From Belliella pelovolcani (GTDB lineage: Bacteria; Bacteroidota; Bacteroidia; Cytophagales; Cyclobacteriaceae): a stretch of DNA of 64,000 nucleotides. Within the stretch, counting starts at the first letter, position 1, and every line of letters begins with the position of its first letter. The notes below the pieces were generated by a model. That model searched no databases. It was given only the letters and a program-made list of their open reading frames with translations, and had not been told where the DNA came from. Position numbers and translations under genes: made by a program. Positions 1 through 64,000 of the stretch are shown here, one piece after another. Location: positions 186,001-250,000 of the forward strand of contig NZ_FTOP01000004.1 of NCBI RefSeq assembly GCF_900156785.1. The letters are read 5' to 3'.

Positions 1-2
1 AA

Positions 3-152
3 GCTGGAGGCCATGTCTTCCAAATGTATTTTGTAACCTCACAAGCTTTGAACGAGCAATACCTCTTAGCTGGAGGCAATGGCGTTCCTGGTGAAGAGTT
101 TAGAGTAGGTTTTAATGTCAACCGTGTTTTTGCCACTGGAAGGAGAAGATAG
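3..152 (+). CDS. C-terminal end of an outer-membrane barrel protein (DUF5777-like), cut by the window start
   Basis: An open frame runs from the window edge to a TAG at 150-152 and gives about 49 residues. It begins AGGHVFQMYFVTSQ and ends with alternating hydrophobic residues (FRVGFNVNRVF), as in a last beta-strand. The GGHVFQ and FRxGFNxxRVF patterns resemble the end of DUF5777 beta-barrel proteins of Bacteroidota. The rest of the gene lies outside the window, so the family call rests on this tail alone. Confidence 0.5.
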   Translation, partial: AGGHVFQMYFVTSQALNEQYLLAGGNGVPGEEFRVGFNVNRVFATGRRR

Positions 153-239
153 ATCTCCAAAATAGATTTCAGTCAATTAGTGTCATTAATTTGAGCGTCT
201 CTATATACTGTCCTATCTTGTGGTTCAATTCACACAGAT

Positions 240-1154
240 ATGGCAAAGGCATCTAACATTGAGCAGCAAAAAATTCTCAGGGTTTTTAAATTAATTACCT
301 TATTGAGATCAAATATTGGTAGGCCAGTACACAAACTTGCTGAAACTCTCGGCACAGATACCAGAACTATCTATCGGTACTTTAAATTATTGGAAGCCCT
401 AGGATTTCAAGTAGTCAAAGAGCACTCCAAATTCAAAATCATTGATAGGGTAGAATCGAGTCATGAATACAACTATGGGACATTTTCTGAAGAAGAGATC
501 GAGTTTGTAGGTAGTTTGCTGAAAAAGCAGCCTAAAAAAAACTTGATGAAGGACAGTATCCTTCAAAAAATTACTTTGCGCTCGGATTTCCGTCAAGGGG
601 TAAATCAACTTTTCAATGCCAATCTTGGTCTTTTTGTAGACCAGCTTTCTGAAGCAATCAAGTCCAAGACTCAAGTAATTTTGAAAGATTACTATGCTCC
701 AAGCAGCGAAACCGTTTCTGATAGATTGATTGAACCTGTTAATTTCAATAAAAATTTTGACTCAATTCATGCATTTGAAGTAGAAAGTGAAATGATGAAG
801 GTGTTCAAAATAGAAAGGATAGCAGCTATAATGCTCACTTCTAACTCTTTTGAATTCGAGTCAATGCATGAGACATTGGAACAAGGGTTATTCGGATTTT
901 CAGGAAAGAACAATTTCCAGATTCAACTTCAAATGACAAGGAAAGCCTATCAATTGATGATAGAAGAGTATCCAGATGCCAAGCCATATACATCCACCAA
1001 GAACCATAAAAAGTACTTTTTCGAAGGGCAAATCCCTCAACTTCCAGGCATCGCAAGGTTCATTCTTGGCTTACCGGGTGAAATCAAAGTCTTGGAAGGG
1101 GAGGAATTGAAGGAATATTTGGAACAACAGATGAAGAAGGCGAAGTTTTGGTAA
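240..1154 (+). CDS. HTH/WYL-type transcriptional regulator (YafY-like)
   Basis: This 304-residue cytoplasmic protein has an N-terminal helix-turn-helix at about residues 10-60, including LAETLGTDTRTIYRYFKLLE, typical of HTH_11 regulators. The middle, about residues 140-205, resembles a WYL ligand-sensing domain (VILKDYYAPSS, then HAFEVESEMMKVFKIERI). The C-terminal 100 residues match the usual WYL C-terminal extension. WYL regulators respond to nucleic acid or nucleotide ligands in some bacteria, but no target is visible here. It stands alone between a barrel gene and a lipoprotein gene. The ATG at 240 puts the HTH near the N-terminus as expected. Confidence 0.75.
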   Translation: MAKASNIEQQKILRVFKLITLLRSNIGRPVHKLAETLGTDTRTIYRYFKLLEALGFQVVKEHSKFKIIDRVESSHEYNYGTFSEEEIEFVGSLLKKQPKKNLMKDSILQKITLRSDFRQGVNQLFNANLGLFVDQLSEAIKSKTQVILKDYYAPSSETVSDRLIEPVNFNKNFDSIHAFEVESEMMKVFKIERIAAIMLTSNSFEFESMHETLEQGLFGFSGKNNFQIQLQMTRKAYQLMIEEYPDAKPYTSTKNHKKYFFEGQIPQLPGIARFILGLPGEIKVLEGEELKEYLEQQMKKAKFW

Positions 1155-1260
1155 GTTGGAAGACTCAAGGTATTATAAGCTAGTCTTATTCCCTTTCTTC
1201 TATTTCAGTTTTAAGAACTTTTAAGTTTTTGGTCTTGGCATTTCACCGTACTTTTCAAGT

Positions 1261-2427
1261 ATGAAACATCCATTAATTATTGTATTATTAGCGCTGATTT
1301 TGCTGGCAAGCTGTAATTCTGAGCAAAAAGGCTTGCATGATGATACCGACCTAAGCATCGTAATTGTTGATTCTATTCAGGTGGCTTACATGGGTAATCT
1401 TTTTCCTTATGATTTTGATTCAAATAGCGGGTTGTATTTAGGGAGATGGAACAATAATGAAGAGTATGTATTTTTCGATGATAATGGAAAGATTGTTAAT
1501 CGATTCAAATTACCATCTGAAGGTCCAAATGCAATAAATTGGGCAATGGGTGTAGGCTTTTTGAATGGTAAGCTGACCATTATGGAACAACAAAAGGGAT
1601 TGATTCAGTTTTCTGAGGATGGTGAAATAATAGACAAGATACCTATTCCAAATAATTACTTTTTTTTCAATGGACTTAATTTTCCAGCTTATAAATTAGG
1701 AAAAGAATTAGCTTATTCCAGACCTGAAAGAGAGGAGTTTGGATCAGAGGGAATAGACTGGGATGATCTTACAAATATCTTATTCAAAAATTATAGCAGC
1801 CCGTTGATAGAAGTATTAAATCCAGAAACTGGAACTATTAGAAATACCATGCTATTCCCTGAAAACACGATTTACAGCACTGGACAATTTTTTAATGTGA
1901 TTCCTCCAAATATTATAAAGTTCGGCAAAGAATGGATTCTTTTTCTTCTTGCCGAAATGAAATACTTCGTCTACGAAGAGCAGGATGGAGATGTAGAGTT
2001 TGTCAAGGCCGTAGATCTCCAATTGGAAAATGCTATTCCCATGCCAGGTGTACCAATGAAGGACTATGCGGAATGGTATCCGCAAAAAGGACATATCATC
2101 TTTGGGAAAATAGAACAGCTCTATAGAAGGGATAATGATATTATTGTTATCTATACCAAGGGAGTAGATGAAGAGATTTCAAAAAACTACAGCCCTGATA
2201 ATCATACCGAATGGATGGATTTCATCTATAACATTCCTAGGTTTGCAGCTGTCTTTAATCAGGATCATCAACTCATACAAAATGACATACCCCTACCCAA
2301 AGGGTTAATATGGTCCTCAGTTGTCAATAATGATGGTGATATCCTAGCCCTTAAAAATCAAGATTACTTTGGAATAGAAGAAGACTTTGTGACTTTTTAT
2401 AAACTAGATCTCGCTTCAAATCAATGA
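1261..2427 (+). CDS. Lipoprotein, DUF4221-like / beta-propeller-like
   Basis: This 388-residue protein has a lipoprotein signal peptide ending in a lipobox with Cys18 (ILLASC), so it is probably anchored in the outer or inner membrane. Short blade-like repeats follow, such as YVFFDDNGKIVNRFKLPSEGP and GLIQFSEDGEIIDKIPIP. This layout fits DUF4221 or 6-bladed beta-propeller lipoproteins, which are common in Cytophagales. It resembles the lipoprotein at 50710-51870 in length and layout. No catalytic motif is visible and the function is unknown. Confidence 0.6.
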   Translation: MKHPLIIVLLALILLASCNSEQKGLHDDTDLSIVIVDSIQVAYMGNLFPYDFDSNSGLYLGRWNNNEEYVFFDDNGKIVNRFKLPSEGPNAINWAMGVGFLNGKLTIMEQQKGLIQFSEDGEIIDKIPIPNNYFFFNGLNFPAYKLGKELAYSRPEREEFGSEGIDWDDLTNILFKNYSSPLIEVLNPETGTIRNTMLFPENTIYSTGQFFNVIPPNIIKFGKEWILFLLAEMKYFVYEEQDGDVEFVKAVDLQLENAIPMPGVPMKDYAEWYPQKGHIIFGKIEQLYRRDNDIIVIYTKGVDEEISKNYSPDNHTEWMDFIYNIPRFAAVFNQDHQLIQNDIPLPKGLIWSSVVNNDGDILALKNQDYFGIEEDFVTFYKLDLASNQ

Positions 2428-2524
2428 ATCCAAAACCAAATGTCAGTCTATCTATTTCACTTAATAAAATAACAATTTACTTTTTATATTATTTGATTGA
2501 CCAATAACTGATCGACTAATAACT

Positions 2525-2571
2525 ATGAACAGCAAGTCTAATATTTTACAACTAATGGACTTGCTGTTCAT
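2525..2571. terminator. Hairpin between convergent genes
   Basis: A perfect 14-bp inverted repeat (2525-2538 with 2558-2571, arms ATGAACAGCAAGTC) encloses a 19-nt loop between the ends of two convergent genes. It probably ends transcription from one or both sides. The T-run is poor. Confidence 0.6.
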
Positions 2572-2586
2572 GACTTTAACTACTTT

Positions 2587-4098
2587 TTACTGATGCTCCT
2601 CCCTTAGCAAATCATTGACAGTCTTGACAGGATTGAAGGTGATCAAGGGAACTTCTACAAATATGGTGTTCCAGCCTGCCATAGCACCATTCCAAAGACC
2701 AGGTAATTCAAGCGCCTTGAGCGTTTTACCACTTTTTGACTTTTCGGTGATAAATCCTGTTCGCATATCTCTAAAAGAAATTAAGTCAAAAGCCTTACCC
2801 TTATAATCCTTAGTCCCACAGACCAAGTCCACGGGGTTAAAGTGAGTGGACTGCTGTACAAGCAATCTTTCCTTAGGATTGTTCATGTCAATCTGAGCAG
2901 TTTCGGCGATTTGTAGTGAAAGCGTTCCATCATCTTCCTTGACCCAAAACGGGCCACCACCTGGTTCTCCAGTATTCTTGACCATGCCACATACTCTGAT
3001 TGGTTTATTGAGGCTTTGAAATAGATATTGCCCCTTTTCTTTAGCCGACATTTTTTTGTAAGCCTTTGGAAGCTCTGAGCCAAGTGCCTTTTCAAATGCT
3101 TTCTCTCCCTTTTTGATAGTAATTTCATCAAAATCATTTTCCAAAGCTTCAAGGGCATTGAATATTTGTTCTTGAATTTCGAGCAGCAAACCTCCCAGGG
3201 CTACTTTATATTCTTTGGTTTCACCTTTGATTCTATCTGGCACAACATTATCGATATTCTTGATAAAAATTAGATCACCATCAATTTCATTCAAGTTTTC
3301 TAATAGTGAACCATGACCAGCAGGCCTGAATAAAATACTGCCGTCCTCTTCTACAAATGGCGTATTATCCAAATTCACAGCGATAGTGTCAGTAGATGGT
3401 TTCTGCTGAGAATAGCTTACCTCAAAGAGCACATTATGCTTTCTTTCCAAGGTTCCTTGTATCCTAGATACCTCTTCCTTGAAACGATCCTCGTGTTCGG
3501 GGGAAACAGTAAAATGCAATCTCACGGTTTTATTTTTACCCAAACCATACATCAAGCCTTCTACAAAATGCTCGTAAGTAGGTGTTCTGTTATGATCATC
3601 ATATTTGTGGAATTTTAAAAGGCCCTTGGGTAGCGAACCATAACCCAAACCATCTTCTGACAACAAGGCATTTACAATGCCCTTATAATCTTTAGAACTG
3701 ATCGCTTTTTTAATACTACTGCCTTTACGCTCTAAAATAGTGTTCAAATCATCATAGAAGGCGAATTTGGAAAGATTGATGATAAATCGCTCTGTAAATG
3801 GGCTTTTGGTGAGGTCACCATCTCCCTCAAGATAACTGAATAAATCCTTGAACATCCGTGAAGCTGCACCACTTGCGGGTACGAACTTGACTACCTTAAG
3901 ATCCTTTGCCTTTTCTGGATAGATTTTCTGAAAAGCAGCGATCTCTTCAGCACTCAATGCCTTGATTCCTTTGCCAATCGTAGCTGGTGAAACAATAGGT
4001 AAAAAAGGAAAACCATCTTGAAAATGTTTTAACTGTGCTTTTACATTTTCCAATGACATGCCTTGGGCCAAAATCTGTTTTTCTATCTCTTGGTTCAT
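2587..4098 (-). CDS. DUF4301 family protein
   Basis: This 503-residue soluble protein has no signal peptide. It carries the family landmarks PASGAASRMFKDLFSYL (about residue 73), SLPKGLLKFHKY (about 155) and TPTYEHFVEGLMYG (about 173). The GAASRMFK segment resembles a nucleotide-sugar transferase-like nucleotide-binding loop, but no activity is established for DUF4301. The gene is monocistronic: it converges with the lipoprotein gene on its 3' side and is 143 nt from the oxoprolinase operon. The ATG at 4098 gives the usual short N-terminal helix before the conserved core. Confidence 0.8.
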   Translation of the reverse strand: MNQEIEKQILAQGMSLENVKAQLKHFQDGFPFLPIVSPATIGKGIKALSAEEIAAFQKIYPEKAKDLKVVKFVPASGAASRMFKDLFSYLEGDGDLTKSPFTERFIINLSKFAFYDDLNTILERKGSSIKKAISSKDYKGIVNALLSEDGLGYGSLPKGLLKFHKYDDHNRTPTYEHFVEGLMYGLGKNKTVRLHFTVSPEHEDRFKEEVSRIQGTLERKHNVLFEVSYSQQKPSTDTIAVNLDNTPFVEEDGSILFRPAGHGSLLENLNEIDGDLIFIKNIDNVVPDRIKGETKEYKVALGGLLLEIQEQIFNALEALENDFDEITIKKGEKAFEKALGSELPKAYKKMSAKEKGQYLFQSLNKPIRVCGMVKNTGEPGGGPFWVKEDDGTLSLQIAETAQIDMNNPKERLLVQQSTHFNPVDLVCGTKDYKGKAFDLISFRDMRTGFITEKSKSGKTLKALELPGLWNGAMAGWNTIFVEVPLITFNPVKTVNDLLREEHQ

Positions 4099-4241
4099 GG
4101 TTGAGGTTTTAAAATTTGGTGATTCAATATAAAAATTGATTTCGGTTTTATGAAATCAAGAGTGGCGAAAACTTTTCTTATTCACTTAATTCAAGGCTTT
4201 AAGCATATTTTAATTAATCCCTTACCACGCATTAAATGAAT

Positions 4242-5111
4242 TCAAAACTCAAGTATGCTAAATCGTATTTTTTCCCCAAATTTTTTCTGAGCAATCACAT
4301 TAATACTATGATCAGTCAATTGAAGAACTCTTGGGTAGCCTCCTGTCACTTGGGCATCTCGCATCAAGACGATAAGTTTTCCTGAAGGTGTAAGTTGGAC
4401 AGTGCCGGGGTAGACAGGAGCAGTCAAGATGCTCGGCAAGGTATTACTTAGCAATTCAGTGAGCTGTATTCCCATTCTGTTTGAAATATTACTGTTTGAA
4501 AATTTCTGTTGTGTTAATTTTTCCTGTAATTCTTCCGGCAAAAGTTCCCAATCTGGCCCCTTATAGGCAGCAATGACTTCTTCCTGATACCAATCTGCTG
4601 ATAATTTTGGATGTGAATAATGAGACCTGCTAAAATGCTCTTCAGAAAGATAGCAGATACTCGAAGCCTCCTGCACCCTTTCATATTCACTGATGCTAGG
4701 AAACCAGCTTCTGCTTTCCAAAAATTCAGGAGATTGAATTCCTCCTTCAATTCCCATATACAGCCATTGACCTTTGCTAAATCGGCCAATTTTGACTTGA
4801 TCCTCTGCTTGAATTTGAATTAATTTTCCTATAGGTTGTAGTTGACCATTAACAAAAATATCGGCTTCAGCGCCAGTAAATACTATTCTAGTTGGCATCT
4901 CAAAAATCATAATAGGACCCAAAAGGGCCATTTCCAAAACTGCTGCATCCTCTTGATTATTCAAAAACATATTGGCTTGATTGTATGAAAGCTGATCCAT
5001 CGCACCTGAGTAGGGGACACCAAAGTCAGCATAGCCAAATCTACCTTGATCCTGTACTGATGTCATCAATCCAGGCTTTAAAAAATGAATATAGGCAGTA
5101 GTTTTAAGCAT
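4242..5111 (-). CDS. pxpC: 5-oxoprolinase subunit PxpC (biotin-dependent carboxyltransferase family)
   Basis: This subunit works with PxpA and PxpB in ATP-dependent conversion of 5-oxoproline (pyroglutamate) to glutamate in the cytoplasm. Family signatures are LKPGLMTSVQDQGRFGY, GVPYSGAMDQLSYNQAN and VLEMALLGP at the N-terminus and SNRMGIQL near residue 210. I start it at the ATG at 5111, giving about 289 residues (MLKTTAYIHFLKPG). This overlaps the end of pxpB by 8 nt, which suggests translational coupling. The frame stays open upstream to 5150, but that would overlap pxpB by 47 nt and add a charged, non-conserved segment. Confidence 0.9.
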   Translation of the reverse strand: MLKTTAYIHFLKPGLMTSVQDQGRFGYADFGVPYSGAMDQLSYNQANMFLNNQEDAAVLEMALLGPIMIFEMPTRIVFTGAEADIFVNGQLQPIGKLIQIQAEDQVKIGRFSKGQWLYMGIEGGIQSPEFLESRSWFPSISEYERVQEASSICYLSEEHFSRSHYSHPKLSADWYQEEVIAAYKGPDWELLPEELQEKLTQQKFSNSNISNRMGIQLTELLSNTLPSILTAPVYPGTVQLTPSGKLIVLMRDAQVTGGYPRVLQLTDHSINVIAQKKFGEKIRFSILEF

Positions 5112-5814
5112 GTGACCAATTATACTTTCCTTGTTGTACTTCTTTCTCAATTCTTAGGTATTCAGGTTTACTAATGGCAAAAAACTGAATAAAATCCCCT
5201 TGTTTGGGTACAACTGGACAAGTTTGATTTATATCAAATAATCGTAATGGGGTTTTCCCAATGATATACCATCCTCCAGGACTATCAGTAGGGTATATGC
5301 CAGTTTGCTGTCCACCGATCGCAATAGAACCAGCTTTAACCAAAGGATCAGGACTACTTTTTCGAGGTAGATGAAGTTCCTCAACTAGTCCCCCTAAATA
5401 CATAAATCCAGGAAGGAAACCATAAAAATGCAATCGGTAAGTACTAGCCGTATGGAGTTGAATAACTTTCTCTATGGAAAGATTTTTTAAACTAGCAAAA
5501 AGCGTAAGGTCTTTAGCAAACTCCATTTCATAGCAAACCGGTATTGACCATCGTTTAACCTGTATTTCAATATCTTGCTTATTTATTTTCTTCATTTGAA
5601 TCATTATTGACTCTAATTCAATAGGATTTACAGGTCTAGAAAATAAAATTGAAAGTACGTGATACCCCATCCTGATTTCATAAATGATAGCTTGGTAATT
5701 GGCTTGCAAATAAGCTTTCCAAAGAAGTTGTTCTTCAAGAATCGCATCATTTATCTGATTTGGCCATTGAATTTCTATTAAATCAGGCTGAATAAATTTG
5801 AACTTTATCTCCAT
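5104..5814 (-). CDS. pxpB: 5-oxoprolinase subunit PxpB (KipI family)
   Basis: This 236-residue protein carries the KipI/PxpB signatures IPVCYEMEFAKDL (about 91-103), FYGFLPGFMYLGGL (about 130-143), GGQQTGIYPTDSPGGW (about 168-182) and IGKTPLRLF. With PxpC it forms the part of the complex thought to phosphorylate and hydrolyse oxoproline; KipI of Bacillus was first described as a kinase inhibitor. It lies 7 nt after pxpA and overlaps pxpC, so the three form one transcription unit. Confidence 0.9.
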   Translation of the reverse strand: MEIKFKFIQPDLIEIQWPNQINDAILEEQLLWKAYLQANYQAIIYEIRMGYHVLSILFSRPVNPIELESIMIQMKKINKQDIEIQVKRWSIPVCYEMEFAKDLTLFASLKNLSIEKVIQLHTASTYRLHFYGFLPGFMYLGGLVEELHLPRKSSPDPLVKAGSIAIGGQQTGIYPTDSPGGWYIIGKTPLRLFDINQTCPVVPKQGDFIQFFAISKPEYLRIEKEVQQGKYNWSHA

Positions 5815-5821
5815 ACCTGAG

Positions 5822-6544
5822 TCAAAAAGTTTTCTTAAGAGCTTGTAAAATTTCTAAAGCAGCAGGATTATCCCCATGGATACATAGGGTATCGGCTTCT
5901 ATTGGCACCAATCTTCCAGATATCGTTTCTATGCATTTATCCTCAATCATATGCCTGATGTGTGCTATTACCTCTATGGGGTCTGTGAGCAATGCACGTG
6001 GATGAGATCTTGGTACCAAGGTTAGATCATCTTGATAAGAGCGATCTGCAAAAACTTCACGATAAACTGTAACACCTTGCTCTTGAGCCTTTCGTTCGAT
6101 CACTGACTTAGGAGGGACATATAAAATAGTATTTGGGTAAACACTGAGCATTATTTCCGTAAACCAAGCTGCTTCTACTTCAACTACCGCAAGTCGGTTG
6201 TATAATGCTCCGTGTGGCTTGATATGATGAAAATGGATATTTAATTCGTTTGCTTCATCTTCAAAAAGGGCCAATTGAGTAAGAATTGTATCCTGAAATG
6301 CAAGCTTTGAAAGTGAAACATACTTTCTGCCAAAATTTTCAAGATCAGGATAGGAGGGATGAGCTCCAGCTTTTACACCATAGGATTGACTTAGCAAAAG
6401 AGTTGCTCTGATTGACGTCTTGGTTCCAGCATGCCCTCCACAGGCAATGTTACAACTTCCAAGAAAAGGCATCAATTGCTTATCATTGGGCATTCCTTCT
6501 CCAAGGTCACAATTAAGATCAAAAGGCAGTTTGATTATGCTCAT
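5822..6544 (-). CDS. pxpA: 5-oxoprolinase subunit PxpA (LamB/YcsF family)
   Basis: This 240-residue protein carries DLNCDLGEG (about residues 9-17), CNIACGGHAGTK (about 31-42), GAHPSYPDLENFGR and HHIKPHGALYN (about 106-116), all hallmarks of the LamB/YcsF metal-dependent deacetylase-like fold. It is the first gene of pxpABC. I start it at the ATG at 6544; the codon before it is an in-frame TTG. A TAnnTTTG promoter element ends only 5 nt upstream of this ATG, which suggests a leaderless mRNA. Confidence 0.92.
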   Translation of the reverse strand: MSIIKLPFDLNCDLGEGMPNDKQLMPFLGSCNIACGGHAGTKTSIRATLLLSQSYGVKAGAHPSYPDLENFGRKYVSLSKLAFQDTILTQLALFEDEANELNIHFHHIKPHGALYNRLAVVEVEAAWFTEIMLSVYPNTILYVPPKSVIERKAQEQGVTVYREVFADRSYQDDLTLVPRSHPRALLTDPIEVIAHIRHMIEDKCIETISGRLVPIEADTLCIHGDNPAALEILQALKKTF

Positions 6545-6549
6545 CAAAC

Positions 6550-6557
6550 CAAATTTA
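6550..6557 (-). promoter_or_regulatory. Bacteroidota -7 element for pxpABC
   Basis: Read on the minus strand this is TAAATTTG, a perfect match to TAnnTTTG. A GTTG that could act as the -33 element lies 17 nt further upstream (6575-6578). The expected transcription start falls on or next to the pxpA ATG at 6544. Confidence 0.5.
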
Positions 6558-6579
6558 ATCTATTTCCTTGAATTCAACC

Positions 6580-7494
6580 TTAAAGATGTATTTTTTCGGG
6601 CATTGGACCATCTATGGATAATTTGATGGCCGCCATTTTCCCAGCTGATTTTACACAATTTTTCCAATCCATGCCATCTAACCAAGCAGATAGAAATCCA
6701 GACCAATACGCATCACCTGCACCTGTAGCATCTCCTTTCACGGTAATTTCCTCTGCTGGCACTGTGAAGTTTTCTCCTGTGTTCAAGGCTAAATGACTAC
6801 CATCTTTTCCTTTAGTAAAACAAACCAACTTAGCTCCCCAATCTAAAATCGTTTCGATGGCTTCAGTTTCTGAAATCTCTTTTTGAAAAATTCGGTTGCA
6901 ATCATCTTGACTGACTTTAACAAATGGCTCTAACTCACAATAATATTGCATTACACTTCGCGCTTCTTCATAATCAGGCCAAATGCTAGGAGCATAATTC
7001 AAATCAATACTCAATTGAACTCCATGATTATAGGCTCTTTTGGCTCCATCTAAAATTGAGGCTTGCGCGGGCTGCTTACTTAATCCAAAACAAGTCGTAT
7101 GGTAAAGTTTTGCAGATTTTAGAATCTGATCATCAATATCAGCAGGATAAATAAAATGGTCTGCTTCTCTGTAAGCAATAAAATCAGGTGTTCCATGGCT
7201 TCTGGATAGTAAAACAAGACTTGTAGGATATGCAGCTCTTTTCTTTACACCTGAAATGTCAAGGCCCAACATTTCTAATTCATGAATGAGATACTTACCC
7301 ATTCCATCTGCTCCCACGCTAGCAACCAAATGAACATTTTTGCCTAATCGACAGAGGTTAGCACCAAGATTAGCTGGACTGCCGCCTTGAAATCTCCTGA
7401 ATGAATGTGTTCTGAATAGTTCTTCTCTCAGTTCGTGACCAATCAAGTCTACCAACAATTCCCCAACTACAACAATGTCTATTTGATGATGCAT
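6580..7494 (-). CDS. PfkB-family carbohydrate kinase, probable fructokinase
   Basis: This 304-residue sugar kinase has PfkB signature 1 (FQGGSPANLGANLCRLG, about 35-51) and signature 2 (DATGAGDAYWSGF, from 255), with Asp261 as the expected catalytic base. Family members phosphorylate fructose, ribose or 2-keto-3-deoxygluconate at the sugar hydroxyl. It lies 4 nt downstream of a GH100-like hydrolase gene and in the same direction as a sodium-sugar symporter. That context favours fructose released from sucrose-like sugars. Substrate specificity cannot be read from the sequence with certainty. Confidence 0.85.
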   Translation of the reverse strand: MHHQIDIVVVGELLVDLIGHELREELFRTHSFRRFQGGSPANLGANLCRLGKNVHLVASVGADGMGKYLIHELEMLGLDISGVKKRAAYPTSLVLLSRSHGTPDFIAYREADHFIYPADIDDQILKSAKLYHTTCFGLSKQPAQASILDGAKRAYNHGVQLSIDLNYAPSIWPDYEEARSVMQYYCELEPFVKVSQDDCNRIFQKEISETEAIETILDWGAKLVCFTKGKDGSHLALNTGENFTVPAEEITVKGDATGAGDAYWSGFLSAWLDGMDWKNCVKSAGKMAAIKLSIDGPMPEKIHL

Positions 7495-7498
7495 AATA

Positions 7499-8668
7499 TT
7501 AATCTATCAGGTAAAAACCCTTGTAAATACTGTAACTTAATAACAATTGTCCTGCTGCGCTCCAAGTGCAAGCCTTTACGCCACATGGCAAGCTAGAGAT
7601 ACCATGAAAACACTCATTAAAATCCCAATTCTCGAGCGAATTTAGACCGATGATCCTATCGAGCACTTGCTCTGCTTCTTGCTTTCCTTTAATCAAGAGG
7701 CTTGCCATTCCCCAAAAACCATTTACCATAGGCCAAATACCTCCATTATGAAATTCATGAGGATGATTTCTAAATTCGAATCGGAAATTCTGTTTAAGTA
7801 AATGAAAATCGGGATTTTCAGGAAAGATGGTTGGATAGAAAGCAGGAAGAGGGTTCAGTTGCTTTGATTCAACCCAATCCAAACAAGCATGCGCATTTGG
7901 ATGAATTCTAAAAATAATGGCCAAAGCATTGCCAAGTGCATCGAAGTAATTTTGATAACCAGCAGGATTAAAAGAAGCTGGTAAATAAGTAATGGAACCT
8001 TTTTCTAATTCTTTTTTCTTTGCTGATGGATGAATCCCAGCTAGATTTGAACCTTTTGATAAATCAAAATTATCTCGGATAGAAGTATGTACATTCTCTG
8101 CTTTCAAAGCCCAAGTTGCATTTTCAAAGGCTTCTGAAGAAAGCTTTAAGCTAGCAAATCTAAGAACCTGATCATAAAGCACATATCCACTTAAAATATA
8201 TTCATCTGCCCAATCACCTGCTAGTGGTACATAGATCAAATTTTTATTATTGTACTCCCAGGCCTGATATAAATCATGGATACCCTGTATTTCACTTTTG
8301 TATTTGACCAAAAGAGATCTGTCTCCTGTATATTTGCTATAAAGACACATACCTATAATCCACCAGGAACCAGTATCTGCTCGACCAGCTAAACCTCCAT
8401 AGCTCACATCACCAGAGTTGATATCTACATTGGATGGCACATGCCCTTGAGGACTTATATGAGCACCAAGTGTTTCCAGAGTTGCTTTGAATGTAGCTAT
8501 CAAATCTAAATCCCTGCTCGCTAATGCTGCCAAACCCGTGATTACACCATCCCTTGCCCATATCCGTTGATAATTATCTTTACCAACTGCAGAAGCTAAA
8601 AAGCCCATAGGGTGTGAAGCGAGTCGAAGCACCTCTGTTGCCTTTTCATTGGCTATCTGAATATCCAT
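7499..8668 (-). CDS. (alpha/alpha)6-barrel glycoside hydrolase, GH100 invertase-like or amylo-1,6-glucosidase-like
   Basis: This 389-residue cytoplasmic enzyme has no signal peptide. IWARDGVITGLAAL (about 36-49) holds an acidic residue typical of this fold, and EFHNGGIWPMVNGFWG (about 305-320) matches the HNGGxWP motif of neutral invertases and glycogen debranching enzymes. DWADEY near residue 160 is also conserved in this group. The neighbouring fructokinase-like and symporter genes favour intracellular cleavage of sucrose or a similar disaccharide. The alternative is a debranching-type alpha-glucosidase. Its start overlaps the symporter gene by 16 nt. Confidence 0.7.
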   Translation of the reverse strand: MDIQIANEKATEVLRLASHPMGFLASAVGKDNYQRIWARDGVITGLAALASRDLDLIATFKATLETLGAHISPQGHVPSNVDINSGDVSYGGLAGRADTGSWWIIGMCLYSKYTGDRSLLVKYKSEIQGIHDLYQAWEYNNKNLIYVPLAGDWADEYILSGYVLYDQVLRFASLKLSSEAFENATWALKAENVHTSIRDNFDLSKGSNLAGIHPSAKKKELEKGSITYLPASFNPAGYQNYFDALGNALAIIFRIHPNAHACLDWVESKQLNPLPAFYPTIFPENPDFHLLKQNFRFEFRNHPHEFHNGGIWPMVNGFWGMASLLIKGKQEAEQVLDRIIGLNSLENWDFNECFHGISSLPCGVKACTWSAAGQLLLSYSIYKGFYLID

Positions 8669-10242
8669 ACAATTACAAATGTGATGATCAATAAAAACAC
8701 AGATAGTATTCTATAATTTTTATACCAAGGCAAACTACTAATAGCTGCTGTTTCATCTGTATAAATGCTATTTTTCCATGTATAATCCGCAATCTGCGCA
8801 TCTGATGGCATAGGACCTCTTAGACTTACAAACACATAAATGACAGAGCATATCAAAAATAATAATGGTGCCGTGTGCAAAAAGTGCCATTGACTTATTC
8901 CAGCATCTGGTAAACTGACTTTAATCACGATCAAAATAGCTGCTATCACAAAACCAGTTATTAAGGAATAGAATGCCCCGTTTGCATTTCCTTTTTTCCA
9001 AAACATTCCCCAAATAAACACAACCACTACAGGTGGCGCTATCAATCCTACAACCATCTGTAAATACTTGAAAAGAGAATCGAATTTCTCTATCTGTGGT
9101 GTCCAGGCTGCCGCCAAGAGCACCAATATCACTGTGGCGAATTGTCCAACTCTTACTAATTGCTTACTGCTAAGCCCTGGCTTAAGATTTTTTACAAAAT
9201 CCATGGTAATCAAGGTAGAAGCGGAGTTCAATGTTGCTGAAATACTGGATGACATCGCTGCGAGTAGTCCCGCCATCAGTAACCCGATCAATCCTGCGGG
9301 TAACAACTCAAAGACTAATGTAGGAAATACTGTATCTGGATTTTCTAAATCAGGAAATATTACCCTAGCCATAGTTCCAGGTAATACCATAAAGAATAAT
9401 ACTGGTAGCTTCAATAAGCCTGCAAATAAAGCACCCCATCGGCCATGATTCAAGTCTTTGGCTGTCAATACTCGCTGCACCATAAACTGATTATTTGCCC
9501 AGAAATAAAATCCGAGTAAAGGGACACCGAAAATCAAACCAGTCCATGGTACGGAAGGATCATCCATGGGTCTGATCAAACTCACCATATCTGCTGGTGT
9601 GACTGCCATGACATTTTCCCATCCCCCCACAGCCTGATAGGTCATATAAGTTAAGATCAATGAGCCAATCAATAGTAATATGGCCTGAATGACTTCAGTA
9701 TGAACTACCGAAGACAAGCCACCTGGAATCGTATAAGCAGCCGCAGCAAAAGCCAAAACCAATATAATCACTGTCATACTGATGTCTGGAAATACCAATT
9801 TTAGAATCAAACTTCCAGCATATAGCCCAGCCGCTGTTTCTATCAAGACATTGCCAATCAATGTAATGAATGAAAAATAGTATCTACTTCTTCTGTCATA
9901 TCTTCTTTCTAAAAATTCGGGCATGGTAAAAACACCAGACCTCAAATAAAATGGTAAAAAGAAAATACTGAAAAAGACCAAAATGACAGCCGCCATCCAT
10001 TCATAATTGTATACAGAAATTCCAGTGCTATAGGCATCTCCTGCGAGACCGATTAAGGTGGTACTAGAAATATTTGCAGCAAACAAAGATATACCGACAA
10101 TAGGCCATGTCATACTTCTACCTGCGAGAAAGTACTCTTCTGAGTTCTGGCGCTTAGAATGATAAAGCCCATAAAAGATCATTCCGATCAAATAGACGGC
10201 CATGATGACCAGGTCAATATTACTTATCAAATCTAAATTCAT
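8653..10242 (-). CDS. Sodium:solute symporter (SSS/SGLT-like sugar transporter)
   Basis: This integral membrane protein of about 529 residues has 13-14 predicted hydrophobic segments. Family landmarks are EYFLAGRSMTWPIVGISLFAANISS near the N-terminus, FYLRSGVFTMPEFLERRYD, and AAMSSSISATLNSASTLITMDF in the middle. It imports a sugar or related solute with Na+ across the inner membrane. I choose the ATG at 10242, which places MNLDLISNIDLVIMAVYLIG as the first membrane segment. The frame is open to 10302, but the extra 20 residues look non-conserved. It is the first gene of the sugar operon, divergent from lacI. Confidence 0.88.
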   Translation of the reverse strand: MNLDLISNIDLVIMAVYLIGMIFYGLYHSKRQNSEEYFLAGRSMTWPIVGISLFAANISSTTLIGLAGDAYSTGISVYNYEWMAAVILVFFSIFFLPFYLRSGVFTMPEFLERRYDRRSRYYFSFITLIGNVLIETAAGLYAGSLILKLVFPDISMTVIILVLAFAAAAYTIPGGLSSVVHTEVIQAILLLIGSLILTYMTYQAVGGWENVMAVTPADMVSLIRPMDDPSVPWTGLIFGVPLLGFYFWANNQFMVQRVLTAKDLNHGRWGALFAGLLKLPVLFFMVLPGTMARVIFPDLENPDTVFPTLVFELLPAGLIGLLMAGLLAAMSSSISATLNSASTLITMDFVKNLKPGLSSKQLVRVGQFATVILVLLAAAWTPQIEKFDSLFKYLQMVVGLIAPPVVVVFIWGMFWKKGNANGAFYSLITGFVIAAILIVIKVSLPDAGISQWHFLHTAPLLFLICSVIYVFVSLRGPMPSDAQIADYTWKNSIYTDETAAISSLPWYKNYRILSVFLLIITFVIVWIFR

Positions 10243-10365
10243 AAGGTAAATTGGTGGGTTTATTGATGAACTCTTTAATGAATTTCCAAGATTTCCTATC
10301 AAACAGAATTATTTGACTTTGAAAAGTAAGAGAAAAATATTTTCTACTGCAAGAGTCAAATTATC

Positions 10366-10377
10366 GCAACCGTTTGC
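10366..10377. promoter_or_regulatory. LacI-type operator
   Basis: GCAACCGTTTGC is a near-perfect palindrome with a central CG, the classic form of LacI/GalR-family operators. It sits in the 238-bp divergent region between the symporter operon and the LacI gene, so it may serve both. It is the expected target of the adjacent LacI regulator. Confidence 0.7.
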
Positions 10378-10443
10378 ACAATCCATTGCGAATTGTTTAT
10401 TTAGAATAAATATCAATAATATTTAAGCTATTGGATGGAAGTG

Positions 10444-10451
10444 TAGATTTG
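10444..10451 (+). promoter_or_regulatory. -7 promoter element of the LacI gene
   Basis: TAGATTTG matches TAnnTTTG exactly and lies about 30 nt before the LacI start codon. I saw no matching -33 TTTG at the right distance. Confidence 0.4.
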
Positions 10452-10480
10452 CATAATATTAATTTTTATAGCCAAGCAAA

Positions 10481-11506
10481 ATGACCGATAAAAAGAAGCT
10501 TACTTTAAAAGATATTGGAAAAGCGCTCAATCTTTCTGTATCCACAGTTTCTAGAGCTTTGAAAGCACATCCTGATATTGCACAAGAAACCATCGATCTT
10601 GTCAAAAAATATGCTGAAGAGCATCATTACGTGCCTAATTTGCTAGCGATCAATTTTAGAAAAAATAGAACTTTCAATATCGGATTGATTGTACCCGAAT
10701 TAGTCCATCATTTTTTCTCCACAGTTATCAGTGGTGCGATTTCGGAAGCCAATAAGCAAGGGTACAACATACTCGTGTCTCAATCAAATGATATCTTGAA
10801 AGATGAAGAGAAAGCGAGTCGTGCCATGCTCAATAGTAGTGTAGATGGTCTTTTGATTTCCATTTCCAATGAAACCACAGTAGGTGAGCATTTAAAAGAG
10901 TTTTTAGATGAAGGTAAAGCTGTCGTACAATTTGATAAAGTCACTGAGCAGTTACCAACCCCAATGGTGATTGTAGATGATTTTGATGGTGCATATAATG
11001 CTGTGAGTCACCTTATAGAACAAGGCTATCAAAGAATCGCACATATACGGGGTAGAATAGATGTCAAAAATGCCTGTGATAGGTATGAAGGTTATATCAA
11101 GGCACTAGAAGATGCTAGTCTACCAATACTAGATCATTTAATCAAACCTTGCATAGCCATTACGGAGGAAGAGGGTTATCAATTTACCAAGGAAATGATG
11201 GAAGGAAAAAATCCTCCTGATGCTATTTTCTGTATCACTGATGTGGTAGCTTTTGGGGCAATGAAATATCTCAAAGAGAAGGGGATTGCAATACCGGAAG
11301 AAGTCGGGCTAGTTGGTTTTAGCAACTGGATGGTATCAAGGGTCATGAGTCCACAATTAACCACTGTCAATCAGCATGGTTTTCAGATGGGGGTAGAGGC
11401 TGCAAAATTATTACTCGATATGATCAAAAACCAAGATATTGCCTATCAAGAAACTAAAATACTTAAGACTGAATTGATAGTAAGAGCATCTTCACAGAAG
11501 AAATGA
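10481..11506 (+). CDS. LacI family transcriptional regulator
   Basis: This 341-residue protein has an N-terminal LacI helix-turn-helix (LKDIGKALNLSVSTVSRAL, about 9-27) with hinge residues near 50 (YVPNLLAINFRKN). A periplasmic-binding-protein-like sugar domain follows from about 62 (NIGLIVPELVHHFFS) and ends ELIVRASS. It is divergent from the symporter, hydrolase and kinase operon and probably represses or activates it in response to the imported sugar or its phosphate. A GCAACC-GTTTGC operator lies in the shared promoter region. Confidence 0.92.
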   Translation: MTDKKKLTLKDIGKALNLSVSTVSRALKAHPDIAQETIDLVKKYAEEHHYVPNLLAINFRKNRTFNIGLIVPELVHHFFSTVISGAISEANKQGYNILVSQSNDILKDEEKASRAMLNSSVDGLLISISNETTVGEHLKEFLDEGKAVVQFDKVTEQLPTPMVIVDDFDGAYNAVSHLIEQGYQRIAHIRGRIDVKNACDRYEGYIKALEDASLPILDHLIKPCIAITEEEGYQFTKEMMEGKNPPDAIFCITDVVAFGAMKYLKEKGIAIPEEVGLVGFSNWMVSRVMSPQLTTVNQHGFQMGVEAAKLLLDMIKNQDIAYQETKILKTELIVRASSQKK

Positions 11507-11558
11507 TTAGCCTTAATCTTCAGTCAGAATTGATTTTCAATAATTTATGATTTTTTCC

Positions 11559-11588
11559 TTTTGCCTTATTAAGGAAATGTTAACTTTG
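11559..11588 (+). promoter_or_regulatory. Bacteroidota promoter for the small membrane protein
   Basis: TTTTG at 11559-11563 and TAACTTTG at 11581-11588 match the -33 TTTG and -7 TAnnTTTG elements with 17 nt between them. This is slightly short of the usual 19-20. The ATG at 11608 follows 19 nt later. Confidence 0.5.
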
Positions 11589-11607
11589 TTATGCCCTAGT
11601 AACATTT

Positions 11608-11820
11608 ATGGAAACATTATTTTCACTCCTCATGCTGACAGCGATTTATGGTTTGACCATATTATCAGTTATCCCGGATAGATTTATCCGCAAGCTCAGC
11701 CATTCTATGTATCACAAGCAAGCTCCCGATTATAAAAAATTCTCACTTGGAGGTTCTATTTTCTTAAGCTTCCTAGTCGGTTATATTTTCGCGTCAGTCA
11801 TGGTGTATTTTATTATTTAG
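11608..11820 (+). CDS. Small two-helix membrane protein, unknown function
   Basis: This 70-residue protein has hydrophobic segments at about 3-22 and 49-69, separated by a basic loop (PDRFIRKLSHSMYHKQAPDYKK). I do not recognise a family. A good promoter lies just upstream, which supports a real gene. It stands alone between the LacI gene and a long intergenic region. Confidence 0.6.
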   Translation: METLFSLLMLTAIYGLTILSVIPDRFIRKLSHSMYHKQAPDYKKFSLGGSIFLSFLVGYIFASVMVYFII

Positions 11821-12284
11821 GCTTTTGTATAGAAGTTAAGGTTTTAAGTATAACCGATTTCACACCAGTAACCATTTTTTTATTAGGTATATACCTTAAA
11901 TTCGGCCGTTGGCGACTGTCAACCGTCGTCAATCGACGATTATCCGCTTACTTACAAGTAGAACCTACATAATGGAACAAACCTGTGGTTTATAGTAAAT
12001 ATCAATGAATATCCAATATCTATGAGTATCGGATTTATATAGACCCTTATTTATATTGGTTAGTTGTATAATTGCGGATATACATGTAAGTTTTTATTCA
12101 ATTTCTAAGATCTTGTGATTATTCCAAATAAACATATTTTGTGAATTGATGACTATTCAAAATATTGTAAGCAAGAACCATCTTTAAGCTATCATATTCC
12201 GCAATCCTGGAAACATTTATTTGCAAAAAATCCAATTATTCCTAACTTACGTTTCCATTAAATGAATTTTTTGTGAACTACAAT
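11821..12284. other. Long intergenic region upstream of the branching enzyme gene
   Basis: No coding potential is visible in about 460 bp. It holds a 12-bp palindrome, AGGTATATACCT, at 11885-11896. A GC-richer stretch with 7-bp periodicity follows at 11914-11941. The rest is very AT-rich and probably includes the promoter of the branching enzyme gene, but no clear TAnnTTTG was found. Confidence 0.4.
11914..11941. repeat. Degenerate heptad-periodic intergenic repeat
   Basis: Four 7-mers can be laid end to end here: GACTGTC, AACCGTC, GTCAATC and GACGATT. The stretch is GC-richer than its surroundings. Similar 7-bp periodicity with other unit sequences occurs near 43360, 46327 and 54058. Confidence 0.35.
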
Positions 12285-14285
12285 ATGACTCTTCCAATTG
12301 TAAAAGACGAACCATGGCTAGAGGACTATGCCAAGGATATTTATAATCGATACGAAAGATTTACTAACGCACTGAGGGAAATCGAAAATGAAGCAGGTAG
12401 TATTCTTGAATTTGCTAGAGCACACGAGTACTATGGTATTCATTTTGAAAAATTGAGAAATGGTTGGGTCTACAGAGAATGGGCGCCAAAAGCAGGCGCA
12501 CTTTACTTGATGGGAGATTTTAATCAATGGGATCGATCTAGTCATCCATTGAAAAGAAACCATAGAGGTGATTGGGAAATCTTTCTACCTTATAGTACCT
12601 ACAAAGACCGCTTTTTACATGGAAGTAAAGTAAAAGTACATGTTGTAGCAGAAAACGGCGCATTGGATAGGATTCCAGCTTACATTCTGCGAGTAGTACA
12701 AGACGAACAAACACATGATTTTGCAGGACAATTATGGTTTGATCAAGACTATCCTTGGACAGATCAGCATTTCACAAGTCATCAACACAAAAAGCAACCA
12801 CTCATCTATGAATGCCACGTGGGTATGGCTTTGGAAAAAGCAGGCGTCGGAACTTATCTAGAGTTTGCAGATCAAATTCTACCTCATATCAAAGCATCTG
12901 GATACAATACCATTCAAATGATGGCCGTCATGGAGCATCCGTATTATGGATCCTTTGGATATCATGTTTCCAATTTTTTTGCTGCTAGCAGTAGATTTGG
13001 GACTCCCGAAGAATTGAAATACTTAATCAATAAAGCCCATGATATGGGCTTGGCCGTTATCATGGATATTGTGCATTCACATGCCGTAAAAAACATCAAT
13101 GAGGGTCTCAATGAATTTGACGGTTCATCCCATCAATATTTCCATCCAGAGCCTAGAGGGTATCATAAAGGCTGGGATTCTAAGTTATTTGATTATGGAA
13201 AATGGGAAGTGAAGCAATTTCTGCTTTCTAATATCCGATTTTGGTTGGAAGAATATCATTTTGATGGTTTTAGGTTTGATGGGGTCACTTCGATACTCTA
13301 CCTACATCATGGTCATACAGACTTTGATCATATTGATAAGTATTTCAATGACGGCGTAGATTATGATGCAGTAATTTATTTACAATTAGCCAATAAGCTG
13401 ATACATGCATTTGGAGCTGATAAAATCAGTATTGCAGAAGAAGTAAGTGGCATGCCCGGGATGTGTAGAACCATAGAAGACGGCGGTTTAGGTTTCGATT
13501 TTAGATTGGCCATGGGAATTCCTGACTACTGGATCAAGACACTTAAGCATAAACCTGACGAACATTGGGATATGTTTGAGTTGTGGCACGAGTTGAGCAA
13601 TAGGCCACAAAAAGAAAGGACCATAGCTTATGCAGAATCACATGATCAGGCACTAGTAGGGGATAAGTCACTGGCTTTTTGGCTGATGGACAAGGAAATG
13701 TACTTCAGCATGGGGATAGCCCAAGAAAACCTAGTAGTGGATAGAGGAATTGCACTGCATAAAATGATTCGGTTGATTACTGTAGCATTAGGAGGTGAGG
13801 GATATTTGAATTTCATTGGTAATGAATTTGGTCATCCCGAGTGGGTAGACTTCCCTAGAGAAGGTAATGAATGGAGTTATCAGTATGCCAGGAGACAATG
13901 GTCTTTGATGCATAATTCTGAGTTGAAGTATCAATACTTGGCTAATTGGGACAAGGCAATGCTAGCTATTATCAATCAGTATCAAGTCTGTAATAGTCCA
14001 CATGCCATACAGCGATATGTCGATGCAGAAAAGAAAATCTTAATTTTCGAAAGAGCAGACCTGATTTTTATATTTAATTTCAACCCCAGCGAATCATATT
14101 TTGGCTATGAAGTACCCGTTGCACAATCAGGTTCTTTTGAAATCATTCTGAATTCTGATGATAATAAATTTGGAGGTTTTGAAAGAATTGACAAACAGTT
14201 GAATTATACTGCTACCCAAGAAAATTGTTTATTAATGTACTTACCAAGTAGGGTAGGAATTATTTTAAAAAAAGTAAAATCTTAA
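12285..14285 (+). CDS. 1,4-alpha-glucan branching enzyme, eukaryotic-type (GH13_8)
   Basis: This enzyme of about 666 residues forms alpha-1,6 branches in glycogen. An N-terminal CBM48-like domain (YREWAPKAGALYLMGDFNQW) precedes a GH13 barrel with DIVHSHA (Asp261), DGFRFDGVTSILY (nucleophile Asp332), AEEVSGMP (acid/base Glu385) and AESHDQALVGDK. The sequence also has FIGNEFGHPEW and YARRQW. These motifs match the eukaryotic/GH13_8 branch rather than classical bacterial GlgB. I start at the ATG at 12285; an in-frame GTG at 12273 is possible. No other glycogen gene is nearby. Confidence 0.88.
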   Translation: MTLPIVKDEPWLEDYAKDIYNRYERFTNALREIENEAGSILEFARAHEYYGIHFEKLRNGWVYREWAPKAGALYLMGDFNQWDRSSHPLKRNHRGDWEIFLPYSTYKDRFLHGSKVKVHVVAENGALDRIPAYILRVVQDEQTHDFAGQLWFDQDYPWTDQHFTSHQHKKQPLIYECHVGMALEKAGVGTYLEFADQILPHIKASGYNTIQMMAVMEHPYYGSFGYHVSNFFAASSRFGTPEELKYLINKAHDMGLAVIMDIVHSHAVKNINEGLNEFDGSSHQYFHPEPRGYHKGWDSKLFDYGKWEVKQFLLSNIRFWLEEYHFDGFRFDGVTSILYLHHGHTDFDHIDKYFNDGVDYDAVIYLQLANKLIHAFGADKISIAEEVSGMPGMCRTIEDGGLGFDFRLAMGIPDYWIKTLKHKPDEHWDMFELWHELSNRPQKERTIAYAESHDQALVGDKSLAFWLMDKEMYFSMGIAQENLVVDRGIALHKMIRLITVALGGEGYLNFIGNEFGHPEWVDFPREGNEWSYQYARRQWSLMHNSELKYQYLANWDKAMLAIINQYQVCNSPHAIQRYVDAEKKILIFERADLIFIFNFNPSESYFGYEVPVAQSGSFEIILNSDDNKFGGFERIDKQLNYTATQENCLLMYLPSRVGIILKKVKS

Positions 14286-14477
14286 ATATTTGAAATTTTT
14301 ATACTTTTTTTCAAAGAATAAAACAATTTTCAAGGTAGAATAATTAATTTTTGTAAAAATTTTAAACACATTGATTTTATTTCGGCATTTATCATTAGAG
14401 ATATTTTATCTACTTAAATTTTTTAATTCACAATAAGAACTATATTTACTATAGATAAATTTTAAATCCTATAACTT

Positions 14478-17447
14478 ATGAGAAAAGCTTACAAACTCAC
14501 GGCTGTACTCGCATTACTCTTCCTTTCAGTAGGGTGGTCTTATGCGCAGTATACTGTCACGGGAATTGTGACAGATGCCCGAACAGGAGAACCCCTGATT
14601 GGGGCTAATGTATTAATTAGGAATACCACGACAGGTACTGTAGCCAACCTAGACGGAAGGTTCACATTGAATGTACCTGGCAATAATGAAGTGGTATTGG
14701 TAATTTCATCGTTGGGCTATTTAAGCCAGAATTTCACTGTAAGTCAATCTAACAACAACTTACAAGTAGCGCTAAGGGAAGATGCTACCAACTTAGAGGA
14801 GGTTGTAGTGACTGGTTTGGCTTCATCTGTGAAGCGGTCTAATCTAGCCAATGCTGTTTCCTCTGTTTCCTCCAGGGAACTGACAGGCACAACAACGATT
14901 CAAACTACAGATGGCGCACTTTACGGCAAAATTGCCGGTGCAACGATCAGGTCAAATGGTGGTGCACCAGGAGGTGGACTTTCTATCCAATTGAGAGGTA
15001 TTTCATCCCTATCAGGAGCTTCACAACCATTGATTATTTTGGATGGTGTATATATCAATAACTCCTTCCAAAGAACTGGTAGAGCAGCTGTTACAGGAGC
15101 GGGGGCATCAAATCAAGATGATGGTTCCAATAGACTTGCCGACTTAAACCCAGCGGATATCGAAACTATAGAAGTATTAAAAGGACCTTCGGCAGCTGCG
15201 ATATATGGTACAAGAGCGAATGCTGGGGTTATTATCATCACCACTAAAAGAGGAGCTGAAGGCAAAACAAAAGTTTCCTTAGCTCAAGATATTGGATTTG
15301 CTCAACCTTTAAGATTGTTGGGTGTCGATGATTGGAGTGAGGAGAAAATTAATTTCTTCTTCCCAGAAGCCAATAATAGAAGACAAATAGAGCTTCAAAG
15401 ATTCAGAGAAGGAAATAGAATTGATTATGAAGACTATTTCTACAACAATACTGCTTTATTAAGCAATACTAGGTTGACAGTCACAGGTGGAAATGAAAAA
15501 ACCAAATTCTTTGTTTCGGGAAATATTACATCTGAAGACGGTACCGTGAGAAGAACTGGTTTTGACCGTTATTCTATTCGTGCTAATATTGACCACAAAA
15601 TATCCAATAGCATCAGATTAGGTGTATCTTCCAATTATATTCAATCTAACACAGATAGGGGATTTACAGGTAACCAAAATAATACAGGTGCTAGTATTGG
15701 GTATACCATAGCATATGTACCGAATTATTTTGACTTAAGGCCAGTTAATGGAATTTATCCTGACAACCCATATTTCAATGATAACCCTGCGGCTATTACT
15801 GATAATGCAATCAATAATTCAGAAGTGAATAGATTCGTTCAATCTTTTACTCTAGATATAGATTTATTAAAAACAAATAATAGCTTTTTAAAAGCCAATA
15901 TTGCTGGTGGTTTGGATTTTTTACAAAACTCAACAATGATCTACCTACCTGAATTTCTACAATCTCAGAGAGCTTCTGCCAATCCAGGTGATTTATTGAT
16001 TGGAAAGCAAGAAAGCTTTAATTCTAATTTTCAAGCTGCTTTGGTATATAATTGGAATTTAGGTCAAGTAAACATGAACTCCCAAGCGGGTTTAGTAAGG
16101 TTAGACTTCAAAAATTCTTCATTATTCAACAGAGGTAGAGGTCTTGTTCCTGGACAAACCAATTTAAGGCAAGCTGCTGTTCAGGAAATTAATGAAAACT
16201 TTAATTCAGAAATTCAAGAGGCGGGGGTATTTTTACAACAGGAAGCAAACTGGGAGGATAAAGTCATCGGTACTGTTGGTGTAAGATGGGATAAATCAAC
16301 GCTTAATGGTAACGCTAATCAATTCTACGCTTTCCCTAGAGCATCTTTAGCTGTAAACATAGCTAATTTTGACTTCTTTAACTCTACGGTAGTTAACCAA
16401 TTGAAGCCAAGAATCGCTTATGGGGAAACAGCAGGGCCAGTAGCATTTGGTAATATTTACACACCATTGATTGGAGCTAATATTGGAGGTCTTTTGGGAT
16501 CAGTAGTTTCTTCACAAGTAGGAAACGAAAGAATTTTCCCAGAAACTGCAACGGAACTAGAGTTTGGTGTTGATGCTGGATTATTTAATAACAGACTTGG
16601 TATTGAAGCTACTTATTATATCAAAAACACACAAAACAATATCCAAAACCTTAACCTTTCTCCAGCCGCTGGTGTAAATACCACACCAAGTAATGAAGCT
16701 GAACTTCAAAATAAGGGTATAGAATTGGGTATATCTGGTACAATCGTGGATAAGTCTGATTTCAGATGGTTTTCTAGAGTTTTATATTGGAGAAACAGAG
16801 TCAACTTGACAAGATTAGGAATTCCAACATATACTGCGGGTGCCTTTGGTTCAGGGTTGGGAACCTTCCTTTATGCCCAAGGCTTTCCACCAACAACTAT
16901 CGTAGGAACACCTGCCGACCCAAATGTGCCTGGTGGTTTTACTATTTGGGGTGATGCACAGCCTGATTTTAATATGTCATTTTATAATACCATCAGTCTA
17001 AAAAAGAACCTGGAACTATCATTCCTTGTAGACTGGAGACAAGGTGGTGACAATATCAACCTGACTTCATTCCTAACAGACTCAGGAGGAACAACAAATG
17101 GCTGGTTTAATGATGACAATGGAGATGGCATTCCAAATGGAAGACAAAGACCACCTGCACCACATAATAATGCTGCAAGATGGGTACAAGATGCCTCTTT
17201 TGTGAAAGTAAGAGAAATAGGTTTGTATTATACCTTCCCTAGAACCCAAGTAGCAAATATGTTTGGCGGTGCATTAGAAAACATTAAAATCGGAGCTTCT
17301 GCAAATAATGTTTTCCTTTTCACTAAATATGAAGGATATGATCCAGAGACTTCTACCTTTGGAGCTCAGTCTGTTGCGAATAATGTGGACATTGCTCCAT
17401 ATCCAACGCCAAGAAGAATTTTCTTCCATATAACGCTCGATTTTTAA
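14478..17447 (+). CDS. SusC/RagA-type TonB-linked outer membrane receptor
   Basis: This 989-residue protein has a signal peptide (cleavage near residue 24, SYAQ). A carboxypeptidase-regulatory-like domain follows at about 27-105 (VTGIVTDARTGEPLIGANVL). The TonB box region (NLEEVVVTG), the plug (LSIQLRGISSLSGASQPLIILDG) and a large beta-barrel ending in a terminal aromatic strand (FFHITLDF) come next. It imports a glycan or peptide ligand across the outer membrane with its SusD partner, whose gene starts 18 nt downstream. No enzyme or dedicated regulator accompanies the pair, so the substrate is unknown. Confidence 0.92.
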   Translation: MRKAYKLTAVLALLFLSVGWSYAQYTVTGIVTDARTGEPLIGANVLIRNTTTGTVANLDGRFTLNVPGNNEVVLVISSLGYLSQNFTVSQSNNNLQVALREDATNLEEVVVTGLASSVKRSNLANAVSSVSSRELTGTTTIQTTDGALYGKIAGATIRSNGGAPGGGLSIQLRGISSLSGASQPLIILDGVYINNSFQRTGRAAVTGAGASNQDDGSNRLADLNPADIETIEVLKGPSAAAIYGTRANAGVIIITTKRGAEGKTKVSLAQDIGFAQPLRLLGVDDWSEEKINFFFPEANNRRQIELQRFREGNRIDYEDYFYNNTALLSNTRLTVTGGNEKTKFFVSGNITSEDGTVRRTGFDRYSIRANIDHKISNSIRLGVSSNYIQSNTDRGFTGNQNNTGASIGYTIAYVPNYFDLRPVNGIYPDNPYFNDNPAAITDNAINNSEVNRFVQSFTLDIDLLKTNNSFLKANIAGGLDFLQNSTMIYLPEFLQSQRASANPGDLLIGKQESFNSNFQAALVYNWNLGQVNMNSQAGLVRLDFKNSSLFNRGRGLVPGQTNLRQAAVQEINENFNSEIQEAGVFLQQEANWEDKVIGTVGVRWDKSTLNGNANQFYAFPRASLAVNIANFDFFNSTVVNQLKPRIAYGETAGPVAFGNIYTPLIGANIGGLLGSVVSSQVGNERIFPETATELEFGVDAGLFNNRLGIEATYYIKNTQNNIQNLNLSPAAGVNTTPSNEAELQNKGIELGISGTIVDKSDFRWFSRVLYWRNRVNLTRLGIPTYTAGAFGSGLGTFLYAQGFPPTTIVGTPADPNVPGGFTIWGDAQPDFNMSFYNTISLKKNLELSFLVDWRQGGDNINLTSFLTDSGGTTNGWFNDDNGDGIPNGRQRPPAPHNNAARWVQDASFVKVREIGLYYTFPRTQVANMFGGALENIKIGASANNVFLFTKYEGYDPETSTFGAQSVANNVDIAPYPTPRRIFFHITLDF

Positions 17448-17465
17448 TTCTAAAATTGACAAAAA

Positions 17466-18842
17466 ATGAAAAAATATAATTTATATATGACCCTAACGAT
17501 ACTTATCAGTATGAGTATTTGGGGATGTAATCCACTAAAACTGGATGAAATTGACGATCCGAACAACCCATCTGTGGGAAGTGTATCCAATAATGCATCT
17601 AGACAACAGATTCAATTTGTGTTGACAGGATTGGAGGCTAGACACCGCGGCTATGTCACCAATGTATCACAAGCATGGAACACATTTGGCAGAGAAATAT
17701 GGTACCTAAATGGTTCAGATCCAAGATTTCAAACTGACTGGCTCGGCCAAAATGGGAGGGTACCTGATAGATCTTATTTCGGATTTGGAAACACAGGTGG
17801 AGGTTCTTACGCAGCTCCTTACCAGGCAATCAATCAGGCGAATGTCTTGATTCGTGCGGCAAATAACACTACCTTTTTAAATGATTCTGAGAAGAGAGCT
17901 GTAGCAGGATTTGCAAAAATGATTCAAGGCTATCAATTCATGATACCGGCAAATTTTGTTTATAACAATGGAATCAGAATTGATGTAGAGGATCCCTTGA
18001 ATCCGGGGCCTTTTGTTCCATATGCACAAGCAATGGATCATGTAAGGAACATATTAGTTGAAGCAGATGCAGATTTTAATGCAGCAGGGACTGGAAATTT
18101 CCCATTAGCCCTTACATCAGGCTTTTCTGGATTCAATACAATTGCTGGATTAAGACAAGTAAATAATGCTATCCTGGCAAGGGCTAATGCATATCGACAG
18201 GACTGGCAAGGTGTTTTGACAGCACTTAATAGTTCGTTTATGAATTTGAATGGACCTTTAAATATAGGTCCTGCACACCCTTATGTAGGGCCACCTGATG
18301 CTTTTAATCCATTATTTTACGTTCCTAATGCACCAACTACTACTATTATTGTTGTTCACCCATCAGTTTTGGAAGATGCCTTACCTAATGATAATCGAAG
18401 AACTAAATTCTTCCAAAGAAATACTCCTGTAACTGTATCAACTGATGCAGGTGTCTTAACAGGAACACACCAAGATGCAAGATGGCCTTCAAATACCACA
18501 TCAATTCCATTTATCAAGAATGAAGAACTGATTTTATTGAAAGCTGAAGCACATGCTAACCTTGATCAATTTGCAGATGCAGTCGCCGCAATCAATATTA
18601 TCAGAAATGCTGCTGGAATTGGGCCATATACAGGTGCTACTTCTAGAGCAGCATTGATCGACGAAATTCTGTTTCAAAGAAGGTATTCTCTATGGGCAGA
18701 ACCATGGGGTCACCGTTGGATAGATGCTCGACGTTATGATAGGTTAAATCAAATTCCTACAAACTTTGATGGTGGAACAATCTTTACCCAATTCCCTCAT
18801 CCTCAGGCTGAATTGAGCTGGGATCAATACACAGGGAATTAA
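17466..18842 (+). CDS. SusD/RagB-type surface lipoprotein
   Basis: This 458-residue lipoprotein has Cys21 as the lipidation site (SMSIWGC). It has the family's helical repeats, including INQANVLIRAANN, KNEELILLKAEAHANL and AVAAINIIRNAAG, and a conserved C-terminal region (ILFQRRYSLWAEPWGHRWIDARR). It binds the ligand at the cell surface and hands it to the SusC receptor encoded just upstream. Confidence 0.9.
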   Translation: MKKYNLYMTLTILISMSIWGCNPLKLDEIDDPNNPSVGSVSNNASRQQIQFVLTGLEARHRGYVTNVSQAWNTFGREIWYLNGSDPRFQTDWLGQNGRVPDRSYFGFGNTGGGSYAAPYQAINQANVLIRAANNTTFLNDSEKRAVAGFAKMIQGYQFMIPANFVYNNGIRIDVEDPLNPGPFVPYAQAMDHVRNILVEADADFNAAGTGNFPLALTSGFSGFNTIAGLRQVNNAILARANAYRQDWQGVLTALNSSFMNLNGPLNIGPAHPYVGPPDAFNPLFYVPNAPTTTIIVVHPSVLEDALPNDNRRTKFFQRNTPVTVSTDAGVLTGTHQDARWPSNTTSIPFIKNEELILLKAEAHANLDQFADAVAAINIIRNAAGIGPYTGATSRAALIDEILFQRRYSLWAEPWGHRWIDARRYDRLNQIPTNFDGGTIFTQFPHPQAELSWDQYTGN

Positions 18843-18858
18843 TTAAGTTTATGAATTT

Positions 18859-18895
18859 AGAGAGAGAGAAAGTTTTTTTCTCTCTCTCTTTTTTT
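18859..18895. terminator. Bidirectional AG-rich/CT-rich hairpin terminator
   Basis: A run of alternating AG pairs followed by AAAG (18859-18872) pairs with the TTTC plus CT-repeat arm at 18878-18892 around a short T loop, and a T-run follows. It lies between the convergent SusD and DUF6526 genes and abuts the end of the latter. Confidence 0.75.
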
Positions 18896-19328
18896 AAACC
18901 CTTCTTGTATCTGCCTGCCATTTTTTAATTCTTTGCTTAATAACTTTGGCTCTTAGATCATTCTTGATGGTTTCATCAATCAGTGAAAGTAACTCCTCAT
19001 CTGATGCAAAGCGAAGTGCAATAATTTGCGAAAGGCGTAATTTTGGTTCAAGCTCACGTAAAGATTTACCTGTCAATTCAAAATACCTTAATCTCATTTC
19101 CATACGGATGATTCTATCTTGATTTTTCAACGCATACAACCTTGACAGTATAGGAAGGATTAAAATAATCAAAGCGCCAATAAGATGGAAAATAGCATTA
19201 GAAAATAGATCAGTTTCAAAAGACTGGATCACTTTTACTATAGACCATATGAAAAAGACCAAAGTCAATGGTGTGATCACAAAATGATGTAAAGGATAGT
19301 AACGAGCGTGATTTTTATAGTTTTGCAT
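18894..19328 (-). CDS. DUF6526 family membrane protein
   Basis: This protein of about 144 residues begins MQNYKNHARYYPLHHFV, followed by two transmembrane segments. The segment DRIIRMEMRLRYFELTGKSL and the cytoplasmic tail match DUF6526, a Bacteroidota family of unknown function. I choose the ATG at 19328 because conservation starts there. The frame is open to 19361, which would overlap the upstream GNAT gene. The two genes are then 4 nt apart and probably co-transcribed. Confidence 0.75.
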   Translation of the reverse strand: MQNYKNHARYYPLHHFVITPLTLVFFIWSIVKVIQSFETDLFSNAIFHLIGALIILILPILSRLYALKNQDRIIRMEMRLRYFELTGKSLRELEPKLRLSQIIALRFASDEELLSLIDETIKNDLRAKVIKQRIKKWQADTRRV

Positions 19329-19332
19329 ATAC

Positions 19333-19833
19333 TTAGATTTTCTTTTCCATGACAATATCATCCATCACAAATCCATTTTCAAGGGCTATTACTTCACGTT
19401 TGATTTCGTAAAATCCTAGAGCTAAATAGGCATGTATAGCTTTATTATTGAACCTATTGACATTCAGGTAAATGGCATCAAGTTGATTGACCTTTGCAAT
19501 TTTTTCAACCTCTGAAATCAATTTTTTACCTACGCCATGTCCTTGCGCATCAGGAAGAAGGTAAATCTTATGAATCTTAACCTTACTAGAATCAGCACAA
19601 TTGAGCTCATAAGAGCAGTATCCTATGTATTTGGAATGTTCTTCGGCTAAAAGAAATACATGCTTTTTGTCTTTAACCTGAGACTTTAATGAATCTAAGG
19701 TGTACATCCACTCCATCATGTAATCAATCTGACTTGGAGTCAAAATATCCCTAAAGGTATATGGCCATGTAATTTGAGCTATTTTCTGAACTTCTATTAA
19801 CTGGCTTTCTGTAGCTTGGTAAATCTTCAACAT
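19333..19833 (-). CDS. GNAT family N-acetyltransferase
   Basis: This acetyltransferase of about 166 residues has motif A, KIYLLPDAQGHGVGKKLISEVE, which carries the acetyl-CoA binding Q-x-x-G-x-G. IYLNVNRFNNKAIHAYLALGF is typical of motif B. The acceptor substrate is unknown. The ATG at 19833 (MLKIYQATESQL) gives the normal GNAT N-terminus; the 23 extra residues possible up to 19902 are unlike the family. Confidence 0.85.
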   Translation of the reverse strand: MLKIYQATESQLIEVQKIAQITWPYTFRDILTPSQIDYMMEWMYTLDSLKSQVKDKKHVFLLAEEHSKYIGYCSYELNCADSSKVKIHKIYLLPDAQGHGVGKKLISEVEKIAKVNQLDAIYLNVNRFNNKAIHAYLALGFYEIKREVIALENGFVMDDIVMEKKI

Positions 19834-19942
19834 GTATTGTGAAAACAAATGATGTTTAAAGCTAAATCCATTTTCTGGATTTTGGAAACAAAATCCTTTC
19901 ACGAAATATATTTACCTTTAAGATTCATCCTATTTGTTCGCA

Positions 19943-20362
19943 ATGACCATTCAGCAAAAAATAAAAAATCAAGCTTTGAATTCTGAGTTTGAATTTCAAG
20001 CTTCAAGAAGTAGTGGACCTGGAGGTCAAAATGTAAATAAGGTCAATTCCAAAGTTCAACTATTTTTTAACATTCAAGCTTCACAAATACTTTCTGAGGA
20101 AGAGAAAGAATTATTGCTTGAAAAGTGGCTAAATAAAATCGACTCTACTGGTAAAATAATGTTCCAGTGCCAAGAAAAGCGTTCTCAAAATCAAAATAAG
20201 GAAATTACCATACAGAAGTTTTATGATGCTTTATCCAGTGCATTTGAGAAAAAGAAAAAAAGGAAGGCTACTAAACCAACGAAATCAGCTATAGAAACAA
20301 GGATAAAAGCTAAAAAAAGTACCTCTCAAAAAAAGCAAAATCGAGGGAAAGTGGATTGGTAG
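19943..20362 (+). CDS. arfB: Alternative ribosome-rescue factor ArfB (YaeJ-type peptidyl-tRNA hydrolase)
   Basis: This protein of 139 residues has the class-I release-factor GGQ motif in SSGPGGQNVNKVNSKV near its N-terminus. It ends in a very basic Lys/Arg/Ser-rich tail (KKKKRKATKPTKSAIETRIK), which in ArfB enters the empty mRNA channel of stalled ribosomes. It hydrolyses peptidyl-tRNA on non-stop complexes. I start at the ATG at 19943; an in-frame TTG lies 9 nt upstream. Confidence 0.93.
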   Translation: MTIQQKIKNQALNSEFEFQASRSSGPGGQNVNKVNSKVQLFFNIQASQILSEEEKELLLEKWLNKIDSTGKIMFQCQEKRSQNQNKEITIQKFYDALSSAFEKKKKRKATKPTKSAIETRIKAKKSTSQKKQNRGKVDW

Positions 20363-20391
20363 ATATTGATTAATTAATTATTTGATCCTTT

Positions 20392-21069
20392 ATGAAAGTT
20401 TTGATTATCGAAGACGAAATTGAAATTGCAGAAGCTATCCACAATTACTTTCTGGGTTCTCCTGTGGTATGTGAAATAGTGACCAATGTAAAAGATGCTT
20501 CTGAAAAAATAGACCTTTATGATTATGACTGTATTCTGCTGGATATTGGTCTTCCCGATGGGTCTGGTTTTGACATTTTGGAAGAGATAAAAATCCGTAA
20601 AAAATCTGACAGCGTGATTATTATTTCGGCGAAAAACTCCTTAGATGATAAGCTCAAAGGTTTAGAAATTGGAGCAGATGACTTTCTTACCAAGCCATTT
20701 CACATGGCTGAATTGGCCATGAGAATCACTGCTGTTACCAGAAGAAAAATGTTTGATGGGAATAATATCGTAGAATTTGGAGGCATCACCCTAGATTTAA
20801 TCAATAATACTGTCAAATATCAAAATGAAAACTTGGACTTAACACCTCGTGAATTCAGACTCCTGAGATTATTCCTTTCGTCTCATCAGCGTGTTTTATC
20901 CAAAACAGCCATTGCAGATCATCTCTTAGGAGAGCAGGTTGATTTTGTAGATAGTGACAAACTTGTATATGCCCATATTAAAAACTTGAAGAAAAAATTG
21001 CAACAAGCAGGTTGTCCTGAATATATTAAAACAGTATACGGTATTGGATATAAATTCAGTATCGATTGA
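20392..21069 (+). CDS. OmpR/PhoB-family response regulator
   Basis: This 225-residue protein has a receiver domain with acidic residues Glu7/Asp8, phospho-acceptor Asp51 (ILLDIGLPDGSG) and Lys101 (TKPF). A winged-helix DNA-binding domain follows (LTPREFRLLRLFLS to VYGIGYKF). It is paired with the histidine kinase 21 nt downstream. A perfect 11-bp tandem repeat upstream of the next operon, at 22456-22477, is a candidate binding site. Confidence 0.92.
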   Translation: MKVLIIEDEIEIAEAIHNYFLGSPVVCEIVTNVKDASEKIDLYDYDCILLDIGLPDGSGFDILEEIKIRKKSDSVIIISAKNSLDDKLKGLEIGADDFLTKPFHMAELAMRITAVTRRKMFDGNNIVEFGGITLDLINNTVKYQNENLDLTPREFRLLRLFLSSHQRVLSKTAIADHLLGEQVDFVDSDKLVYAHIKNLKKKLQQAGCPEYIKTVYGIGYKFSID

Positions 21070-21090
21070 TGTACAATTCAAGAAAGTATC

Positions 21091-22398
21091 ATGAAACTTT
21101 TAGATAAATCATTTAAACCATTTGTGATGATGACTACCATTTTGGTTTTGGTCAGCATTCCTTTGTTTTATTTTGTAGTCGTTTATATATATACTGTAGA
21201 TGCTGATCAATCACTTATAAACAACAAATTACGTGTAGAGGATCAGCTCAATCATCTTCATATGCATCCAAGAACAGCAGTTATAAGAATCAGGCTTCTG
21301 AACGAATTGGATATTGGATATCAAATAATATCCATGGATACTTTTCCTGCTGAAAGGGGTGATCGGTTTTATACAGCAGAAAGATTTGACCAATATTCAA
21401 ACAGCATCAGGCCATACCGATATTTGGAAACAGTTATTGATATTTTTGACAAAGAATATCTATTGAAAGCCGAAGTCGATATGGAAGAGTACTTTGATGT
21501 AATCCCATACACTACGGCAGTTGCAGGGCTTTTTTTCTTTTTGATACTAATTGGATATTATTGGATCAATAGAAGCATAGCACGAAAAGTCTGGCGACCC
21601 TTTTACAAGAGCATAGATGAATTATCGAATTTAAATATTCAAAATGGACAAACGCTTAGCCCTATTGAATCAGATATTGAAGAATTCAAGAAACTTTCTG
21701 ATAATTTACTCTTTTACACCAATAGGAGTCACTCTGCCTACATGCAGCAAAAAGAATTTACTGAAAATGCCTCACATGAATTACAAACTCCTTTGGCTAT
21801 TATTCAGTCAAAAGCAGAATTACTTATACAATCTAAGTTGACAAAAGAGCAATTTGAAATCGTTGACCAAATCAATTTGGCTGTCAATAGAATGAATAGG
21901 TTAAACAAAAATTTACTTCTTTTGACCAAGCTAGAGAACAAGCAGTATCTAACCAATGAAAATGTAAATTTATCTGATGTAGTCAAAGAAACTCTAGAGC
22001 TTTATCAATCTAATTTTGAAAGCAAAAATTTGAGTAGCTATGCTGAAATTAAAAATTCGATCATTATAAAGGGGAATATTGCTTTAATAGAGACATTGAT
22101 AAATAGTTTATTGACGAATGCTACCACTCATAATTTTGAAAATGGAAAGATCAAAGTTTACCTCAATAGTAAATCTTTGATCATTCAAAATACGGGGAAT
22201 TCAACAGCTCTTGATAAAAATAAGATTTTTAAAAGATTCAATAAAGACAATAAAAACTTAGCTGGGAGTGGCTTGGGACTTGCTATATGCAAAGAGATTG
22301 TACAATTGCATGATTTTAAAATAAGTTATAGAATGATCAATGATTTACATTCTTTTAAAATAACCAATTTTACGCCTATTACTGAAACAGTAATTTAG
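21091..22398 (+). CDS. Sensor histidine kinase
   Basis: This 435-residue inner-membrane kinase has transmembrane segments at about 11-33 and 140-160 around a periplasmic sensor of about 105 residues. HisKA carries His229 (ENASHELQTPLAII). The ATPase domain has an N-box (NSLLTNATTHN) and a G2 box (GSGLGLAI). The G1 box reads QNTGNS, with Asn in place of the usual Asp. It presumably phosphorylates the response regulator encoded upstream. The following TonB, DUF4876, DUF6850 and peroxidase operon is the obvious target. The signal is unknown. Confidence 0.9.
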   Translation: MKLLDKSFKPFVMMTTILVLVSIPLFYFVVVYIYTVDADQSLINNKLRVEDQLNHLHMHPRTAVIRIRLLNELDIGYQIISMDTFPAERGDRFYTAERFDQYSNSIRPYRYLETVIDIFDKEYLLKAEVDMEEYFDVIPYTTAVAGLFFFLILIGYYWINRSIARKVWRPFYKSIDELSNLNIQNGQTLSPIESDIEEFKKLSDNLLFYTNRSHSAYMQQKEFTENASHELQTPLAIIQSKAELLIQSKLTKEQFEIVDQINLAVNRMNRLNKNLLLLTKLENKQYLTNENVNLSDVVKETLELYQSNFESKNLSSYAEIKNSIIIKGNIALIETLINSLLTNATTHNFENGKIKVYLNSKSLIIQNTGNSTALDKNKIFKRFNKDNKNLAGSGLGLAICKEIVQLHDFKISYRMINDLHSFKITNFTPITETVI

Positions 22399-22455
22399 GA
22401 TAGCTTTTAAAGCTTTTTGCCAAATTTTAATACTGTTTGAGTCATATTTTTAACA

Positions 22456-22477
22456 TCTTCTAATTTTCTTCTAATTT
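22456..22477 (+). promoter_or_regulatory. Perfect 11-bp tandem repeat, candidate response-regulator box
   Basis: TCTTCTAATTT is repeated twice with no gap, 47 nt before the TonB receptor start. An 11-bp direct-repeat register is how OmpR/PhoB-type regulators bind DNA. The regulator encoded at 20392-21069 is the natural candidate. Confidence 0.45.
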
Positions 22478-22523
22478 GTTTTTCAAATTTAGAGCTGAAT
22501 TCGCTTCACACTGAATCCGCTCT

Positions 22524-25268
22524 ATGGGAAAACTTCTACGCATTATACTTATCCTCACCTTAAGTAGTTCATCTTTTGCTATAGCACAACAGTATACCAT
22601 CAGGGGCCAAATTACAGATGCTAAAAGTAAGGAAACGCTACCATTTGTGACAGTAATGGCTGGCCAGAATGTCTATGCTTTGGCTGATGAAAATGGTAGA
22701 TATGAGCTGAAAATAAGCGCTACTTCCGCTCGAAATATAACCTTGACTGTTAGACTAGTGGGTAAAAGAACAGAAAGAATAGAGCTTACACTCAACCCAA
22801 GTCAGAATGTCATTACAAGAGATATAACCCTTCAAGACAACGACAATTATATGTCGGAAGTGGTCGTCACCGCAGAACGAGACGATGAAAATGTATCTGT
22901 TTCTGCTTTCAAACTTGATAAAGATGTCATCGATCAGTCACAGGCAAATAGTCTTGGGGAATTACTACAATTGATACCTGGTCAGGAAATTCGAAACCCC
23001 GATTTGCAAAGTGCCCAAGCTATCAATTTCAGATCTGCCAATACAGGTCAATCATCTCTCAACAATTCCTTTGGAATTTCTATAGTTATGAATGACAATC
23101 AGCTGAATAACAATAGCAATATGCAAGGAAGAAACCCTATTCAAACAGGCGGGTTCAACTCGCTTGGAGGTAGCAATAGTTTCAGATCCAGTTCATTTGA
23201 AGGTGGCGAAAATCCTGGTGGTGGTTTTGACCTCAGGCAAATCTCAGTGGGGAATATTGAAAAAGTAGAAGTCATCCAAGGCGTGGCATCAGCAAAATAT
23301 GGGGATATGTCCAATGGTGCTATTATCATAGAAACATCTGCTGGTCAAGCCCCCCTTAACTTTTCCTTGAGGCAAGCCAGAGCTGATCAGAATTTTCAAT
23401 TATCCAAAGGATTTCAGCTATCAGAAAGACATTCCATATTTGCCAATATTGATTATTTGAATAGTCGTCCTGATTTGAGAGATGCTGTCAAATCTTTCAA
23501 CAGAGTAGGGGGAGGATTGATGTGGAGCGCATTCATAGGATCTGGTAAATTGATCAAAAATACACTGGATTTAAAATATAACACTACTTTAGATGATTTT
23601 AGGATAGACCCAGACTTTGCCACCGAACGAAGGGTATTATATGAAAGAAGAGGTCAAACCGTTTCAAATAGAACTTACTTCAATTTAGAAACCCCGATTT
23701 TTGACAATTTCAAAACAGTTTTTTCTTACAATGGAGGTTATGATTATTCCTTTGTTGAGCAGTTTGTCAATCCTGGTGTATTGCCAGTAACAGGATTCTT
23801 GGGCGAAGGTGTAAATGAAGGTACATTCCATCCATCTTCTTATAGAACTACTAGAGCTATTGAAGGGAAACCTGTAAATATTTCAGCCAGACTTGACTTT
23901 TCAAAAGCCCTGGTCTACAAAAATACAGATCATAATATTTCATATGGGTTCACATACAACTTTAATGGTAATTATGGTGAAGGAAGGGTGTTTGATCCAC
24001 TTAGACCACTCAGAACATCTGGGGTAGTTTCTCAATTTGGGAATGAAAGACCCTTAAGCTACAGAGAAATAAATCCCTTTTTAGAGCAGTTTGGGTTTTA
24101 TATTGAAGATGGCATCAAAGGAGAGTTTTTAAATAAAGGATACAATCTCAACCTTGGCCTCAGGGTTGATAACCAATTCAATAATTGGAGTTTTTCACCA
24201 AGGATCAATTCAAGATACAATGTCAATGAAAACTTAACTTTAACTGGAGCATTCGGAATTAGCTACAAAGCCCCTGGATTAATTCACCTCTTTCCTGGCC
24301 CACAATTCCAAGATATTCCTTTGATCAATTTCTTCAATGGACGTGAAATAGAGTCACTCTACCTGGTGTATACCTATCAAAGGCCAAATGATGCTTCTCA
24401 AGTCAGACCCATGCAGGCCTACCAAAGAGAAATTGGGGCTTATTTCAAAAAAGGTTTATTCAATGTAAGTGTGACAGCATTTTTGAACGAGAACAAAAAT
24501 GGGTTCTCTGTAAATACAAATAGAGTTGGCCTAGATGTGCCCCAATATGAACTGGTAGAAGTCAGAGAAAATCAAAGACCCATCTATCAACCAACAGGCG
24601 AAGTAAGGATAGTTCCAGTCACAGAAAGACAGGTAGTAAATGGAAATTATGATAGAAGTTATGGCTTTGAAGTAGTAGCCGCTACCAAAAAAATAGAAGC
24701 TATCAACACATCTTTCAGCTTGAATTTATCTTACTATGATAGTTATTATTTCAATGATAACCTGCAATATCTGGAACGAACCAACTTTCAACCAGGAGAT
24801 CCTTTTTGGTTTGGAGTTTATTCTGGTACACAATCCCAAGGAGGAAATGCAAATGGTCTATTTACAATCAATCATCACATTTCAAAACTTGGCTTGGTCA
24901 TGGCACTAAGAGGACAAGTTTTTATATATAATTATCAAAGAAGCTTTCCTTCCACTGATCGTGCAGTTGGGTATTTAAATGGCAACATGGAATTTGTAGA
25001 AATACCAGAATCCGAAAGAGACAGTCCATTCTATGATATCTTAAGCCGAACAGAGCAACAGGGTAATTACTTCAGAAGACCAGAATTCACCTACTTCAAT
25101 GCTCACTTCAATTTAAGCAAAAACCTTGGAAAAGGAATTCGCTTCTCCTTCTTCGCTAACAATTTCCTAAATATTCGACCGGAATTATTGGATCCTATTA
25201 CTGGAACTTTCCTCAGCTTCCTCAATCAGGATCCCTATTTCGGTCTTGAATTAAGATTTACTTATTAA
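22524..25268 (+). CDS. TonB-dependent receptor with carboxypeptidase-regulatory-like domain
   Basis: This 914-residue outer membrane receptor has a signal peptide ending near residue 22 (AIAQQ). A CarboxypepD_reg-like domain follows (IRGQITDAKSKETLPFVTVMAG), then YMSEVVVTAERD as TonB-box-like segment. The plug contains EKVEVIQGVASAKYGDMSNGAII. The barrel ends in an aromatic-terminated strand (LELRFTY). It is not SusC-like, since no SusD gene follows. It heads an operon with DUF4876, DUF6850 and a di-heme peroxidase. The ligand may be a metal complex, which is an inference from this context. Confidence 0.9.
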   Translation: MGKLLRIILILTLSSSSFAIAQQYTIRGQITDAKSKETLPFVTVMAGQNVYALADENGRYELKISATSARNITLTVRLVGKRTERIELTLNPSQNVITRDITLQDNDNYMSEVVVTAERDDENVSVSAFKLDKDVIDQSQANSLGELLQLIPGQEIRNPDLQSAQAINFRSANTGQSSLNNSFGISIVMNDNQLNNNSNMQGRNPIQTGGFNSLGGSNSFRSSSFEGGENPGGGFDLRQISVGNIEKVEVIQGVASAKYGDMSNGAIIIETSAGQAPLNFSLRQARADQNFQLSKGFQLSERHSIFANIDYLNSRPDLRDAVKSFNRVGGGLMWSAFIGSGKLIKNTLDLKYNTTLDDFRIDPDFATERRVLYERRGQTVSNRTYFNLETPIFDNFKTVFSYNGGYDYSFVEQFVNPGVLPVTGFLGEGVNEGTFHPSSYRTTRAIEGKPVNISARLDFSKALVYKNTDHNISYGFTYNFNGNYGEGRVFDPLRPLRTSGVVSQFGNERPLSYREINPFLEQFGFYIEDGIKGEFLNKGYNLNLGLRVDNQFNNWSFSPRINSRYNVNENLTLTGAFGISYKAPGLIHLFPGPQFQDIPLINFFNGREIESLYLVYTYQRPNDASQVRPMQAYQREIGAYFKKGLFNVSVTAFLNENKNGFSVNTNRVGLDVPQYELVEVRENQRPIYQPTGEVRIVPVTERQVVNGNYDRSYGFEVVAATKKIEAINTSFSLNLSYYDSYYFNDNLQYLERTNFQPGDPFWFGVYSGTQSQGGNANGLFTINHHISKLGLVMALRGQVFIYNYQRSFPSTDRAVGYLNGNMEFVEIPESERDSPFYDILSRTEQQGNYFRRPEFTYFNAHFNLSKNLGKGIRFSFFANNFLNIRPELLDPITGTFLSFLNQDPYFGLELRFTY

Positions 25269-25283
25269 CTTAAATACACACCT

Positions 25284-26600
25284 ATGAAAAATTTATTTTC
25301 TAAAATTATGCTGGCTGGAATTGTAGCCTTTTCACTAGCATGCTCTGAAAGAGACGATAGTCCAAGAGTAGAACCAACTGATGTAACTATACAAGTCAAC
25401 CATAGTGAAGATTTCGATCAAGAACCTGCTCAAGGTAGTAAGGTTACTTTAAGAAATACTACGTCTCAACAAACTTTTGAAGGTGAAACCACAGCTGATG
25501 GATCAATCATCTTTGAAGCTGTTCCGAGTGGAATATATGATATCAGCGCTACTATCACCATGGATGCTGAGGCATTCTTTAATTTTGCTGGATACCTTCC
25601 TGATGGAGAAGAAGTAGTATTTAACGCCAACCAAACTGCTGTACCCATTAATACCACCGCTTCATCTTTTACAATAGAACTTCTAGCTGGTAGACTTGGT
25701 AACCTTGTGATCAAACAAGTATATGCTGCTGGATCTGATAGAGTCGACGGAGCACTCTTTAGGGATCAATTTATAGAAATTCATAACAACTCCACAGAAA
25801 TTCAATACATGGATGGTCTATACATTATGGGCGTATTGGGAAGATTGGCAAATTCAGTTCAAGACTTTACTCAACCCGATGGACAATGGGATTGGAGCAA
25901 ATCTGTTGGAATGAATGCAGAAGGCGATCCAAATACCGATTATGTATACTCCAAGTGGTTGTATCAATTCCCAGGTTCTGGACAACAATACCCAGTAGAA
26001 CCAGGCGCTAGCATCATATTAGCTGCTACTGCTGTCAATCATAAAGCTCCTTTTGAAGGAAACGACGGTAATACTATTACTGTCAATAATCCTGACTTAA
26101 CAGTAGATCTAAGTAATGCAGATTTTGAAGTATATCTCGGTGACGATGTACCTACGCCATTGGCTTCTGATATTGACAATCAATCCGTTCCAAATATGTT
26201 AAATATCCAATGGCAAGGCACTGATTTGATTTTAGATAATAGGGGGAGAGAGTCAGTGGTAATATTTGCTTCTGATGTTGATGTCAGAACTTTTCCGAGA
26301 TATGCCACGCCTAATTCACAAAATATCACAAACAATACCGTTTTAAGATATCAAATCCCTAAATCACTGATCATTGATGGTGTAGAAGGACAAGAATCTC
26401 CTACTAATCAAGTTCCAAAGATGCTTCCTGTTGATATTGATGCTGGATTCTTCTATGTACCAGGTGGTTCTTTTTCCTCTGAAGCAGGATTTAGATTGAC
26501 AGCCAATACTTTTGGTGACAGAAGAGTGATGAAAGATTCTAATAACTCTGAGAATGATATTATAGGGAAGAAAGCTGATCCAAAAGGGTTTGCAGATTAA
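25284..26600 (+). CDS. DUF4876 domain lipoprotein
   Basis: This 438-residue lipoprotein has Cys20 as the lipidation site (VAFSLAC). An N-terminal segment with beta-sandwich-like repeats (SKVTLRNTTSQQTFEGETTADGSIIFEAVPSG) precedes the DUF4876 core, which starts near 148 (NLVIKQVYAAGSDRVDGALFRDQFIEIHNN). Family function is not established. It starts 15 nt after the TonB receptor gene, so it is probably a surface or periplasmic partner of that receptor. Confidence 0.82.
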   Translation: MKNLFSKIMLAGIVAFSLACSERDDSPRVEPTDVTIQVNHSEDFDQEPAQGSKVTLRNTTSQQTFEGETTADGSIIFEAVPSGIYDISATITMDAEAFFNFAGYLPDGEEVVFNANQTAVPINTTASSFTIELLAGRLGNLVIKQVYAAGSDRVDGALFRDQFIEIHNNSTEIQYMDGLYIMGVLGRLANSVQDFTQPDGQWDWSKSVGMNAEGDPNTDYVYSKWLYQFPGSGQQYPVEPGASIILAATAVNHKAPFEGNDGNTITVNNPDLTVDLSNADFEVYLGDDVPTPLASDIDNQSVPNMLNIQWQGTDLILDNRGRESVVIFASDVDVRTFPRYATPNSQNITNNTVLRYQIPKSLIIDGVEGQESPTNQVPKMLPVDIDAGFFYVPGGSFSSEAGFRLTANTFGDRRVMKDSNNSENDIIGKKADPKGFAD

Positions 26601-26612
26601 AACTATCCATTC

Positions 26613-26640
26613 AAAAAAGGGGGGATATTTCTCCCCCTTT
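26613..26640 (+). terminator. G-rich hairpin between the DUF4876 and DUF6850 genes
   Basis: AAAGGGGG pairs with CCCCCTTT around a 9-nt loop, and a T/C-rich stretch follows. It may attenuate transcription into the DUF6850 gene, lowering its expression relative to the receptor and DUF4876 genes. Confidence 0.6.
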
Positions 26641-26673
26641 CTCTAATCTAAAACGGAGTTCTGTTCTCTATTT

Positions 26674-28197
26674 ATGAAAAAACTATGCTACATATTAATC
26701 CTTATAAACTTGAACTTTTCGGTTCTTGCTCAGAATTCTGAGTGGAATGAAAAACTACTCTTGAAAAGCACTCAAGTGTATTTGGATCAATTCGCGATCC
26801 AACCACTTCGGTCGACCTTGATAGGGCAGGAGTTTGGGTTTAGTGGTGCGTATTGGGATTATACAGATGGCGAATTTCATACTGTCCAAATGCCAGAAAA
26901 AGAACGAAACTATGGTTTTTTTAGCTATGGTAATAGAGAAGTCAAAGGTTGGTTAATAGAAGGATACTTCCGGTATCAAAATCAAAAGCAAGACAGTGTA
27001 GGGTGGAAGCAAACGAGAAATGTAAACGAAACTCCTTATTACTATGGCAATATTAGGAGAGGAAATTGGAGAAATGAAATTTTCAATTCCTACATCAATG
27101 CCAGCAAGTTTTTCTTTGGAGATAAACTAGGAATTGGAATTGGTGTAGACTACTCACTGCAAACCCACAGCAGAGGTAATGACCCAAGGCCTTTGATTAA
27201 TTACTATTTAATCAAACCAAAGGTACAAGTCTCCTATCGGTTTATTGAAAATCATCAAATAGCGGCAGGTGTACAAATCTTGAGTGCAAAGGAAAGAGGA
27301 TCTGTATCTAATTTCAATCAAAGCAATGATAGCTTTGGACGCTCAGAATATAATATTTATACCATGATGGGAGGTGCCTCTTTCAATTTACTAAGAAGAC
27401 CCAATTACGAATTATTTGATGAAGGTTATGGCATTTCAGCTGCTTATTATTACACTGGTGAAAACCTCAAAATAAGCAATGAATTCAATTACTCCTTGAC
27501 CCAAAAACAATTCAATAGAAGAGGGGTAGAAGGATCTCAAAGAATTTTTGAAGAAATCGGCTTTTATGATATCGACATAATCGAAAATAAAATCTTTGTA
27601 GAATACCAGAATCAAAGCAGCGTAATTCAAGCAGTAGGAAAGCTACAAGTCAGCCAAGGGACTGATTTCAATAACCTATTGGTGGGGAACAACTTCCAGC
27701 AAGATGATTATAGTTATGGCTTGGATATTTTCTATACCTTCAAAAATCTGAATAATTTCAATTTATACTCCACGATTAATCATAATACGCATGCTATGCG
27801 GGATTTTAATGCAAGTCATGCTTATGAAATCATCAATTTTAACTATGGTATTGGTGCTCAAATCCCATTAAAGGCTTCCAAAAAATTGACACTCTATCCA
27901 GAACTTTCAATCAATTGGAACCAGAATTTGGATCAAGTTGTAAACATCATTCCCAATCAAATCAATGTCGTCAGTAGAAGCATCATGATTCCAAATATTG
28001 ACTATTTCAGTTCTGAATTTAGACAAATCCAGGCAACACTATCAGCTAGATACAGCTTGGGAAAATTTGATCTTAACCCAGTCATATTTGGTAACTTCAA
28101 CAATTTTCAACCATTAACTACACTCAATTCAGACTATTTTGAAATAAGGAATACACAAAGACAGACCATAGGATTCAGCATCAATTTTATCCATTGA
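26674..28197 (+). CDS. DUF6850-like outer membrane beta-barrel protein
   Basis: This 507-residue protein has a signal peptide (cleavage after LAQ, about residue 19). The rest is rich in amphipathic beta-strands with aromatic residues, such as GWLIEGYFRYQNQK, YGLDIFYTFKNLNNFNLY and the final RQTIGFSINFIH. It resembles the DUF6850 barrel family that accompanies DUF4876 proteins in Bacteroidota. It is probably an outer membrane channel or structural partner of the TonB system. No enzymatic motif is seen. Confidence 0.7.
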   Translation: MKKLCYILILINLNFSVLAQNSEWNEKLLLKSTQVYLDQFAIQPLRSTLIGQEFGFSGAYWDYTDGEFHTVQMPEKERNYGFFSYGNREVKGWLIEGYFRYQNQKQDSVGWKQTRNVNETPYYYGNIRRGNWRNEIFNSYINASKFFFGDKLGIGIGVDYSLQTHSRGNDPRPLINYYLIKPKVQVSYRFIENHQIAAGVQILSAKERGSVSNFNQSNDSFGRSEYNIYTMMGGASFNLLRRPNYELFDEGYGISAAYYYTGENLKISNEFNYSLTQKQFNRRGVEGSQRIFEEIGFYDIDIIENKIFVEYQNQSSVIQAVGKLQVSQGTDFNNLLVGNNFQQDDYSYGLDIFYTFKNLNNFNLYSTINHNTHAMRDFNASHAYEIINFNYGIGAQIPLKASKKLTLYPELSINWNQNLDQVVNIIPNQINVVSRSIMIPNIDYFSSEFRQIQATLSARYSLGKFDLNPVIFGNFNNFQPLTTLNSDYFEIRNTQRQTIGFSINFIH

Positions 28198-28228
28198 TTG
28201 TCAAACCCAAATAATTTAGAGTTATCAA

Positions 28229-29353
28229 ATGACTAAGCGTAAAATCATCATATTATCTACCATTACTTTGCTGACCTGCATAGGATGGGTTCAAGTCTCT
28301 CAGAAGTATACATCGGACCAACTCAGACAAATTTATTCTCAGCCATCTGAATATTGGCCTGAGCCACATGTAGACGAGGATGTTGAATTTAGAGAAATTG
28401 GCTTGATGCCTGATAATCTATACAGAAATGTAGATTCACTCAAGCCAGTGATTGAATTAGGCAAAGTGCTATTCTTTGACCCTAGATTATCTTCATCAAA
28501 TCAAATCAGCTGTGCTACTTGTCATGATCCCGAGTTAGGCTGGTCTAATGGACGATCACAATCTGTAGGTCATAATCATCAAGTTGGAAAAAGAAACTCT
28601 CCAGGGCTAAACAATATTTGGCAAACAGAACCTCTTTTCTGGGATGGTAGAGCTGCCACTCTGGAAGAACAAGCCTTGATGCCTGTGGAAGATCCGATAG
28701 AAATGCACCAGAAAATTCATTTTTTACCAACGAAGCTTTCCAAAATTGAAGGATACAAGAAATACTTCATAGAAGCCTTTGGAGATGATTCTATTACAAC
28801 AGAAAGACTTTCCTCTGCTCTTGCTTATTTCCAACGATCCTTAACAAGTCGTACAAGTGACTTTGACCAATTTATGAAAGGGAGAAAAGATGCACTTTCT
28901 GACGAAGCTATCCAAGGAATGCATTTATTCAGGACAAAAGCCCGATGCATCAATTGCCATAACGGACCATTTTTTACCGACAATAAATTTCATAATCTAG
29001 GCTTACACTTCTATGGAGGAAGGTTTGAAGATTTGGGTAGATTTGATTTTACAGGTGACCCAAAAGATATTGGCAAGTTTAAAACTCCTTCACTGAGAGA
29101 TGTAATGTATACAGGACCATGGATGCACAATGGCTTCTTCAATGATATCATGGGAATCATGCAGATGTATGATAATGGGATGGCAAGACCCAAACCACGA
29201 CCTGGAATGGAAGATGATCCAAACTTTCCTGAAACATCACATTTACTCAAGAAACTAGACTTGTCACTGGAAGAAAAAGAACACTTAATTGCCTTTCTTC
29301 ATGCACTCTCTGCACCAAATTTTAGAATGACAAGACCTGAAATCCCTAAATAA
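28229..29353 (+). CDS. Di-heme cytochrome-c peroxidase (MauG/CcpA family)
   Basis: This 374-residue exported protein has an N-terminal hydrophobic anchor (about 5-22). It has two c-type heme motifs, CATCH (Cys95-His99) and CINCH (Cys240-His244). LGKVLFFDPRLSSSNQISC and KFKTPSLRDVMYTGPWMHNG are classic for this family. Such enzymes reduce hydrogen peroxide or oxidise a partner substrate in the periplasm. Being last in an uptake operon, it may modify a redox-active ligand or metal rather than merely detoxify peroxide, but that is inference. Confidence 0.92.
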   Translation: MTKRKIIILSTITLLTCIGWVQVSQKYTSDQLRQIYSQPSEYWPEPHVDEDVEFREIGLMPDNLYRNVDSLKPVIELGKVLFFDPRLSSSNQISCATCHDPELGWSNGRSQSVGHNHQVGKRNSPGLNNIWQTEPLFWDGRAATLEEQALMPVEDPIEMHQKIHFLPTKLSKIEGYKKYFIEAFGDDSITTERLSSALAYFQRSLTSRTSDFDQFMKGRKDALSDEAIQGMHLFRTKARCINCHNGPFFTDNKFHNLGLHFYGGRFEDLGRFDFTGDPKDIGKFKTPSLRDVMYTGPWMHNGFFNDIMGIMQMYDNGMARPKPRPGMEDDPNFPETSHLLKKLDLSLEEKEHLIAFLHALSAPNFRMTRPEIPK

Positions 29354-29359
29354 AAAGAA

Positions 29360-29392
29360 AAGAGGCTGTCTCTACATACGAGTCAGCCTCTT
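29360..29392. terminator. Hairpin between convergent peroxidase and M14 peptidase genes
   Basis: AAGAGGCTG at 29360-29368 pairs perfectly with CAGCCTCTT at 29384-29392. The left arm is preceded by A-rich sequence and the right arm followed by AT-rich sequence, so it can work in both directions. Confidence 0.7.
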
Positions 29393-29414
29393 ATAATTTG
29401 AATCAATATAAAAC

Positions 29415-32177
29415 TCATCTCAATCCATCCCAATTGATCAATGCATTCCAAACCATAGGCGCATCATGATGATTGAGGAATCTATGCAATGGATCGAATG
29501 TGAAGGCTAAAACATTGCCTCGACCAACAGGCACATTGAATATAGTTCCATGACCAATGATCTCTTGTTCATTCCTTACCATACCAGCAACTACATAAGG
29601 CTTTGATTTTTCTTCCTTAGCTTCCACCTGCTCACTTTTAGGCTTATCAGGCATCCCAAGAATTGGTCCTTCGTAAGGAATTTCATCTTTCAATGGCTTG
29701 CTTCCATACTGCACAAGCATCAAATCTCTGTTGTATTTGTTCGTTTGCAATAATGGACCATTCCCTCTAAAAATTGAAAACTCCTCTGGATATCCATTGA
29801 CAATTGGTGAACTGGATTTTCTCACTTTTGCCATCACAATAGACCCCGGATGGAATAAACTACCCGAACTGACTGGACTCAACTCAGGTGCAAGACCCAA
29901 TTCCGCCATGATAGCTGCACTATTTTCTAAGGCTATCAGCAAGCCGCCATCTTGTACAAATTTTCTCAAATGCTCTATGCCGCTAAATCCAGGTCCACCT
30001 GTCATATCACTGGTAGAAGCGGGAACCCCATGGCTCGGGAATTCGGCTGTTTGGGTATAGGGCATAGGTCCAAATTTGCTGTCTACTCCATTGATGAACA
30101 TTTTTGCATTACCTCTTACGCGAGGAATCAAGATCACATCATACTTGGATTTCAAGTTACCAGCCTTCAACTCGTCCTTATCTATAGAAGTATAAGGAAT
30201 TCCTCTCTGTTCAAAAGTAAACCTTGACCAGCCTTCATCTTGAGTATTGTACCAAGTATGGTAGATGGCCACTCTCGGAAGATTGATTGACTTCTGTTCA
30301 AACCCAGCGAAATTTGCTGGACTTGCTTCAAAATCCAACTCGAAAGTTTCTGCTAGCTGCTTGATTTGGTTATTATTTGTCTTCGTGATCAATAAAGATC
30401 CAGCCGGATATGATTTGCCATTAATGATTTCTGATTGCTTCAAAACCGAGATTCCAGCATTCTTATTCTCTCGTTTCAGTGCATATAAAGCTGGAAGGAT
30501 ATTGTTTTGAGCATGATAAGCAAGGATAAAAGCATTACCGCTGCCTTCCACTTTTCCAGCATATTTTACCTCTTCGGTTAAAAGTTTATAAGAAGATAGG
30601 TTTTTGCCATCTAGTTCGTACAACACATCTACCTCAACTCCATATAAATTGGGTAGGGTCCAAGCAATGGCATCATAAGGAGGAAATTTGGCATCTTTTG
30701 GGTAAGCTTGAGGAGTCATCAGCGAAACCAAAAGATTTCTATACGGCTGCTCAGATAAAATCAAGTACTCCTCTGCTGCTTCATGTACTTCTATTCCTTG
30801 AACCATCAATTGATTGGCTAAATAAGCAGCCATAGCAGGATCTCTTTGCGATTTGGCAATCGTAAAGGCTTTAGGACCTTCTGTTCTTCCTTTTTCTACA
30901 CTATTGAATCCCTTTTTATAAAAATTTCGAAGCAACATTTTCCCATTATTGGCAGCATAAGAAAGAGAAGCAAGCACCCCAGTTTGCGTATAATTGATAT
31001 TATTTCTAAAAGACCATAATACTTGTGGAGTAGCAGGATCCGGCCTATACCATTCTTTGGAAGTAGCGAGATCACCTGCATAGCGGGAGGTAGACAGATC
31101 TCTCAAATAAGTATCCGCTCCTGCATTACCATAAGTTTCGTAGAAACGACCGTTGGAATTATGGTTATTGGCCACCCATATACCATATCCAGGCCACCAA
31201 CCATCATAAAATGCCCAAGTAAAAGCACCTGGCATCCCTTGCGCGGCCACCTCTGCCACATCATGATTTCCCATCACCTGCCATTCACTTTGTGTAATCG
31301 GGTCTACAAAGTCATTGTAAGGTCCTGTACCAGTAGAGATGTAGAGTAGGGGAACAGATTCATGTAAATCCAACATGACAGTTGGGTGAAATTCAAAAAA
31401 ACCTTTGAAGATGGATTTGGTGATTGCTTGAGATACTTGTAGACCATCTCTATTATTGTCATGAAATACATACTTACCCCAATAAGGAACAGATCTTGGG
31501 AATCCATCATCAAATAATTCCCTTCCTTTGGTGTATCTGTAGTACCAATCCACTTGCTTGTCCCAACCATCAGGTTCAGAAACAGGATTGATCACTGTAA
31601 TGATATTTTCTCTAATTTCTTTGATTGGTGTAGCCTCAGAAGTCACCAAACGATAAGCTAGTTCCATTAACATTTCTGGGGCACCCATCTCAGTAGCATG
31701 CATTCCTGCACTCACATAGTAAATCGGTTTAGCTTTTTCGATGATTTTTTCGGCCTCTTCCACACTGGTCTTCCTAGCATCAGCCAAAAGTGCTGTTTGT
31801 GTTTTGTACTGATCTAAATTCTGGATTGAACTCTCATCTCCAATGACAATCAGATAGAATTTTCTGCCTTCCTCTGTTTCGCCCATTTCCTGCATGTGAA
31901 CCATGGGGGAGGTTGCTGCCAATTGCTGATAGTAGCCATAAATCTCAGAAGTTCTATGAACATGTCCTTCTGCACCAATAATATGTCCAAAATGCTTCAA
32001 AGGCGAAGGAATAGTAGGATGATCGACAAGATCCAGTAAAGACTGAGGCAAAAACCGCTTATCCGTAGTAAAATCCTTGATCTTCTGATTGTAAACCTGA
32101 TCTAATTGCTGAGCAGTAAGCTGACTCAAGCATAAAAAAAAGACTAAGAGCAGGGCAGCGTTGTAACGTTTTTTCAT
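29415..32177 (-). CDS. M14-family zinc metallocarboxypeptidase, secreted
   Basis: This 920-residue protein has a signal peptide (cleavage near AQQ, residue 22). The M14 zinc site is HATE (His160, Glu163) with a third ligand, His272, in VMLDLHES. A long C-terminal region, about 400-920, includes a ThuA/amidotransferase-like segment (GGPGFSGIEHLRKFVQDGGLLIALENSAAIM). Such large secreted M14 enzymes trim peptides or modify exported polypeptides. It stands alone, separated by a terminator from the convergent peroxidase gene. Confidence 0.85.
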   Translation of the reverse strand: MKKRYNAALLLVFFLCLSQLTAQQLDQVYNQKIKDFTTDKRFLPQSLLDLVDHPTIPSPLKHFGHIIGAEGHVHRTSEIYGYYQQLAATSPMVHMQEMGETEEGRKFYLIVIGDESSIQNLDQYKTQTALLADARKTSVEEAEKIIEKAKPIYYVSAGMHATEMGAPEMLMELAYRLVTSEATPIKEIRENIITVINPVSEPDGWDKQVDWYYRYTKGRELFDDGFPRSVPYWGKYVFHDNNRDGLQVSQAITKSIFKGFFEFHPTVMLDLHESVPLLYISTGTGPYNDFVDPITQSEWQVMGNHDVAEVAAQGMPGAFTWAFYDGWWPGYGIWVANNHNSNGRFYETYGNAGADTYLRDLSTSRYAGDLATSKEWYRPDPATPQVLWSFRNNINYTQTGVLASLSYAANNGKMLLRNFYKKGFNSVEKGRTEGPKAFTIAKSQRDPAMAAYLANQLMVQGIEVHEAAEEYLILSEQPYRNLLVSLMTPQAYPKDAKFPPYDAIAWTLPNLYGVEVDVLYELDGKNLSSYKLLTEEVKYAGKVEGSGNAFILAYHAQNNILPALYALKRENKNAGISVLKQSEIINGKSYPAGSLLITKTNNNQIKQLAETFELDFEASPANFAGFEQKSINLPRVAIYHTWYNTQDEGWSRFTFEQRGIPYTSIDKDELKAGNLKSKYDVILIPRVRGNAKMFINGVDSKFGPMPYTQTAEFPSHGVPASTSDMTGGPGFSGIEHLRKFVQDGGLLIALENSAAIMAELGLAPELSPVSSGSLFHPGSIVMAKVRKSSSPIVNGYPEEFSIFRGNGPLLQTNKYNRDLMLVQYGSKPLKDEIPYEGPILGMPDKPKSEQVEAKEEKSKPYVVAGMVRNEQEIIGHGTIFNVPVGRGNVLAFTFDPLHRFLNHHDAPMVWNALINWDGLR

Positions 32178-32281
32178 AGTGAATTAGTTAGTGATCATTC
32201 AATCTACAAAAAATCTAAACAATCAGATAAGGCATTTACATGAAATCCATTCAAAATCAATCAATGGTCAAAATATGTCAA

Positions 32282-32473
32282 TCATCGAATACCCAGCAAT
32301 CTAAAAGGTAATAAGAAAATATTCCTGATCAAATCAAACGATAGATTGATCGCAAATCCCAATAACCTAAAGGGAAGGAACAAAAGCCAAAGGATAGGAT
32401 AAAGGAATAATGCCAATATGGCAATAGGCCAACAGATGATCAAGAGTATCAACCAAAGTAGAAATGTCATCAT
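32282..32473 (-). CDS. Small very hydrophobic membrane protein, unknown
   Basis: This 63-residue protein consists of a hydrophobic N-terminal half (about 4-33) and a second segment with repeated LPFRLLG motifs (about 34-40 and 56-61). No family is recognised. It could be a real small membrane protein or a chance frame, but the ATG and the regular repeats favour a gene. Confidence 0.5.
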   Translation of the reverse strand: MMTFLLWLILLIICWPIAILALFLYPILWLLFLPFRLLGFAINLSFDLIRNIFLLPFRLLGIR

Positions 32474-32564
32474 ATTATATTTTTTTTAGATCTATTCACA
32501 AAATAGCTTCCAAACTTAAAATGGATGTTCTAATGCAAATTTTCATCATTTCAACATCCGTAGA

Positions 32565-32602
32565 TGTCCTATTTTGGACACTTTTATTTGCAGTTTCGGA
32601 CA
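32565..32602. promoter_or_regulatory. Palindrome plus direct repeat upstream of the MlaE gene
   Basis: TGTCC-N6-GGACA (32565-32580) is a short palindrome. TTTTGGACA (32572-32580) recurs as TTTCGGACA (32594-32602) at 22-bp spacing, about two helical turns. This looks like a regulator-binding site for the lipid-transport operon. No regulator is identified. Confidence 0.35.
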
Positions 32603-32656
32603 ATTTCAGATAAACTGATCAATGTCATACTTTTAACTGATTGACATTTTGAATTT

Positions 32657-33475
32657 ATGACTGTAAATTCTGCAAATTTGAGCAAGAACCAAATAAGGAT
32701 GCTGAAAACCTTTCAAATAGAGCAAAATGAATTCTTGAAGGAAATCGGAAACATTGCCAGGTTTACTGGTAAGTTCTTCAGAACAGTCATCAAGCCAAAG
32801 CAAGAATACAAGGAGTTTCTCAACCAATGTTTCTGGATCGGCTTCAAGACATTGACATTGGTGGGCATCACTGCATTCATCATGGGTTTGGTATTGACGA
32901 TTCAGTCAAGACCAACTTTAGTAGAATTTGGTGCTGAATCCATGCTTCCAGCTATGGTTTCTGTATCATTGATTCGAGAAATCGCCCCAGTCATTACCGC
33001 TTTGATCTGTGCGGGTAAGATCGGCTCTGGAATCGGGGCTGAATTAGGATCTATGCGCGTAACAGAGCAAATTGACGCCATGGAGGTATCAGGTACCAAT
33101 CCATTCAAATACCTGGTGGTAACACGCGTAATGGCTGCAACACTGATGGTACCTGTCTTGAGTAGTTTGGCCAATGCCATTTCGCTCTATGGAGGTTACC
33201 TAGGTGTAAATATCAGAGGTAGTGTCAGTTGGAACCTTTATTGGTTTCAGGTATTTGATGCTTTAAGTTTTGGGGATTTGTTACCAGCTATTGTCAAAAC
33301 TTTCTTCTTCGGTTTTGCTATAGGCATCATAGGTTGCTACATGGGCTATTATTCCAAGAAAGGTACAGAAGGCGTAGGGCGTTCCGCTACGACTGCTGTG
33401 ATTGTAGCCTCATTATTAGTCTTCATCCTAGACTTGATTGCTGTACAAGTGACAGATTTATTGGGTTTGACTTGA
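32657..33475 (+). CDS. MlaE-family ABC transporter permease
   Basis: This 272-residue inner membrane protein has five to six hydrophobic segments. The MlaE core reads SLIREIAPVITALICAGKIGSGIGAELGSMRVTEQIDAMEVSG. It is the permease of an MCE phospholipid transporter that moves lipids between the inner and outer membranes. The ATPase gene follows 5 nt later and the MCE protein gene after that. An in-frame ATG at 32699 is a possible alternative start. Confidence 0.92.
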   Translation: MTVNSANLSKNQIRMLKTFQIEQNEFLKEIGNIARFTGKFFRTVIKPKQEYKEFLNQCFWIGFKTLTLVGITAFIMGLVLTIQSRPTLVEFGAESMLPAMVSVSLIREIAPVITALICAGKIGSGIGAELGSMRVTEQIDAMEVSGTNPFKYLVVTRVMAATLMVPVLSSLANAISLYGGYLGVNIRGSVSWNLYWFQVFDALSFGDLLPAIVKTFFFGFAIGIIGCYMGYYSKKGTEGVGRSATTAVIVASLLVFILDLIAVQVTDLLGLT

Positions 33476-33480
33476 TCGAT

Positions 33481-34221
33481 ATGAAGAAAATAGCACCCAT
33501 AGTAGAAGTCAAAAATCTTTATAAATCATTTGGAAGCAATCATGTGCTCAAAGACTTCAGTATGGAGGTTTCACCTGGCGAAAATATCGTAGTCTTGGGT
33601 AAATCTGGTTCAGGAAAATCGGTTCTGATCAAGTGCATCATCAATTTGATTCAAGCAGATAGCGGCATACTCAAAATCCTCAATCAATCAATCCAAGATA
33701 TGGGTGAAGATGAAGTAGATCAACTGAGGTCAGAAATTGGGTTTCTCTTCCAAAGCAATGCCTTGTATGACTCCATGACTGTCAGGCAAAACTTGGAGTT
33801 TCCTTTAAGAAGACACTGGAGTGTTGAGCAGAGAAAACAAGGCGCGGAGAGAGCTGTACTAGAAGCTTTGTCAGATGTAGGTCTTGCACATACCATAGAT
33901 ATGATGCCAGCAGAACTTTCAGGAGGTATGAAAAAAAGAGTAGCCCTAGCAAGATCTCTTATTCTCAAACCTAAGGTAATCCTTTACGATGAACCAACTA
34001 CAGGACTAGACCCGATTACTTCAAGGGAAATATCAGAATTGATGGTAAAGGTCCAAAAGAAATACAATGCAACATCAATCATTATTTCGCACGATATGAA
34101 TTGCATTCGCATCACTTCCAATCGGGTGATCATGTTGATCGACGGGAAGAATTATGCAGAAGATACATTTGAAAATTTACAAAAATCAACGGATCCTAAA
34201 ATCCGTGAATTCTTCGACTAA
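33481..34221 (+). CDS. MlaF-family ABC transporter ATPase
   Basis: This 246-residue ATPase has Walker A GKSGSGKS (40-47), signature LSGGMKKRVALARS and Walker B VILYDEPTTGLDP. It energises lipid transport by the MlaE permease. I start it at the ATG at 33481 (MKKIAPIVEVKNLYKSFG). The frame is open back to 33334, but that part overlaps the permease gene and is Arg/Cys-rich noise. Confidence 0.93.
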   Translation: MKKIAPIVEVKNLYKSFGSNHVLKDFSMEVSPGENIVVLGKSGSGKSVLIKCIINLIQADSGILKILNQSIQDMGEDEVDQLRSEIGFLFQSNALYDSMTVRQNLEFPLRRHWSVEQRKQGAERAVLEALSDVGLAHTIDMMPAELSGGMKKRVALARSLILKPKVILYDEPTTGLDPITSREISELMVKVQKKYNATSIIISHDMNCIRITSNRVIMLIDGKNYAEDTFENLQKSTDPKIREFFD

Positions 34222-34223
34222 CC

Positions 34224-35201
34224 ATGAAAGAAAAAAATGAATTAAATAGCGCCAAACTCGGACTCATGGTCATCTCGGGAGTCCTTTTTCTTGTATTTTC
34301 CCTCTATATGATTGGGAAAAACCAAAACCTTTTTGGTTCTTCTATTGAGGTCGTGGCTGTGATGGACAATGTCAATGGACTCGTACCTGGCAACAATGTG
34401 CGATACAAAGGGATGGATATTGGTACTGTAAAATCTATCGATATGGTCAACGATTCCTCAATATTCGTTTACTTTTTGGTCAAAAGAAAAATGCAGCCAA
34501 ACATCAAGCAAAATGCGCTAACTTCTATCAATACAGATGGATTGATGGGAAACAAAATTCTTCAAATCATTCCCCAAGATGGAGATGCTAGACCAATAAT
34601 GGAAAGCGATACACTGTATCCCCAAAATGTCTTGAGTACTGATGAAATGCTCAAAAGGCTTGGCTCTACGGGAGATTATTTTGAACGCATCGCGGTCAAT
34701 CTCTACGATATCACCAATAAACTCAACCAAAGCGAAGCATTATGGCAAGTACTATCGGATCAGGAAATGACAGCTGATATCAAAAGCACCATCAAAGAAC
34801 TCAAACAAGCTAGCCAAAATGCAACCACCATGACTAAATCGGGGTTAGACATGTTGAAAAAATTAGAAATGGGTGAGGGGATGGTTCATACTGTATTTAC
34901 AAATGAAAAACTAAGCGAACAATTGATAGCTTCTATGGATAATGTCATGCAAACCAGTGAAAACGCTGTCACCTTGATAGCTGAAATCAGAAACTGGTTG
35001 ACTGAAATTCAAGAAGCAGAAGGAACAGTAAACCTAATTCTTCAAGATAGCACATTAAAATCTGATATTCAACAGACTATGTCGAATCTCGAAGCAGGAA
35101 CTGACAACTTCAATCAGAATATGGAAGCCTTAAAACAGAATTTTCTATTCAGAAGATATTTCCGTAGGCTGGAGAAAAAAGAGTCGGGCAAAATCAAATG
35201 A
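34224..35201 (+). CDS. MCE (MlaD) family substrate-binding protein
   Basis: This 325-residue protein has one N-terminal transmembrane anchor (about 11-30) and an MCE domain (VVAVMDNVNGLVPGNNVRYKGMDIGTVKSI). A helical C-terminal region ends in a basic tail. It binds phospholipid in the periplasm and hands it to or from the MlaE/MlaF complex. It starts 2 nt after the ATPase gene. No MlaB or MlaC homologue is encoded next to the operon, as is usual in Bacteroidota. Confidence 0.9.
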   Translation: MKEKNELNSAKLGLMVISGVLFLVFSLYMIGKNQNLFGSSIEVVAVMDNVNGLVPGNNVRYKGMDIGTVKSIDMVNDSSIFVYFLVKRKMQPNIKQNALTSINTDGLMGNKILQIIPQDGDARPIMESDTLYPQNVLSTDEMLKRLGSTGDYFERIAVNLYDITNKLNQSEALWQVLSDQEMTADIKSTIKELKQASQNATTMTKSGLDMLKKLEMGEGMVHTVFTNEKLSEQLIASMDNVMQTSENAVTLIAEIRNWLTEIQEAEGTVNLILQDSTLKSDIQQTMSNLEAGTDNFNQNMEALKQNFLFRRYFRRLEKKESGKIK

Positions 35202-35202
35202 A

Positions 35203-35856
35203 CTAGTTTTTATCATTCCACATCTTCAAACCTCCTTCAAATGCCATATGGTTGTTGCCTAATCTACATTTCTCAGGGACTTTGCTTAGGTGCTTGGAAT
35301 TACCTCCACCTAGGACAATTTCATCAGGATTGAATGCCTTTTCGAAACGTCTGACAACATAATTCACATGCTTATTCCATTTGACCAAGCCTAATTTTTT
35401 GAATCCACGCTTGCCTACATAATCTTCAAATACACCCTTCTTGTAAGACAAATGCGCTAATTCCATGGGAACCACATGACCCTCACTGACCAAGGCCGAG
35501 CCAAGTCCAGTACCCAAGCCTAAAAATAACATGGTACCCTTGTCATAAGAGCCAAGTGCTTGCATGGCCGCGTCATTGAGGATTTTAACAGGCTTACCAA
35601 AAGCGGACTCAAAGTCAAAACCTCTCCAACCACCACCTAGATTGACAGGTTCAGAAGCAATTTTTCCATTTCTGACCACTCCTGGAAATCCTATGGAAAT
35701 CACTTCAAAATCCCAATCTTCAGTGTACCGCTTCACTTCAGCGACCATAAAACTAGGATTCATAAAATTTCCTGATGGGATTTTTCTTCTTTCCTCTCCA
35801 TTATTTACCCTAACCTTCACATTGGATCCACCGATGTCTATGACAAGTATTTTCAA
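35203..35856 (-). CDS. ROK-family kinase, polyphosphate glucokinase-like
   Basis: This 217-residue sugar kinase has the phosphate-binding DIGGSNVKV at 6-14, NDAAMQALGSYDKGTMLFLGLGTGLGSAL in the middle and DEIVLGGGNSKH near the C-terminus. This set matches the short ROK proteins related to polyphosphate glucokinase, which phosphorylate glucose. The start is a TTG at 35856, since no in-frame ATG lies upstream and the family N-terminus begins exactly there. It converges with the MCE gene with only 1 nt between the stop codons. Confidence 0.8.
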   Translation of the reverse strand: MKILVIDIGGSNVKVRVNNGEERRKIPSGNFMNPSFMVAEVKRYTEDWDFEVISIGFPGVVRNGKIASEPVNLGGGWRGFDFESAFGKPVKILNDAAMQALGSYDKGTMLFLGLGTGLGSALVSEGHVVPMELAHLSYKKGVFEDYVGKRGFKKLGLVKWNKHVNYVVRRFEKAFNPDEIVLGGGNSKHLSKVPEKCRLGNNHMAFEGGLKMWNDKN

Positions 35857-36208
35857 AATTGATGCGTTTATAGTTCTTCTAGCTAAAACTAAATCAATTT
35901 TTCTTTATATCCAATCTAGTCACTAGACTTAAAAAGCTCATATTTTCAAAGGATAAAATATTACCGAGAGCTTCTTGTGTAATTATTTCAGTTTTTATCA
36001 TTCAAGGATAATCAAATAAAAAACTGTCTCCTCAATCAATCATGACTTTCACAACTCAGTGTTGCAGCTATAGGATTGATCAAGGAGACAGCTGGTATTT
36101 TTATCCTATTGATCTTTTAAAATCTAGAATTTTATTGTGGTTGCATTGAACTTGACAACTCTTTTCAACTCACCAAACGTGTAACAATTCAATTTTTCAA
36201 AGAGAAGT
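35857..36208. other. Intergenic region with terminator hairpin
   Basis: About 350 bp without coding potential separate the ROK kinase and the phosphoesterase gene, both on the minus strand. The only structure seen is the long hairpin at 36024-36091. The part near 35857-36000 should hold the promoter of the kinase gene, but I found no clear TAnnTTTG there. Confidence 0.4.
36024..36091 (-). terminator. Long hairpin terminator of the phosphoesterase gene
   Basis: An 18-bp inverted repeat (36024-36041 with 36074-36091), with 16 of 18 positions paired, encloses a 32-nt loop. On the minus strand it is followed by a GTTTTTTATTTG tail, as expected of an intrinsic terminator downstream of the phosphoesterase gene. 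Confidence 0.75.
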
Positions 36209-37795
36209 CTATTTTGCTCTCACTTCCATCTGAGTAGTAGCCTGATGTACTTGACCAAATAGATCTGTGGCTTCTACTTCTATGGTATGTGTCCCAACAG
36301 GTAAGTTGCTTGGAATGTTTGCCCGCCACAAGTGGGTACTTTTTTGAGGTAAGGAGGGTCTTTTACCTTCCAGTAGTTCTGTAGTAGTATCCCACTCAAA
36401 TAGCTCAACCAGGTATTTAGGGGCATAATCTTCTAAATAATTCATATCGGACCAATTCCCACCATTGATTCTATATCTCACATTATTTTCTTCCGATCCC
36501 ATAAAGAAGTTAACATAAATCCCAGACGTGGTTCGCTTTCCTGCTTCTAGTACTTTCGGTGCAAAAATATCCATTTGATATGTCGCAGGCTTTCCAGGTA
36601 CCTTATAGCGGATTTTATATTGATTACCAGTTACATCCAAAAATGCATATCCTCTCGGAGAACCATCTCTCATTGTAGAAATAGGAAGCCCTTGCTCATC
36701 TAATTTTCCTTTGTACCAATCTCCAGATGGTGTCCCTGCATTGTAGTGATGATGTGGTTTTTCCCCGTGCCATCCATAGGCTGTTCCCATCAGGTCTTGG
36801 CGTTGGTAATGGGTATGGGCTGACATACTGAAATTATTCGGAAACGGCTTCAACAACTCAAATAACCGCTCTCTATCCTCATCCCTAAATGAATCTCCTT
36901 CTTCAAACAAAGGAATATGCATGGCTACAATCACCAATTTATCTTTAGGAACCAGTTTCAAATTATTTTCCACAAAAGTCAATTGATCTTCTCTGAATCC
37001 ACCCCAATAACCGACCCCATCTCTAGGATCTGGATAAAGGATGTTTTCTAAGACTAGAACATGTACATCTGCATAATTGAAGGAATAAGTAGCGGGTCCA
37101 AAATGCTTTGAAAATGTCTCATCAGTAAGCTTATCATCCTCTACATCGTAATTTTGATCGTGATTACCCATCACGTGATACCATGGAATCCCAATCTTGG
37201 AAACTACTTTAGAATATGCTGGGTAGAGACTCAAGTCATCTCCGACTATATCACCTAGGGCAATCCCAAAAGGAATTCCCTGAATACCTTCCACTTCTTT
37301 GACCACAGATTGATAAAAGTAATCTACTTCCGTCAAGTTGTATGGCTGAGGATCACCAAAAACCAAGGCAGTAAAATTCTTGTCTTCTACCTGCTTTTTC
37401 AATCCAAAGTCCAAAGATTTCTGGAGTTCACCTGTAGGGGAAGAGCCGGCGTATCTCAACCCAGTAGGTGAGCCACTCGGTTTGTGGATATAAAAATATT
37501 GAGGAAAATTAAATTCATTGACTGGAAGTGCATATCCTGATGGCTTGATAACGAAAATCAAATCTCCATCAGAAACAGGAAGATTGTATTCTCCTTTTTC
37601 ATTGGTCTGTACCACATCTCGACCATTGGAGATGCCTACACCTGCCAATCCTGGTTCGTTTCTTTCCTTTTTACCATTGCCATTAAGGTCTTCATAAATC
37701 ACCCCCTTTGCCATATCCTGAGCAATGGAAAGACTGGTAAACATCACTCCTAAAAGTAGGAGTTGAATTGATTTTAGATTTTTAACTGCTATCAT
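36209..37795 (-). CDS. Calcineurin-like phosphoesterase, secreted
   Basis: This protein of about 528 residues has a signal peptide (MIAVKNLKSIQLLLLGVMF, cleavage after SIAQ). An N-terminal Ig-like segment with a Ca-type loop (YEDLNGNGKKERNEPGLAG) comes first. The metallophosphatase core has GDPQPYN, ALGDIVGDD, MGNHDQN, MHIPLF and SAHTHYQ. The first metal motif is D-x-Q rather than D-x-H. A C-terminal beta-sandwich domain follows. I start at the ATG at 37795, which gives a normal signal peptide; the frame is open to 37867. It probably hydrolyses an extracellular phosphoester. The substrate is unknown. Confidence 0.85.
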   Translation of the reverse strand: MIAVKNLKSIQLLLLGVMFTSLSIAQDMAKGVIYEDLNGNGKKERNEPGLAGVGISNGRDVVQTNEKGEYNLPVSDGDLIFVIKPSGYALPVNEFNFPQYFYIHKPSGSPTGLRYAGSSPTGELQKSLDFGLKKQVEDKNFTALVFGDPQPYNLTEVDYFYQSVVKEVEGIQGIPFGIALGDIVGDDLSLYPAYSKVVSKIGIPWYHVMGNHDQNYDVEDDKLTDETFSKHFGPATYSFNYADVHVLVLENILYPDPRDGVGYWGGFREDQLTFVENNLKLVPKDKLVIVAMHIPLFEEGDSFRDEDRERLFELLKPFPNNFSMSAHTHYQRQDLMGTAYGWHGEKPHHHYNAGTPSGDWYKGKLDEQGLPISTMRDGSPRGYAFLDVTGNQYKIRYKVPGKPATYQMDIFAPKVLEAGKRTTSGIYVNFFMGSEENNVRYRINGGNWSDMNYLEDYAPKYLVELFEWDTTTELLEGKRPSLPQKSTHLWRANIPSNLPVGTHTIEVEATDLFGQVHQATTQMEVRAK

Positions 37796-37942
37796 AAAAA
37801 CTTTTGATATTAAACAATTTAAATATATTAATGAATAAGGAGTAGGCTTTAGCATTCGTATTATCATTTCTTTACCTTATACCAATGGACTTAATCTTTT
37901 TCTAAAACTGAAATTTTAAAAATGAATCATTAGCAATTCAGC

Positions 37943-37950
37943 TATGTTTG
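37943..37950 (+). promoter_or_regulatory. -7 promoter element of selO
   Basis: TATGTTTG matches TAnnTTTG exactly and ends 37 nt before the selO ATG. No clear -33 TTTG is seen. Confidence 0.35.
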
Positions 37951-37987
37951 CTTGTTGTAATGGAAAACTTGAAATCCAATTGAAAAA

Positions 37988-39433
37988 ATGACTATCCCAG
38001 ATCTATCATATACCTACAGCAATCTTCCTCTTCAATTTTTTTCACATCAAGAACCCATTCCAGTCAAATCACCTGAAATGCTACTTTTCAATCATAAATT
38101 AGTAGAGCAATTGGGTATTGATGATCTTCAAATTAACGATTGGTTAAAAATATGCTCAGGTAATCAAATAATCCCTAATTCTAAACCTTTGGCTCAAGCT
38201 TATGCAGGACATCAATTTGGTAATTTCACTATGCTAGGTGATGGAAGGGCTATTTTGCTGGGAGAAATAAGGGGGAAAGATGGGTTGCTCTACGACATAC
38301 AGCTCAAAGGTTCTGGCAGAACACCCTTTTCCCGTGGTGGTGATGGAAGAGCGACTGTAAAAGCCATGCTCAGAGAATATCTGATTTCAGAGGCCATGCA
38401 TGGACTAGGAATCCCAACTTCTCGTTCACTGGCTGTAGTTAAAACAGGGGAGCAGGTTTACAGAGAGAAAAATTATGATGGAGCTATTCTTACAAGGGTA
38501 GCAAAAAGCCATCTGCGTGTGGGTACTTTTGAATATGCCTACCAGTTCACAACTTTAGAAGATCAAAAAGCACTTACAAAATACGCCATCGAAAGACATT
38601 ATCCAGAATTAAGGAATGCTGATAACCCAGCCCTAGAATTGTTGAAAGCTGTCCAGCAGCAACAAATCAACTTGATTGTAGACTGGATGCGAGTAGGCTT
38701 TATCCATGGAGTCATGAATACTGATAACATGACCATATCTGGTGAGACAATAGATTATGGCCCTTGTGCTTTTATGAATGCTTATGATCCTGAGACGGTA
38801 TTTAGTAGTATTGATACGACTGGAAGATATGCTTATGGTAACCAACCCAAGATAGCTCAGTGGAATCTTTCGAGGTTAGCTATTGCATTGATTAACCAAA
38901 TCGACGAAAATCAAGATAAAGCTGTTCAAATGGCTCAAGATGTCATCAACAGCTTTCCCCACAGCTATCAAAAAGAATTCCTTCAAATGATGCGCAACAA
39001 GCTGGGTTGGCTAGGGGAGGAGCAAGGCGATAAGCTCCTAATTGACGACCTATTGCGCATGATGCAAAGATTCCTAGCTGACTATACCAATACATTTTTA
39101 GGAATTGCTTCAGGAGAGTTTCAAAATGAAAGTATCTTTGAAAGTCTCGAATATCAAGATTGGTATATGAATTGGCTCAAAAGAGCCAGTCTAAATGCTC
39201 GTCCGCTTGAGGAAGCGATCCAACAAATGAGTCAATACAATCCACAATTTATCCCAAGAAATGATAAAGTAGAAGCTGCACTAGATGCTGCGGCAGAAGC
39301 AAGTGATTTTAGTCTATTTTATCAATTACTGGAAATAGTACAGGATCCCTACAGGCCGAAAACAGGATTTACCGCTTATCAATTTCCTCCTATAAATGGA
39401 GATGAAGGTTATCAAACCTTCTGTGGAACTTGA
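37988..39433 (+). CDS. selO: SelO/YdiU protein adenylyltransferase
   Basis: This 481-residue pseudokinase, close in length to E. coli YdiU, transfers AMP to Ser, Thr or Tyr residues of proteins in redox homeostasis. Signatures are AYAGHQFG (71-78), GDGRA (84-88), KGSGRTPFSRGGDGRATVKAML (Lys107 onward) and GVMNTDNMTISGETIDYGPC (241-260). The last holds the Asp/Asn/Asp metal and catalytic residues. As in most bacteria no selenocysteine is present. The protein lacks the extended N-terminus of eukaryotic members. Confidence 0.92.
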   Translation: MTIPDLSYTYSNLPLQFFSHQEPIPVKSPEMLLFNHKLVEQLGIDDLQINDWLKICSGNQIIPNSKPLAQAYAGHQFGNFTMLGDGRAILLGEIRGKDGLLYDIQLKGSGRTPFSRGGDGRATVKAMLREYLISEAMHGLGIPTSRSLAVVKTGEQVYREKNYDGAILTRVAKSHLRVGTFEYAYQFTTLEDQKALTKYAIERHYPELRNADNPALELLKAVQQQQINLIVDWMRVGFIHGVMNTDNMTISGETIDYGPCAFMNAYDPETVFSSIDTTGRYAYGNQPKIAQWNLSRLAIALINQIDENQDKAVQMAQDVINSFPHSYQKEFLQMMRNKLGWLGEEQGDKLLIDDLLRMMQRFLADYTNTFLGIASGEFQNESIFESLEYQDWYMNWLKRASLNARPLEEAIQQMSQYNPQFIPRNDKVEAALDAAAEASDFSLFYQLLEIVQDPYRPKTGFTAYQFPPINGDEGYQTFCGT

Positions 39434-39491
39434 TAAAAATTGCTATTTTGCGATGCAATTGAAATAATACCCAAAATATTAAACCACAGAC

Positions 39492-39896
39492 ATGATTATC
39501 AAAGAAATCAGCCTAGAGGAAGCTTTGCCTGTTAGGCACCTAGCCATGTGGCCTGACAAAGACCTTGACTTTGTTAGGGTTCCTGGAGATGAAGAAGCAA
39601 CACATCTTGGACTTTTTGCCAATAGGGAATTGATTTCTGTAGTGTCTGTCTTCAAAAAAGAAGAGGGAGCACAATTTCGAAAATTTGCAACACTTCCAAA
39701 GCACCAAGGCAAAGGTTATGGTAGCAAATTGCTCGTCTATATGATCGGATTTATGCAAAAAAAAGATGTCCCCAAAATCTGGTGTAATGCAAGAGTGTCA
39801 AAAATTGACTTTTATTCAAATTTTGGTCTCGTAACTACACCAAAAACCTTTCAAAAAGCAGGTTTGGATTACGTAGTAATGGAAAAAGTCCTTTGA
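39492..39896 (+). CDS. GNAT family N-acetyltransferase
   Basis: This 134-residue protein has motif A FATLPKHQGKGYGSKLLVYM, including the acetyl-CoA binding Q-G-K-G-Y-G. A C-terminal KIDFYSNFGL segment typical of GNATs follows. It is 59 nt downstream of selO in the same direction. The substrate is unknown. Confidence 0.82.
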   Translation: MIIKEISLEEALPVRHLAMWPDKDLDFVRVPGDEEATHLGLFANRELISVVSVFKKEEGAQFRKFATLPKHQGKGYGSKLLVYMIGFMQKKDVPKIWCNARVSKIDFYSNFGLVTTPKTFQKAGLDYVVMEKVL

Positions 39897-40017
39897 GAGT
39901 TCTTTTTAATTAGTATAGCTACTTCAGCTTAGACATAAAGAAATAAGAGCATATACCAATAAAATCAGCAAACTTCCGCTAAATCCCCTTCATCAGCGTT
40001 ATCTCAGCATTTATTTC

Positions 40018-40033
40018 ACGCCAAGACGCAAAG
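40018..40033. repeat. ACGCAAAG-type intergenic repeat remnant
   Basis: ACGCCAAG is followed directly by ACGCAAAG. Repeats of ACGCAAAG are a familiar intergenic feature in Bacteroidota. This 16-bp copy lies in the 177-bp gap between the GNAT and DoxX-like genes. Confidence 0.35.
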
Positions 40034-40073
40034 AAAATTTTGAAATATTAGATTATTCTTAAAGAACTACAAA

Positions 40074-41327
40074 TCATCTATTAAATGGCAATTCATTGAC
40101 AAACCTAAATCCACGATTCATCAACAGGTAATCAGCTTTGATCTTCCTTTTAGCTTTCACATGGTATTGATTGTTGCCAATAGTGGTGGTCAGTGAATAG
40201 GTGCCGTCTTCTAACTCTGTAACGAATAACTGATATGGATCTTCTTGATCTGATGAGGATATAAAATTGATTTCACCTTCATTCCATATTTGCTCAATGG
40301 TGTAGTAATTTTTTGTTTTTGCACGATTGATTGTCATGATCGTTTGCCCCTGGATGATGACTTTTTCCCAATGTGCAGTTGCTGATAGGTTTTCTTTGCC
40401 TGCAATTTCAAAATGCGTTACTTCATAGACGCCTTCCCATTCGTTGAGATAAGTCCTGAATGATTGGCTAGCAATATGACCATAAGCAAGGCTCATTGGA
40501 ATCAGCGCTACAAGGATAGTTTTTGCACCATAATAGCCTATTTTATCCCACTTACTTACCAATGGATAGGTTATAGAGTGAATCTGCGTTGGTTGATGTA
40601 GGATAAAAAATGAAATCAGTGACTTGAAATATGGCAAAGCTATCAATATAGAAAACATCAATAAATGACCTGAAAATAACTTTACAGGAACATCAAAAGA
40701 AAGATTCACAATAAAAATATTGGTACAAACAGCTATTGAAAGTAAAGCCCCTAATAATACAGTTCTCCTAAATAGCAGCAACATACCTGCAAGAATTTCG
40801 GAAACTCCCATAAACCCCTTGTATAATGATGAGTAGCCAAAAAACCTCCAGGCAAGCCCCATGGGAGAAGATTCGCCATAAGTGGTTTCTAAGGCCATCA
40901 AACTAGGACTTGGAAACTGCCCATGCAAAAACTTGATCACGCCATAAGACACCAGGGTAATCCCAACAAAATAACGAGCATAAACCAATGCAGCAGGATA
41001 GACTTTATCAATCAAATCAAATTTTCTAAAAACAAGTCTAAATACCAACACAATAATCACAGCTACCAATGAGTAGCTCAATAAGGCAACATAATCTAAG
41101 GTGGTATCTCCACTGCCATTCATTTCCTGATAACTTACAGACTTGTAACCTAAAAGGTACTCAGCAGTCAAAATATTAAGTTTGGCTTTGAAATTATTGA
41201 TATACTTACCCAGTAATTGATAGCCATAAGGCATGTAGTTGATTGGAAATGGAAAACAATAAATAAAAATGTACATTGCCATGAAGAGCTTAGAAAATGT
41301 TTTGAGGTTATTTAAAATTCTGTTCAT
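40074..41327 (-). CDS. DoxX-like integral membrane protein
   Basis: This 417-residue protein has about seven hydrophobic segments. The region around LVYARYFVGITLVSYGVIKFLHGQF and SLYKGFMGVSEILAGMLLLFRRTVLLGALLS resembles the DoxX fold. The C-terminal 120 residues are soluble and look like a beta-rich domain (YEVTHFEIAGKENLSATAHW). The function is unknown. DoxX-like proteins in other bacteria support redox reactions in the membrane, which need not apply here. Confidence 0.7.
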   Translation of the reverse strand: MNRILNNLKTFSKLFMAMYIFIYCFPFPINYMPYGYQLLGKYINNFKAKLNILTAEYLLGYKSVSYQEMNGSGDTTLDYVALLSYSLVAVIIVLVFRLVFRKFDLIDKVYPAALVYARYFVGITLVSYGVIKFLHGQFPSPSLMALETTYGESSPMGLAWRFFGYSSLYKGFMGVSEILAGMLLLFRRTVLLGALLSIAVCTNIFIVNLSFDVPVKLFSGHLLMFSILIALPYFKSLISFFILHQPTQIHSITYPLVSKWDKIGYYGAKTILVALIPMSLAYGHIASQSFRTYLNEWEGVYEVTHFEIAGKENLSATAHWEKVIIQGQTIMTINRAKTKNYYTIEQIWNEGEINFISSSDQEDPYQLFVTELEDGTYSLTTTIGNNQYHVKAKRKIKADYLLMNRGFRFVNELPFNR

Positions 41328-41811
41328 AGCCTAATATATTTAAAAGCAATTAAACGAATTTCTTGGTAAGTAATAAATTAAAAATTCTTAAATCTTGGTA
41401 CTCAATGTTCAAAACAATTTAGAATTAATCATATTAACACTATATGAAGATAATGACTTTGGTGACTTTTATATCCCTCATTATAGTCCACAGTTCGATG
41501 AAAATGAATCCATTAATCTTTAATTTTAGAACAAAATTCAAAGAATTGGAATAATCTTATCTGATAAAAAAGAAGGAGATTTTAAACTTTGGATAGATTA
41601 CATCAAGTTTATTTAATGGCCTAAGCCTTATTTTTTTTTATTTAATCCCCATAAAACCACGGTATATAATTCGCTTATTTTCAAAATATTATATTTCATA
41701 ATAGATTCATTCCAATTTTTATTCTTCCAATAATTTGTTTGAAAGTTGGATTTTCTGTCAAACTTATTTTTTCTTTTCCGTATAAGAAGCTAGGTATCAT
41801 AAGAAAGTTTT
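41328..41811. other. Long intergenic region with a decayed frame
   Basis: This 484-bp gap before a lipoprotein gene is very AT-rich. At 41401-41616 one frame reads like a protein apart from two in-frame stops. The rest shows no coding potential or clear promoter. Confidence 0.4.
41401..41616 (+). pseudogene. Possible decayed gene fragment
   Basis: One frame reads protein-like residues (LYEDNDFGDFYIPHYSPQF, then GIILSDKKEGDFKLWIDYIK), broken by TAA at 41521 and TAG at 41527 and ending in TAA at 41614. Acidic and aromatic residues on both sides of the stops look like true coding sequence. I recognise no family. Chance in AT-rich DNA cannot be excluded. Confidence 0.35.
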
Positions 41812-42621
41812 ATGCAAAAGATAATCAAATCAATCCTTCTACTAGCATCTATCATGTTTTTATCCTCGGGCTGTGTTGTAAACTATGTTGGAACATGGCA
41901 GAATTATGATGAGGGAAAAGAATTGACCGATCAAGGCAATTATGCTATAAAAAATGATACCATTGGGATCTCTCATGCTTTCAATACCAGAAGTGGAAAG
42001 ATCCAAATCAGAATGGAAAATTATACAGATAAACCACTGCTAATCAATCTGACCAAATCTGCAATGACTGTCAATGGAAAAGCTATGGGCTTTGTTGATG
42101 GAAAGTCTACAATCTATGGGGTTTTGAATTCATTCAACGGTGTTCAAGGCGGATCCTTTTCTATTATTGATGCAGATATGCAAACAACACCCAACACCAT
42201 TATCATACCTCCATTCTCCTTTGCTGAAGGACAATACACGAATATCAGGGTAGAAAAGCAAATGGTAATAGGGGAGAAATTTGACGGAAATTGGACTACC
42301 TATCCTCTTTTTGATGAACCCATGTACATGAAAGTACTATTTTATAATCAAGAAGATAGCCCACTGAAACTTACCAGTTTTATCAACTACTCTGTTTTGA
42401 ATAAGGATAATGAACCATTGAATACCAACACTTTAATACAAAATTTTTACCTTTCTAGCTATGCTAGACTAAAATATATTGGAGAAAAAACACTAAATCA
42501 AAAACTTGAAAGTAGAGAAGATATGTCTAGCTATTCTGTACTTAAAGGAGGTGGATTAGCAACAGGATTATTACTCGGAGCTCTGATGGTAGGCTTAATC
42601 ATAGCAGACCCTGACGAATAG
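41812..42621 (+). CDS. Lipoprotein of unknown function
   Basis: This 269-residue protein has a lipobox with Cys21 (LSSGC). A beta-rich domain follows (GKIQIRMENYTDKPLLINLTKSAMTVNGKAMGF). Near the C-terminus is a glycine-rich hydrophobic segment (GGGLATGLLLGALMVGLIIA), so it may be anchored at both ends. I do not recognise a family. It stands alone. Confidence 0.7.
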   Translation: MQKIIKSILLLASIMFLSSGCVVNYVGTWQNYDEGKELTDQGNYAIKNDTIGISHAFNTRSGKIQIRMENYTDKPLLINLTKSAMTVNGKAMGFVDGKSTIYGVLNSFNGVQGGSFSIIDADMQTTPNTIIIPPFSFAEGQYTNIRVEKQMVIGEKFDGNWTTYPLFDEPMYMKVLFYNQEDSPLKLTSFINYSVLNKDNEPLNTNTLIQNFYLSSYARLKYIGEKTLNQKLESREDMSSYSVLKGGGLATGLLLGALMVGLIIADPDE

Positions 42622-42791
42622 AGATCTTATTTTATCATTATTTAAAGCACATCCTAAGGACTTTAGAATTTACTTCGTTTACTCAACCAATCCATGGTTA
42701 AGCCTTCTCAAGTTTGAGTTGATTCGTGATACTTGATAGAGCTGATAAAAAATTCATTACTTTAGGGCTATAAAATCAATAGTCAATAATA

Positions 42792-43292
42792 ATGAGCTTT
42801 ACCAAAACCTTTCCAACCAAGCTTCCATTGAAATTATTAGTATTGCTATGCATGCTATTGAATTTAAGCATAGCCTCAGCCCAAACTCAAAAATCAGGTC
42901 CTTTTAACATCATTCAAATTGAAGGAATCAGAGTTTTTGGTAAATCAATCGATCACCAAACTCGCTGTGTTCACTGGCATTCTAACTTAGATGTCATCGC
43001 CATCAAATTCAAGTGTTGTGATAAATATTACCCTTGCTTTTCCTGTCATGAAGAAGAAGCTAATCATGAACACCAAGTATGGCCCAAAGGAGAATTTGAT
43101 CAAAAAGCGATTCTATGTGGTGTATGTGGACATGAATTAAGCATCACTGATTACATGAATGCAGACAACACCTGCCCAAAATGTGAAGCAAGCTTCAATC
43201 CCGGCTGCAGCAATCACTATCATTTATACTTTGATGTAGAACAGAAGAAGGTAGGCTTAAGAGCAATTAATGACTTTTTATTCCAGCATTGA
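42792..43292 (+). CDS. CHY zinc-finger protein with signal-peptide-like N-terminus
   Basis: This 166-residue protein has zinc-binding residues Cys59/His61, Cys75/Cys76, Cys82, Cys85/His86, Cys109/Cys112, Cys128/Cys131 and Cys139/His142/His144. The pattern CCDKYYPCFSCHEE and FNPGCSNHYHLYF matches the CHY-type zinc finger. Residues 1-31 look like a signal peptide (basic start, LPLKLLVLLCMLLN, then ASAQ). Known bacterial CHY proteins are mostly small cytoplasmic proteins, so export would be unusual. No other ATG lies between Met21 and the domain, so the hydrophobic segment is probably translated. Confidence 0.8.
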   Translation: MSFTKTFPTKLPLKLLVLLCMLLNLSIASAQTQKSGPFNIIQIEGIRVFGKSIDHQTRCVHWHSNLDVIAIKFKCCDKYYPCFSCHEEEANHEHQVWPKGEFDQKAILCGVCGHELSITDYMNADNTCPKCEASFNPGCSNHYHLYFDVEQKKVGLRAINDFLFQH

Positions 43293-43415
43293 GAAAATAC
43301 TTCATTTCTTAATGGGAAGATTTTAAACCATTAAGGTGTGAAGGGGCATTAAGAAAATACTTAACTCCCTAATCCCTTAATGGTGAAAAATTTCAAACCA
43401 TTAAAATGTGAAGAA
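43288..43415. repeat. Imperfect tandem intergenic repeat
   Basis: Two related segments of about 60-65 bp start at 43288 and 43348. They share AGAAAATACTT near their starts and AAACCATTAAnnTGTGAAG near their ends. The second also holds heptad-like CTCCCTAATCCCTTAATGG. It fills the gap between the CHY protein gene and the convergent barrel gene. Confidence 0.45.
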
Positions 43416-43433
43416 TAACCAATTAGATCTCTC

Positions 43434-46253
43434 CTACATTCTCATAATCCTCACTGGTCCAGCTGATCCTGGCCTGCCCAAGGAGTTAAGTGGGTTGAGT
43501 CTGCTATTTAGTTTATAGGTAAAGCTAAGCATGATGATTCTACCAAGGTTATTGGTGACAGATTGCTCTATAAAATTCACATCAGCACGCTGTGATACCC
43601 CAATATTCTGATCAAGTAGGTTGTTTCCAGAAATTTTGATCTCACCCATATTATTTTTCAATATAAATCGACTCAATGAAATGTTGAGTAATGGGATAGC
43701 TTCATTGAAATCCGTTGTCCTTGAGTTGAATTTCAAATAATTGAAATTTGCTGCAAAAGCATATTTCTCCAAGAATGTCAATCCCAAATCCACATTGTAG
43801 TTTTGATTGAAGAACAATTGATTTTGTTGAGGATTGAAGGTATAAGCAGTAGATTGTCTGCTGATATTAGAAGAAAGTCCAAGGTTGACATTCTCTTTCC
43901 AAGTAAAATCGTATCGCAGATTTCCCCCTAGGTTATTGATCTGAATCCTATCTTCCAGCTCATTGATCTGATTATAGCCATTACTGTAATTGATATTGGG
44001 ACCTAGATTAAACCTACTATTCAATGAGGGTATTGGAAAGCCAAGATTGACTGTTCCACCAAACAACATATTGTTGCGGACATTGACGGGGGTGATAGTT
44101 CTGACCTGCCTTTCGTCTATGCTTTGAGCATTTACAATGGCATTTTCTGTAAAGTTGGCAAATCCATTTGCAAAAATGTTAATGAACTTTCCCATATCGA
44201 AACTATTGTAATTCACTTGCCATCTATGATTGTATGCAGGACGTAAAGTAGGATTCCCAACATAAATATTCAATGGATCAGCATTATTGATCACGGGCTG
44301 CAACTGCTCTATATTTGGTTCATTCACGGAGGTTTGATAATTGAACACGAGATTTTTTGTATTGCTCATGCTGTAATTCATCCTGAGGCTTGGGAGCAAA
44401 TTCTGAAAGTTATTACTCACTGTTTCATCAAATAGAAGTAATTCTCCATTGAGTGTGGTGGCTTGCAGGGCCAATCCAGCCACCAAATTATATTTCCCTG
44501 CATTATAAGATACATTGGCACCGGGTCTATGGTAGGTGTACACAGCATTGAACCGATTACTCAGTGCTTGATTGAATACCAAATTTTCGCCGTCTCTATC
44601 ATAAACCGCTCGATCTACTTCACTTCGGTTTTGTCTAAAGTTATAGACCAATTCCAAATATTTCCTTCCGCCCAAAGGTGAAGTATATGAAACATTCGCA
44701 CCATAGTTAATGGCTTGGTTCTGTTGCCTATTCTCTTGCTCAATCACTTCTACACTTGGGGCTTCACCAAAAAATTCATTGGTAGCAGACAGTAAGCCAT
44801 CGAAATCACTCGCATTGATTCCAAAAGTTAGGTTAGCGGAAATCGTCTGTCCAGGTTTGTTGAATCGATGTCTCAATAGCATTTCGGTATTTGCTTGATA
44901 GGTATCACCAAAAGTCAAGTTAGTCCTTTCTCCACTGTTGAGTATATTCCCATCTAAGTCTCTGTTGGCTGTTTCACTCCGTCCAAATCGGTCAGATTGG
45001 GTAATTTGAGCATTGGTAGTGGAGCGAAAAGAATTGAGGCTATCAATACGATGATCTACGATCAAGTTCAACCGATGATTGCTGGAAGCATTATCTTGAA
45101 TGCTGCGTTCTTCAAAAGTAAAATCACCAGAAGGAAAGAAATTCAACCGGTCTATATCTTGTGAAATCTGATGATTGAGCTGATTGAAAAAATAGCTACT
45201 TCTCAACTGTGTATTTTTTGAGAAATCTTGATTGACATTTGCTCCATAAGCATGACTATCCATGATGCCATTCATGCGTTGACCAGAGTTAATCGGAATC
45301 CCAGCACTTCCTCCTCCAAGACCACCTACAGTGACTCTCACTTGGCCTCCAGCTGCTCCCATGCTCTGTACACCGCCTTGGAAATTGAGATAATCAGCAA
45401 TTGAGAATCCTTGCTCGTTGATATTGTTTGAAAGCCCCAAAAATGACAATTGCTGATTTTCTGAAAATCTATTGAGGTTACCTTGAAGTTTATAGCGCTG
45501 ATCTTCACCATAACCACCAGTGAAATTCCCAAAAAATCCTTTTTTGAAATCCTCCTTGAGTTTTAAGTTGATAGTCTTTTCACGCTGTCCATCGTCTATT
45601 CCTGTAAACTGAGACTGCTCAGACCTACGATCTAGGATTTGGACTTTTTCTATAGCTTCAGCCAGTAGGTTCTTTGTTGCCAGTTTTGGATCAGTTCCAA
45701 AAAACTCCTTACCATCCACCAAAATCCTATTGACTGTTTCTCCTTGCGCTTTGATATTGCCCTCTTGGTCCACTTCCACACCAGGCAGTCGCTTCAGTAG
45801 TTCTTCTACATTGGCATTGGGCTGTGTTTTGAAAGCATCCGCATGATACTCTATAGTGTCCTTCTTGATTGTAATGGGGGCAATATCTTGGATGGTAAAC
45901 TCATCTAAATCGGCGGTCTTTTCTTTCATTTGAATGATCCCCAAATCCAAACTGAGGGAATTTTCAGGCCTTTCCACGAGGCTATAGAATGTTTCCATTC
46001 CCATGAAAGTCACCTGTACCAGACAGGACTCCTCAGAAATATTTCGGATTTCGAATGCTCCTTTTGCATCACTGATTCCAAAAGCCAGCAAAGTTGAATC
46101 AGCAGTACTCAAAAGCGTAACAGTGGCAGAACGCAAAGCTTCCGACTGACTGTCTTGTAACTTGCCCATTAAGGACCATCGGCTATTTTGCGCTGCAGCA
46201 TGGATTGAGGCGCCAAACAAAAGAAGAAAAACACAAGCAATAAGCTTTTTCAT
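43434..46253 (-). CDS. Outer membrane beta-barrel protein with carboxypeptidase-regulatory-like domain
   Basis: This 939-residue protein has a signal peptide (cleavage near HAAAQ, residue 22). A CarboxypepD_reg domain follows (LMGKLQDSQSEALRSATVTLL), then a plug-like region with EELLKRLPGVEVDQEGNIKAQG and ILVDGKEFFGTDP. A large barrel of the OMP_b-brl_3 type comes last. It is TonB-receptor-like but of the outer-membrane-barrel family usually paired with GLPGLI proteins. The GLPGLI gene lies upstream on the same strand. Confidence 0.85.
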   Translation of the reverse strand: MKKLIACVFLLLFGASIHAAAQNSRWSLMGKLQDSQSEALRSATVTLLSTADSTLLAFGISDAKGAFEIRNISEESCLVQVTFMGMETFYSLVERPENSLSLDLGIIQMKEKTADLDEFTIQDIAPITIKKDTIEYHADAFKTQPNANVEELLKRLPGVEVDQEGNIKAQGETVNRILVDGKEFFGTDPKLATKNLLAEAIEKVQILDRRSEQSQFTGIDDGQREKTINLKLKEDFKKGFFGNFTGGYGEDQRYKLQGNLNRFSENQQLSFLGLSNNINEQGFSIADYLNFQGGVQSMGAAGGQVRVTVGGLGGGSAGIPINSGQRMNGIMDSHAYGANVNQDFSKNTQLRSSYFFNQLNHQISQDIDRLNFFPSGDFTFEERSIQDNASSNHRLNLIVDHRIDSLNSFRSTTNAQITQSDRFGRSETANRDLDGNILNSGERTNLTFGDTYQANTEMLLRHRFNKPGQTISANLTFGINASDFDGLLSATNEFFGEAPSVEVIEQENRQQNQAINYGANVSYTSPLGGRKYLELVYNFRQNRSEVDRAVYDRDGENLVFNQALSNRFNAVYTYHRPGANVSYNAGKYNLVAGLALQATTLNGELLLFDETVSNNFQNLLPSLRMNYSMSNTKNLVFNYQTSVNEPNIEQLQPVINNADPLNIYVGNPTLRPAYNHRWQVNYNSFDMGKFINIFANGFANFTENAIVNAQSIDERQVRTITPVNVRNNMLFGGTVNLGFPIPSLNSRFNLGPNINYSNGYNQINELEDRIQINNLGGNLRYDFTWKENVNLGLSSNISRQSTAYTFNPQQNQLFFNQNYNVDLGLTFLEKYAFAANFNYLKFNSRTTDFNEAIPLLNISLSRFILKNNMGEIKISGNNLLDQNIGVSQRADVNFIEQSVTNNLGRIIMLSFTYKLNSRLNPLNSLGRPGSAGPVRIMRM

Positions 46254-46326
46254 AAATAAAACTTAGTAGAATTAATAAATTTTCCAGTAAAGAACATCTA
46301 GCTTTTATATTTGCACAAAGCACGAT

Positions 46327-46356
46327 GTACTAAGTACCAAGTGCCCAAGGACTTAA
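46327..46356. repeat. Degenerate heptad-periodic intergenic repeat
   Basis: GTACTAA, GTACCAA, GTGCCCAA and GGACTTAA lie end to end between the barrel and GLPGLI genes. The units are 7-8 bp with imperfect conservation. Confidence 0.35.
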
Positions 46357-46491
46357 AGAGAAGCGATTGATTAGCAATTATGGCTTATACACACCATCAA
46401 AATTCTGATCTATAGAATGAATAAAACCTCCATTGAATCAAAAACCCGAATTTTTGAATCTTCCAATTTTCCAATCTTTAATCTCTAATTG

Positions 46492-47235
46492 CTAGAAACT
46501 TCTAATAAATGTCCTTACTCCTCCTTGACCTTGCATTTGAACACCCATATTCTTCATTTGCTCTTCTAGCATAGCTCGGTAGGCTTCGTCACTGATCTCC
46601 TGACCACCTTTGGGAGCCTTTAGTTCATTTTTCTTCAATGCTCTCCATTCAATTTTATCGACACTGATAATCATATCATCATCATTGATCGCAACTTCAA
46701 GAATCAATCCTGGTAAGCCATGGAAATTCTCAGGACCAAGGGGGATTCTAATATCTTCTGTATACCAAGCCTTGATTGCCCTTTGATTTTCATCCGTGTA
46801 ACTGGCACTTTTACATAGAAGGCCTTGAATTTCTTTTGTATCATCTTCTAGTTTCCAAGGAATCCTGTTAAGCTCCTTTTTGGTATGGTATTTTTTGCCC
46901 ATAAACTCTCTAACCAAAGTGATCATTGATTCCTTTCTATCCTGATAAGTCTCATTAGAATTCATGGTACGCATGACCATACGATTGCCCCCAGGTTGAT
47001 CAAAAGGATTTACCTCCTCAGGAATACTTCTATAAAGGCTTTCATTTGGGTTGAAAAGTAGGATATTTTTTGTCTCGTTAAACTCTGGGATCATGCTTTT
47101 CAACTCCTCTCGATCAGCTGGCAGCCTTTTATGCATATTGATCTTAGTTTGGTAAATAATGGCACCCTCTTCAGCATGTTGGCTGACAAATGACCAAAGG
47201 GCACATAGAATCATGGCAAAGATGTACTTTTTCAT
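46492..47235 (-). CDS. GLPGLI family exported protein
   Basis: This 247-residue protein has an N-terminal hydrophobic signal segment (about 4-18). It contains the family-defining motif GLPGLI at 173-178 (NFHGLPGLILEV). It also has AWYTEDIRIPLGPE just before it, typical of the family. The role of GLPGLI proteins is unknown. They are commonly encoded with outer-membrane barrel proteins, as here, and are probably periplasmic. A perfect -7 element at 47291-47298 lies 55 nt upstream. Confidence 0.9.
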   Translation of the reverse strand: MKKYIFAMILCALWSFVSQHAEEGAIIYQTKINMHKRLPADREELKSMIPEFNETKNILLFNPNESLYRSIPEEVNPFDQPGGNRMVMRTMNSNETYQDRKESMITLVREFMGKKYHTKKELNRIPWKLEDDTKEIQGLLCKSASYTDENQRAIKAWYTEDIRIPLGPENFHGLPGLILEVAINDDDMIISVDKIEWRALKKNELKAPKGGQEISDEAYRAMLEEQMKNMGVQMQGQGGVRTFIRSF

Positions 47236-47290
47236 ATCCTCACGGTTTTTAAAGTTGATTAGCTATGCAATCCTGATTGAATTACTGCAT

Positions 47291-47298
47291 CAAATGTA
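47291..47298 (-). promoter_or_regulatory. -7 element of the GLPGLI gene
   Basis: Read on the minus strand this is TACATTTG, a perfect TAnnTTTG. A phased GGTTAA array begins 21 nt further upstream. Confidence 0.5.
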
Positions 47299-47319
47299 GG
47301 TAGAGAAAAAAGACAACTA

Positions 47320-47365
47320 GGTTAATCAAACTGTAAACAAGGTTAATTAAGGTTAACGAGGCTAA
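47320..47365. promoter_or_regulatory. Phased GGTTAA array, candidate OmpR-family regulator site
   Basis: GGTTAA occurs at 47320, 47341 and 47351, and GGCTAA at 47360, with TGTAAA at 47332 between. Steps of 9-12 bp match the direct-repeat register of OmpR/RprY-type regulators. The array lies midway between two divergent -7 elements (21 nt on one side and 20 nt on the other), so one bound regulator could act on both transcripts. Confidence 0.5.
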
Positions 47366-47385
47366 GTAGCCCTGAGAAAAGCGCT

Positions 47386-47393
47386 TATCTTTG
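47386..47393 (+). promoter_or_regulatory. -7 element of the histidine kinase gene, leaderless
   Basis: TATCTTTG matches TAnnTTTG exactly and ends 4 nt before the ATG at 47398. Transcription should therefore start at or within a base or two of the ATG, which suggests a leaderless mRNA. Confidence 0.5.
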
Positions 47394-47397
47394 TTTT

Positions 47398-48879
47398 ATG
47401 ACCAAAAAGAACAATTCCTTCTTAATCCTAATGATATCCAGCATCCTAGTGATGCTAGTGCTTCAAGGTCTGTGGTTACACGCTGTATATCAAGATTATA
47501 AAGCAGGTTTGAAGCAAGAGACTTCTTTACTTTTCTCCAATACTGTCACTGACTTGATAGACTCATTGGTATGGAAAGGAGCTTCGCCCCTAAGGATGTC
47601 ATCTATGCCTCATAAAGATAGTATCCAAGCTGGTGAGACTAGGGGAGTAGTCCTAAGAAGAATTGATCAACAATTCCATAATCAATTGACCGATGGGAAA
47701 TTGAAGATTCAAGTAACTGTAGATTCTCTTAGGGATGCAATAAATGATTCTGTAAAAAGTAGAGTAATAAGTATTATTTCATCTGATACCAATTTTGGAG
47801 TTGATTCGATCAGGCAATTTATCAGGCCGATCATCCAAAATCCTGATAGCATCTCTGGACGTGGAATGGAGTTTATTTTTAGAAGGGAAATCCTAGATAG
47901 TGCGCTCGTATCTGAATTTTTTAATAAAAAACTTACTGAGCAAGATTACAACCTAAATGCCACGGTTCGAAAGTTGAACTTTGGTCAAGATGCCACCATT
48001 GATGAATCAAATAGTTTGGTACTAGATGAAGTTATCGTTCCTTTTGGTGTTAAACTACAAGCCGAATTGATCAACTATCAGTCCTATCTGTGGTCGAAAA
48101 TGCTTCCTACATTATCCTTCGGATTATTAGCACTAGCTTTGATCAGCTTTTCCTTTGTCGTATTGTACAGTAATATACTAAGGCAACAAAGGCTTAACCT
48201 GCTCAAAAATGACCTGATCAGCAACATCACCCACGAACTCAAAACACCTGTAGCTACAGTGGGAATTGTGTTGGAGGCATTGGAAAATTTTGGGGTAGAT
48301 CAGCAGGTCGAAAATAGAAAGGAATACATTCAAATAGCCAAAAAAGAGCTTGATAGACTTAGTAAAATGTCTGAAAGTATCCTAAGTTCTTTGGTAACAG
48401 GTACACAAGAGGTAACCAAAAGCCATTTTCGATTTGATCAAATACTTGAAGAACAAATTCAAGCTTTTAAACCCATTTTACACGCCAAGGGTTTTATTTT
48501 TAACTTTGATAAACAAGCTGGAAACTACAATATGTTTGGAAATCAGGAACAATTGACCTTAATGGTTTTCAACCTACTAGATAATGCAGTCAAATACAGT
48601 CTAAAGACAAAGTTGATTCATCTGAAACTGTACAAAAAGGATAAGCAAATTGTCTTTGAAGTTCAAGACCAAGGAATAGGAATACCAGAAAAATATCAGA
48701 AAGACATCTTTGACAAGTTTGTCCGCGTGCCCCAAGCAGACCTACATGATGTCAAAGGCTATGGATTAGGACTCTCTCAAGTAGCAGCATCTATTCAAAA
48801 TCACCATGGAAAAATTAGCCTAAGCTCAACTGAAGGAAAAGGAACATTATTCACCATTACCCTACCAGCCCATGACTAA
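47398..48879 (+). CDS. Sensor histidine kinase, RprX-like
   Basis: This 493-residue inner-membrane kinase has transmembrane segments at about 8-28 and 236-258 around a periplasmic sensor of about 205 residues. HisKA carries His279 (LISNITHELKTPVATV). The ATPase domain has NLLDNAVKYS (N-box), EVQDQGIGIP (G1) and GYGLGLSQV (G2). It is paired with the response regulator whose start overlaps its end by 8 nt. The layout resembles RprX of Bacteroides fragilis. Its probable targets are the divergent GLPGLI and barrel genes. Confidence 0.9.
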   Translation: MTKKNNSFLILMISSILVMLVLQGLWLHAVYQDYKAGLKQETSLLFSNTVTDLIDSLVWKGASPLRMSSMPHKDSIQAGETRGVVLRRIDQQFHNQLTDGKLKIQVTVDSLRDAINDSVKSRVISIISSDTNFGVDSIRQFIRPIIQNPDSISGRGMEFIFRREILDSALVSEFFNKKLTEQDYNLNATVRKLNFGQDATIDESNSLVLDEVIVPFGVKLQAELINYQSYLWSKMLPTLSFGLLALALISFSFVVLYSNILRQQRLNLLKNDLISNITHELKTPVATVGIVLEALENFGVDQQVENRKEYIQIAKKELDRLSKMSESILSSLVTGTQEVTKSHFRFDQILEEQIQAFKPILHAKGFIFNFDKQAGNYNMFGNQEQLTLMVFNLLDNAVKYSLKTKLIHLKLYKKDKQIVFEVQDQGIGIPEKYQKDIFDKFVRVPQADLHDVKGYGLGLSQVAASIQNHHGKISLSSTEGKGTLFTITLPAHD

Positions 48880-49549
48880 AATCCTCTATGTAGAAGACGA
48901 GCCAGCCTTAGGGAAAATCGTCAAAGAAAGCCTGCAAAGTAGAAATTATGAAATTACAATGGCGGAAGATGGCTTGGCGGGTTTGCGTGCTTTTGAAAGC
49001 TTGCAACCCGATATCTGTATCCTAGATATCATGCTGCCCAAAATGGACGGCTATACCCTAGCCGAGGAAATCAGAAAAATACATCCGAAGATGCCCATCA
49101 TCTTCCTCACAGCCAAAAGTCAGTTGGATGATGTGCTCAAAGGCTTCAAAGCAGGAGGAAATGATTACTTAAAAAAACCCTTTAGCCTTGAAGAATTGAT
49201 CATTAGGATAGAAAACTTACTATCGCTGACTTCTGGTCAAGTAAGCAATTCCCAAGAGGTCAATTTTGGAAAATTCAAGTTTCTCCCCACACGCTACGAA
49301 CTAAAGGGGCCAGGTGATACTATCAAAAGACTATCTCACAAAGAAGCGGGAATTCTGAGCCTCTTACTTCAGCATGGCAATAGCCCCTTAGAGCGCAAAG
49401 AAATCCTACTCAAACTTTGGGACGATGACAGCTACTTCAACTCTCGAAACCTCGATGTCTACATCACCAAGCTCAGAGACTATCTCAAAGCCGATCCTAG
49501 CGTCGAAATCATCACCATCAAAGGGATTGGATACTACTTTTCTTATTAA
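48872..49549 (+). CDS. OmpR-family response regulator, RprY-like
   Basis: This 225-residue protein has a receiver domain with phospho-acceptor Asp52 (CILDIMLPKMDG), preceded by the start ILYVEDEPALGKIVKESL, and a C-terminal winged helix (RLSHKEAGILSLLLQ to IKGIGYYF). It resembles RprY and overlaps its kinase gene by 8 nt. The GGTTAA array upstream of the kinase gene is the likely binding site. Confidence 0.92.
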   Translation: MTKILYVEDEPALGKIVKESLQSRNYEITMAEDGLAGLRAFESLQPDICILDIMLPKMDGYTLAEEIRKIHPKMPIIFLTAKSQLDDVLKGFKAGGNDYLKKPFSLEELIIRIENLLSLTSGQVSNSQEVNFGKFKFLPTRYELKGPGDTIKRLSHKEAGILSLLLQHGNSPLERKEILLKLWDDDSYFNSRNLDVYITKLRDYLKADPSVEIITIKGIGYYFSY

Positions 49550-49830
49550 GGGAGATTAACTTCATTTGCCTTGATACCATTGATATTCATCATTGTCTCT
49601 ATAGTCTGATCCATTTGTTTGGATAAACTGATCAATGCTTGGATATTGGGATCGGATATATCCTCAAAGTGAGCATATTCAAAATAAAAAACATCGCCAA
49701 TTTCAAAAGCATCATCAATTTCTTTTAGATCATTGGACATGGCCATCGAAACGAGCAAACCAAAAACTTTGTTCCTAGCCTCCCAAAGCTCATTGATCGT
49801 ATCTATAATTTGCTCTTTGTAGGTTTTCAT
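49546..49830 (-). CDS. Uncharacterised small protein
   Basis: This 94-residue soluble, acidic protein consists of predicted helices (IIDTINELWEARNKVFGLLVSMAM, then IQALISLSKQMDQTIETMM) around a short charged middle. I do not recognise a family. It starts directly after the stop of the upstream gene, so the two form an operon, and its end overlaps the convergent regulator gene by 4 nt. Confidence 0.6.
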   Translation of the reverse strand: MKTYKEQIIDTINELWEARNKVFGLLVSMAMSNDLKEIDDAFEIGDVFYFEYAHFEDISDPNIQALISLSKQMDQTIETMMNINGIKANEVNLP

Positions 49831-50469
49831 TTAAATTTCAATTAATTCATACTGTTGATAAATCTCTTTTAATTCAATCTTGTCGAAGAAGTACTTGTCA
49901 TCCCAAATCTGAAACCCATATCCATTTTCTTCGACAAAAGCTTTTAAGAATTTTCCTTCAACTCGAATAAGAAGACCACAATCTATTAGATTTGAATATT
50001 TAGGATCTGTATTTTTAGCTTCGGTAGATTGTGGATGATTTACAAATGTATTGTACATTCCAGCTGATTTAGCAAACATATCTCCTAATGGATCCTTCTT
50101 TCTCGTTAAAAACGTCTTCAACTTTTGCCTTGCTTTATTTAAAAATTGTTTGGTTTTGGAAAATTCATCATAGATTGAAAAGTGTAGAACTGCTCTTGAA
50201 ATAAATATTTTCTCAATTTTTTTATCCTGACAGACTAGCTTGGTATGTTCTTCCGCAACAAACGCCTCTTTATATTTCGTCAATTTCCCTATGACAGCCT
50301 CAGAGTATATATGAGGGGAATCAACATCTTCTAAAGTACATTCTATTTTAAAATAGAAGCTGCCATAGTCAAAAACATAATCGATATACTCATACCAAAT
50401 TTTTTGAGGAGGATTTTCTTTAATATACTGAGCAAACTCTACTTCTGTGTCTGAGTATATATGTTCCAT
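49831..50469 (-). CDS. Uncharacterised protein
   Basis: This 212-residue protein has no signal peptide. It is rich in aromatic and acidic residues (DYVFDYGSFYFKIECTLED) with a helical basic segment in the middle (FLNKARQKLKTFLTRKK). I do not recognise a family. It is the first gene of a two-gene unit with no gap to the next gene. A CAAAAATA on the plus strand at 50513-50520 (TATTTTTG on the minus strand) is a likely -7 element 43 nt upstream. Confidence 0.6.
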   Translation of the reverse strand: MEHIYSDTEVEFAQYIKENPPQKIWYEYIDYVFDYGSFYFKIECTLEDVDSPHIYSEAVIGKLTKYKEAFVAEEHTKLVCQDKKIEKIFISRAVLHFSIYDEFSKTKQFLNKARQKLKTFLTRKKDPLGDMFAKSAGMYNTFVNHPQSTEAKNTDPKYSNLIDCGLLIRVEGKFLKAFVEENGYGFQIWDDKYFFDKIELKEIYQQYELIEI

Positions 50470-50512
50470 TTAAAAAGTTATTGACGAGTTGGACTTATGT
50501 TTTTGATTTGAA

Positions 50513-50520
50513 CAAAAATA
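50513..50520 (-). promoter_or_regulatory. -7 element of the two-gene unit of unknown function
   Basis: On the minus strand this reads TATTTTTG, a perfect TAnnTTTG, ending 43 nt before the ATG at 50469. No clear -33 element was found. Confidence 0.35.
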
Positions 50521-50709
50521 GAATAATTTACTAATTAGGAAGGGATTAATCTATCATTTCAACCACTTCTTGAAATTTATAATTTCGAGAAACAGATAAA
50601 ATGGATTTGCAATCCCCCTCAAACTACAAATCAATATTCTATTATCCACCTATCGTTAATTTTAGTTAACCACGCAGCACCTTACTAACATTTTGCTTAG
50701 TTTTAAAAG

Positions 50710-51870
50710 ATGCATTTACAAACGAGAAATACTTTACATTTCACAAGCCTCTTTGTTGTCGGATTAACATTATTTTCTTCCTGTGGAAATGAAGCGGTTA
50801 AGCAAAATCAAAGTACATTAAACTATTCCATTGACACAGTTTCCATAGACTCCAAGGATGAAATTCTATTCTTACAACGCAATTTATATACATCAGATTA
50901 TTCTGAATTTGATGGGATGCTGTACAATTTCAACGACAAAACTAATCAGGTCGAACAAATCAATCTCAATACCTTAACAGTCGAAAAAGTCATTCCTTTT
51001 GAGCAAGAAGGCCCCAATGGTACAGGGTTTTGGACTTCTGATCTGAAGATTGCTTCTGAGCAACAGCTTTTTTTAGGGGGAGAACGCGCTGGAATCTATA
51101 CCCTTGATGGCAAATTACAACACAGATTCGATTGGTCTGCTATTGAAAAAGAGAAAGGAGGAATCTTGGCTGAAGAACGCGTATTCTATCAAGTGGTGAA
51201 TCCCAACTTTCAACAGCAGGTTTTTGCCATTGTTGTGAATGACCATGCCAACTCAGTTTCTCTTCGACAACTCGATAGCTCAGATAATTTCATTCAGTCC
51301 TACAACATTGATCCCAATGAAAACTACAAAACCTACACCTTAGGTGATTTAAGCAATTACAACAAATGGGACCCAAGAGTCAATATTAAAAGTGTCAGGG
51401 ATCACATCATTGTCTCCCACGAATATGCCAATGATTTTTATGTTTTGTATCCCGAAAAGGATTCTCTGATCTCCATACAGTACGATGCTCCAAACTTACC
51501 TTCAAAAGTTACCCCTACGACTGAAGGTGACCTAGTAAACTCCACAGAAGATAGGAAAAATGCGCTTAAAAACTATCGCAGTCAAATCGTATATGGCCAT
51601 TTGGTTTTTGACAACACAAACAAAAAATACCTCAGATTATCGGCTTCTATCGACTATGGGGAAAAAGAAAGAGAAGAATATCTACTCCCAGAGATTGATA
51701 AGAGCACACTCTACATTTCATTTTTTGATGAAAACTTCAATCATCTCTCAGACCAAGAAATTCCTGAGATCAAAAAATCAGGAATCCCTAAATATTTTAT
51801 CAAAGAAGGAGCCATTTGGATGTTCCTGAACTCGGAAGATGAAATGAGTTTTGTTCGTGTACAGTTTTAA
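50710..51870 (+). CDS. DUF4221 family lipoprotein
   Basis: This 386-residue lipoprotein has Cys25 as lipidation site (LTLFSSC). Repeating blade-like segments follow, such as EFDGMLYNFNDKTNQVEQINLNTLTVEKVIPFEQEG and QQLFLGGERAGIYTLDGK. This matches DUF4221, a Cytophagales lipoprotein family of unknown role that is probably a beta-propeller. It lies just upstream of the GH110/sulfatase locus but has its own upstream gap. Membership in that locus is uncertain. Confidence 0.75.
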   Translation: MHLQTRNTLHFTSLFVVGLTLFSSCGNEAVKQNQSTLNYSIDTVSIDSKDEILFLQRNLYTSDYSEFDGMLYNFNDKTNQVEQINLNTLTVEKVIPFEQEGPNGTGFWTSDLKIASEQQLFLGGERAGIYTLDGKLQHRFDWSAIEKEKGGILAEERVFYQVVNPNFQQQVFAIVVNDHANSVSLRQLDSSDNFIQSYNIDPNENYKTYTLGDLSNYNKWDPRVNIKSVRDHIIVSHEYANDFYVLYPEKDSLISIQYDAPNLPSKVTPTTEGDLVNSTEDRKNALKNYRSQIVYGHLVFDNTNKKYLRLSASIDYGEKEREEYLLPEIDKSTLYISFFDENFNHLSDQEIPEIKKSGIPKYFIKEGAIWMFLNSEDEMSFVRVQF

Positions 51871-52013
51871 AAACTAAGAGAAAATCAAGAGACCCAATCT
51901 CTACCATCTTAAACTCACAGATGCCTATCTGAAATATCCCTTCTGCTTTATATTGCATCTATCCTCAATTTCTCAATCTTTTCACTTGTCTTATCCTTAG
52001 TTTTTTTATCCAA

Positions 52014-52040
52014 GTTACAATCTTGTAGGCTTGTGTTACA
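52014..52040 (+). promoter_or_regulatory. GTTACA direct repeat at 21-bp spacing
   Basis: GTTACA occurs at 52014-52019 and 52035-52040, exactly 21 bp apart start to start. The same arrangement occurs between the regulator and sulfatase genes and upstream of the SusC gene. A -7 element starts 37 bp after the start of the second copy. Confidence 0.6.
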
Positions 52041-52071
52041 CCTAGATAGGTCCTCTTGATCTCTGAAACTT

Positions 52072-52079
52072 TATTTTTG
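52072..52079 (+). promoter_or_regulatory. -7 element of the GH110-like gene
   Basis: TATTTTTG matches TAnnTTTG exactly. It lies about 100 nt before the start codon and no good -33 TTTG is present, as expected of an activator-dependent promoter. Confidence 0.4.
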
Positions 52080-52178
52080 GCCTAGAAAATCTTGACAAAT
52101 CACTACTCAAAATATGGATAGACCAAGAGTAAATTTGTCTTCTAGAACCTATAAATCTTAATAAATTTTAAAAAATAC

Positions 52179-53996
52179 ATGATACCCAAATTTATCAAAA
52201 ACCTAGTTTTTACGTTTCTCACCCTTTCAATTAGCGTCTTTGCCTTTGCTAATTCGACAATTGTTATCGAGCCAACGAGAGAAGACATGACACCCAAAAT
52301 CCGTGAGCTTATTGAAAACAGCAATGAAAAAGACCTAATCATTGAATTTAAAAAAGGATCATATAAGTTTTTGCCAGACTATGCTTCAGGCAAATATTTA
52401 AGCATTACAAATCACGGAAATGGATACAAAAAGATCATTTTCAATTTTGATAAATTCCGGTCAGTCACTATTCAAGGTAATGAATCTGAATTCATCTTTC
52501 ATGGTCAAGCTATGCCATTCTTTTTCGAGAGCTGCGAAAGTGTAAATATCAGTGGAATAACCATTGACTGGGATATTCCATTTACATTCCTAGGTGAAGT
52601 GATAGCTGTCAATGAAGAAGAGGGCTGGCGTGATATTAAACCCCGAAGGGAAGGTTTTTCATGGATCATTAAAAAAGGCAGGTTGGAGTTTCCAAATATT
52701 GATGGATTCAATTATACCTATCCAGGAAGTACATTAGCATTTGACCCGATCGAAAAAAGACCCATGCATGGTGCTTGGGATATCAATAGTAACCCAAGGT
52801 GGGTGGAAGAGTTGCCCAATGGAAATTTGAGATTCCATGAACATTTAAATCATTATCCACCTGTAGGTTCACTGCTTAGCTCCAAAGGTGATCGCGAAAA
52901 TGACCGGTATGCTCCAGCTTTTGAGTTCAAAACATCCTCAAGTATCATTTTAGAAAATATCACTATTCACCATGCCTTAGGTATGGGATTTTTATTTGAA
53001 CGCTCTGAAAATATCCAAATTCTAAATAGCGGAGTGCATTTAAGAGAAGGTTCCAACAGAGTCATTTCCTCCACAGCCGATGCAACCCATTTTGCCAATT
53101 GCAAAGGATCCATTTTGATTGAAAATTGCAGGTTTGAAAACATGCTTGACGATGGTACCAACGTACGTGGAACTTATGTGGTAATCGACAAGATCATCGA
53201 TAATAAAACTGTATTAACCAAATTCATGCACTTCGAGCAAATGGGTTTTGAATTTGCCGCCCCATCTGACGAGGTTTGGTTTATCAAGCAGCCCTCTCCT
53301 GAGCGAAGTGAAACAGCTATCGTCAGTCAAGTAAGAACCATCAACGAGCAATTCACTGAACTTAGCTTCACTACTAATATTCCAGCAGGATTGCAGCCTG
53401 GGGATATTTTAGAAAATAAGACCTGGAATCCAGAATTCACCATGCGAGGCTGCACAATCAGAAATCACCGCGCAAGAAATATTGTTCTCAAAACTCCTTT
53501 GAAAACGATTATTGAAAACAACTACTTCTCATCTATGATGTCTTCTGTATTCTTTAGAGGAGAAACGTTCTTTTGGTTTGAATCTGGAGGAGTAACGGAT
53601 GTGTTGATCCAAAACAATACTTTTGAATACTGTGCATATAGCGGAGCTGAACATGCTGTTCTAAACATCACACCAAGATTAGGTAAATCATTTGATCAGG
53701 AGCAGTTATATGATCGTAATATTAGATTTGAGAATAACACCATACATACATTTGGAAATAGAATCGTCATGGCTGATAGGGTAGATGGATTAATAATTCA
53801 AGGGAATAAAATTGTGAAAATCGATCAAGGTCCTAATCTTTATCCTGATGCTCCAATGATAGAACTAACAAACTCTCAAAACATTAGCATAGAAGGTAAT
53901 AGTTATGAAGGCGAATCTATCAAAGCCGTAAAACCAGATGAAAAAAGCTCAAAAACCTTAAAAATTGAAAATAATAAAGGGTTTAATGAAAAGTAA
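52179..53996 (+). CDS. GH110-like alpha-1,3-galactosidase (right-handed beta-helix)
   Basis: This 605-residue exported protein has a signal peptide (cleavage near AFAN, residue 25) and a parallel beta-helix. GH110-like landmarks are SEFIFHGQAMPFFF (about 100), ADATHFANCKGSILIENCRFE (Asp301) and MLDDGTNVRGTYV (Asp324, Asp325). The 23-residue spacing from Asp301 to the Asp pair agrees with the catalytic aspartates known in this family. GH110 enzymes cleave alpha-1,3-galactose from blood-group B antigens or lambda-carrageenan fragments. The neighbouring S1 sulfatase points to a sulfated galactan, but this is inferred. Confidence 0.75.
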   Translation: MIPKFIKNLVFTFLTLSISVFAFANSTIVIEPTREDMTPKIRELIENSNEKDLIIEFKKGSYKFLPDYASGKYLSITNHGNGYKKIIFNFDKFRSVTIQGNESEFIFHGQAMPFFFESCESVNISGITIDWDIPFTFLGEVIAVNEEEGWRDIKPRREGFSWIIKKGRLEFPNIDGFNYTYPGSTLAFDPIEKRPMHGAWDINSNPRWVEELPNGNLRFHEHLNHYPPVGSLLSSKGDRENDRYAPAFEFKTSSSIILENITIHHALGMGFLFERSENIQILNSGVHLREGSNRVISSTADATHFANCKGSILIENCRFENMLDDGTNVRGTYVVIDKIIDNKTVLTKFMHFEQMGFEFAAPSDEVWFIKQPSPERSETAIVSQVRTINEQFTELSFTTNIPAGLQPGDILENKTWNPEFTMRGCTIRNHRARNIVLKTPLKTIIENNYFSSMMSSVFFRGETFFWFESGGVTDVLIQNNTFEYCAYSGAEHAVLNITPRLGKSFDQEQLYDRNIRFENNTIHTFGNRIVMADRVDGLIIQGNKIVKIDQGPNLYPDAPMIELTNSQNISIEGNSYEGESIKAVKPDEKSSKTLKIENNKGFNEK

Positions 53997-54057
53997 ATAT
54001 GAGAATCCGCGAAGTTGCACGTTCAGAAAAAAGAGGCTTTATATCATGCGGATACTC

Positions 54058-54085
54058 GTCCACAGACAACAGCCCACAGCTTGTG
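54058..54085. repeat. Degenerate heptad-periodic intergenic repeat
   Basis: GTCCACA, GACAACA, GCCCACA and GCTTGTG lie end to end here. The stretch is GC-richer than the surroundings, between the GH110-like gene and the convergent regulator gene. Confidence 0.35.
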
Positions 54086-54166
54086 CGTGACGTAGTCAAC
54101 TGAAGGTGAAATCATACATTCTTCTATTAATTGTTTGGCTAATTGCAAGGAAGCGCATATACATAT

Positions 54167-54205
54167 ATAATCAAAAGGGGCTCTGTAGAAGCCCCTTTTG
54201 ATTAT
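54167..54205. terminator. Bidirectional terminator hairpin
   Basis: A perfect 16-bp inverted repeat (54167-54182 with 54190-54205) has a GGGGCT/AGCCCC core, an A-rich left arm base and a T-rich right arm base, and a 7-nt loop. It separates the convergent GH110-like and regulator genes. Confidence 0.85.
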
Positions 54206-54276
54206 CTAATTTATCACTCAATTTGATATCCTAAAGAAGATCGTTTTTAGAATCGACAAAGCAAAACTCACATTTT

Positions 54277-57200
54277 TCAATGATCAATCTCCTTGCTTTT
54301 TGACTTTAGGTTATTCAAGTACTCGGTTGCGGTGATGTTCATGATTTTCTTAAAGTTATTATTGAAACTACCATAATTGGTCATACCAATGGCGTTCATG
54401 ACTTCTTGTACCCTGTCACATCCTTGATCAAACATGCTGACGGCATGCTTGATTTTCGCCCGCACAATGATTTCCTTGCCCGTTTCACCTACTAGAGTTT
54501 TGAGCTTGCGATGAAGGTGCATTCTACTCAATCCTACTTCATTGGCGAGATCATTCACAGTAAAACTAGCATCTTCAAGGTTTTCTTCAATTACCTTATT
54601 CACATTTTGAAGCAAGCGCTGATCATAGGATGTATAATGGGTTCTAATATCGAAATCTAAATTATGTTCAAGTAGATACGATTTAAACCTATTCCTAGTC
54701 ACTAGAATATTTTCTACTTTCCTATGCAAAACTTCAGAGTCAAACGGTTTGGTGATGTAGTCCCATGCGCCAGCATCTAGGCCTTTTTTCTGCATTTCCA
54801 CATCCGTTTTAGCTGTGAGAAATAAGATCGGAATATGAGAAGTACCCTCATTTGATTTGAGAAGCTTACACATTTCAATACCATCCATGATTGGCATCAT
54901 AATATCACTGATAATGATATCAGGAAGCTTATTCTGCGCCATTTCAAAACCTTGTTCACCGTTATTAGATTCCAAGATTCCATAATCATGCTGCAAACTC
55001 AATTTCAAATAATTCCTTAAATCATGGTCATCTTCCACAATCAAAATTGTTTCCTCATTCACCGCTGTCTCTTCTTCAAAAAGAGTATCTGCATCGTTGT
55101 AAACCTCTGCAGTTTCATCAGTTAAATCAGTCTGATAATTTGAGTATCGTTCTTTTGAAATTGGAAGTTCTATGATAAACTTCGCTCCACCCAGCTTACT
55201 ATCTACCACCTCAATAGATCCACCATGGGCTTGAATAAGCTGCTGAGCTAAATGCAGACCTATTCCAGAAGAAGCTCGATCCTTTCCGTGATAAAACCGC
55301 TCAAATACCCGGTCTTTTTGCTCATCAGGAATTCCAGGACCACTATCGCTCACAGTTATGATGGCAATCAATTCTCCCTCAACTTCTTTGGACTTTAAAG
55401 ATATATTTATGGTGCCTCCCTGAGGCGTGTATTTGAAAGCGTTAGATAAGATATTATAAAACCCTTTTTCAAGGACATCTTGATCAAAAAATCCCACACA
55501 ATGATCAAGGTTTAATCTCAAATCAATTTTCTCGTGATTGACTTGCCATTCAAAAGATTGTAGGTAGTCACGAATGGTTTGTCTTAAATCCCTTTTTGTC
55601 ACCTTGATGAGGTTCAATCCTTCTGTTATTTTTCCTAAATCTAATAATTGATTGACTAAAAAATTCATTCGATTGATGTTTCTAGAGACAATTTGAAGGA
55701 ATACATTCTTTTGATCTGAATTAAGATCATGTTTGAACAAATCGTTAAAAGGAGCTAAAATCAAGGATAAAGGAGTTTTGAACTCGTGAGCTACATCCAC
55801 AAAAAACCTCAGCTGCTTTTCCCTAAGGGCATTATCTTGATTGATTTTGATTTGATCTAGCTGTATTTGATGATCTAATCTTTGCTTACTATGATAGAAA
55901 TAGATAAAAACAATAATAATCGATATCAATACTAAGGAATAAATCAAATATGCTATAGGGGTCTTCCATGGCGACGGAATAATACTGATCGGTAAGTATA
56001 TTGAATTCTCTGCCCAATTACCCTCATTATCTTCTGCTTGAATCTGTAAAACATAATTGCCTGGATCTAAATTGGAATACGAAATCAACCTATTTTCATT
56101 GGCATTGATCCATTTCTTATCGTAATTTTCTAGTCGATACCTAAACCTATTCTTTGTAATGCTGGAATAATCAGTTCCAGCAAATTCAAGGGAGAAATTG
56201 TTCTGGTTGTGATTTAATTCTAAAATTTCCGCTGAATTGATATTCTTATTTAAAATCACTGATCCAAATAGCTCTCTACCAGGCGTAACGAGTTCATTGT
56301 GGATTTTAAGATTAGACAATAGAATTTCAGGCTTTTTTAGTTTGGTGTTCAGTTTTTGAGGATTAATAAAATTCACCCCACTTGTTGTACCAAAGAAAAG
56401 TAAATCTCCGAGCTTACCTGAACCTTCTGTCATGCTACTCGATAGAAGACCATCGCCATAATCATATTTCATGATTTTACCTGACTCTGGTTTATACTGA
56501 ATTAGACCATGGGTATTTGAAAGCCAAAGGTCACCAATGTTGTCCTCCACAATGCTCACGATTTTCTTGTCTAAAATTCCATCAATTTCTACCTGCTCAA
56601 AAACTCTGGAATCTTGTTCTCTAACAAACAAACCAACATCTGAACCTAACCAAATGCTATTATTTTTATCTGTATGAAAAGCCCAAACTGAAGTATTGAA
56701 AATAGGGGAGTCATTCAAATCATATAATAATTCATCTTCAAGTCCCAAGAAATCTCCCTTTTCATCAAAATTGATTGCTATAAGGCCTTTTGAAATGGTA
56801 GCAACAAGTAATTGTTTACTATTTTTATCATAATGCATTCTAAAAACAGTATATTCTTCAAGTTCCTTAAGTGCTGCATGCTCTGCCCATACCAGTTGAT
56901 AATTATTGTTATCCTTAAAAACTATACCATTGCTGGTTCCTAAAAAAATGCGACCAAACTCATCTCTTTCTATTGATCTAATACCTTGAGATCTCCTATC
57001 TGCAATCACCCCATTCAAAGACACGCGTTGAAATCTTTTATCTCCATCATATATCAATAGGCCTTGATCCGAACAAACATAAAGTTTGTTATCAATTTCA
57101 GCCATCTGGTTGACATATTTGATATCGTATGGAATCAGTTTTTCGAATTTTTGAGTAGCCAAATCAAAATTGAACAATCCTTGATTATTAATCCCTATGT

Positions 57201-58254
57201 ATAAATCGTTTTCCTTCACATACAAATTCCTAATGTATGGTCTATTAAGGTCATTCAATTTTAATGAACTAAACCATGTCTTTTCAAGACTTGTAAAACA
57301 TAAACCATGTCGATTCCCAACCCATAAATTGTTTGATCGGTCAAAATAAAGAGATAAAACAATATTGCTCAATAAACTCCTATTATCTAATTGAGATGAA
57401 ACAAATTGATTGACAAAATTCAAAGAAGAATCCAATTGAATTAAACCACTTACTTCAGTTCCTACCCATAAGTTTCCCTGATTGTCTACTTCTAGTGATA
57501 GCACAGTTTCTTTGTCAACTAACTCAAGTTGATTCAAAAATCCACCTTTTTCTAAGTCAACAACTTGGTAAAGACCTGTCAATGATCCTACTATTATCTT
57601 TTCATTCACAATTTCCATACAGGTGACGGTTGCATTTGTAGGGTCTTTTATTTTCTTTAAGATTTCATTTTCTAACAAAAAAACACCTGAATCCCCCACA
57701 AAAAACTTGTTTCCATTGGCGTCCTCAGCAGAGGACTTAAAATGAATTTTTTTGGAAGATTGGATATACTCAAAATATGCTTCTTTCTCTTCATTCAATT
57801 GGAGTATCCCATTACTTGTGGCTGCATAGAATTTTTTATCATTAGACAGTAAAAAATCATAAACTGTCCCAGTACCTGCAGGGGTGGGAATACGTACAAA
57901 TTTCTCTTGCTGAAGAGAATAATATGAAACATGCCCTGCTTGAGTACCAATCCAAAGTCTCTTTTGGTCATCTTCTTTTAGTGAGCTAATTCTATTGTCG
58001 GGTAAACTTTCTGGATTGCCCGATACTCTGTGAAAGGACTGAACCCTTACGCCGTCAAACCTATTTAATCCATCAAAAGTCCCAATCCAAATAAATCCAA
58101 AACTATCTTGTACGATTGAGTTAACATCATTTTGGGACAACCCATTATCAACACTCAACTGCCTGAAGTAAAGCTCTTGTGCTGCGACACTACCAACGAG
58201 GAAAACAATTAACAATAGTGTCGATATAATATTTGTTATTTTGAGATTTTGCAT
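54277..58254 (-). CDS. Hybrid two-component system regulator (HTCS)
   Basis: This inner-membrane protein of about 1325 residues senses and regulates in one chain. It has a signal segment (MQNLKITNIISTLLLIVF), then periplasmic two-component propeller repeats (for example NDVNSIVQDSFGFIWIGT), a Y_Y_Y domain and a transmembrane segment. HisKA follows with His823 (VDVAHEFKTPLSL), then an ATPase domain, a receiver domain with Asp1117 (IISDIMMPIMDG) and a C-terminal AraC-type HTH. I start it at the ATG at 58254; the frame is open to 58305. It probably controls the flanking GH110, sulfatase and SusC/SusD genes. Confidence 0.92.
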   Translation of the reverse strand: MQNLKITNIISTLLLIVFLVGSVAAQELYFRQLSVDNGLSQNDVNSIVQDSFGFIWIGTFDGLNRFDGVRVQSFHRVSGNPESLPDNRISSLKEDDQKRLWIGTQAGHVSYYSLQQEKFVRIPTPAGTGTVYDFLLSNDKKFYAATSNGILQLNEEKEAYFEYIQSSKKIHFKSSAEDANGNKFFVGDSGVFLLENEILKKIKDPTNATVTCMEIVNEKIIVGSLTGLYQVVDLEKGGFLNQLELVDKETVLSLEVDNQGNLWVGTEVSGLIQLDSSLNFVNQFVSSQLDNRSLLSNIVLSLYFDRSNNLWVGNRHGLCFTSLEKTWFSSLKLNDLNRPYIRNLYVKENDLYIGINNQGLFNFDLATQKFEKLIPYDIKYVNQMAEIDNKLYVCSDQGLLIYDGDKRFQRVSLNGVIADRRSQGIRSIERDEFGRIFLGTSNGIVFKDNNNYQLVWAEHAALKELEEYTVFRMHYDKNSKQLLVATISKGLIAINFDEKGDFLGLEDELLYDLNDSPIFNTSVWAFHTDKNNSIWLGSDVGLFVREQDSRVFEQVEIDGILDKKIVSIVEDNIGDLWLSNTHGLIQYKPESGKIMKYDYGDGLLSSSMTEGSGKLGDLLFFGTTSGVNFINPQKLNTKLKKPEILLSNLKIHNELVTPGRELFGSVILNKNINSAEILELNHNQNNFSLEFAGTDYSSITKNRFRYRLENYDKKWINANENRLISYSNLDPGNYVLQIQAEDNEGNWAENSIYLPISIIPSPWKTPIAYLIYSLVLISIIIVFIYFYHSKQRLDHQIQLDQIKINQDNALREKQLRFFVDVAHEFKTPLSLILAPFNDLFKHDLNSDQKNVFLQIVSRNINRMNFLVNQLLDLGKITEGLNLIKVTKRDLRQTIRDYLQSFEWQVNHEKIDLRLNLDHCVGFFDQDVLEKGFYNILSNAFKYTPQGGTINISLKSKEVEGELIAIITVSDSGPGIPDEQKDRVFERFYHGKDRASSGIGLHLAQQLIQAHGGSIEVVDSKLGGAKFIIELPISKERYSNYQTDLTDETAEVYNDADTLFEEETAVNEETILIVEDDHDLRNYLKLSLQHDYGILESNNGEQGFEMAQNKLPDIIISDIMMPIMDGIEMCKLLKSNEGTSHIPILFLTAKTDVEMQKKGLDAGAWDYITKPFDSEVLHRKVENILVTRNRFKSYLLEHNLDFDIRTHYTSYDQRLLQNVNKVIEENLEDASFTVNDLANEVGLSRMHLHRKLKTLVGETGKEIIVRAKIKHAVSMFDQGCDRVQEVMNAIGMTNYGSFNNNFKKIMNITATEYLNNLKSKSKEIDH

Positions 58255-58328
58255 AAGACACTTCACTTTGATGATCATGATATAATAATATTCATTTAGA
58301 TCCATTTCTAAAGACTTTACATCAATTT

Positions 58329-58355
58329 GTTACAGACTTAAATCATAATGTTACA
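58329..58355 (+). promoter_or_regulatory. GTTACA direct repeat at 21-bp spacing
   Basis: GTTACA occurs at 58329-58334 and 58350-58355, 21 bp apart, between the divergent HTCS and sulfatase genes. A perfect -7 element (TACATTTG) starts 47 bp after the start of the second copy, one helical turn more than at the GH110 promoter. Confidence 0.6.
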
Positions 58356-58396
58356 TAGGGTAAAATCCAGCTAGGGAGATCCTATTTATCATTTTT

Positions 58397-58404
58397 TACA
58401 TTTG
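58397..58404 (+). promoter_or_regulatory. -7 element of the sulfatase gene
   Basis: TACATTTG is a perfect TAnnTTTG match about 50 nt before the sulfatase ATG at 58455. There is no clear -33 element, in keeping with an activated promoter. Confidence 0.45.
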
Positions 58405-58454
58405 CTGATACCCCATCAATTACTCAATAATTTAAAAAAATTAAATTCACAGCA

Positions 58455-60011
58455 ATGAAAAGTTACAGACATTATTTGATTTTTTCATTCATCATGGCCA
58501 TTGGTTGTAGCCAACCACATTCGAAAGTTGCATCTGATGATATTGGAGAAAAGCCAAATATCATCATCATTTACTTGGATGATTTGGGGTATGGTGATCT
58601 AAGTGCTTATGGTGCTACAGAATTTGAGACTCCTCAGATCGACAAATTGGCAAAAGAGGGAATGATGTTTACCAATGCATACGCAACTTCCGCTACTTGC
58701 ACACCTAGTAGATATGCCTTATTGACGGGTGTTTATCCTTGGAGAAATGATGATGCTAAAATTTTACCTGGTTCAGCACCATTATTAATTGAGATTGATC
58801 AGATGACAGTTCCAAAAATGCTAAAAAATGAAGGTTATAATACAGCCATCGTTGGTAAATGGCACCTAGGTCTTGGAGATGGTAATGTCAATTGGAACGA
58901 AAAAATAACCCCTGGCCCAAATGAAGTTGGTTTTGATTATGCCTTCATCATGGCAGCTACTCAGGACAGGGTACCTACTGTTTATATTGAAGATGGACAT
59001 GTGGTCGGACTTGATAAAGATGATCCGATACTTATCGACTATGACAAGAATTTTGAAGGAGAACCTACAGGAAAAGACAATCCTGAAATGCTCCGTATGA
59101 TGTGGCATCATGGCCATAATTCTAGCATCGTCAATGGCATCCCAAGGATTGGTTATATGAAAGGTGGGGAGAGTGCCAAATGGATTGATGAAGACATGGC
59201 TGATGAATTCTTAATAAAAGCAAAGGACTACATTAAAGTTAAAAGCAAAGACAGTAAGCCATTTTTCCTCTATTATGCAATGCAACAACCACATGTACCG
59301 AGAACTCCACATCCTCGATTTGAGGGGAAGTCAGGAATGGGGCCTAGGGGAGACGTGATTTTAGAAGCAGATTGGTGCGTGGGTGAATTGATGAAAACTT
59401 TAGAAGAAGAAGGAATATTGGAAAATACCCTTGTGATTTTCTCTTCTGACAATGGGCCTGTCTTGAATGATGGCTACTACGACGATGCAGTAGAAAAACT
59501 TGGTAATCATACACCTTGGGGACCCTTTAGAGGTGGTAAATATAGTCTTTTTGAAGCTGGTACAAGAATTCCTTTCATGACATATTGGAAGGGAAAGATC
59601 CAACCTGGAGTATCTGATGCTTTGATTTCCCAATTGGATATCTTAAGCTCTTTTGCAAGTATGGTTAGAAGTGAAGTCAAAACCGATGATAGCTTGAACT
59701 TGATAGATGTATTGATGGGAAAAAGTAATCAAGGAAGGGAAGATCTTATTCTAGAAGCTATCAGCCGCACGGCTTTGAGAAGTGGAGATTACGTGATGAT
59801 TCCACCTTATGATGGCCCTGCAGTCCTCGAATCAGTGAATATTGAGCTGGGGAATAACTCAGAATTTCAACTCTTCAATATCACCCAAGACAAAGGCCAA
59901 AAGAATAATCTTGCACAACAAGAAACTGAATTACTAGCAAAGCTGATCAAAAGATTTGAAGAACTTCGTGGAAGTTACAATCAAAACATTGAGAAAATAG
60001 AGCTTAAATAG
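58455..60011 (+). CDS. Family S1 sulfatase, lipoprotein
   Basis: This 518-residue protein has a lipobox at Cys18 (FIMAIGC). The formylglycine sulfatase motif C-T-P-S-R has Cys82 as the residue to be converted to formylglycine by a maturase, which is not encoded here. Metal ligands appear as YLDDLGYGD (Asp42/Asp43) and SSDNGP. It removes sulfate esters from a carbohydrate, probably before or during import by the SusC/SusD pair that follows. The exact subfamily cannot be assigned by eye. Confidence 0.93.
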   Translation: MKSYRHYLIFSFIMAIGCSQPHSKVASDDIGEKPNIIIIYLDDLGYGDLSAYGATEFETPQIDKLAKEGMMFTNAYATSATCTPSRYALLTGVYPWRNDDAKILPGSAPLLIEIDQMTVPKMLKNEGYNTAIVGKWHLGLGDGNVNWNEKITPGPNEVGFDYAFIMAATQDRVPTVYIEDGHVVGLDKDDPILIDYDKNFEGEPTGKDNPEMLRMMWHHGHNSSIVNGIPRIGYMKGGESAKWIDEDMADEFLIKAKDYIKVKSKDSKPFFLYYAMQQPHVPRTPHPRFEGKSGMGPRGDVILEADWCVGELMKTLEEEGILENTLVIFSSDNGPVLNDGYYDDAVEKLGNHTPWGPFRGGKYSLFEAGTRIPFMTYWKGKIQPGVSDALISQLDILSSFASMVRSEVKTDDSLNLIDVLMGKSNQGREDLILEAISRTALRSGDYVMIPPYDGPAVLESVNIELGNNSEFQLFNITQDKGQKNNLAQQETELLAKLIKRFEELRGSYNQNIEKIELK

Positions 60012-60026
60012 TCATTCACCCAAAAA

Positions 60027-60053
60027 AAGTCTGAAATATTATGCCTCAGACTT
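60027..60053 (+). terminator. Weak hairpin after the sulfatase gene
   Basis: AAGTCTGA pairs with TCAGACTT around an 11-nt loop. The T-tract is poor, so it may only slow polymerase. Confidence 0.4.
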
Positions 60054-60083
60054 CCTTCAATTCATAGATGACAAGTAAATCGT

Positions 60084-60160
60084 CGTAACACCCATAACTT
60101 ATTTTGTAACATTTTAGAAGAGTTAAGTTTTGTGTTACAAAAGTGGAGAGTCGTGTTACA
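60084..60160. promoter_or_regulatory. Two GTTACA pairs in inverted arrangement
   Basis: GTTACA at 60134-60139 and 60155-60160 (21-bp spacing) faces the SusC gene. On the minus strand GTTACA (60105-60110) and GTTACG (60084-60089) form a second pair, also at 21-bp spacing. The two pairs are separated by 23 bp. This doubled site is probably bound by the HTCS regulator. Confidence 0.6.
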
Positions 60161-60454
60161 AGATTTTTATCTATAGCGAATTGTAATAATTAAACTTACA
60201 TCAGGATTTAAAGGAAAAAGTTTTGGCTTCCAACCTTTTACACTTTGCCTTTATTCTAAGATTACTCTTGCTACAAATCTAATTGGACCAGGATAATAAA
60301 TTTCTTCAGAATGATCACTCAAAAATGAATCGCTTCTGGATACAATATCCTAAGTCCGTCTCAAAAACAAATTCAATTAGCAACCTAGATTGGTTTATTC
60401 CCATCTAAAAAACCACCTAAAATTAATAATAACCTAAAATAATCATGGAGTTCT

Positions 60455-63400
60455 ATGAAAACACGTTTACTAGTTAGTTTAATCCTACTCTTCCTGTTCC
60501 AAGTGAATGATTCCTTGGCACAGATTGAAGTAAAGGGAGTAGTTACAGATGACAATACAGGAGAACCTTTAATAGGGGCTACTGTATTGGTAAAGGATAC
60601 CTCAAAAGGTACGATTACGGATCTTGATGGTACATTTACCCTCAGTGTAGATAATGAAGATGCCATTCTTGTCATTGCTTATGCTGGATATAAAAGAATC
60701 GAGTTGAAGGTTCAACCCAATATGCAAATCCGCCTCAAGGAGAGCGATGATCTTTTAGATGAATTTGTGGTAATTGGTTACGGATCTCAAAGGCGAAGTG
60801 ACCTTACAGGATCCTTGACAGGTGTTAAGAATGAAACACTCATGGAATCGAGAAGCACAGACCTTTTTTCAGCCATGCAAGGACGGATGTCTGGTGTGCA
60901 GATTTCTACTGATTCAGGCCAGCCTGGCGCTGGTATGAATATCATTGTCAGGGGACAAACTTCTATCAATGGTTCTTCCTCTCCTTTGTTTGTCATTGAT
61001 GGTGTACAAATCGATGTCAACTTTGACGAAGTTGCCAGTACAGGATCCTCTCAAGCAAGAGTCAATCCGCTGACTGGTATCAATCCCGCTGATATTGAAT
61101 CTATAGAAGTATTGAAGGATGCTTCTGCAACAGCAATTTATGGTTCAAGAGGTGCGAATGGTGTCGTAATAATCACCACAAAAGCTGGATCAAGTGGTAG
61201 AACAGTGGTCAGCTATTCACTGGATGCAAGTGTATCAGAGCCTATCAGGAGAATGCCAGTATTATCACCTGATGATTATCTGATATATCAAGCGCAAAGA
61301 GGCAACAATCAATTCTTGAATGAAGATACAAACCGAGATGGTGTTTTTGACACCCCTAGAGATTTCAGTCGATTAAGATCTTTTGATTGGCAAGATGAAG
61401 CCTTAAGGGCTGGTGTGACCATGCAGCATCAGTTTGGAATTAGGGGGGGAAACAATACCACCAATTATTCTATAGGAATAGGAGTGCTCAATCAAGAAGG
61501 TCTTGTGGTGAACAACGATTATTCTCAATACAACATGAGATTGAGACTGAATACCAAGGTAAATGAAAAATTATCATTTGGATTTAGTTCAAATGCTTCT
61601 TATTCTGTTCTAAGTGGTGTTGCCAATAATGGAGGACCAAATAGTTTTACAGGAATCACCCAACAGCTTCTTTTAGCTAACCCTTGGAATATTTTAACAG
61701 ATGATGTTGATCTGGCAAGTGATGGCTATATAAGTCCATTGGACTTAATTCAAAAATCAGACAAAAGCACTAATATTCTTAGATTGATTTCGAGCGTGAA
61801 TATGAATTATCAATTCACAGATAATTTTAAATACACGGGTGTTTTAGGTACCAATCTCAGCCAATCAAAAGTGAAAGAATATTATGGTTCAGAAACTTCA
61901 TGGGGTAGACTTCCTAATGGATTGGCCAGGCTGAAAGAAGTAAGCACCTATTCTTATAATCATTCTTCACAGTTGCATTATAACAAGTCTATTGGAACCA
62001 ATCATCAAATTGATGCCATGGCAGCATTTGAGATCTTCAGTTATAACTTTGAAGACTTTGCAAATACAGTTTCTGGATTCGAAGATGAAACAACCGGCGT
62101 AAATAACATCACCAAAGGTGCAGCTGTCACTTCTTATAGTACGCAACGGTATATTAATAATAGGCTTTCTTATTTATCAAGAGTTAATTATACGCTATTT
62201 GACAAATACTTAATTACAGCAAGTATTCGTGCAGATGGTTCGGATAAGTTTGGAGCAGAAAATAGATGGGGATATTTCCCATCGGCAGCCTTTGGTTGGA
62301 GAATTTCCGATGAAGGTTTTATGCAGGATATCAGATCAGTCTCTAATCTGAAATTGAGGTTAAGCTATGGTGCAACAGGTAACGAACGAATCCCTCCTTA
62401 CACTTACTTAGCACAATTGGATCCTGTATTCTATGCAAGCAATGATGCCATGATCTTCGGCCTCGCACCAGGTTCTCTTCCCAATCCAAATTTGAAATGG
62501 GAAGTTACCAATCAATTTAATGCTGGGCTTGACTTAGGTTTATTAGATGGAAGATTGAATTTGAGCGCTGATGTTTATCAAAAAATAACTACTGATCTTT
62601 TGTTGAATGCACCGATTCCTGCTCAGAGCGGATTTACAGCACAGTGGCAAAATATTGGACGAATTGATAACTACGGACTTGAATTAGAAATATCCTCAGT
62701 GAATTATGATAAAAATAACTTTACATGGAGAACAGACTTTAATATCACCTTTAATAGAAATAAAATTGTAGATCTAGGATCTGCAGATTTCATCCCAATT
62801 TCTACACAAGGTGACTTTCAGTCAAATATAGGTAGAGCAGCAGTAGGACAGCCAATTGGAACCATGTTCGGTTTTGTCTTTGATGGAATTTACCAAATTG
62901 ATGATTTCACTTGGCAAAACAATAGTGACCCTTCTATTCCGCATGGAAGTAGAAACTATGTGTTAAGAGATGACTTGCCTGTTTACACAGGAAATCCACA
63001 ACCTGGAAGAATGAAATATGCCGATATCAATGGTGATGGTGTAATCAATGACGAGGATAGACAAATCATTGGACAAAGTAATCCTAAGCACTTTGGAGGA
63101 ATTAATAATACATTCAGTTATAAGAATTTTGAGTTGTCTGTATTCTTCCAATGGTCATATGGCAACGACTTATTCAATGCATCCAAAGTTAGACTCAACG
63201 GTGGAGAACCATGGGCAAACGTAGTTCAGGACTACTTCGAAAATCACTGGACACCTGAAAATCCAAGCAATCAATATCCTGCACATGGTGCAATAGATAG
63301 ACAAATTTCCTCTTCCTATTTCGTAGAGGATGGATCTTACCTTCGCTTAAAGACTGCATCTTTTGGATATAATCTTCCAAGAGCCTTGGCCAGAAAGATA

Positions 63401-63571
63401 GGCATGGCAAGTCTAAGGGCAAATATCATAGGTAACAACTTACTTACTTGGACAAATTATACTGGCTGGGATCCAGAAGTGAATTTCAACAATCCATTGC
63501 TTGCAGGGCTAGATAGAATCCCTTACCCAAGAGCCAGAACCTTCACATTGAGCCTTAATGCAACTTTCTAA
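60455..63571 (+). CDS. SusC/RagA-type TonB-linked outer membrane receptor of the sulfated-glycan locus
   Basis: This 1038-residue receptor has a signal peptide (cleavage near LAQ, residue 23). A carboxypeptidase-regulatory-like domain follows (GVVTDDNTGEPLIGATVLVK), then the plug (YGSQRRSDLTGSLTG, then GASQ-type IVRGQTSINGSSSPLFVIDG) with ESIEVLKDASATAIYGSRGA. A large barrel ends in RTFTLSLNATF. It imports the oligosaccharide bound by the SusD protein encoded 11 nt downstream. The doubled GTTACA operator lies 295 nt upstream. Confidence 0.93.
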   Translation: MKTRLLVSLILLFLFQVNDSLAQIEVKGVVTDDNTGEPLIGATVLVKDTSKGTITDLDGTFTLSVDNEDAILVIAYAGYKRIELKVQPNMQIRLKESDDLLDEFVVIGYGSQRRSDLTGSLTGVKNETLMESRSTDLFSAMQGRMSGVQISTDSGQPGAGMNIIVRGQTSINGSSSPLFVIDGVQIDVNFDEVASTGSSQARVNPLTGINPADIESIEVLKDASATAIYGSRGANGVVIITTKAGSSGRTVVSYSLDASVSEPIRRMPVLSPDDYLIYQAQRGNNQFLNEDTNRDGVFDTPRDFSRLRSFDWQDEALRAGVTMQHQFGIRGGNNTTNYSIGIGVLNQEGLVVNNDYSQYNMRLRLNTKVNEKLSFGFSSNASYSVLSGVANNGGPNSFTGITQQLLLANPWNILTDDVDLASDGYISPLDLIQKSDKSTNILRLISSVNMNYQFTDNFKYTGVLGTNLSQSKVKEYYGSETSWGRLPNGLARLKEVSTYSYNHSSQLHYNKSIGTNHQIDAMAAFEIFSYNFEDFANTVSGFEDETTGVNNITKGAAVTSYSTQRYINNRLSYLSRVNYTLFDKYLITASIRADGSDKFGAENRWGYFPSAAFGWRISDEGFMQDIRSVSNLKLRLSYGATGNERIPPYTYLAQLDPVFYASNDAMIFGLAPGSLPNPNLKWEVTNQFNAGLDLGLLDGRLNLSADVYQKITTDLLLNAPIPAQSGFTAQWQNIGRIDNYGLELEISSVNYDKNNFTWRTDFNITFNRNKIVDLGSADFIPISTQGDFQSNIGRAAVGQPIGTMFGFVFDGIYQIDDFTWQNNSDPSIPHGSRNYVLRDDLPVYTGNPQPGRMKYADINGDGVINDEDRQIIGQSNPKHFGGINNTFSYKNFELSVFFQWSYGNDLFNASKVRLNGGEPWANVVQDYFENHWTPENPSNQYPAHGAIDRQISSSYFVEDGSYLRLKTASFGYNLPRALARKIGMASLRANIIGNNLLTWTNYTGWDPEVNFNNPLLAGLDRIPYPRARTFTLSLNATF

Positions 63572-63582
63572 AAGAATTAGTC

Positions 63583-64000
63583 ATGAAAAAATATATAAAA
63601 ATCATAATCTTAGCTGTGTCTGTAATGGTCACAAGCGCATGCGCTGATTTTCTTGAACCTAGACCATTTTCATTTACAGCTCCAGAAAATTTCTACAGAA
63701 CTGCAAATGATGCTGAAATAGCCTTGGTAGGCGTTTACAGTACACTTACAGCTGGTTCTGTTCAAGGAGCTGGTAATGCATCCGGTTTCCGTAGAGACTT
63801 GGTGGAAATGCTTGCCAAGGGAACTGATGAGGGTGTTAAACCAGCCAATTTCGCCAATTTAAGAGGTGGTCAATTTGGAACTGCTGGCTTTACGAGCACT
63901 GATTTTGAAATCAATAACGCTTGGTTTTTCCTTTACGCTGGTATTGGACGTGCAAACAGCTTACTTGAAAACCTTGAAAATATGCCTGATAATCTTTTTG
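63583..64000 (+). CDS. SusD/RagB-type surface lipoprotein, cut by the window end
   Basis: The first 139 codons are present. They encode a lipoprotein signal (MKKYIKIIILAVSVMVTSAC, Cys20) and the SusD N-terminal helices (FLEPRPFSFTAPENFYRTAND and AWFFLYAGIGRANSLLENLE). It is the glycan-binding partner of the SusC receptor 11 nt upstream. The C-terminal part and any following genes lie outside the window. Confidence 0.88.
   Translation, partial: MKKYIKIIILAVSVMVTSACADFLEPRPFSFTAPENFYRTANDAEIALVGVYSTLTAGSVQGAGNASGFRRDLVEMLAKGTDEGVKPANFANLRGGQFGTAGFTSTDFEINNAWFFLYAGIGRANSLLENLENMPDNLF

Follow-up and report, generated by a model that had tools for sequence, protein, structure and literature searches.

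At araI1-araI2, AraC, a one-component sugar-binding dimer, places its pair of AraC-type domains on a direct repeat with a step of 21 bp, the proximal half-site adjoining the promoter. Hybrid two-component regulators (HTCSs), which also carry AraC-type domains, are stated to be a major regulator class for polysaccharide utilization genes in Bacteroides (PMC11253607). Across 11 Bacteroides genomes, with motifs predicted for 16 of the 36 HTCSs of B. thetaiotaomicron, HTCS operators were predicted to be direct repeats of two half-sites at an average distance of 21 bp; they stand before susC-type operons and enzyme operons of the polysaccharide utilization locus (PUL) in which the HTCS is encoded, and motif similarity tracks the similarity of the DNA-binding domains (Ravcheev et al. 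2013, PMC3878776). SusR-like operators are likewise direct repeats before Sus operons, with 67 or 77 bp between sites (PMC3878776). For two HTCSs of gut Bacteroides, BT4124 and BT4663, receiver-AraC fragments were used in EMSA on susCD promoters, and a SHIP motif goes with inhibition until phosphorylation (PMC11253607). The -7 element has the consensus TAnnTTTG (PMC7366714).

A repeated GTTACA pair in a Belliella PUL

The window (the whole 64-kb stretch of DNA that was analyzed) holds a Belliella PUL that encodes an HTCS and presumably serves the digestion of a sulfated galactose polymer or sulfated alpha-galactan. Beyond the window, the locus continues with a second GH110-like gene, a fourth operator, a beta-helix gene, and two sulfatases. 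The relevant features, in window numbering, are as follows.

52014..52040, + strand: predicted direct-repeat operator A (GTTACA-N15-GTTACA), upstream of the GH110-like gene (pattern match; same place in Belliella buryatensis)
52072..52079, + strand: -7 element TATTTTTG (TAnnTTTG, consensus of PMC7366714), starting 37 bp after the proximal GTTACA
52179..53996, + strand: GH110-like alpha-galactosidase gene (GLAA-B barrels, beta helix)
54277..58305, - strand: HTCS gene (Reg_prop propeller, Y_Y_Y, HisKA, HATPase, receiver, AraC-type domain)
54280..54660, - strand: AraC-type DNA-binding domain, seven predicted helices, mean pLDDT 92.7
54499..54528, - strand: recognition helix of the first helix-turn-helix, SRMHLHRKLK
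58329..58355, + strand: predicted direct-repeat operator B, between the HTCS and sulfatase genes and oriented to the sulfatase (conserved in B. buryatensis)
58397..58404, + strand: -7 element TACATTTG, starting 47 bp after the proximal GTTACA of operator B
58455..60011, + strand: sulfatase gene
60084..60110, - strand: inverted back-to-back pair TGTTACA/TGTTACG, 21-bp step, one mismatch, located upstream of operator C (conserved in B. buryatensis)
60134..60160, + strand: predicted direct-repeat operator C, before SusC (conserved in B. buryatensis)
60191..60198, + strand: weak -7-like element TAAACTTA, 36 bp after the proximal GTTACA of operator C
60455..63571, + strand: SusC-like TonB-dependent transporter gene
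63583..63999, + strand: SusD-like gene, start portion
67339 (contig position 253339, 3,339 bp beyond the end of the window): fourth exact pair, operator D, before the last operon of the locus

The initial annotation had described three pairs with an exact 21-bp step at this locus and at no other promoter of the window. Pattern matching confirmed the observation: these three pairs are the only matches in the window, where 0.02 were expected (100 shuffles: mean 0.02, largest 1). The concentration that it had anticipated in a genome-wide count was also found. The 4.1-Mb genome contains six exact matches (and one to the pattern read backwards), of which three are the window pairs, one lies just beyond the window, and two are coding copies. 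The four noncoding matches precede four predicted units with presumed boundaries: the GH110-like gene; the sulfatase; SusC-SusD-GH110; and beta-helix-sulfatase-sulfatase. The two coding copies (C43) were rejected as operators, as both lie inside repeated coding sequence.

Spacing and letters are both specific within the 76,197 bp made up of the window and the contig end. GTTACA pairs in the same orientation, counted for spacings 7 to 60, numbered four at 21 and one at 48, and among 180 letter permutations of GTTACA only its own reverse complement gave more than two repeats at 21. When all hexamers were considered, the most repeated at this step was GTTACA, together with its one-base-shifted overlap GTAACA. 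Genome-wide, the one-mismatch pair shows no excess (24, versus 41 for the reversed control); weight was therefore given to exact or conserved copies only, and further targets proposed by the one-mismatch scan were rejected. The one conserved match of that scan is the inverted pair before SusC, which the initial annotation had correctly noted.

The regulator and its output domain

Sensor, HisKA, HATPase, receiver, and AraC-type domain occur in a single chain, as is characteristic of an HTCS; the more probable gene start is M18, near 58254, the first residue of a stretch that resembles a signal peptide. That the protein ends in an AraC-type domain, as first annotated, was borne out by domain search and by the predicted structure. 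The output domain has two helix-turn-helix units and seven helices in an AraC/MarA-like fold, which places it in the AraC/XylS type; among the AraC-family domains that the predicted fold matches are that of AraC itself and those in the DNA complexes of AdpA and MarA. The receiver carries a consensus SHIP motif (S/CHIP). In an alignment of 50 DNA-binding domains, columns D13, K52, and K54 are nearly invariant, and in our own reading D13 and K52/K54 are the conserved D and K residues meant in PMC11253607.

Conservation in other genomes

All exact pairs of B. buryatensis (4/4) and of Gaetbulibacter (3/3) lie inside the locus, as do 4/5 matches in the flavobacterial genome G415. In the orthologous loci of Gaetbulibacter and G415, both hexamers and the 21-bp step are kept and the spacers are unrelated; the Gaetbulibacter GH110-like orthologue, for example, is preceded by an exact pair whose spacer differs from that of operator A. 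In three genomes picked beforehand by DNA-binding-domain similarity (G415, G330, and G375), a pair was present at the HTCS locus in 3/3. The GH110B-SusC operon of G415 also has an inverted back-to-back pair, with the same outer TGTTACG half-site. The corresponding Gaetbulibacter operon is an exception: its exact pair is reversed and points away from the operon, toward which there is a lone GTTACG with TAAATTAG at 36. A search for conserved RNA in the flavobacterial leaders returned no Rfam match in six loci save one tRNA, and 26 such leaders gave no strong RNA consensus.

Distance to the -7 box

At 57 of 72 sites, the distance from the proximal copy to the start of TAnnTTT is 36 or 37 bp; in helix-picked regions (see below) this holds at 41 of 46 sites. 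In Belliella the starts are at 37 (A), 47 (B), 36 with a poor -7 match (C), and 37 with a one-base-short box, TACTTTG (D). The poor SusC box and the sulfatase's good box at 47 count against the operator reading, as do the Gaetbulibacter exception and the incomplete match between helix and pair (see below). The sulfatase promoter has, in addition, a weaker -7-like word, TATCATTT, at 37 (counted on the sequence). The offsets of 37 and 47 bp first reported for the GH110-like and sulfatase genes are thus correct; the contrast drawn between them does not amount to a rule, given 36 or 37 at most sites. Around -33, no TTTG was found to be conserved.

Among 80 HTCS loci, many of them close relatives, 55 pairs at spacing 21 occurred in 35 loci, a clear peak; spacings 12 to 100 except 20 to 22 gave a mean of 7.1 pairs (standard deviation 3.7). 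A general rule of pair plus -7 box for other HTCSs proved weak and was not retained (11/236 anchors at 21, 0 to 5 at other spacings from 15 to 28). In the comparison regions, the figures for this composite geometry were 4/74 versus 0 to 3, and in unselected stretches 1/81.

Association with the recognition helix

Back-translated, SRM[QH]LHRK has one match in the Belliella genome, inside the HTCS. Regions elsewhere were chosen by this helix alone (54 initially, 3 of which were dropped as having no such domain), and an exact pair was nearby in 42/51 among the matches listed, or 8/11 and 34/40 in the two batches. Regions around other HTCSs contained an exact pair in 4/40 (2/20 in each of two sets), and one of these four has the helix too. 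Within the 40 helix-chosen regions, 36 pairs were spaced by 21, with at most one at any other spacing from 12 to 44.

Counted by regulator, a pair lay within 1.5 kb of 43/55 with the helix versus 3/39 without it, all three of the latter being SRVH types. Of the 43, 38 had the pair within 100 bp of the HTCS. The remaining 12/55 helix-bearing regulators had no exact pair within 1.5 kb, and for three regulators (L266, L295, and L334) a degenerate pair was not found either. Helices of the SRVH type, considered as a second group, were seen with pairs (L051, L283, L352, and L359) and without (L280, L282, L286, L294, L341, L047, L060, and L086).

Proposed mechanism and alternatives

The pairs are very probably docking sites of the HTCS encoded in the middle of the cluster. 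Taken as a whole, the evidence supports the earlier reading that they are sites for this HTCS. That they are operators of the HTCS at 54277-58305, whose dimer would activate four units on one signal, has a probability of about 0.9. From the sites, their conservation, their geometry, and the helix association, all read from sequence, we infer the following course of phosphorylation control, binding, and activation. The propeller sensor would detect a product of sulfated alpha-galactan, and the kinase would phosphorylate the fused receiver, releasing the AraC-type domain. The dimer's two domains would each occupy one half-site in head-to-tail order, two helical turns apart and on a single face of the DNA. 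The first recognition helix (SRMHLHRK) would contact the half-site TGTTACA, and the second helix-turn-helix a weaker T/A patch one turn beyond it. The proximal domain would end shortly before the sigma-A -7 box, whose usual start in this operator group is 36 to 37 bp after the half-site's first base, so that the dimer would most likely activate a promoter lacking a good -33 box. A single signal could in this way turn on all four units listed above, with a second pair standing back to back on the upstream side of the SusC unit.

That the pairs are chance words in AT-rich intergenic DNA, as the lack of a one-mismatch excess might suggest, can practically be dismissed: shuffles, the exact pattern read backwards, spacing controls, and permuted hexamers all speak against it, and conservation across classes already refutes it. 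Binding by the HTCS is a deduction, and the middle pair could also control the HTCS, because it adjoins the start of that gene; the pairs might serve another AraC-type or global regulator, with the HTCS a mere neighbor or target. This is very unlikely, as the only genomic match to the helix pattern is in this HTCS, the noncoding pairs are confined to its locus, and elsewhere the pair typically lies next to a helix-bearing HTCS. Repression from the pairs has a precedent in BT2391, an HTCS with a deviant receiver motif and reported to repress (PMC11253607). For Belliella it seems improbable: the SHIP motif is consensus, the D13 and K52/K54 columns are nearly invariant, the pair lies upstream of the -7 box rather than over it, and TTTG is not conserved around -33.

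A different question, which concerns the recognition code and not the operator itself, is what the helix letters do. We lean slightly toward the view that the SRM[QH]LHRK helix specifies half-sites of sequence GTTACA, set 21 bp apart and followed at a fixed distance of 36 to 37 bp by the -7 box, and that unrelated sensor types use this cassette: propeller HTCSs, which control glycan loci, and hybrid kinases with a TPR sensor, encoded directly in front of a gene for a secreted protein. A less probable but serious alternative is that a regulator lineage was inherited together with its operator and that the helix letters merely mark the lineage. Most helix-bearing domains do form one clade in a tree built without the helix, and well-supported branches offer only two independent contrasts, in which the pair follows the helix 1.3 times on average and shows no difference 0.7 times. 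Well-supported branches nevertheless separate the Belliella clade from the large clade. Outside the helix, mean identity to the Belliella domain is 0.24 for helix-bearing domains versus 0.30 for the others, a set partly chosen by similarity; despite this lower identity, the pair as a rule accompanies helix-bearing domains only. Common descent may account for part of the helix link.

The HTCS reading would tie a regulator of another order than Bacteroides to four target units by sequence alone and so yield a concrete regulon. With the helix association, for which regions were chosen blind to the DNA site, and the -7 distance, the binding target and regulon of this HTCS can be put as a prediction; should the helix letters prove causal, protein sequence could reveal the operators and regulons of HTCSs across Bacteroidota. 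Because TPR-sensor kinases share the cassette, the output domain and promoter appear to travel together while sensors are exchanged.

Comparison with known systems

The geometry of the Belliella pair, direct repeats with a 21-bp step, resembles that of AraC at araI1-araI2; unlike the one-component AraC, the Belliella regulator is a membrane HTCS that would be controlled by phosphorylation. With the BT4124/BT4663 system this regulator shares an HTCS output and the SHIP motif. Identity with SusR-like operators was rejected, the spacing being 21 and not 67 or 77. The closest match is to the Bacteroides HTCS operators: the Belliella pair is also a 21-bp direct repeat, lies in front of susC-type operons and enzyme operons within the PUL of its presumed regulator, and is kept before orthologous operons, the Gaetbulibacter GH110B-SusC operon excepted. 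The arrangement is unsurprising in itself, because it is the known form of HTCS operators (PMC3878776). We compared our results with the main text of that study, which uses neither the term transcription start nor promoter element nor recognition helix; a GTTACA-like motif may be among its 16. Relative to the set described there, the present sites belong to Belliella (Cytophagales) and Flavobacteriaceae and combine a specific hexamer, a usual -7 distance, and a named recognition-helix sequence. The association of helix and pair and the -7 distance go beyond the published work that we found.

Distribution of the repeat in the locus and the genome

The GTTACA-N15-GTTACA pair that the initial annotation had placed at three promoters was indeed present at 52014, 58329, and 60134, each time with an exact 21-bp step; the chance expectation for the window was 0.02 (mean of 100 dinucleotide shuffles). 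The Belliella pelovolcani genome (4.1 Mb, 44 contigs, with the window at C15:186001-250000) contains six exact matches, and one to the pattern read backwards. As predicted, the matches are concentrated at the locus, with 4/6 within it on contig C15; the fourth, pair D, is at C15:253339, 3,339 bp beyond the window. The two matches on contig C43 were rejected as operators because they sit within a repetitive coding sequence (repeated coding units at C43:76123-76476, at the contig end). In a 76,197-bp stretch scanned at spacings of 7 to 60, same-orientation GTTACA occurred four times at 21 and once at 48. Among all hexamers in that stretch, GTTACA (with the overlapping shift GTAACA) was the most repeated at spacing 21, the runners-up occurring twice each. 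The inverted pair claimed before SusC was also found; its outer half-site carries one mismatch. The locus is arranged as follows.

52014, direct pair A, before the GH110-like gene
54277..58305, reverse strand, gene for the hybrid two-component regulator (HTCS), between the GH110-like gene and pair B
58329, direct pair B, before the sulfatase gene
60084-60110, inverted pair, and 60134, direct pair C, before SusC, SusD, and a second GH110-like gene
C15:253339, direct pair D, before a beta-helix gene and two sulfatase genes

All four direct pairs are oriented toward the gene behind each. GH110 enzymes target alpha-1,3-galactosidic linkages, with a proposed role on lambda-carrageenan (PMC7939477). 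Given this specificity and the three sulfatases, the substrate of the locus is likely a sulfated alpha-galactan. The HTCS comprises a propeller sensor, Y_Y_Y, HisKA, HATPase, receiver, and AraC-type domains. Its receiver contains a SHIP motif, which in Bacteroides accompanies phosphorylation-triggered release of the DNA-binding domain (PMC11253607). The true start of the HTCS is probably M18 (about 58254; the called start is at 58305), at the onset of a signal-peptide-like stretch, which would leave about 75 bp between the start codon and operator B. In region L007, a 121-amino-acid gene without a Pfam or NCBIfam match (14164-14529) lies downstream of the beta-helix and sulfatase genes.

Conservation of the locus

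The locus is patchy: among 195 relative genomes (own included; HTCS cutoff of E at most 1e-150), a close orthologue of the HTCS occurred in one relative, Belliella buryatensis (94% identity), and one further genome of the family gave a match at 30%. B. buryatensis has four exact pairs genome-wide, every one inside the locus. The HTCS of Gaetbulibacter saemankumensis (Flavobacteriaceae) is 54% identical. That genome has three exact pairs, all inside its HTCS locus and with spacers unrelated to those of Belliella; they precede the GH110-like gene, a sulfatase-adjacent operon, and a GH110B-SusC-SusD operon. The last of these faces away from its operon; facing it is one lone GTTACG, with TAAATTAG 36 bp on. 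This reversed pair speaks against a simple picture. In two Flavobacteriaceae genomes (regions L042/L136 and L248/L249), SusC (70-71%), SusD (71-72%), and GH110 (69-72%) are identical to these degrees to the genes of the locus at 52179-63999. Together with the patchy occurrence of the HTCS, this identity suggests horizontal transfer of the locus, operators included.

A recognition helix associated with the probable operator

The output domain was searched across 397 Gaetbulibacter-family genomes before any DNA pattern search there, and the next nearest domains were in genomes G415 (65% identity), G330, and G375 (44% each). The DNA pattern was then sought in 18 of the 397 genomes. In G415, 4/5 matches fell inside the HTCS locus; pairs beside the HTCS made up 2/3 matches in G330 and 1/6 in G375, and pairs also adjoined less similar HTCSs. 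Within the regions inspected, pair-adjacent HTCSs have a first recognition helix containing SRM[QH]LHRK (SRVHMHRK in region L051), and no pair was found near HTCSs with SRTSLYMK, SRAQLHRK, or SRTHLHRK; the pairs in L257 and L261 have no such domain near. Because these regions were partly chosen by the pair, they serve only as the source of the idea. In L051 (Carboxylicivirga), four successive GTTACA copies at 9768-9835, spaced by 21, 20, and 21 bp, stand immediately upstream of the HTCS gene.

A structural model of the AraC-type domain (127 residues, 50 aligned sequences) has a mean pLDDT of 92.7 and seven helices, with SRMHLHRKLK (residues 45-54) falling at the third (residues 46-57). The nearest solved folds are AraC-type domains; AraC ranks 7th, and the DNA complexes of AdpA and MarA come 15th and 29th. 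The equivalent helix of MarA contacts bases.

For a first test, back-translated helix DNA was searched in 395 genomes of the phylum, which gave 17 matches in 14 genomes (own included); the 16 others fall in 14 regions. Three regions without such a domain at the match were dropped (L270, L278, and L279), of which L270 nevertheless has a pair. An exact pair was present in 8/11 regions with a fitting domain (L267, L269, and L272-L277; 2.9 kb from the gene in L277) and was not found in L266, L268, or L271. Across the 14 regions, 11 pairs had a spacing of 21; elsewhere in the range of 12-40, only 13 was seen (n = 2). Two of 20 comparison regions chosen by domain similarity had a pair: L283 (SRVHLYRK) and L292, whose helix (SRMQLHRKLE) places it among the positives. 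Another comparison region, L295 (SRMQLHRKLL), is helix-positive without a pair.

In the second test, the same pattern gave 86 rows from 69 of the 397 Gaetbulibacter-family genomes. Six rows (G312, G415, G515, G195, and G345 twice) were passed over as idea-forming or with a pair already known, and the first 40 of the remaining 80 were taken. An exact pair occurred in 34/40 regions (none in L305, L312, L319, L325, L332, or L334), with 36 pairs at a spacing of 21 and at most one at any other spacing from 12 to 44. When the hexamer was permuted (180 forms), the best form other than GTTACA and its reverse complement gave 3. Two of 20 comparison regions had a pair, L352 (SRVHLYRK) and L359 (SRVHLFRK). 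Taken together, both tests retrieved the pair in 42/51 helix-chosen regions versus 4/40 comparison regions, and 20 unselected 20-kb stretches contained none.

Counted per domain (94 domains of at least 80 bits in the test regions), a pair lay within 1.5 kb of 43/55 helix-positive versus 3/39 helix-negative genes (Fisher 2.7e-12, with related rows). Outside the helix, the positives are less similar to the Belliella domain than the negatives (mean identity of 0.24 versus 0.30, the comparison regions having been picked by similarity); thus, overall similarity does not explain the association. Pairs accompanied 0/3 SRMQLYRK/SRMQVYRK and 0/5 SR[STA]QLHRK regulators, small numbers that suggest that the M and H of the helix may both matter. 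Of the 12 helix-positive misses, six (L332, L319, L305, L325, L312, and L268) show an inexact copy that departs from the pattern at one or two positions and is followed by a -7 box at 36 or 37. In a 112-domain tree computed with the helix residues excluded, the helix requires seven changes, two of them forced by well-supported branches, and the Belliella group (five domains) is separate from a large flavobacterial clade. With two supported contrasts only, cause cannot be proven from the tree.

Geometry of the probable operator and the -7 box

We collected 74 distinct sites and left out two from regions without a helix-bearing domain (L257 and L270). In the remaining 72, TAnnTTT starts 36 bp downstream of the proximal G in 51 and 37 bp downstream in 6, and the full TAnnTTTG is present in 33; in the helix-chosen regions, TAnnTTT stands at that distance in 41/46 sites. 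The -7 consensus TAnnTTTG follows PMC7366714, and PMC9723704 places the element at -12 to -5; the proximal hexamer therefore begins near -48. No conserved TTTG was found around -33 in the collected sites. The half-site is TGTTACA, followed roughly one helical turn later by two weaker positions, T at +10 and A at +14 counted from the G. This layout fits two helix-turn-helix units per domain, with contacts that we infer.

The -7 offsets first reported for the GH110-like (37) and sulfatase (47) genes were reproduced for pairs A and B; pair C has a poor box at 36, and pair D a short one at 37. Upstream of the direct pair at the SusC unit, the inverted pair (outer half-site TGTTACG) occurs in Belliella, B. 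buryatensis, and G415. Its gap to the direct pair differs by 11 bp (29 versus 18), about one turn, so the relative helix phase of the two pairs is kept. The inverted pair was not found in G375 and G330; G330 has two direct pairs.

In helix-positive regions (L266-L277 and L300-L339), 41/46 pairs are downstream of the regulator gene, on its strand and no more than 300 bp away (e.g., L316:7227, L330:6695, and L339:6737). The product of the next gene often has a secreted-protein- or lipoprotein-like start, and the distance to that gene's start is 200-280 nt in 26/41. Three pair-preceding kinases that were scanned (L273, L252, and L253) have TPR sensor domains, not propellers. In Prevotella histicola (L112), intergenic arrays of 22-bp-spaced repeats surround an HTCS gene (3143-3196, 7183-7236, 16016-16103, and 21402-21433) and account for much of a secondary peak at spacing 22.

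Relation to known HTCS sites

Among the matches listed from open-licence literature (titles and abstract openings), none described, for HTCSs, a code in the recognition helix, an operator built on GTTACA, or a -7 box at a fixed distance. The main text of PMC3878776 contains neither "recognition helix" nor "transcription start." A published TGTTACA site belongs to the Crp-like BT4338 (PMC6989115). The initial annotation was right about the pair, which is of an ordinary type, and the analysis extended it; it is new in its lineage and, as far as searched, so is the predictive helix rule. In B. thetaiotaomicron, Ravcheev et al. (2013, PMC3878776) predicted motifs for 16 HTCSs, every one a direct repeat with an average distance of 21 bp, and explained this by dimers whose monomers lie on one face, two turns apart. 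In the respects tested, the sites described here conform to this arrangement.
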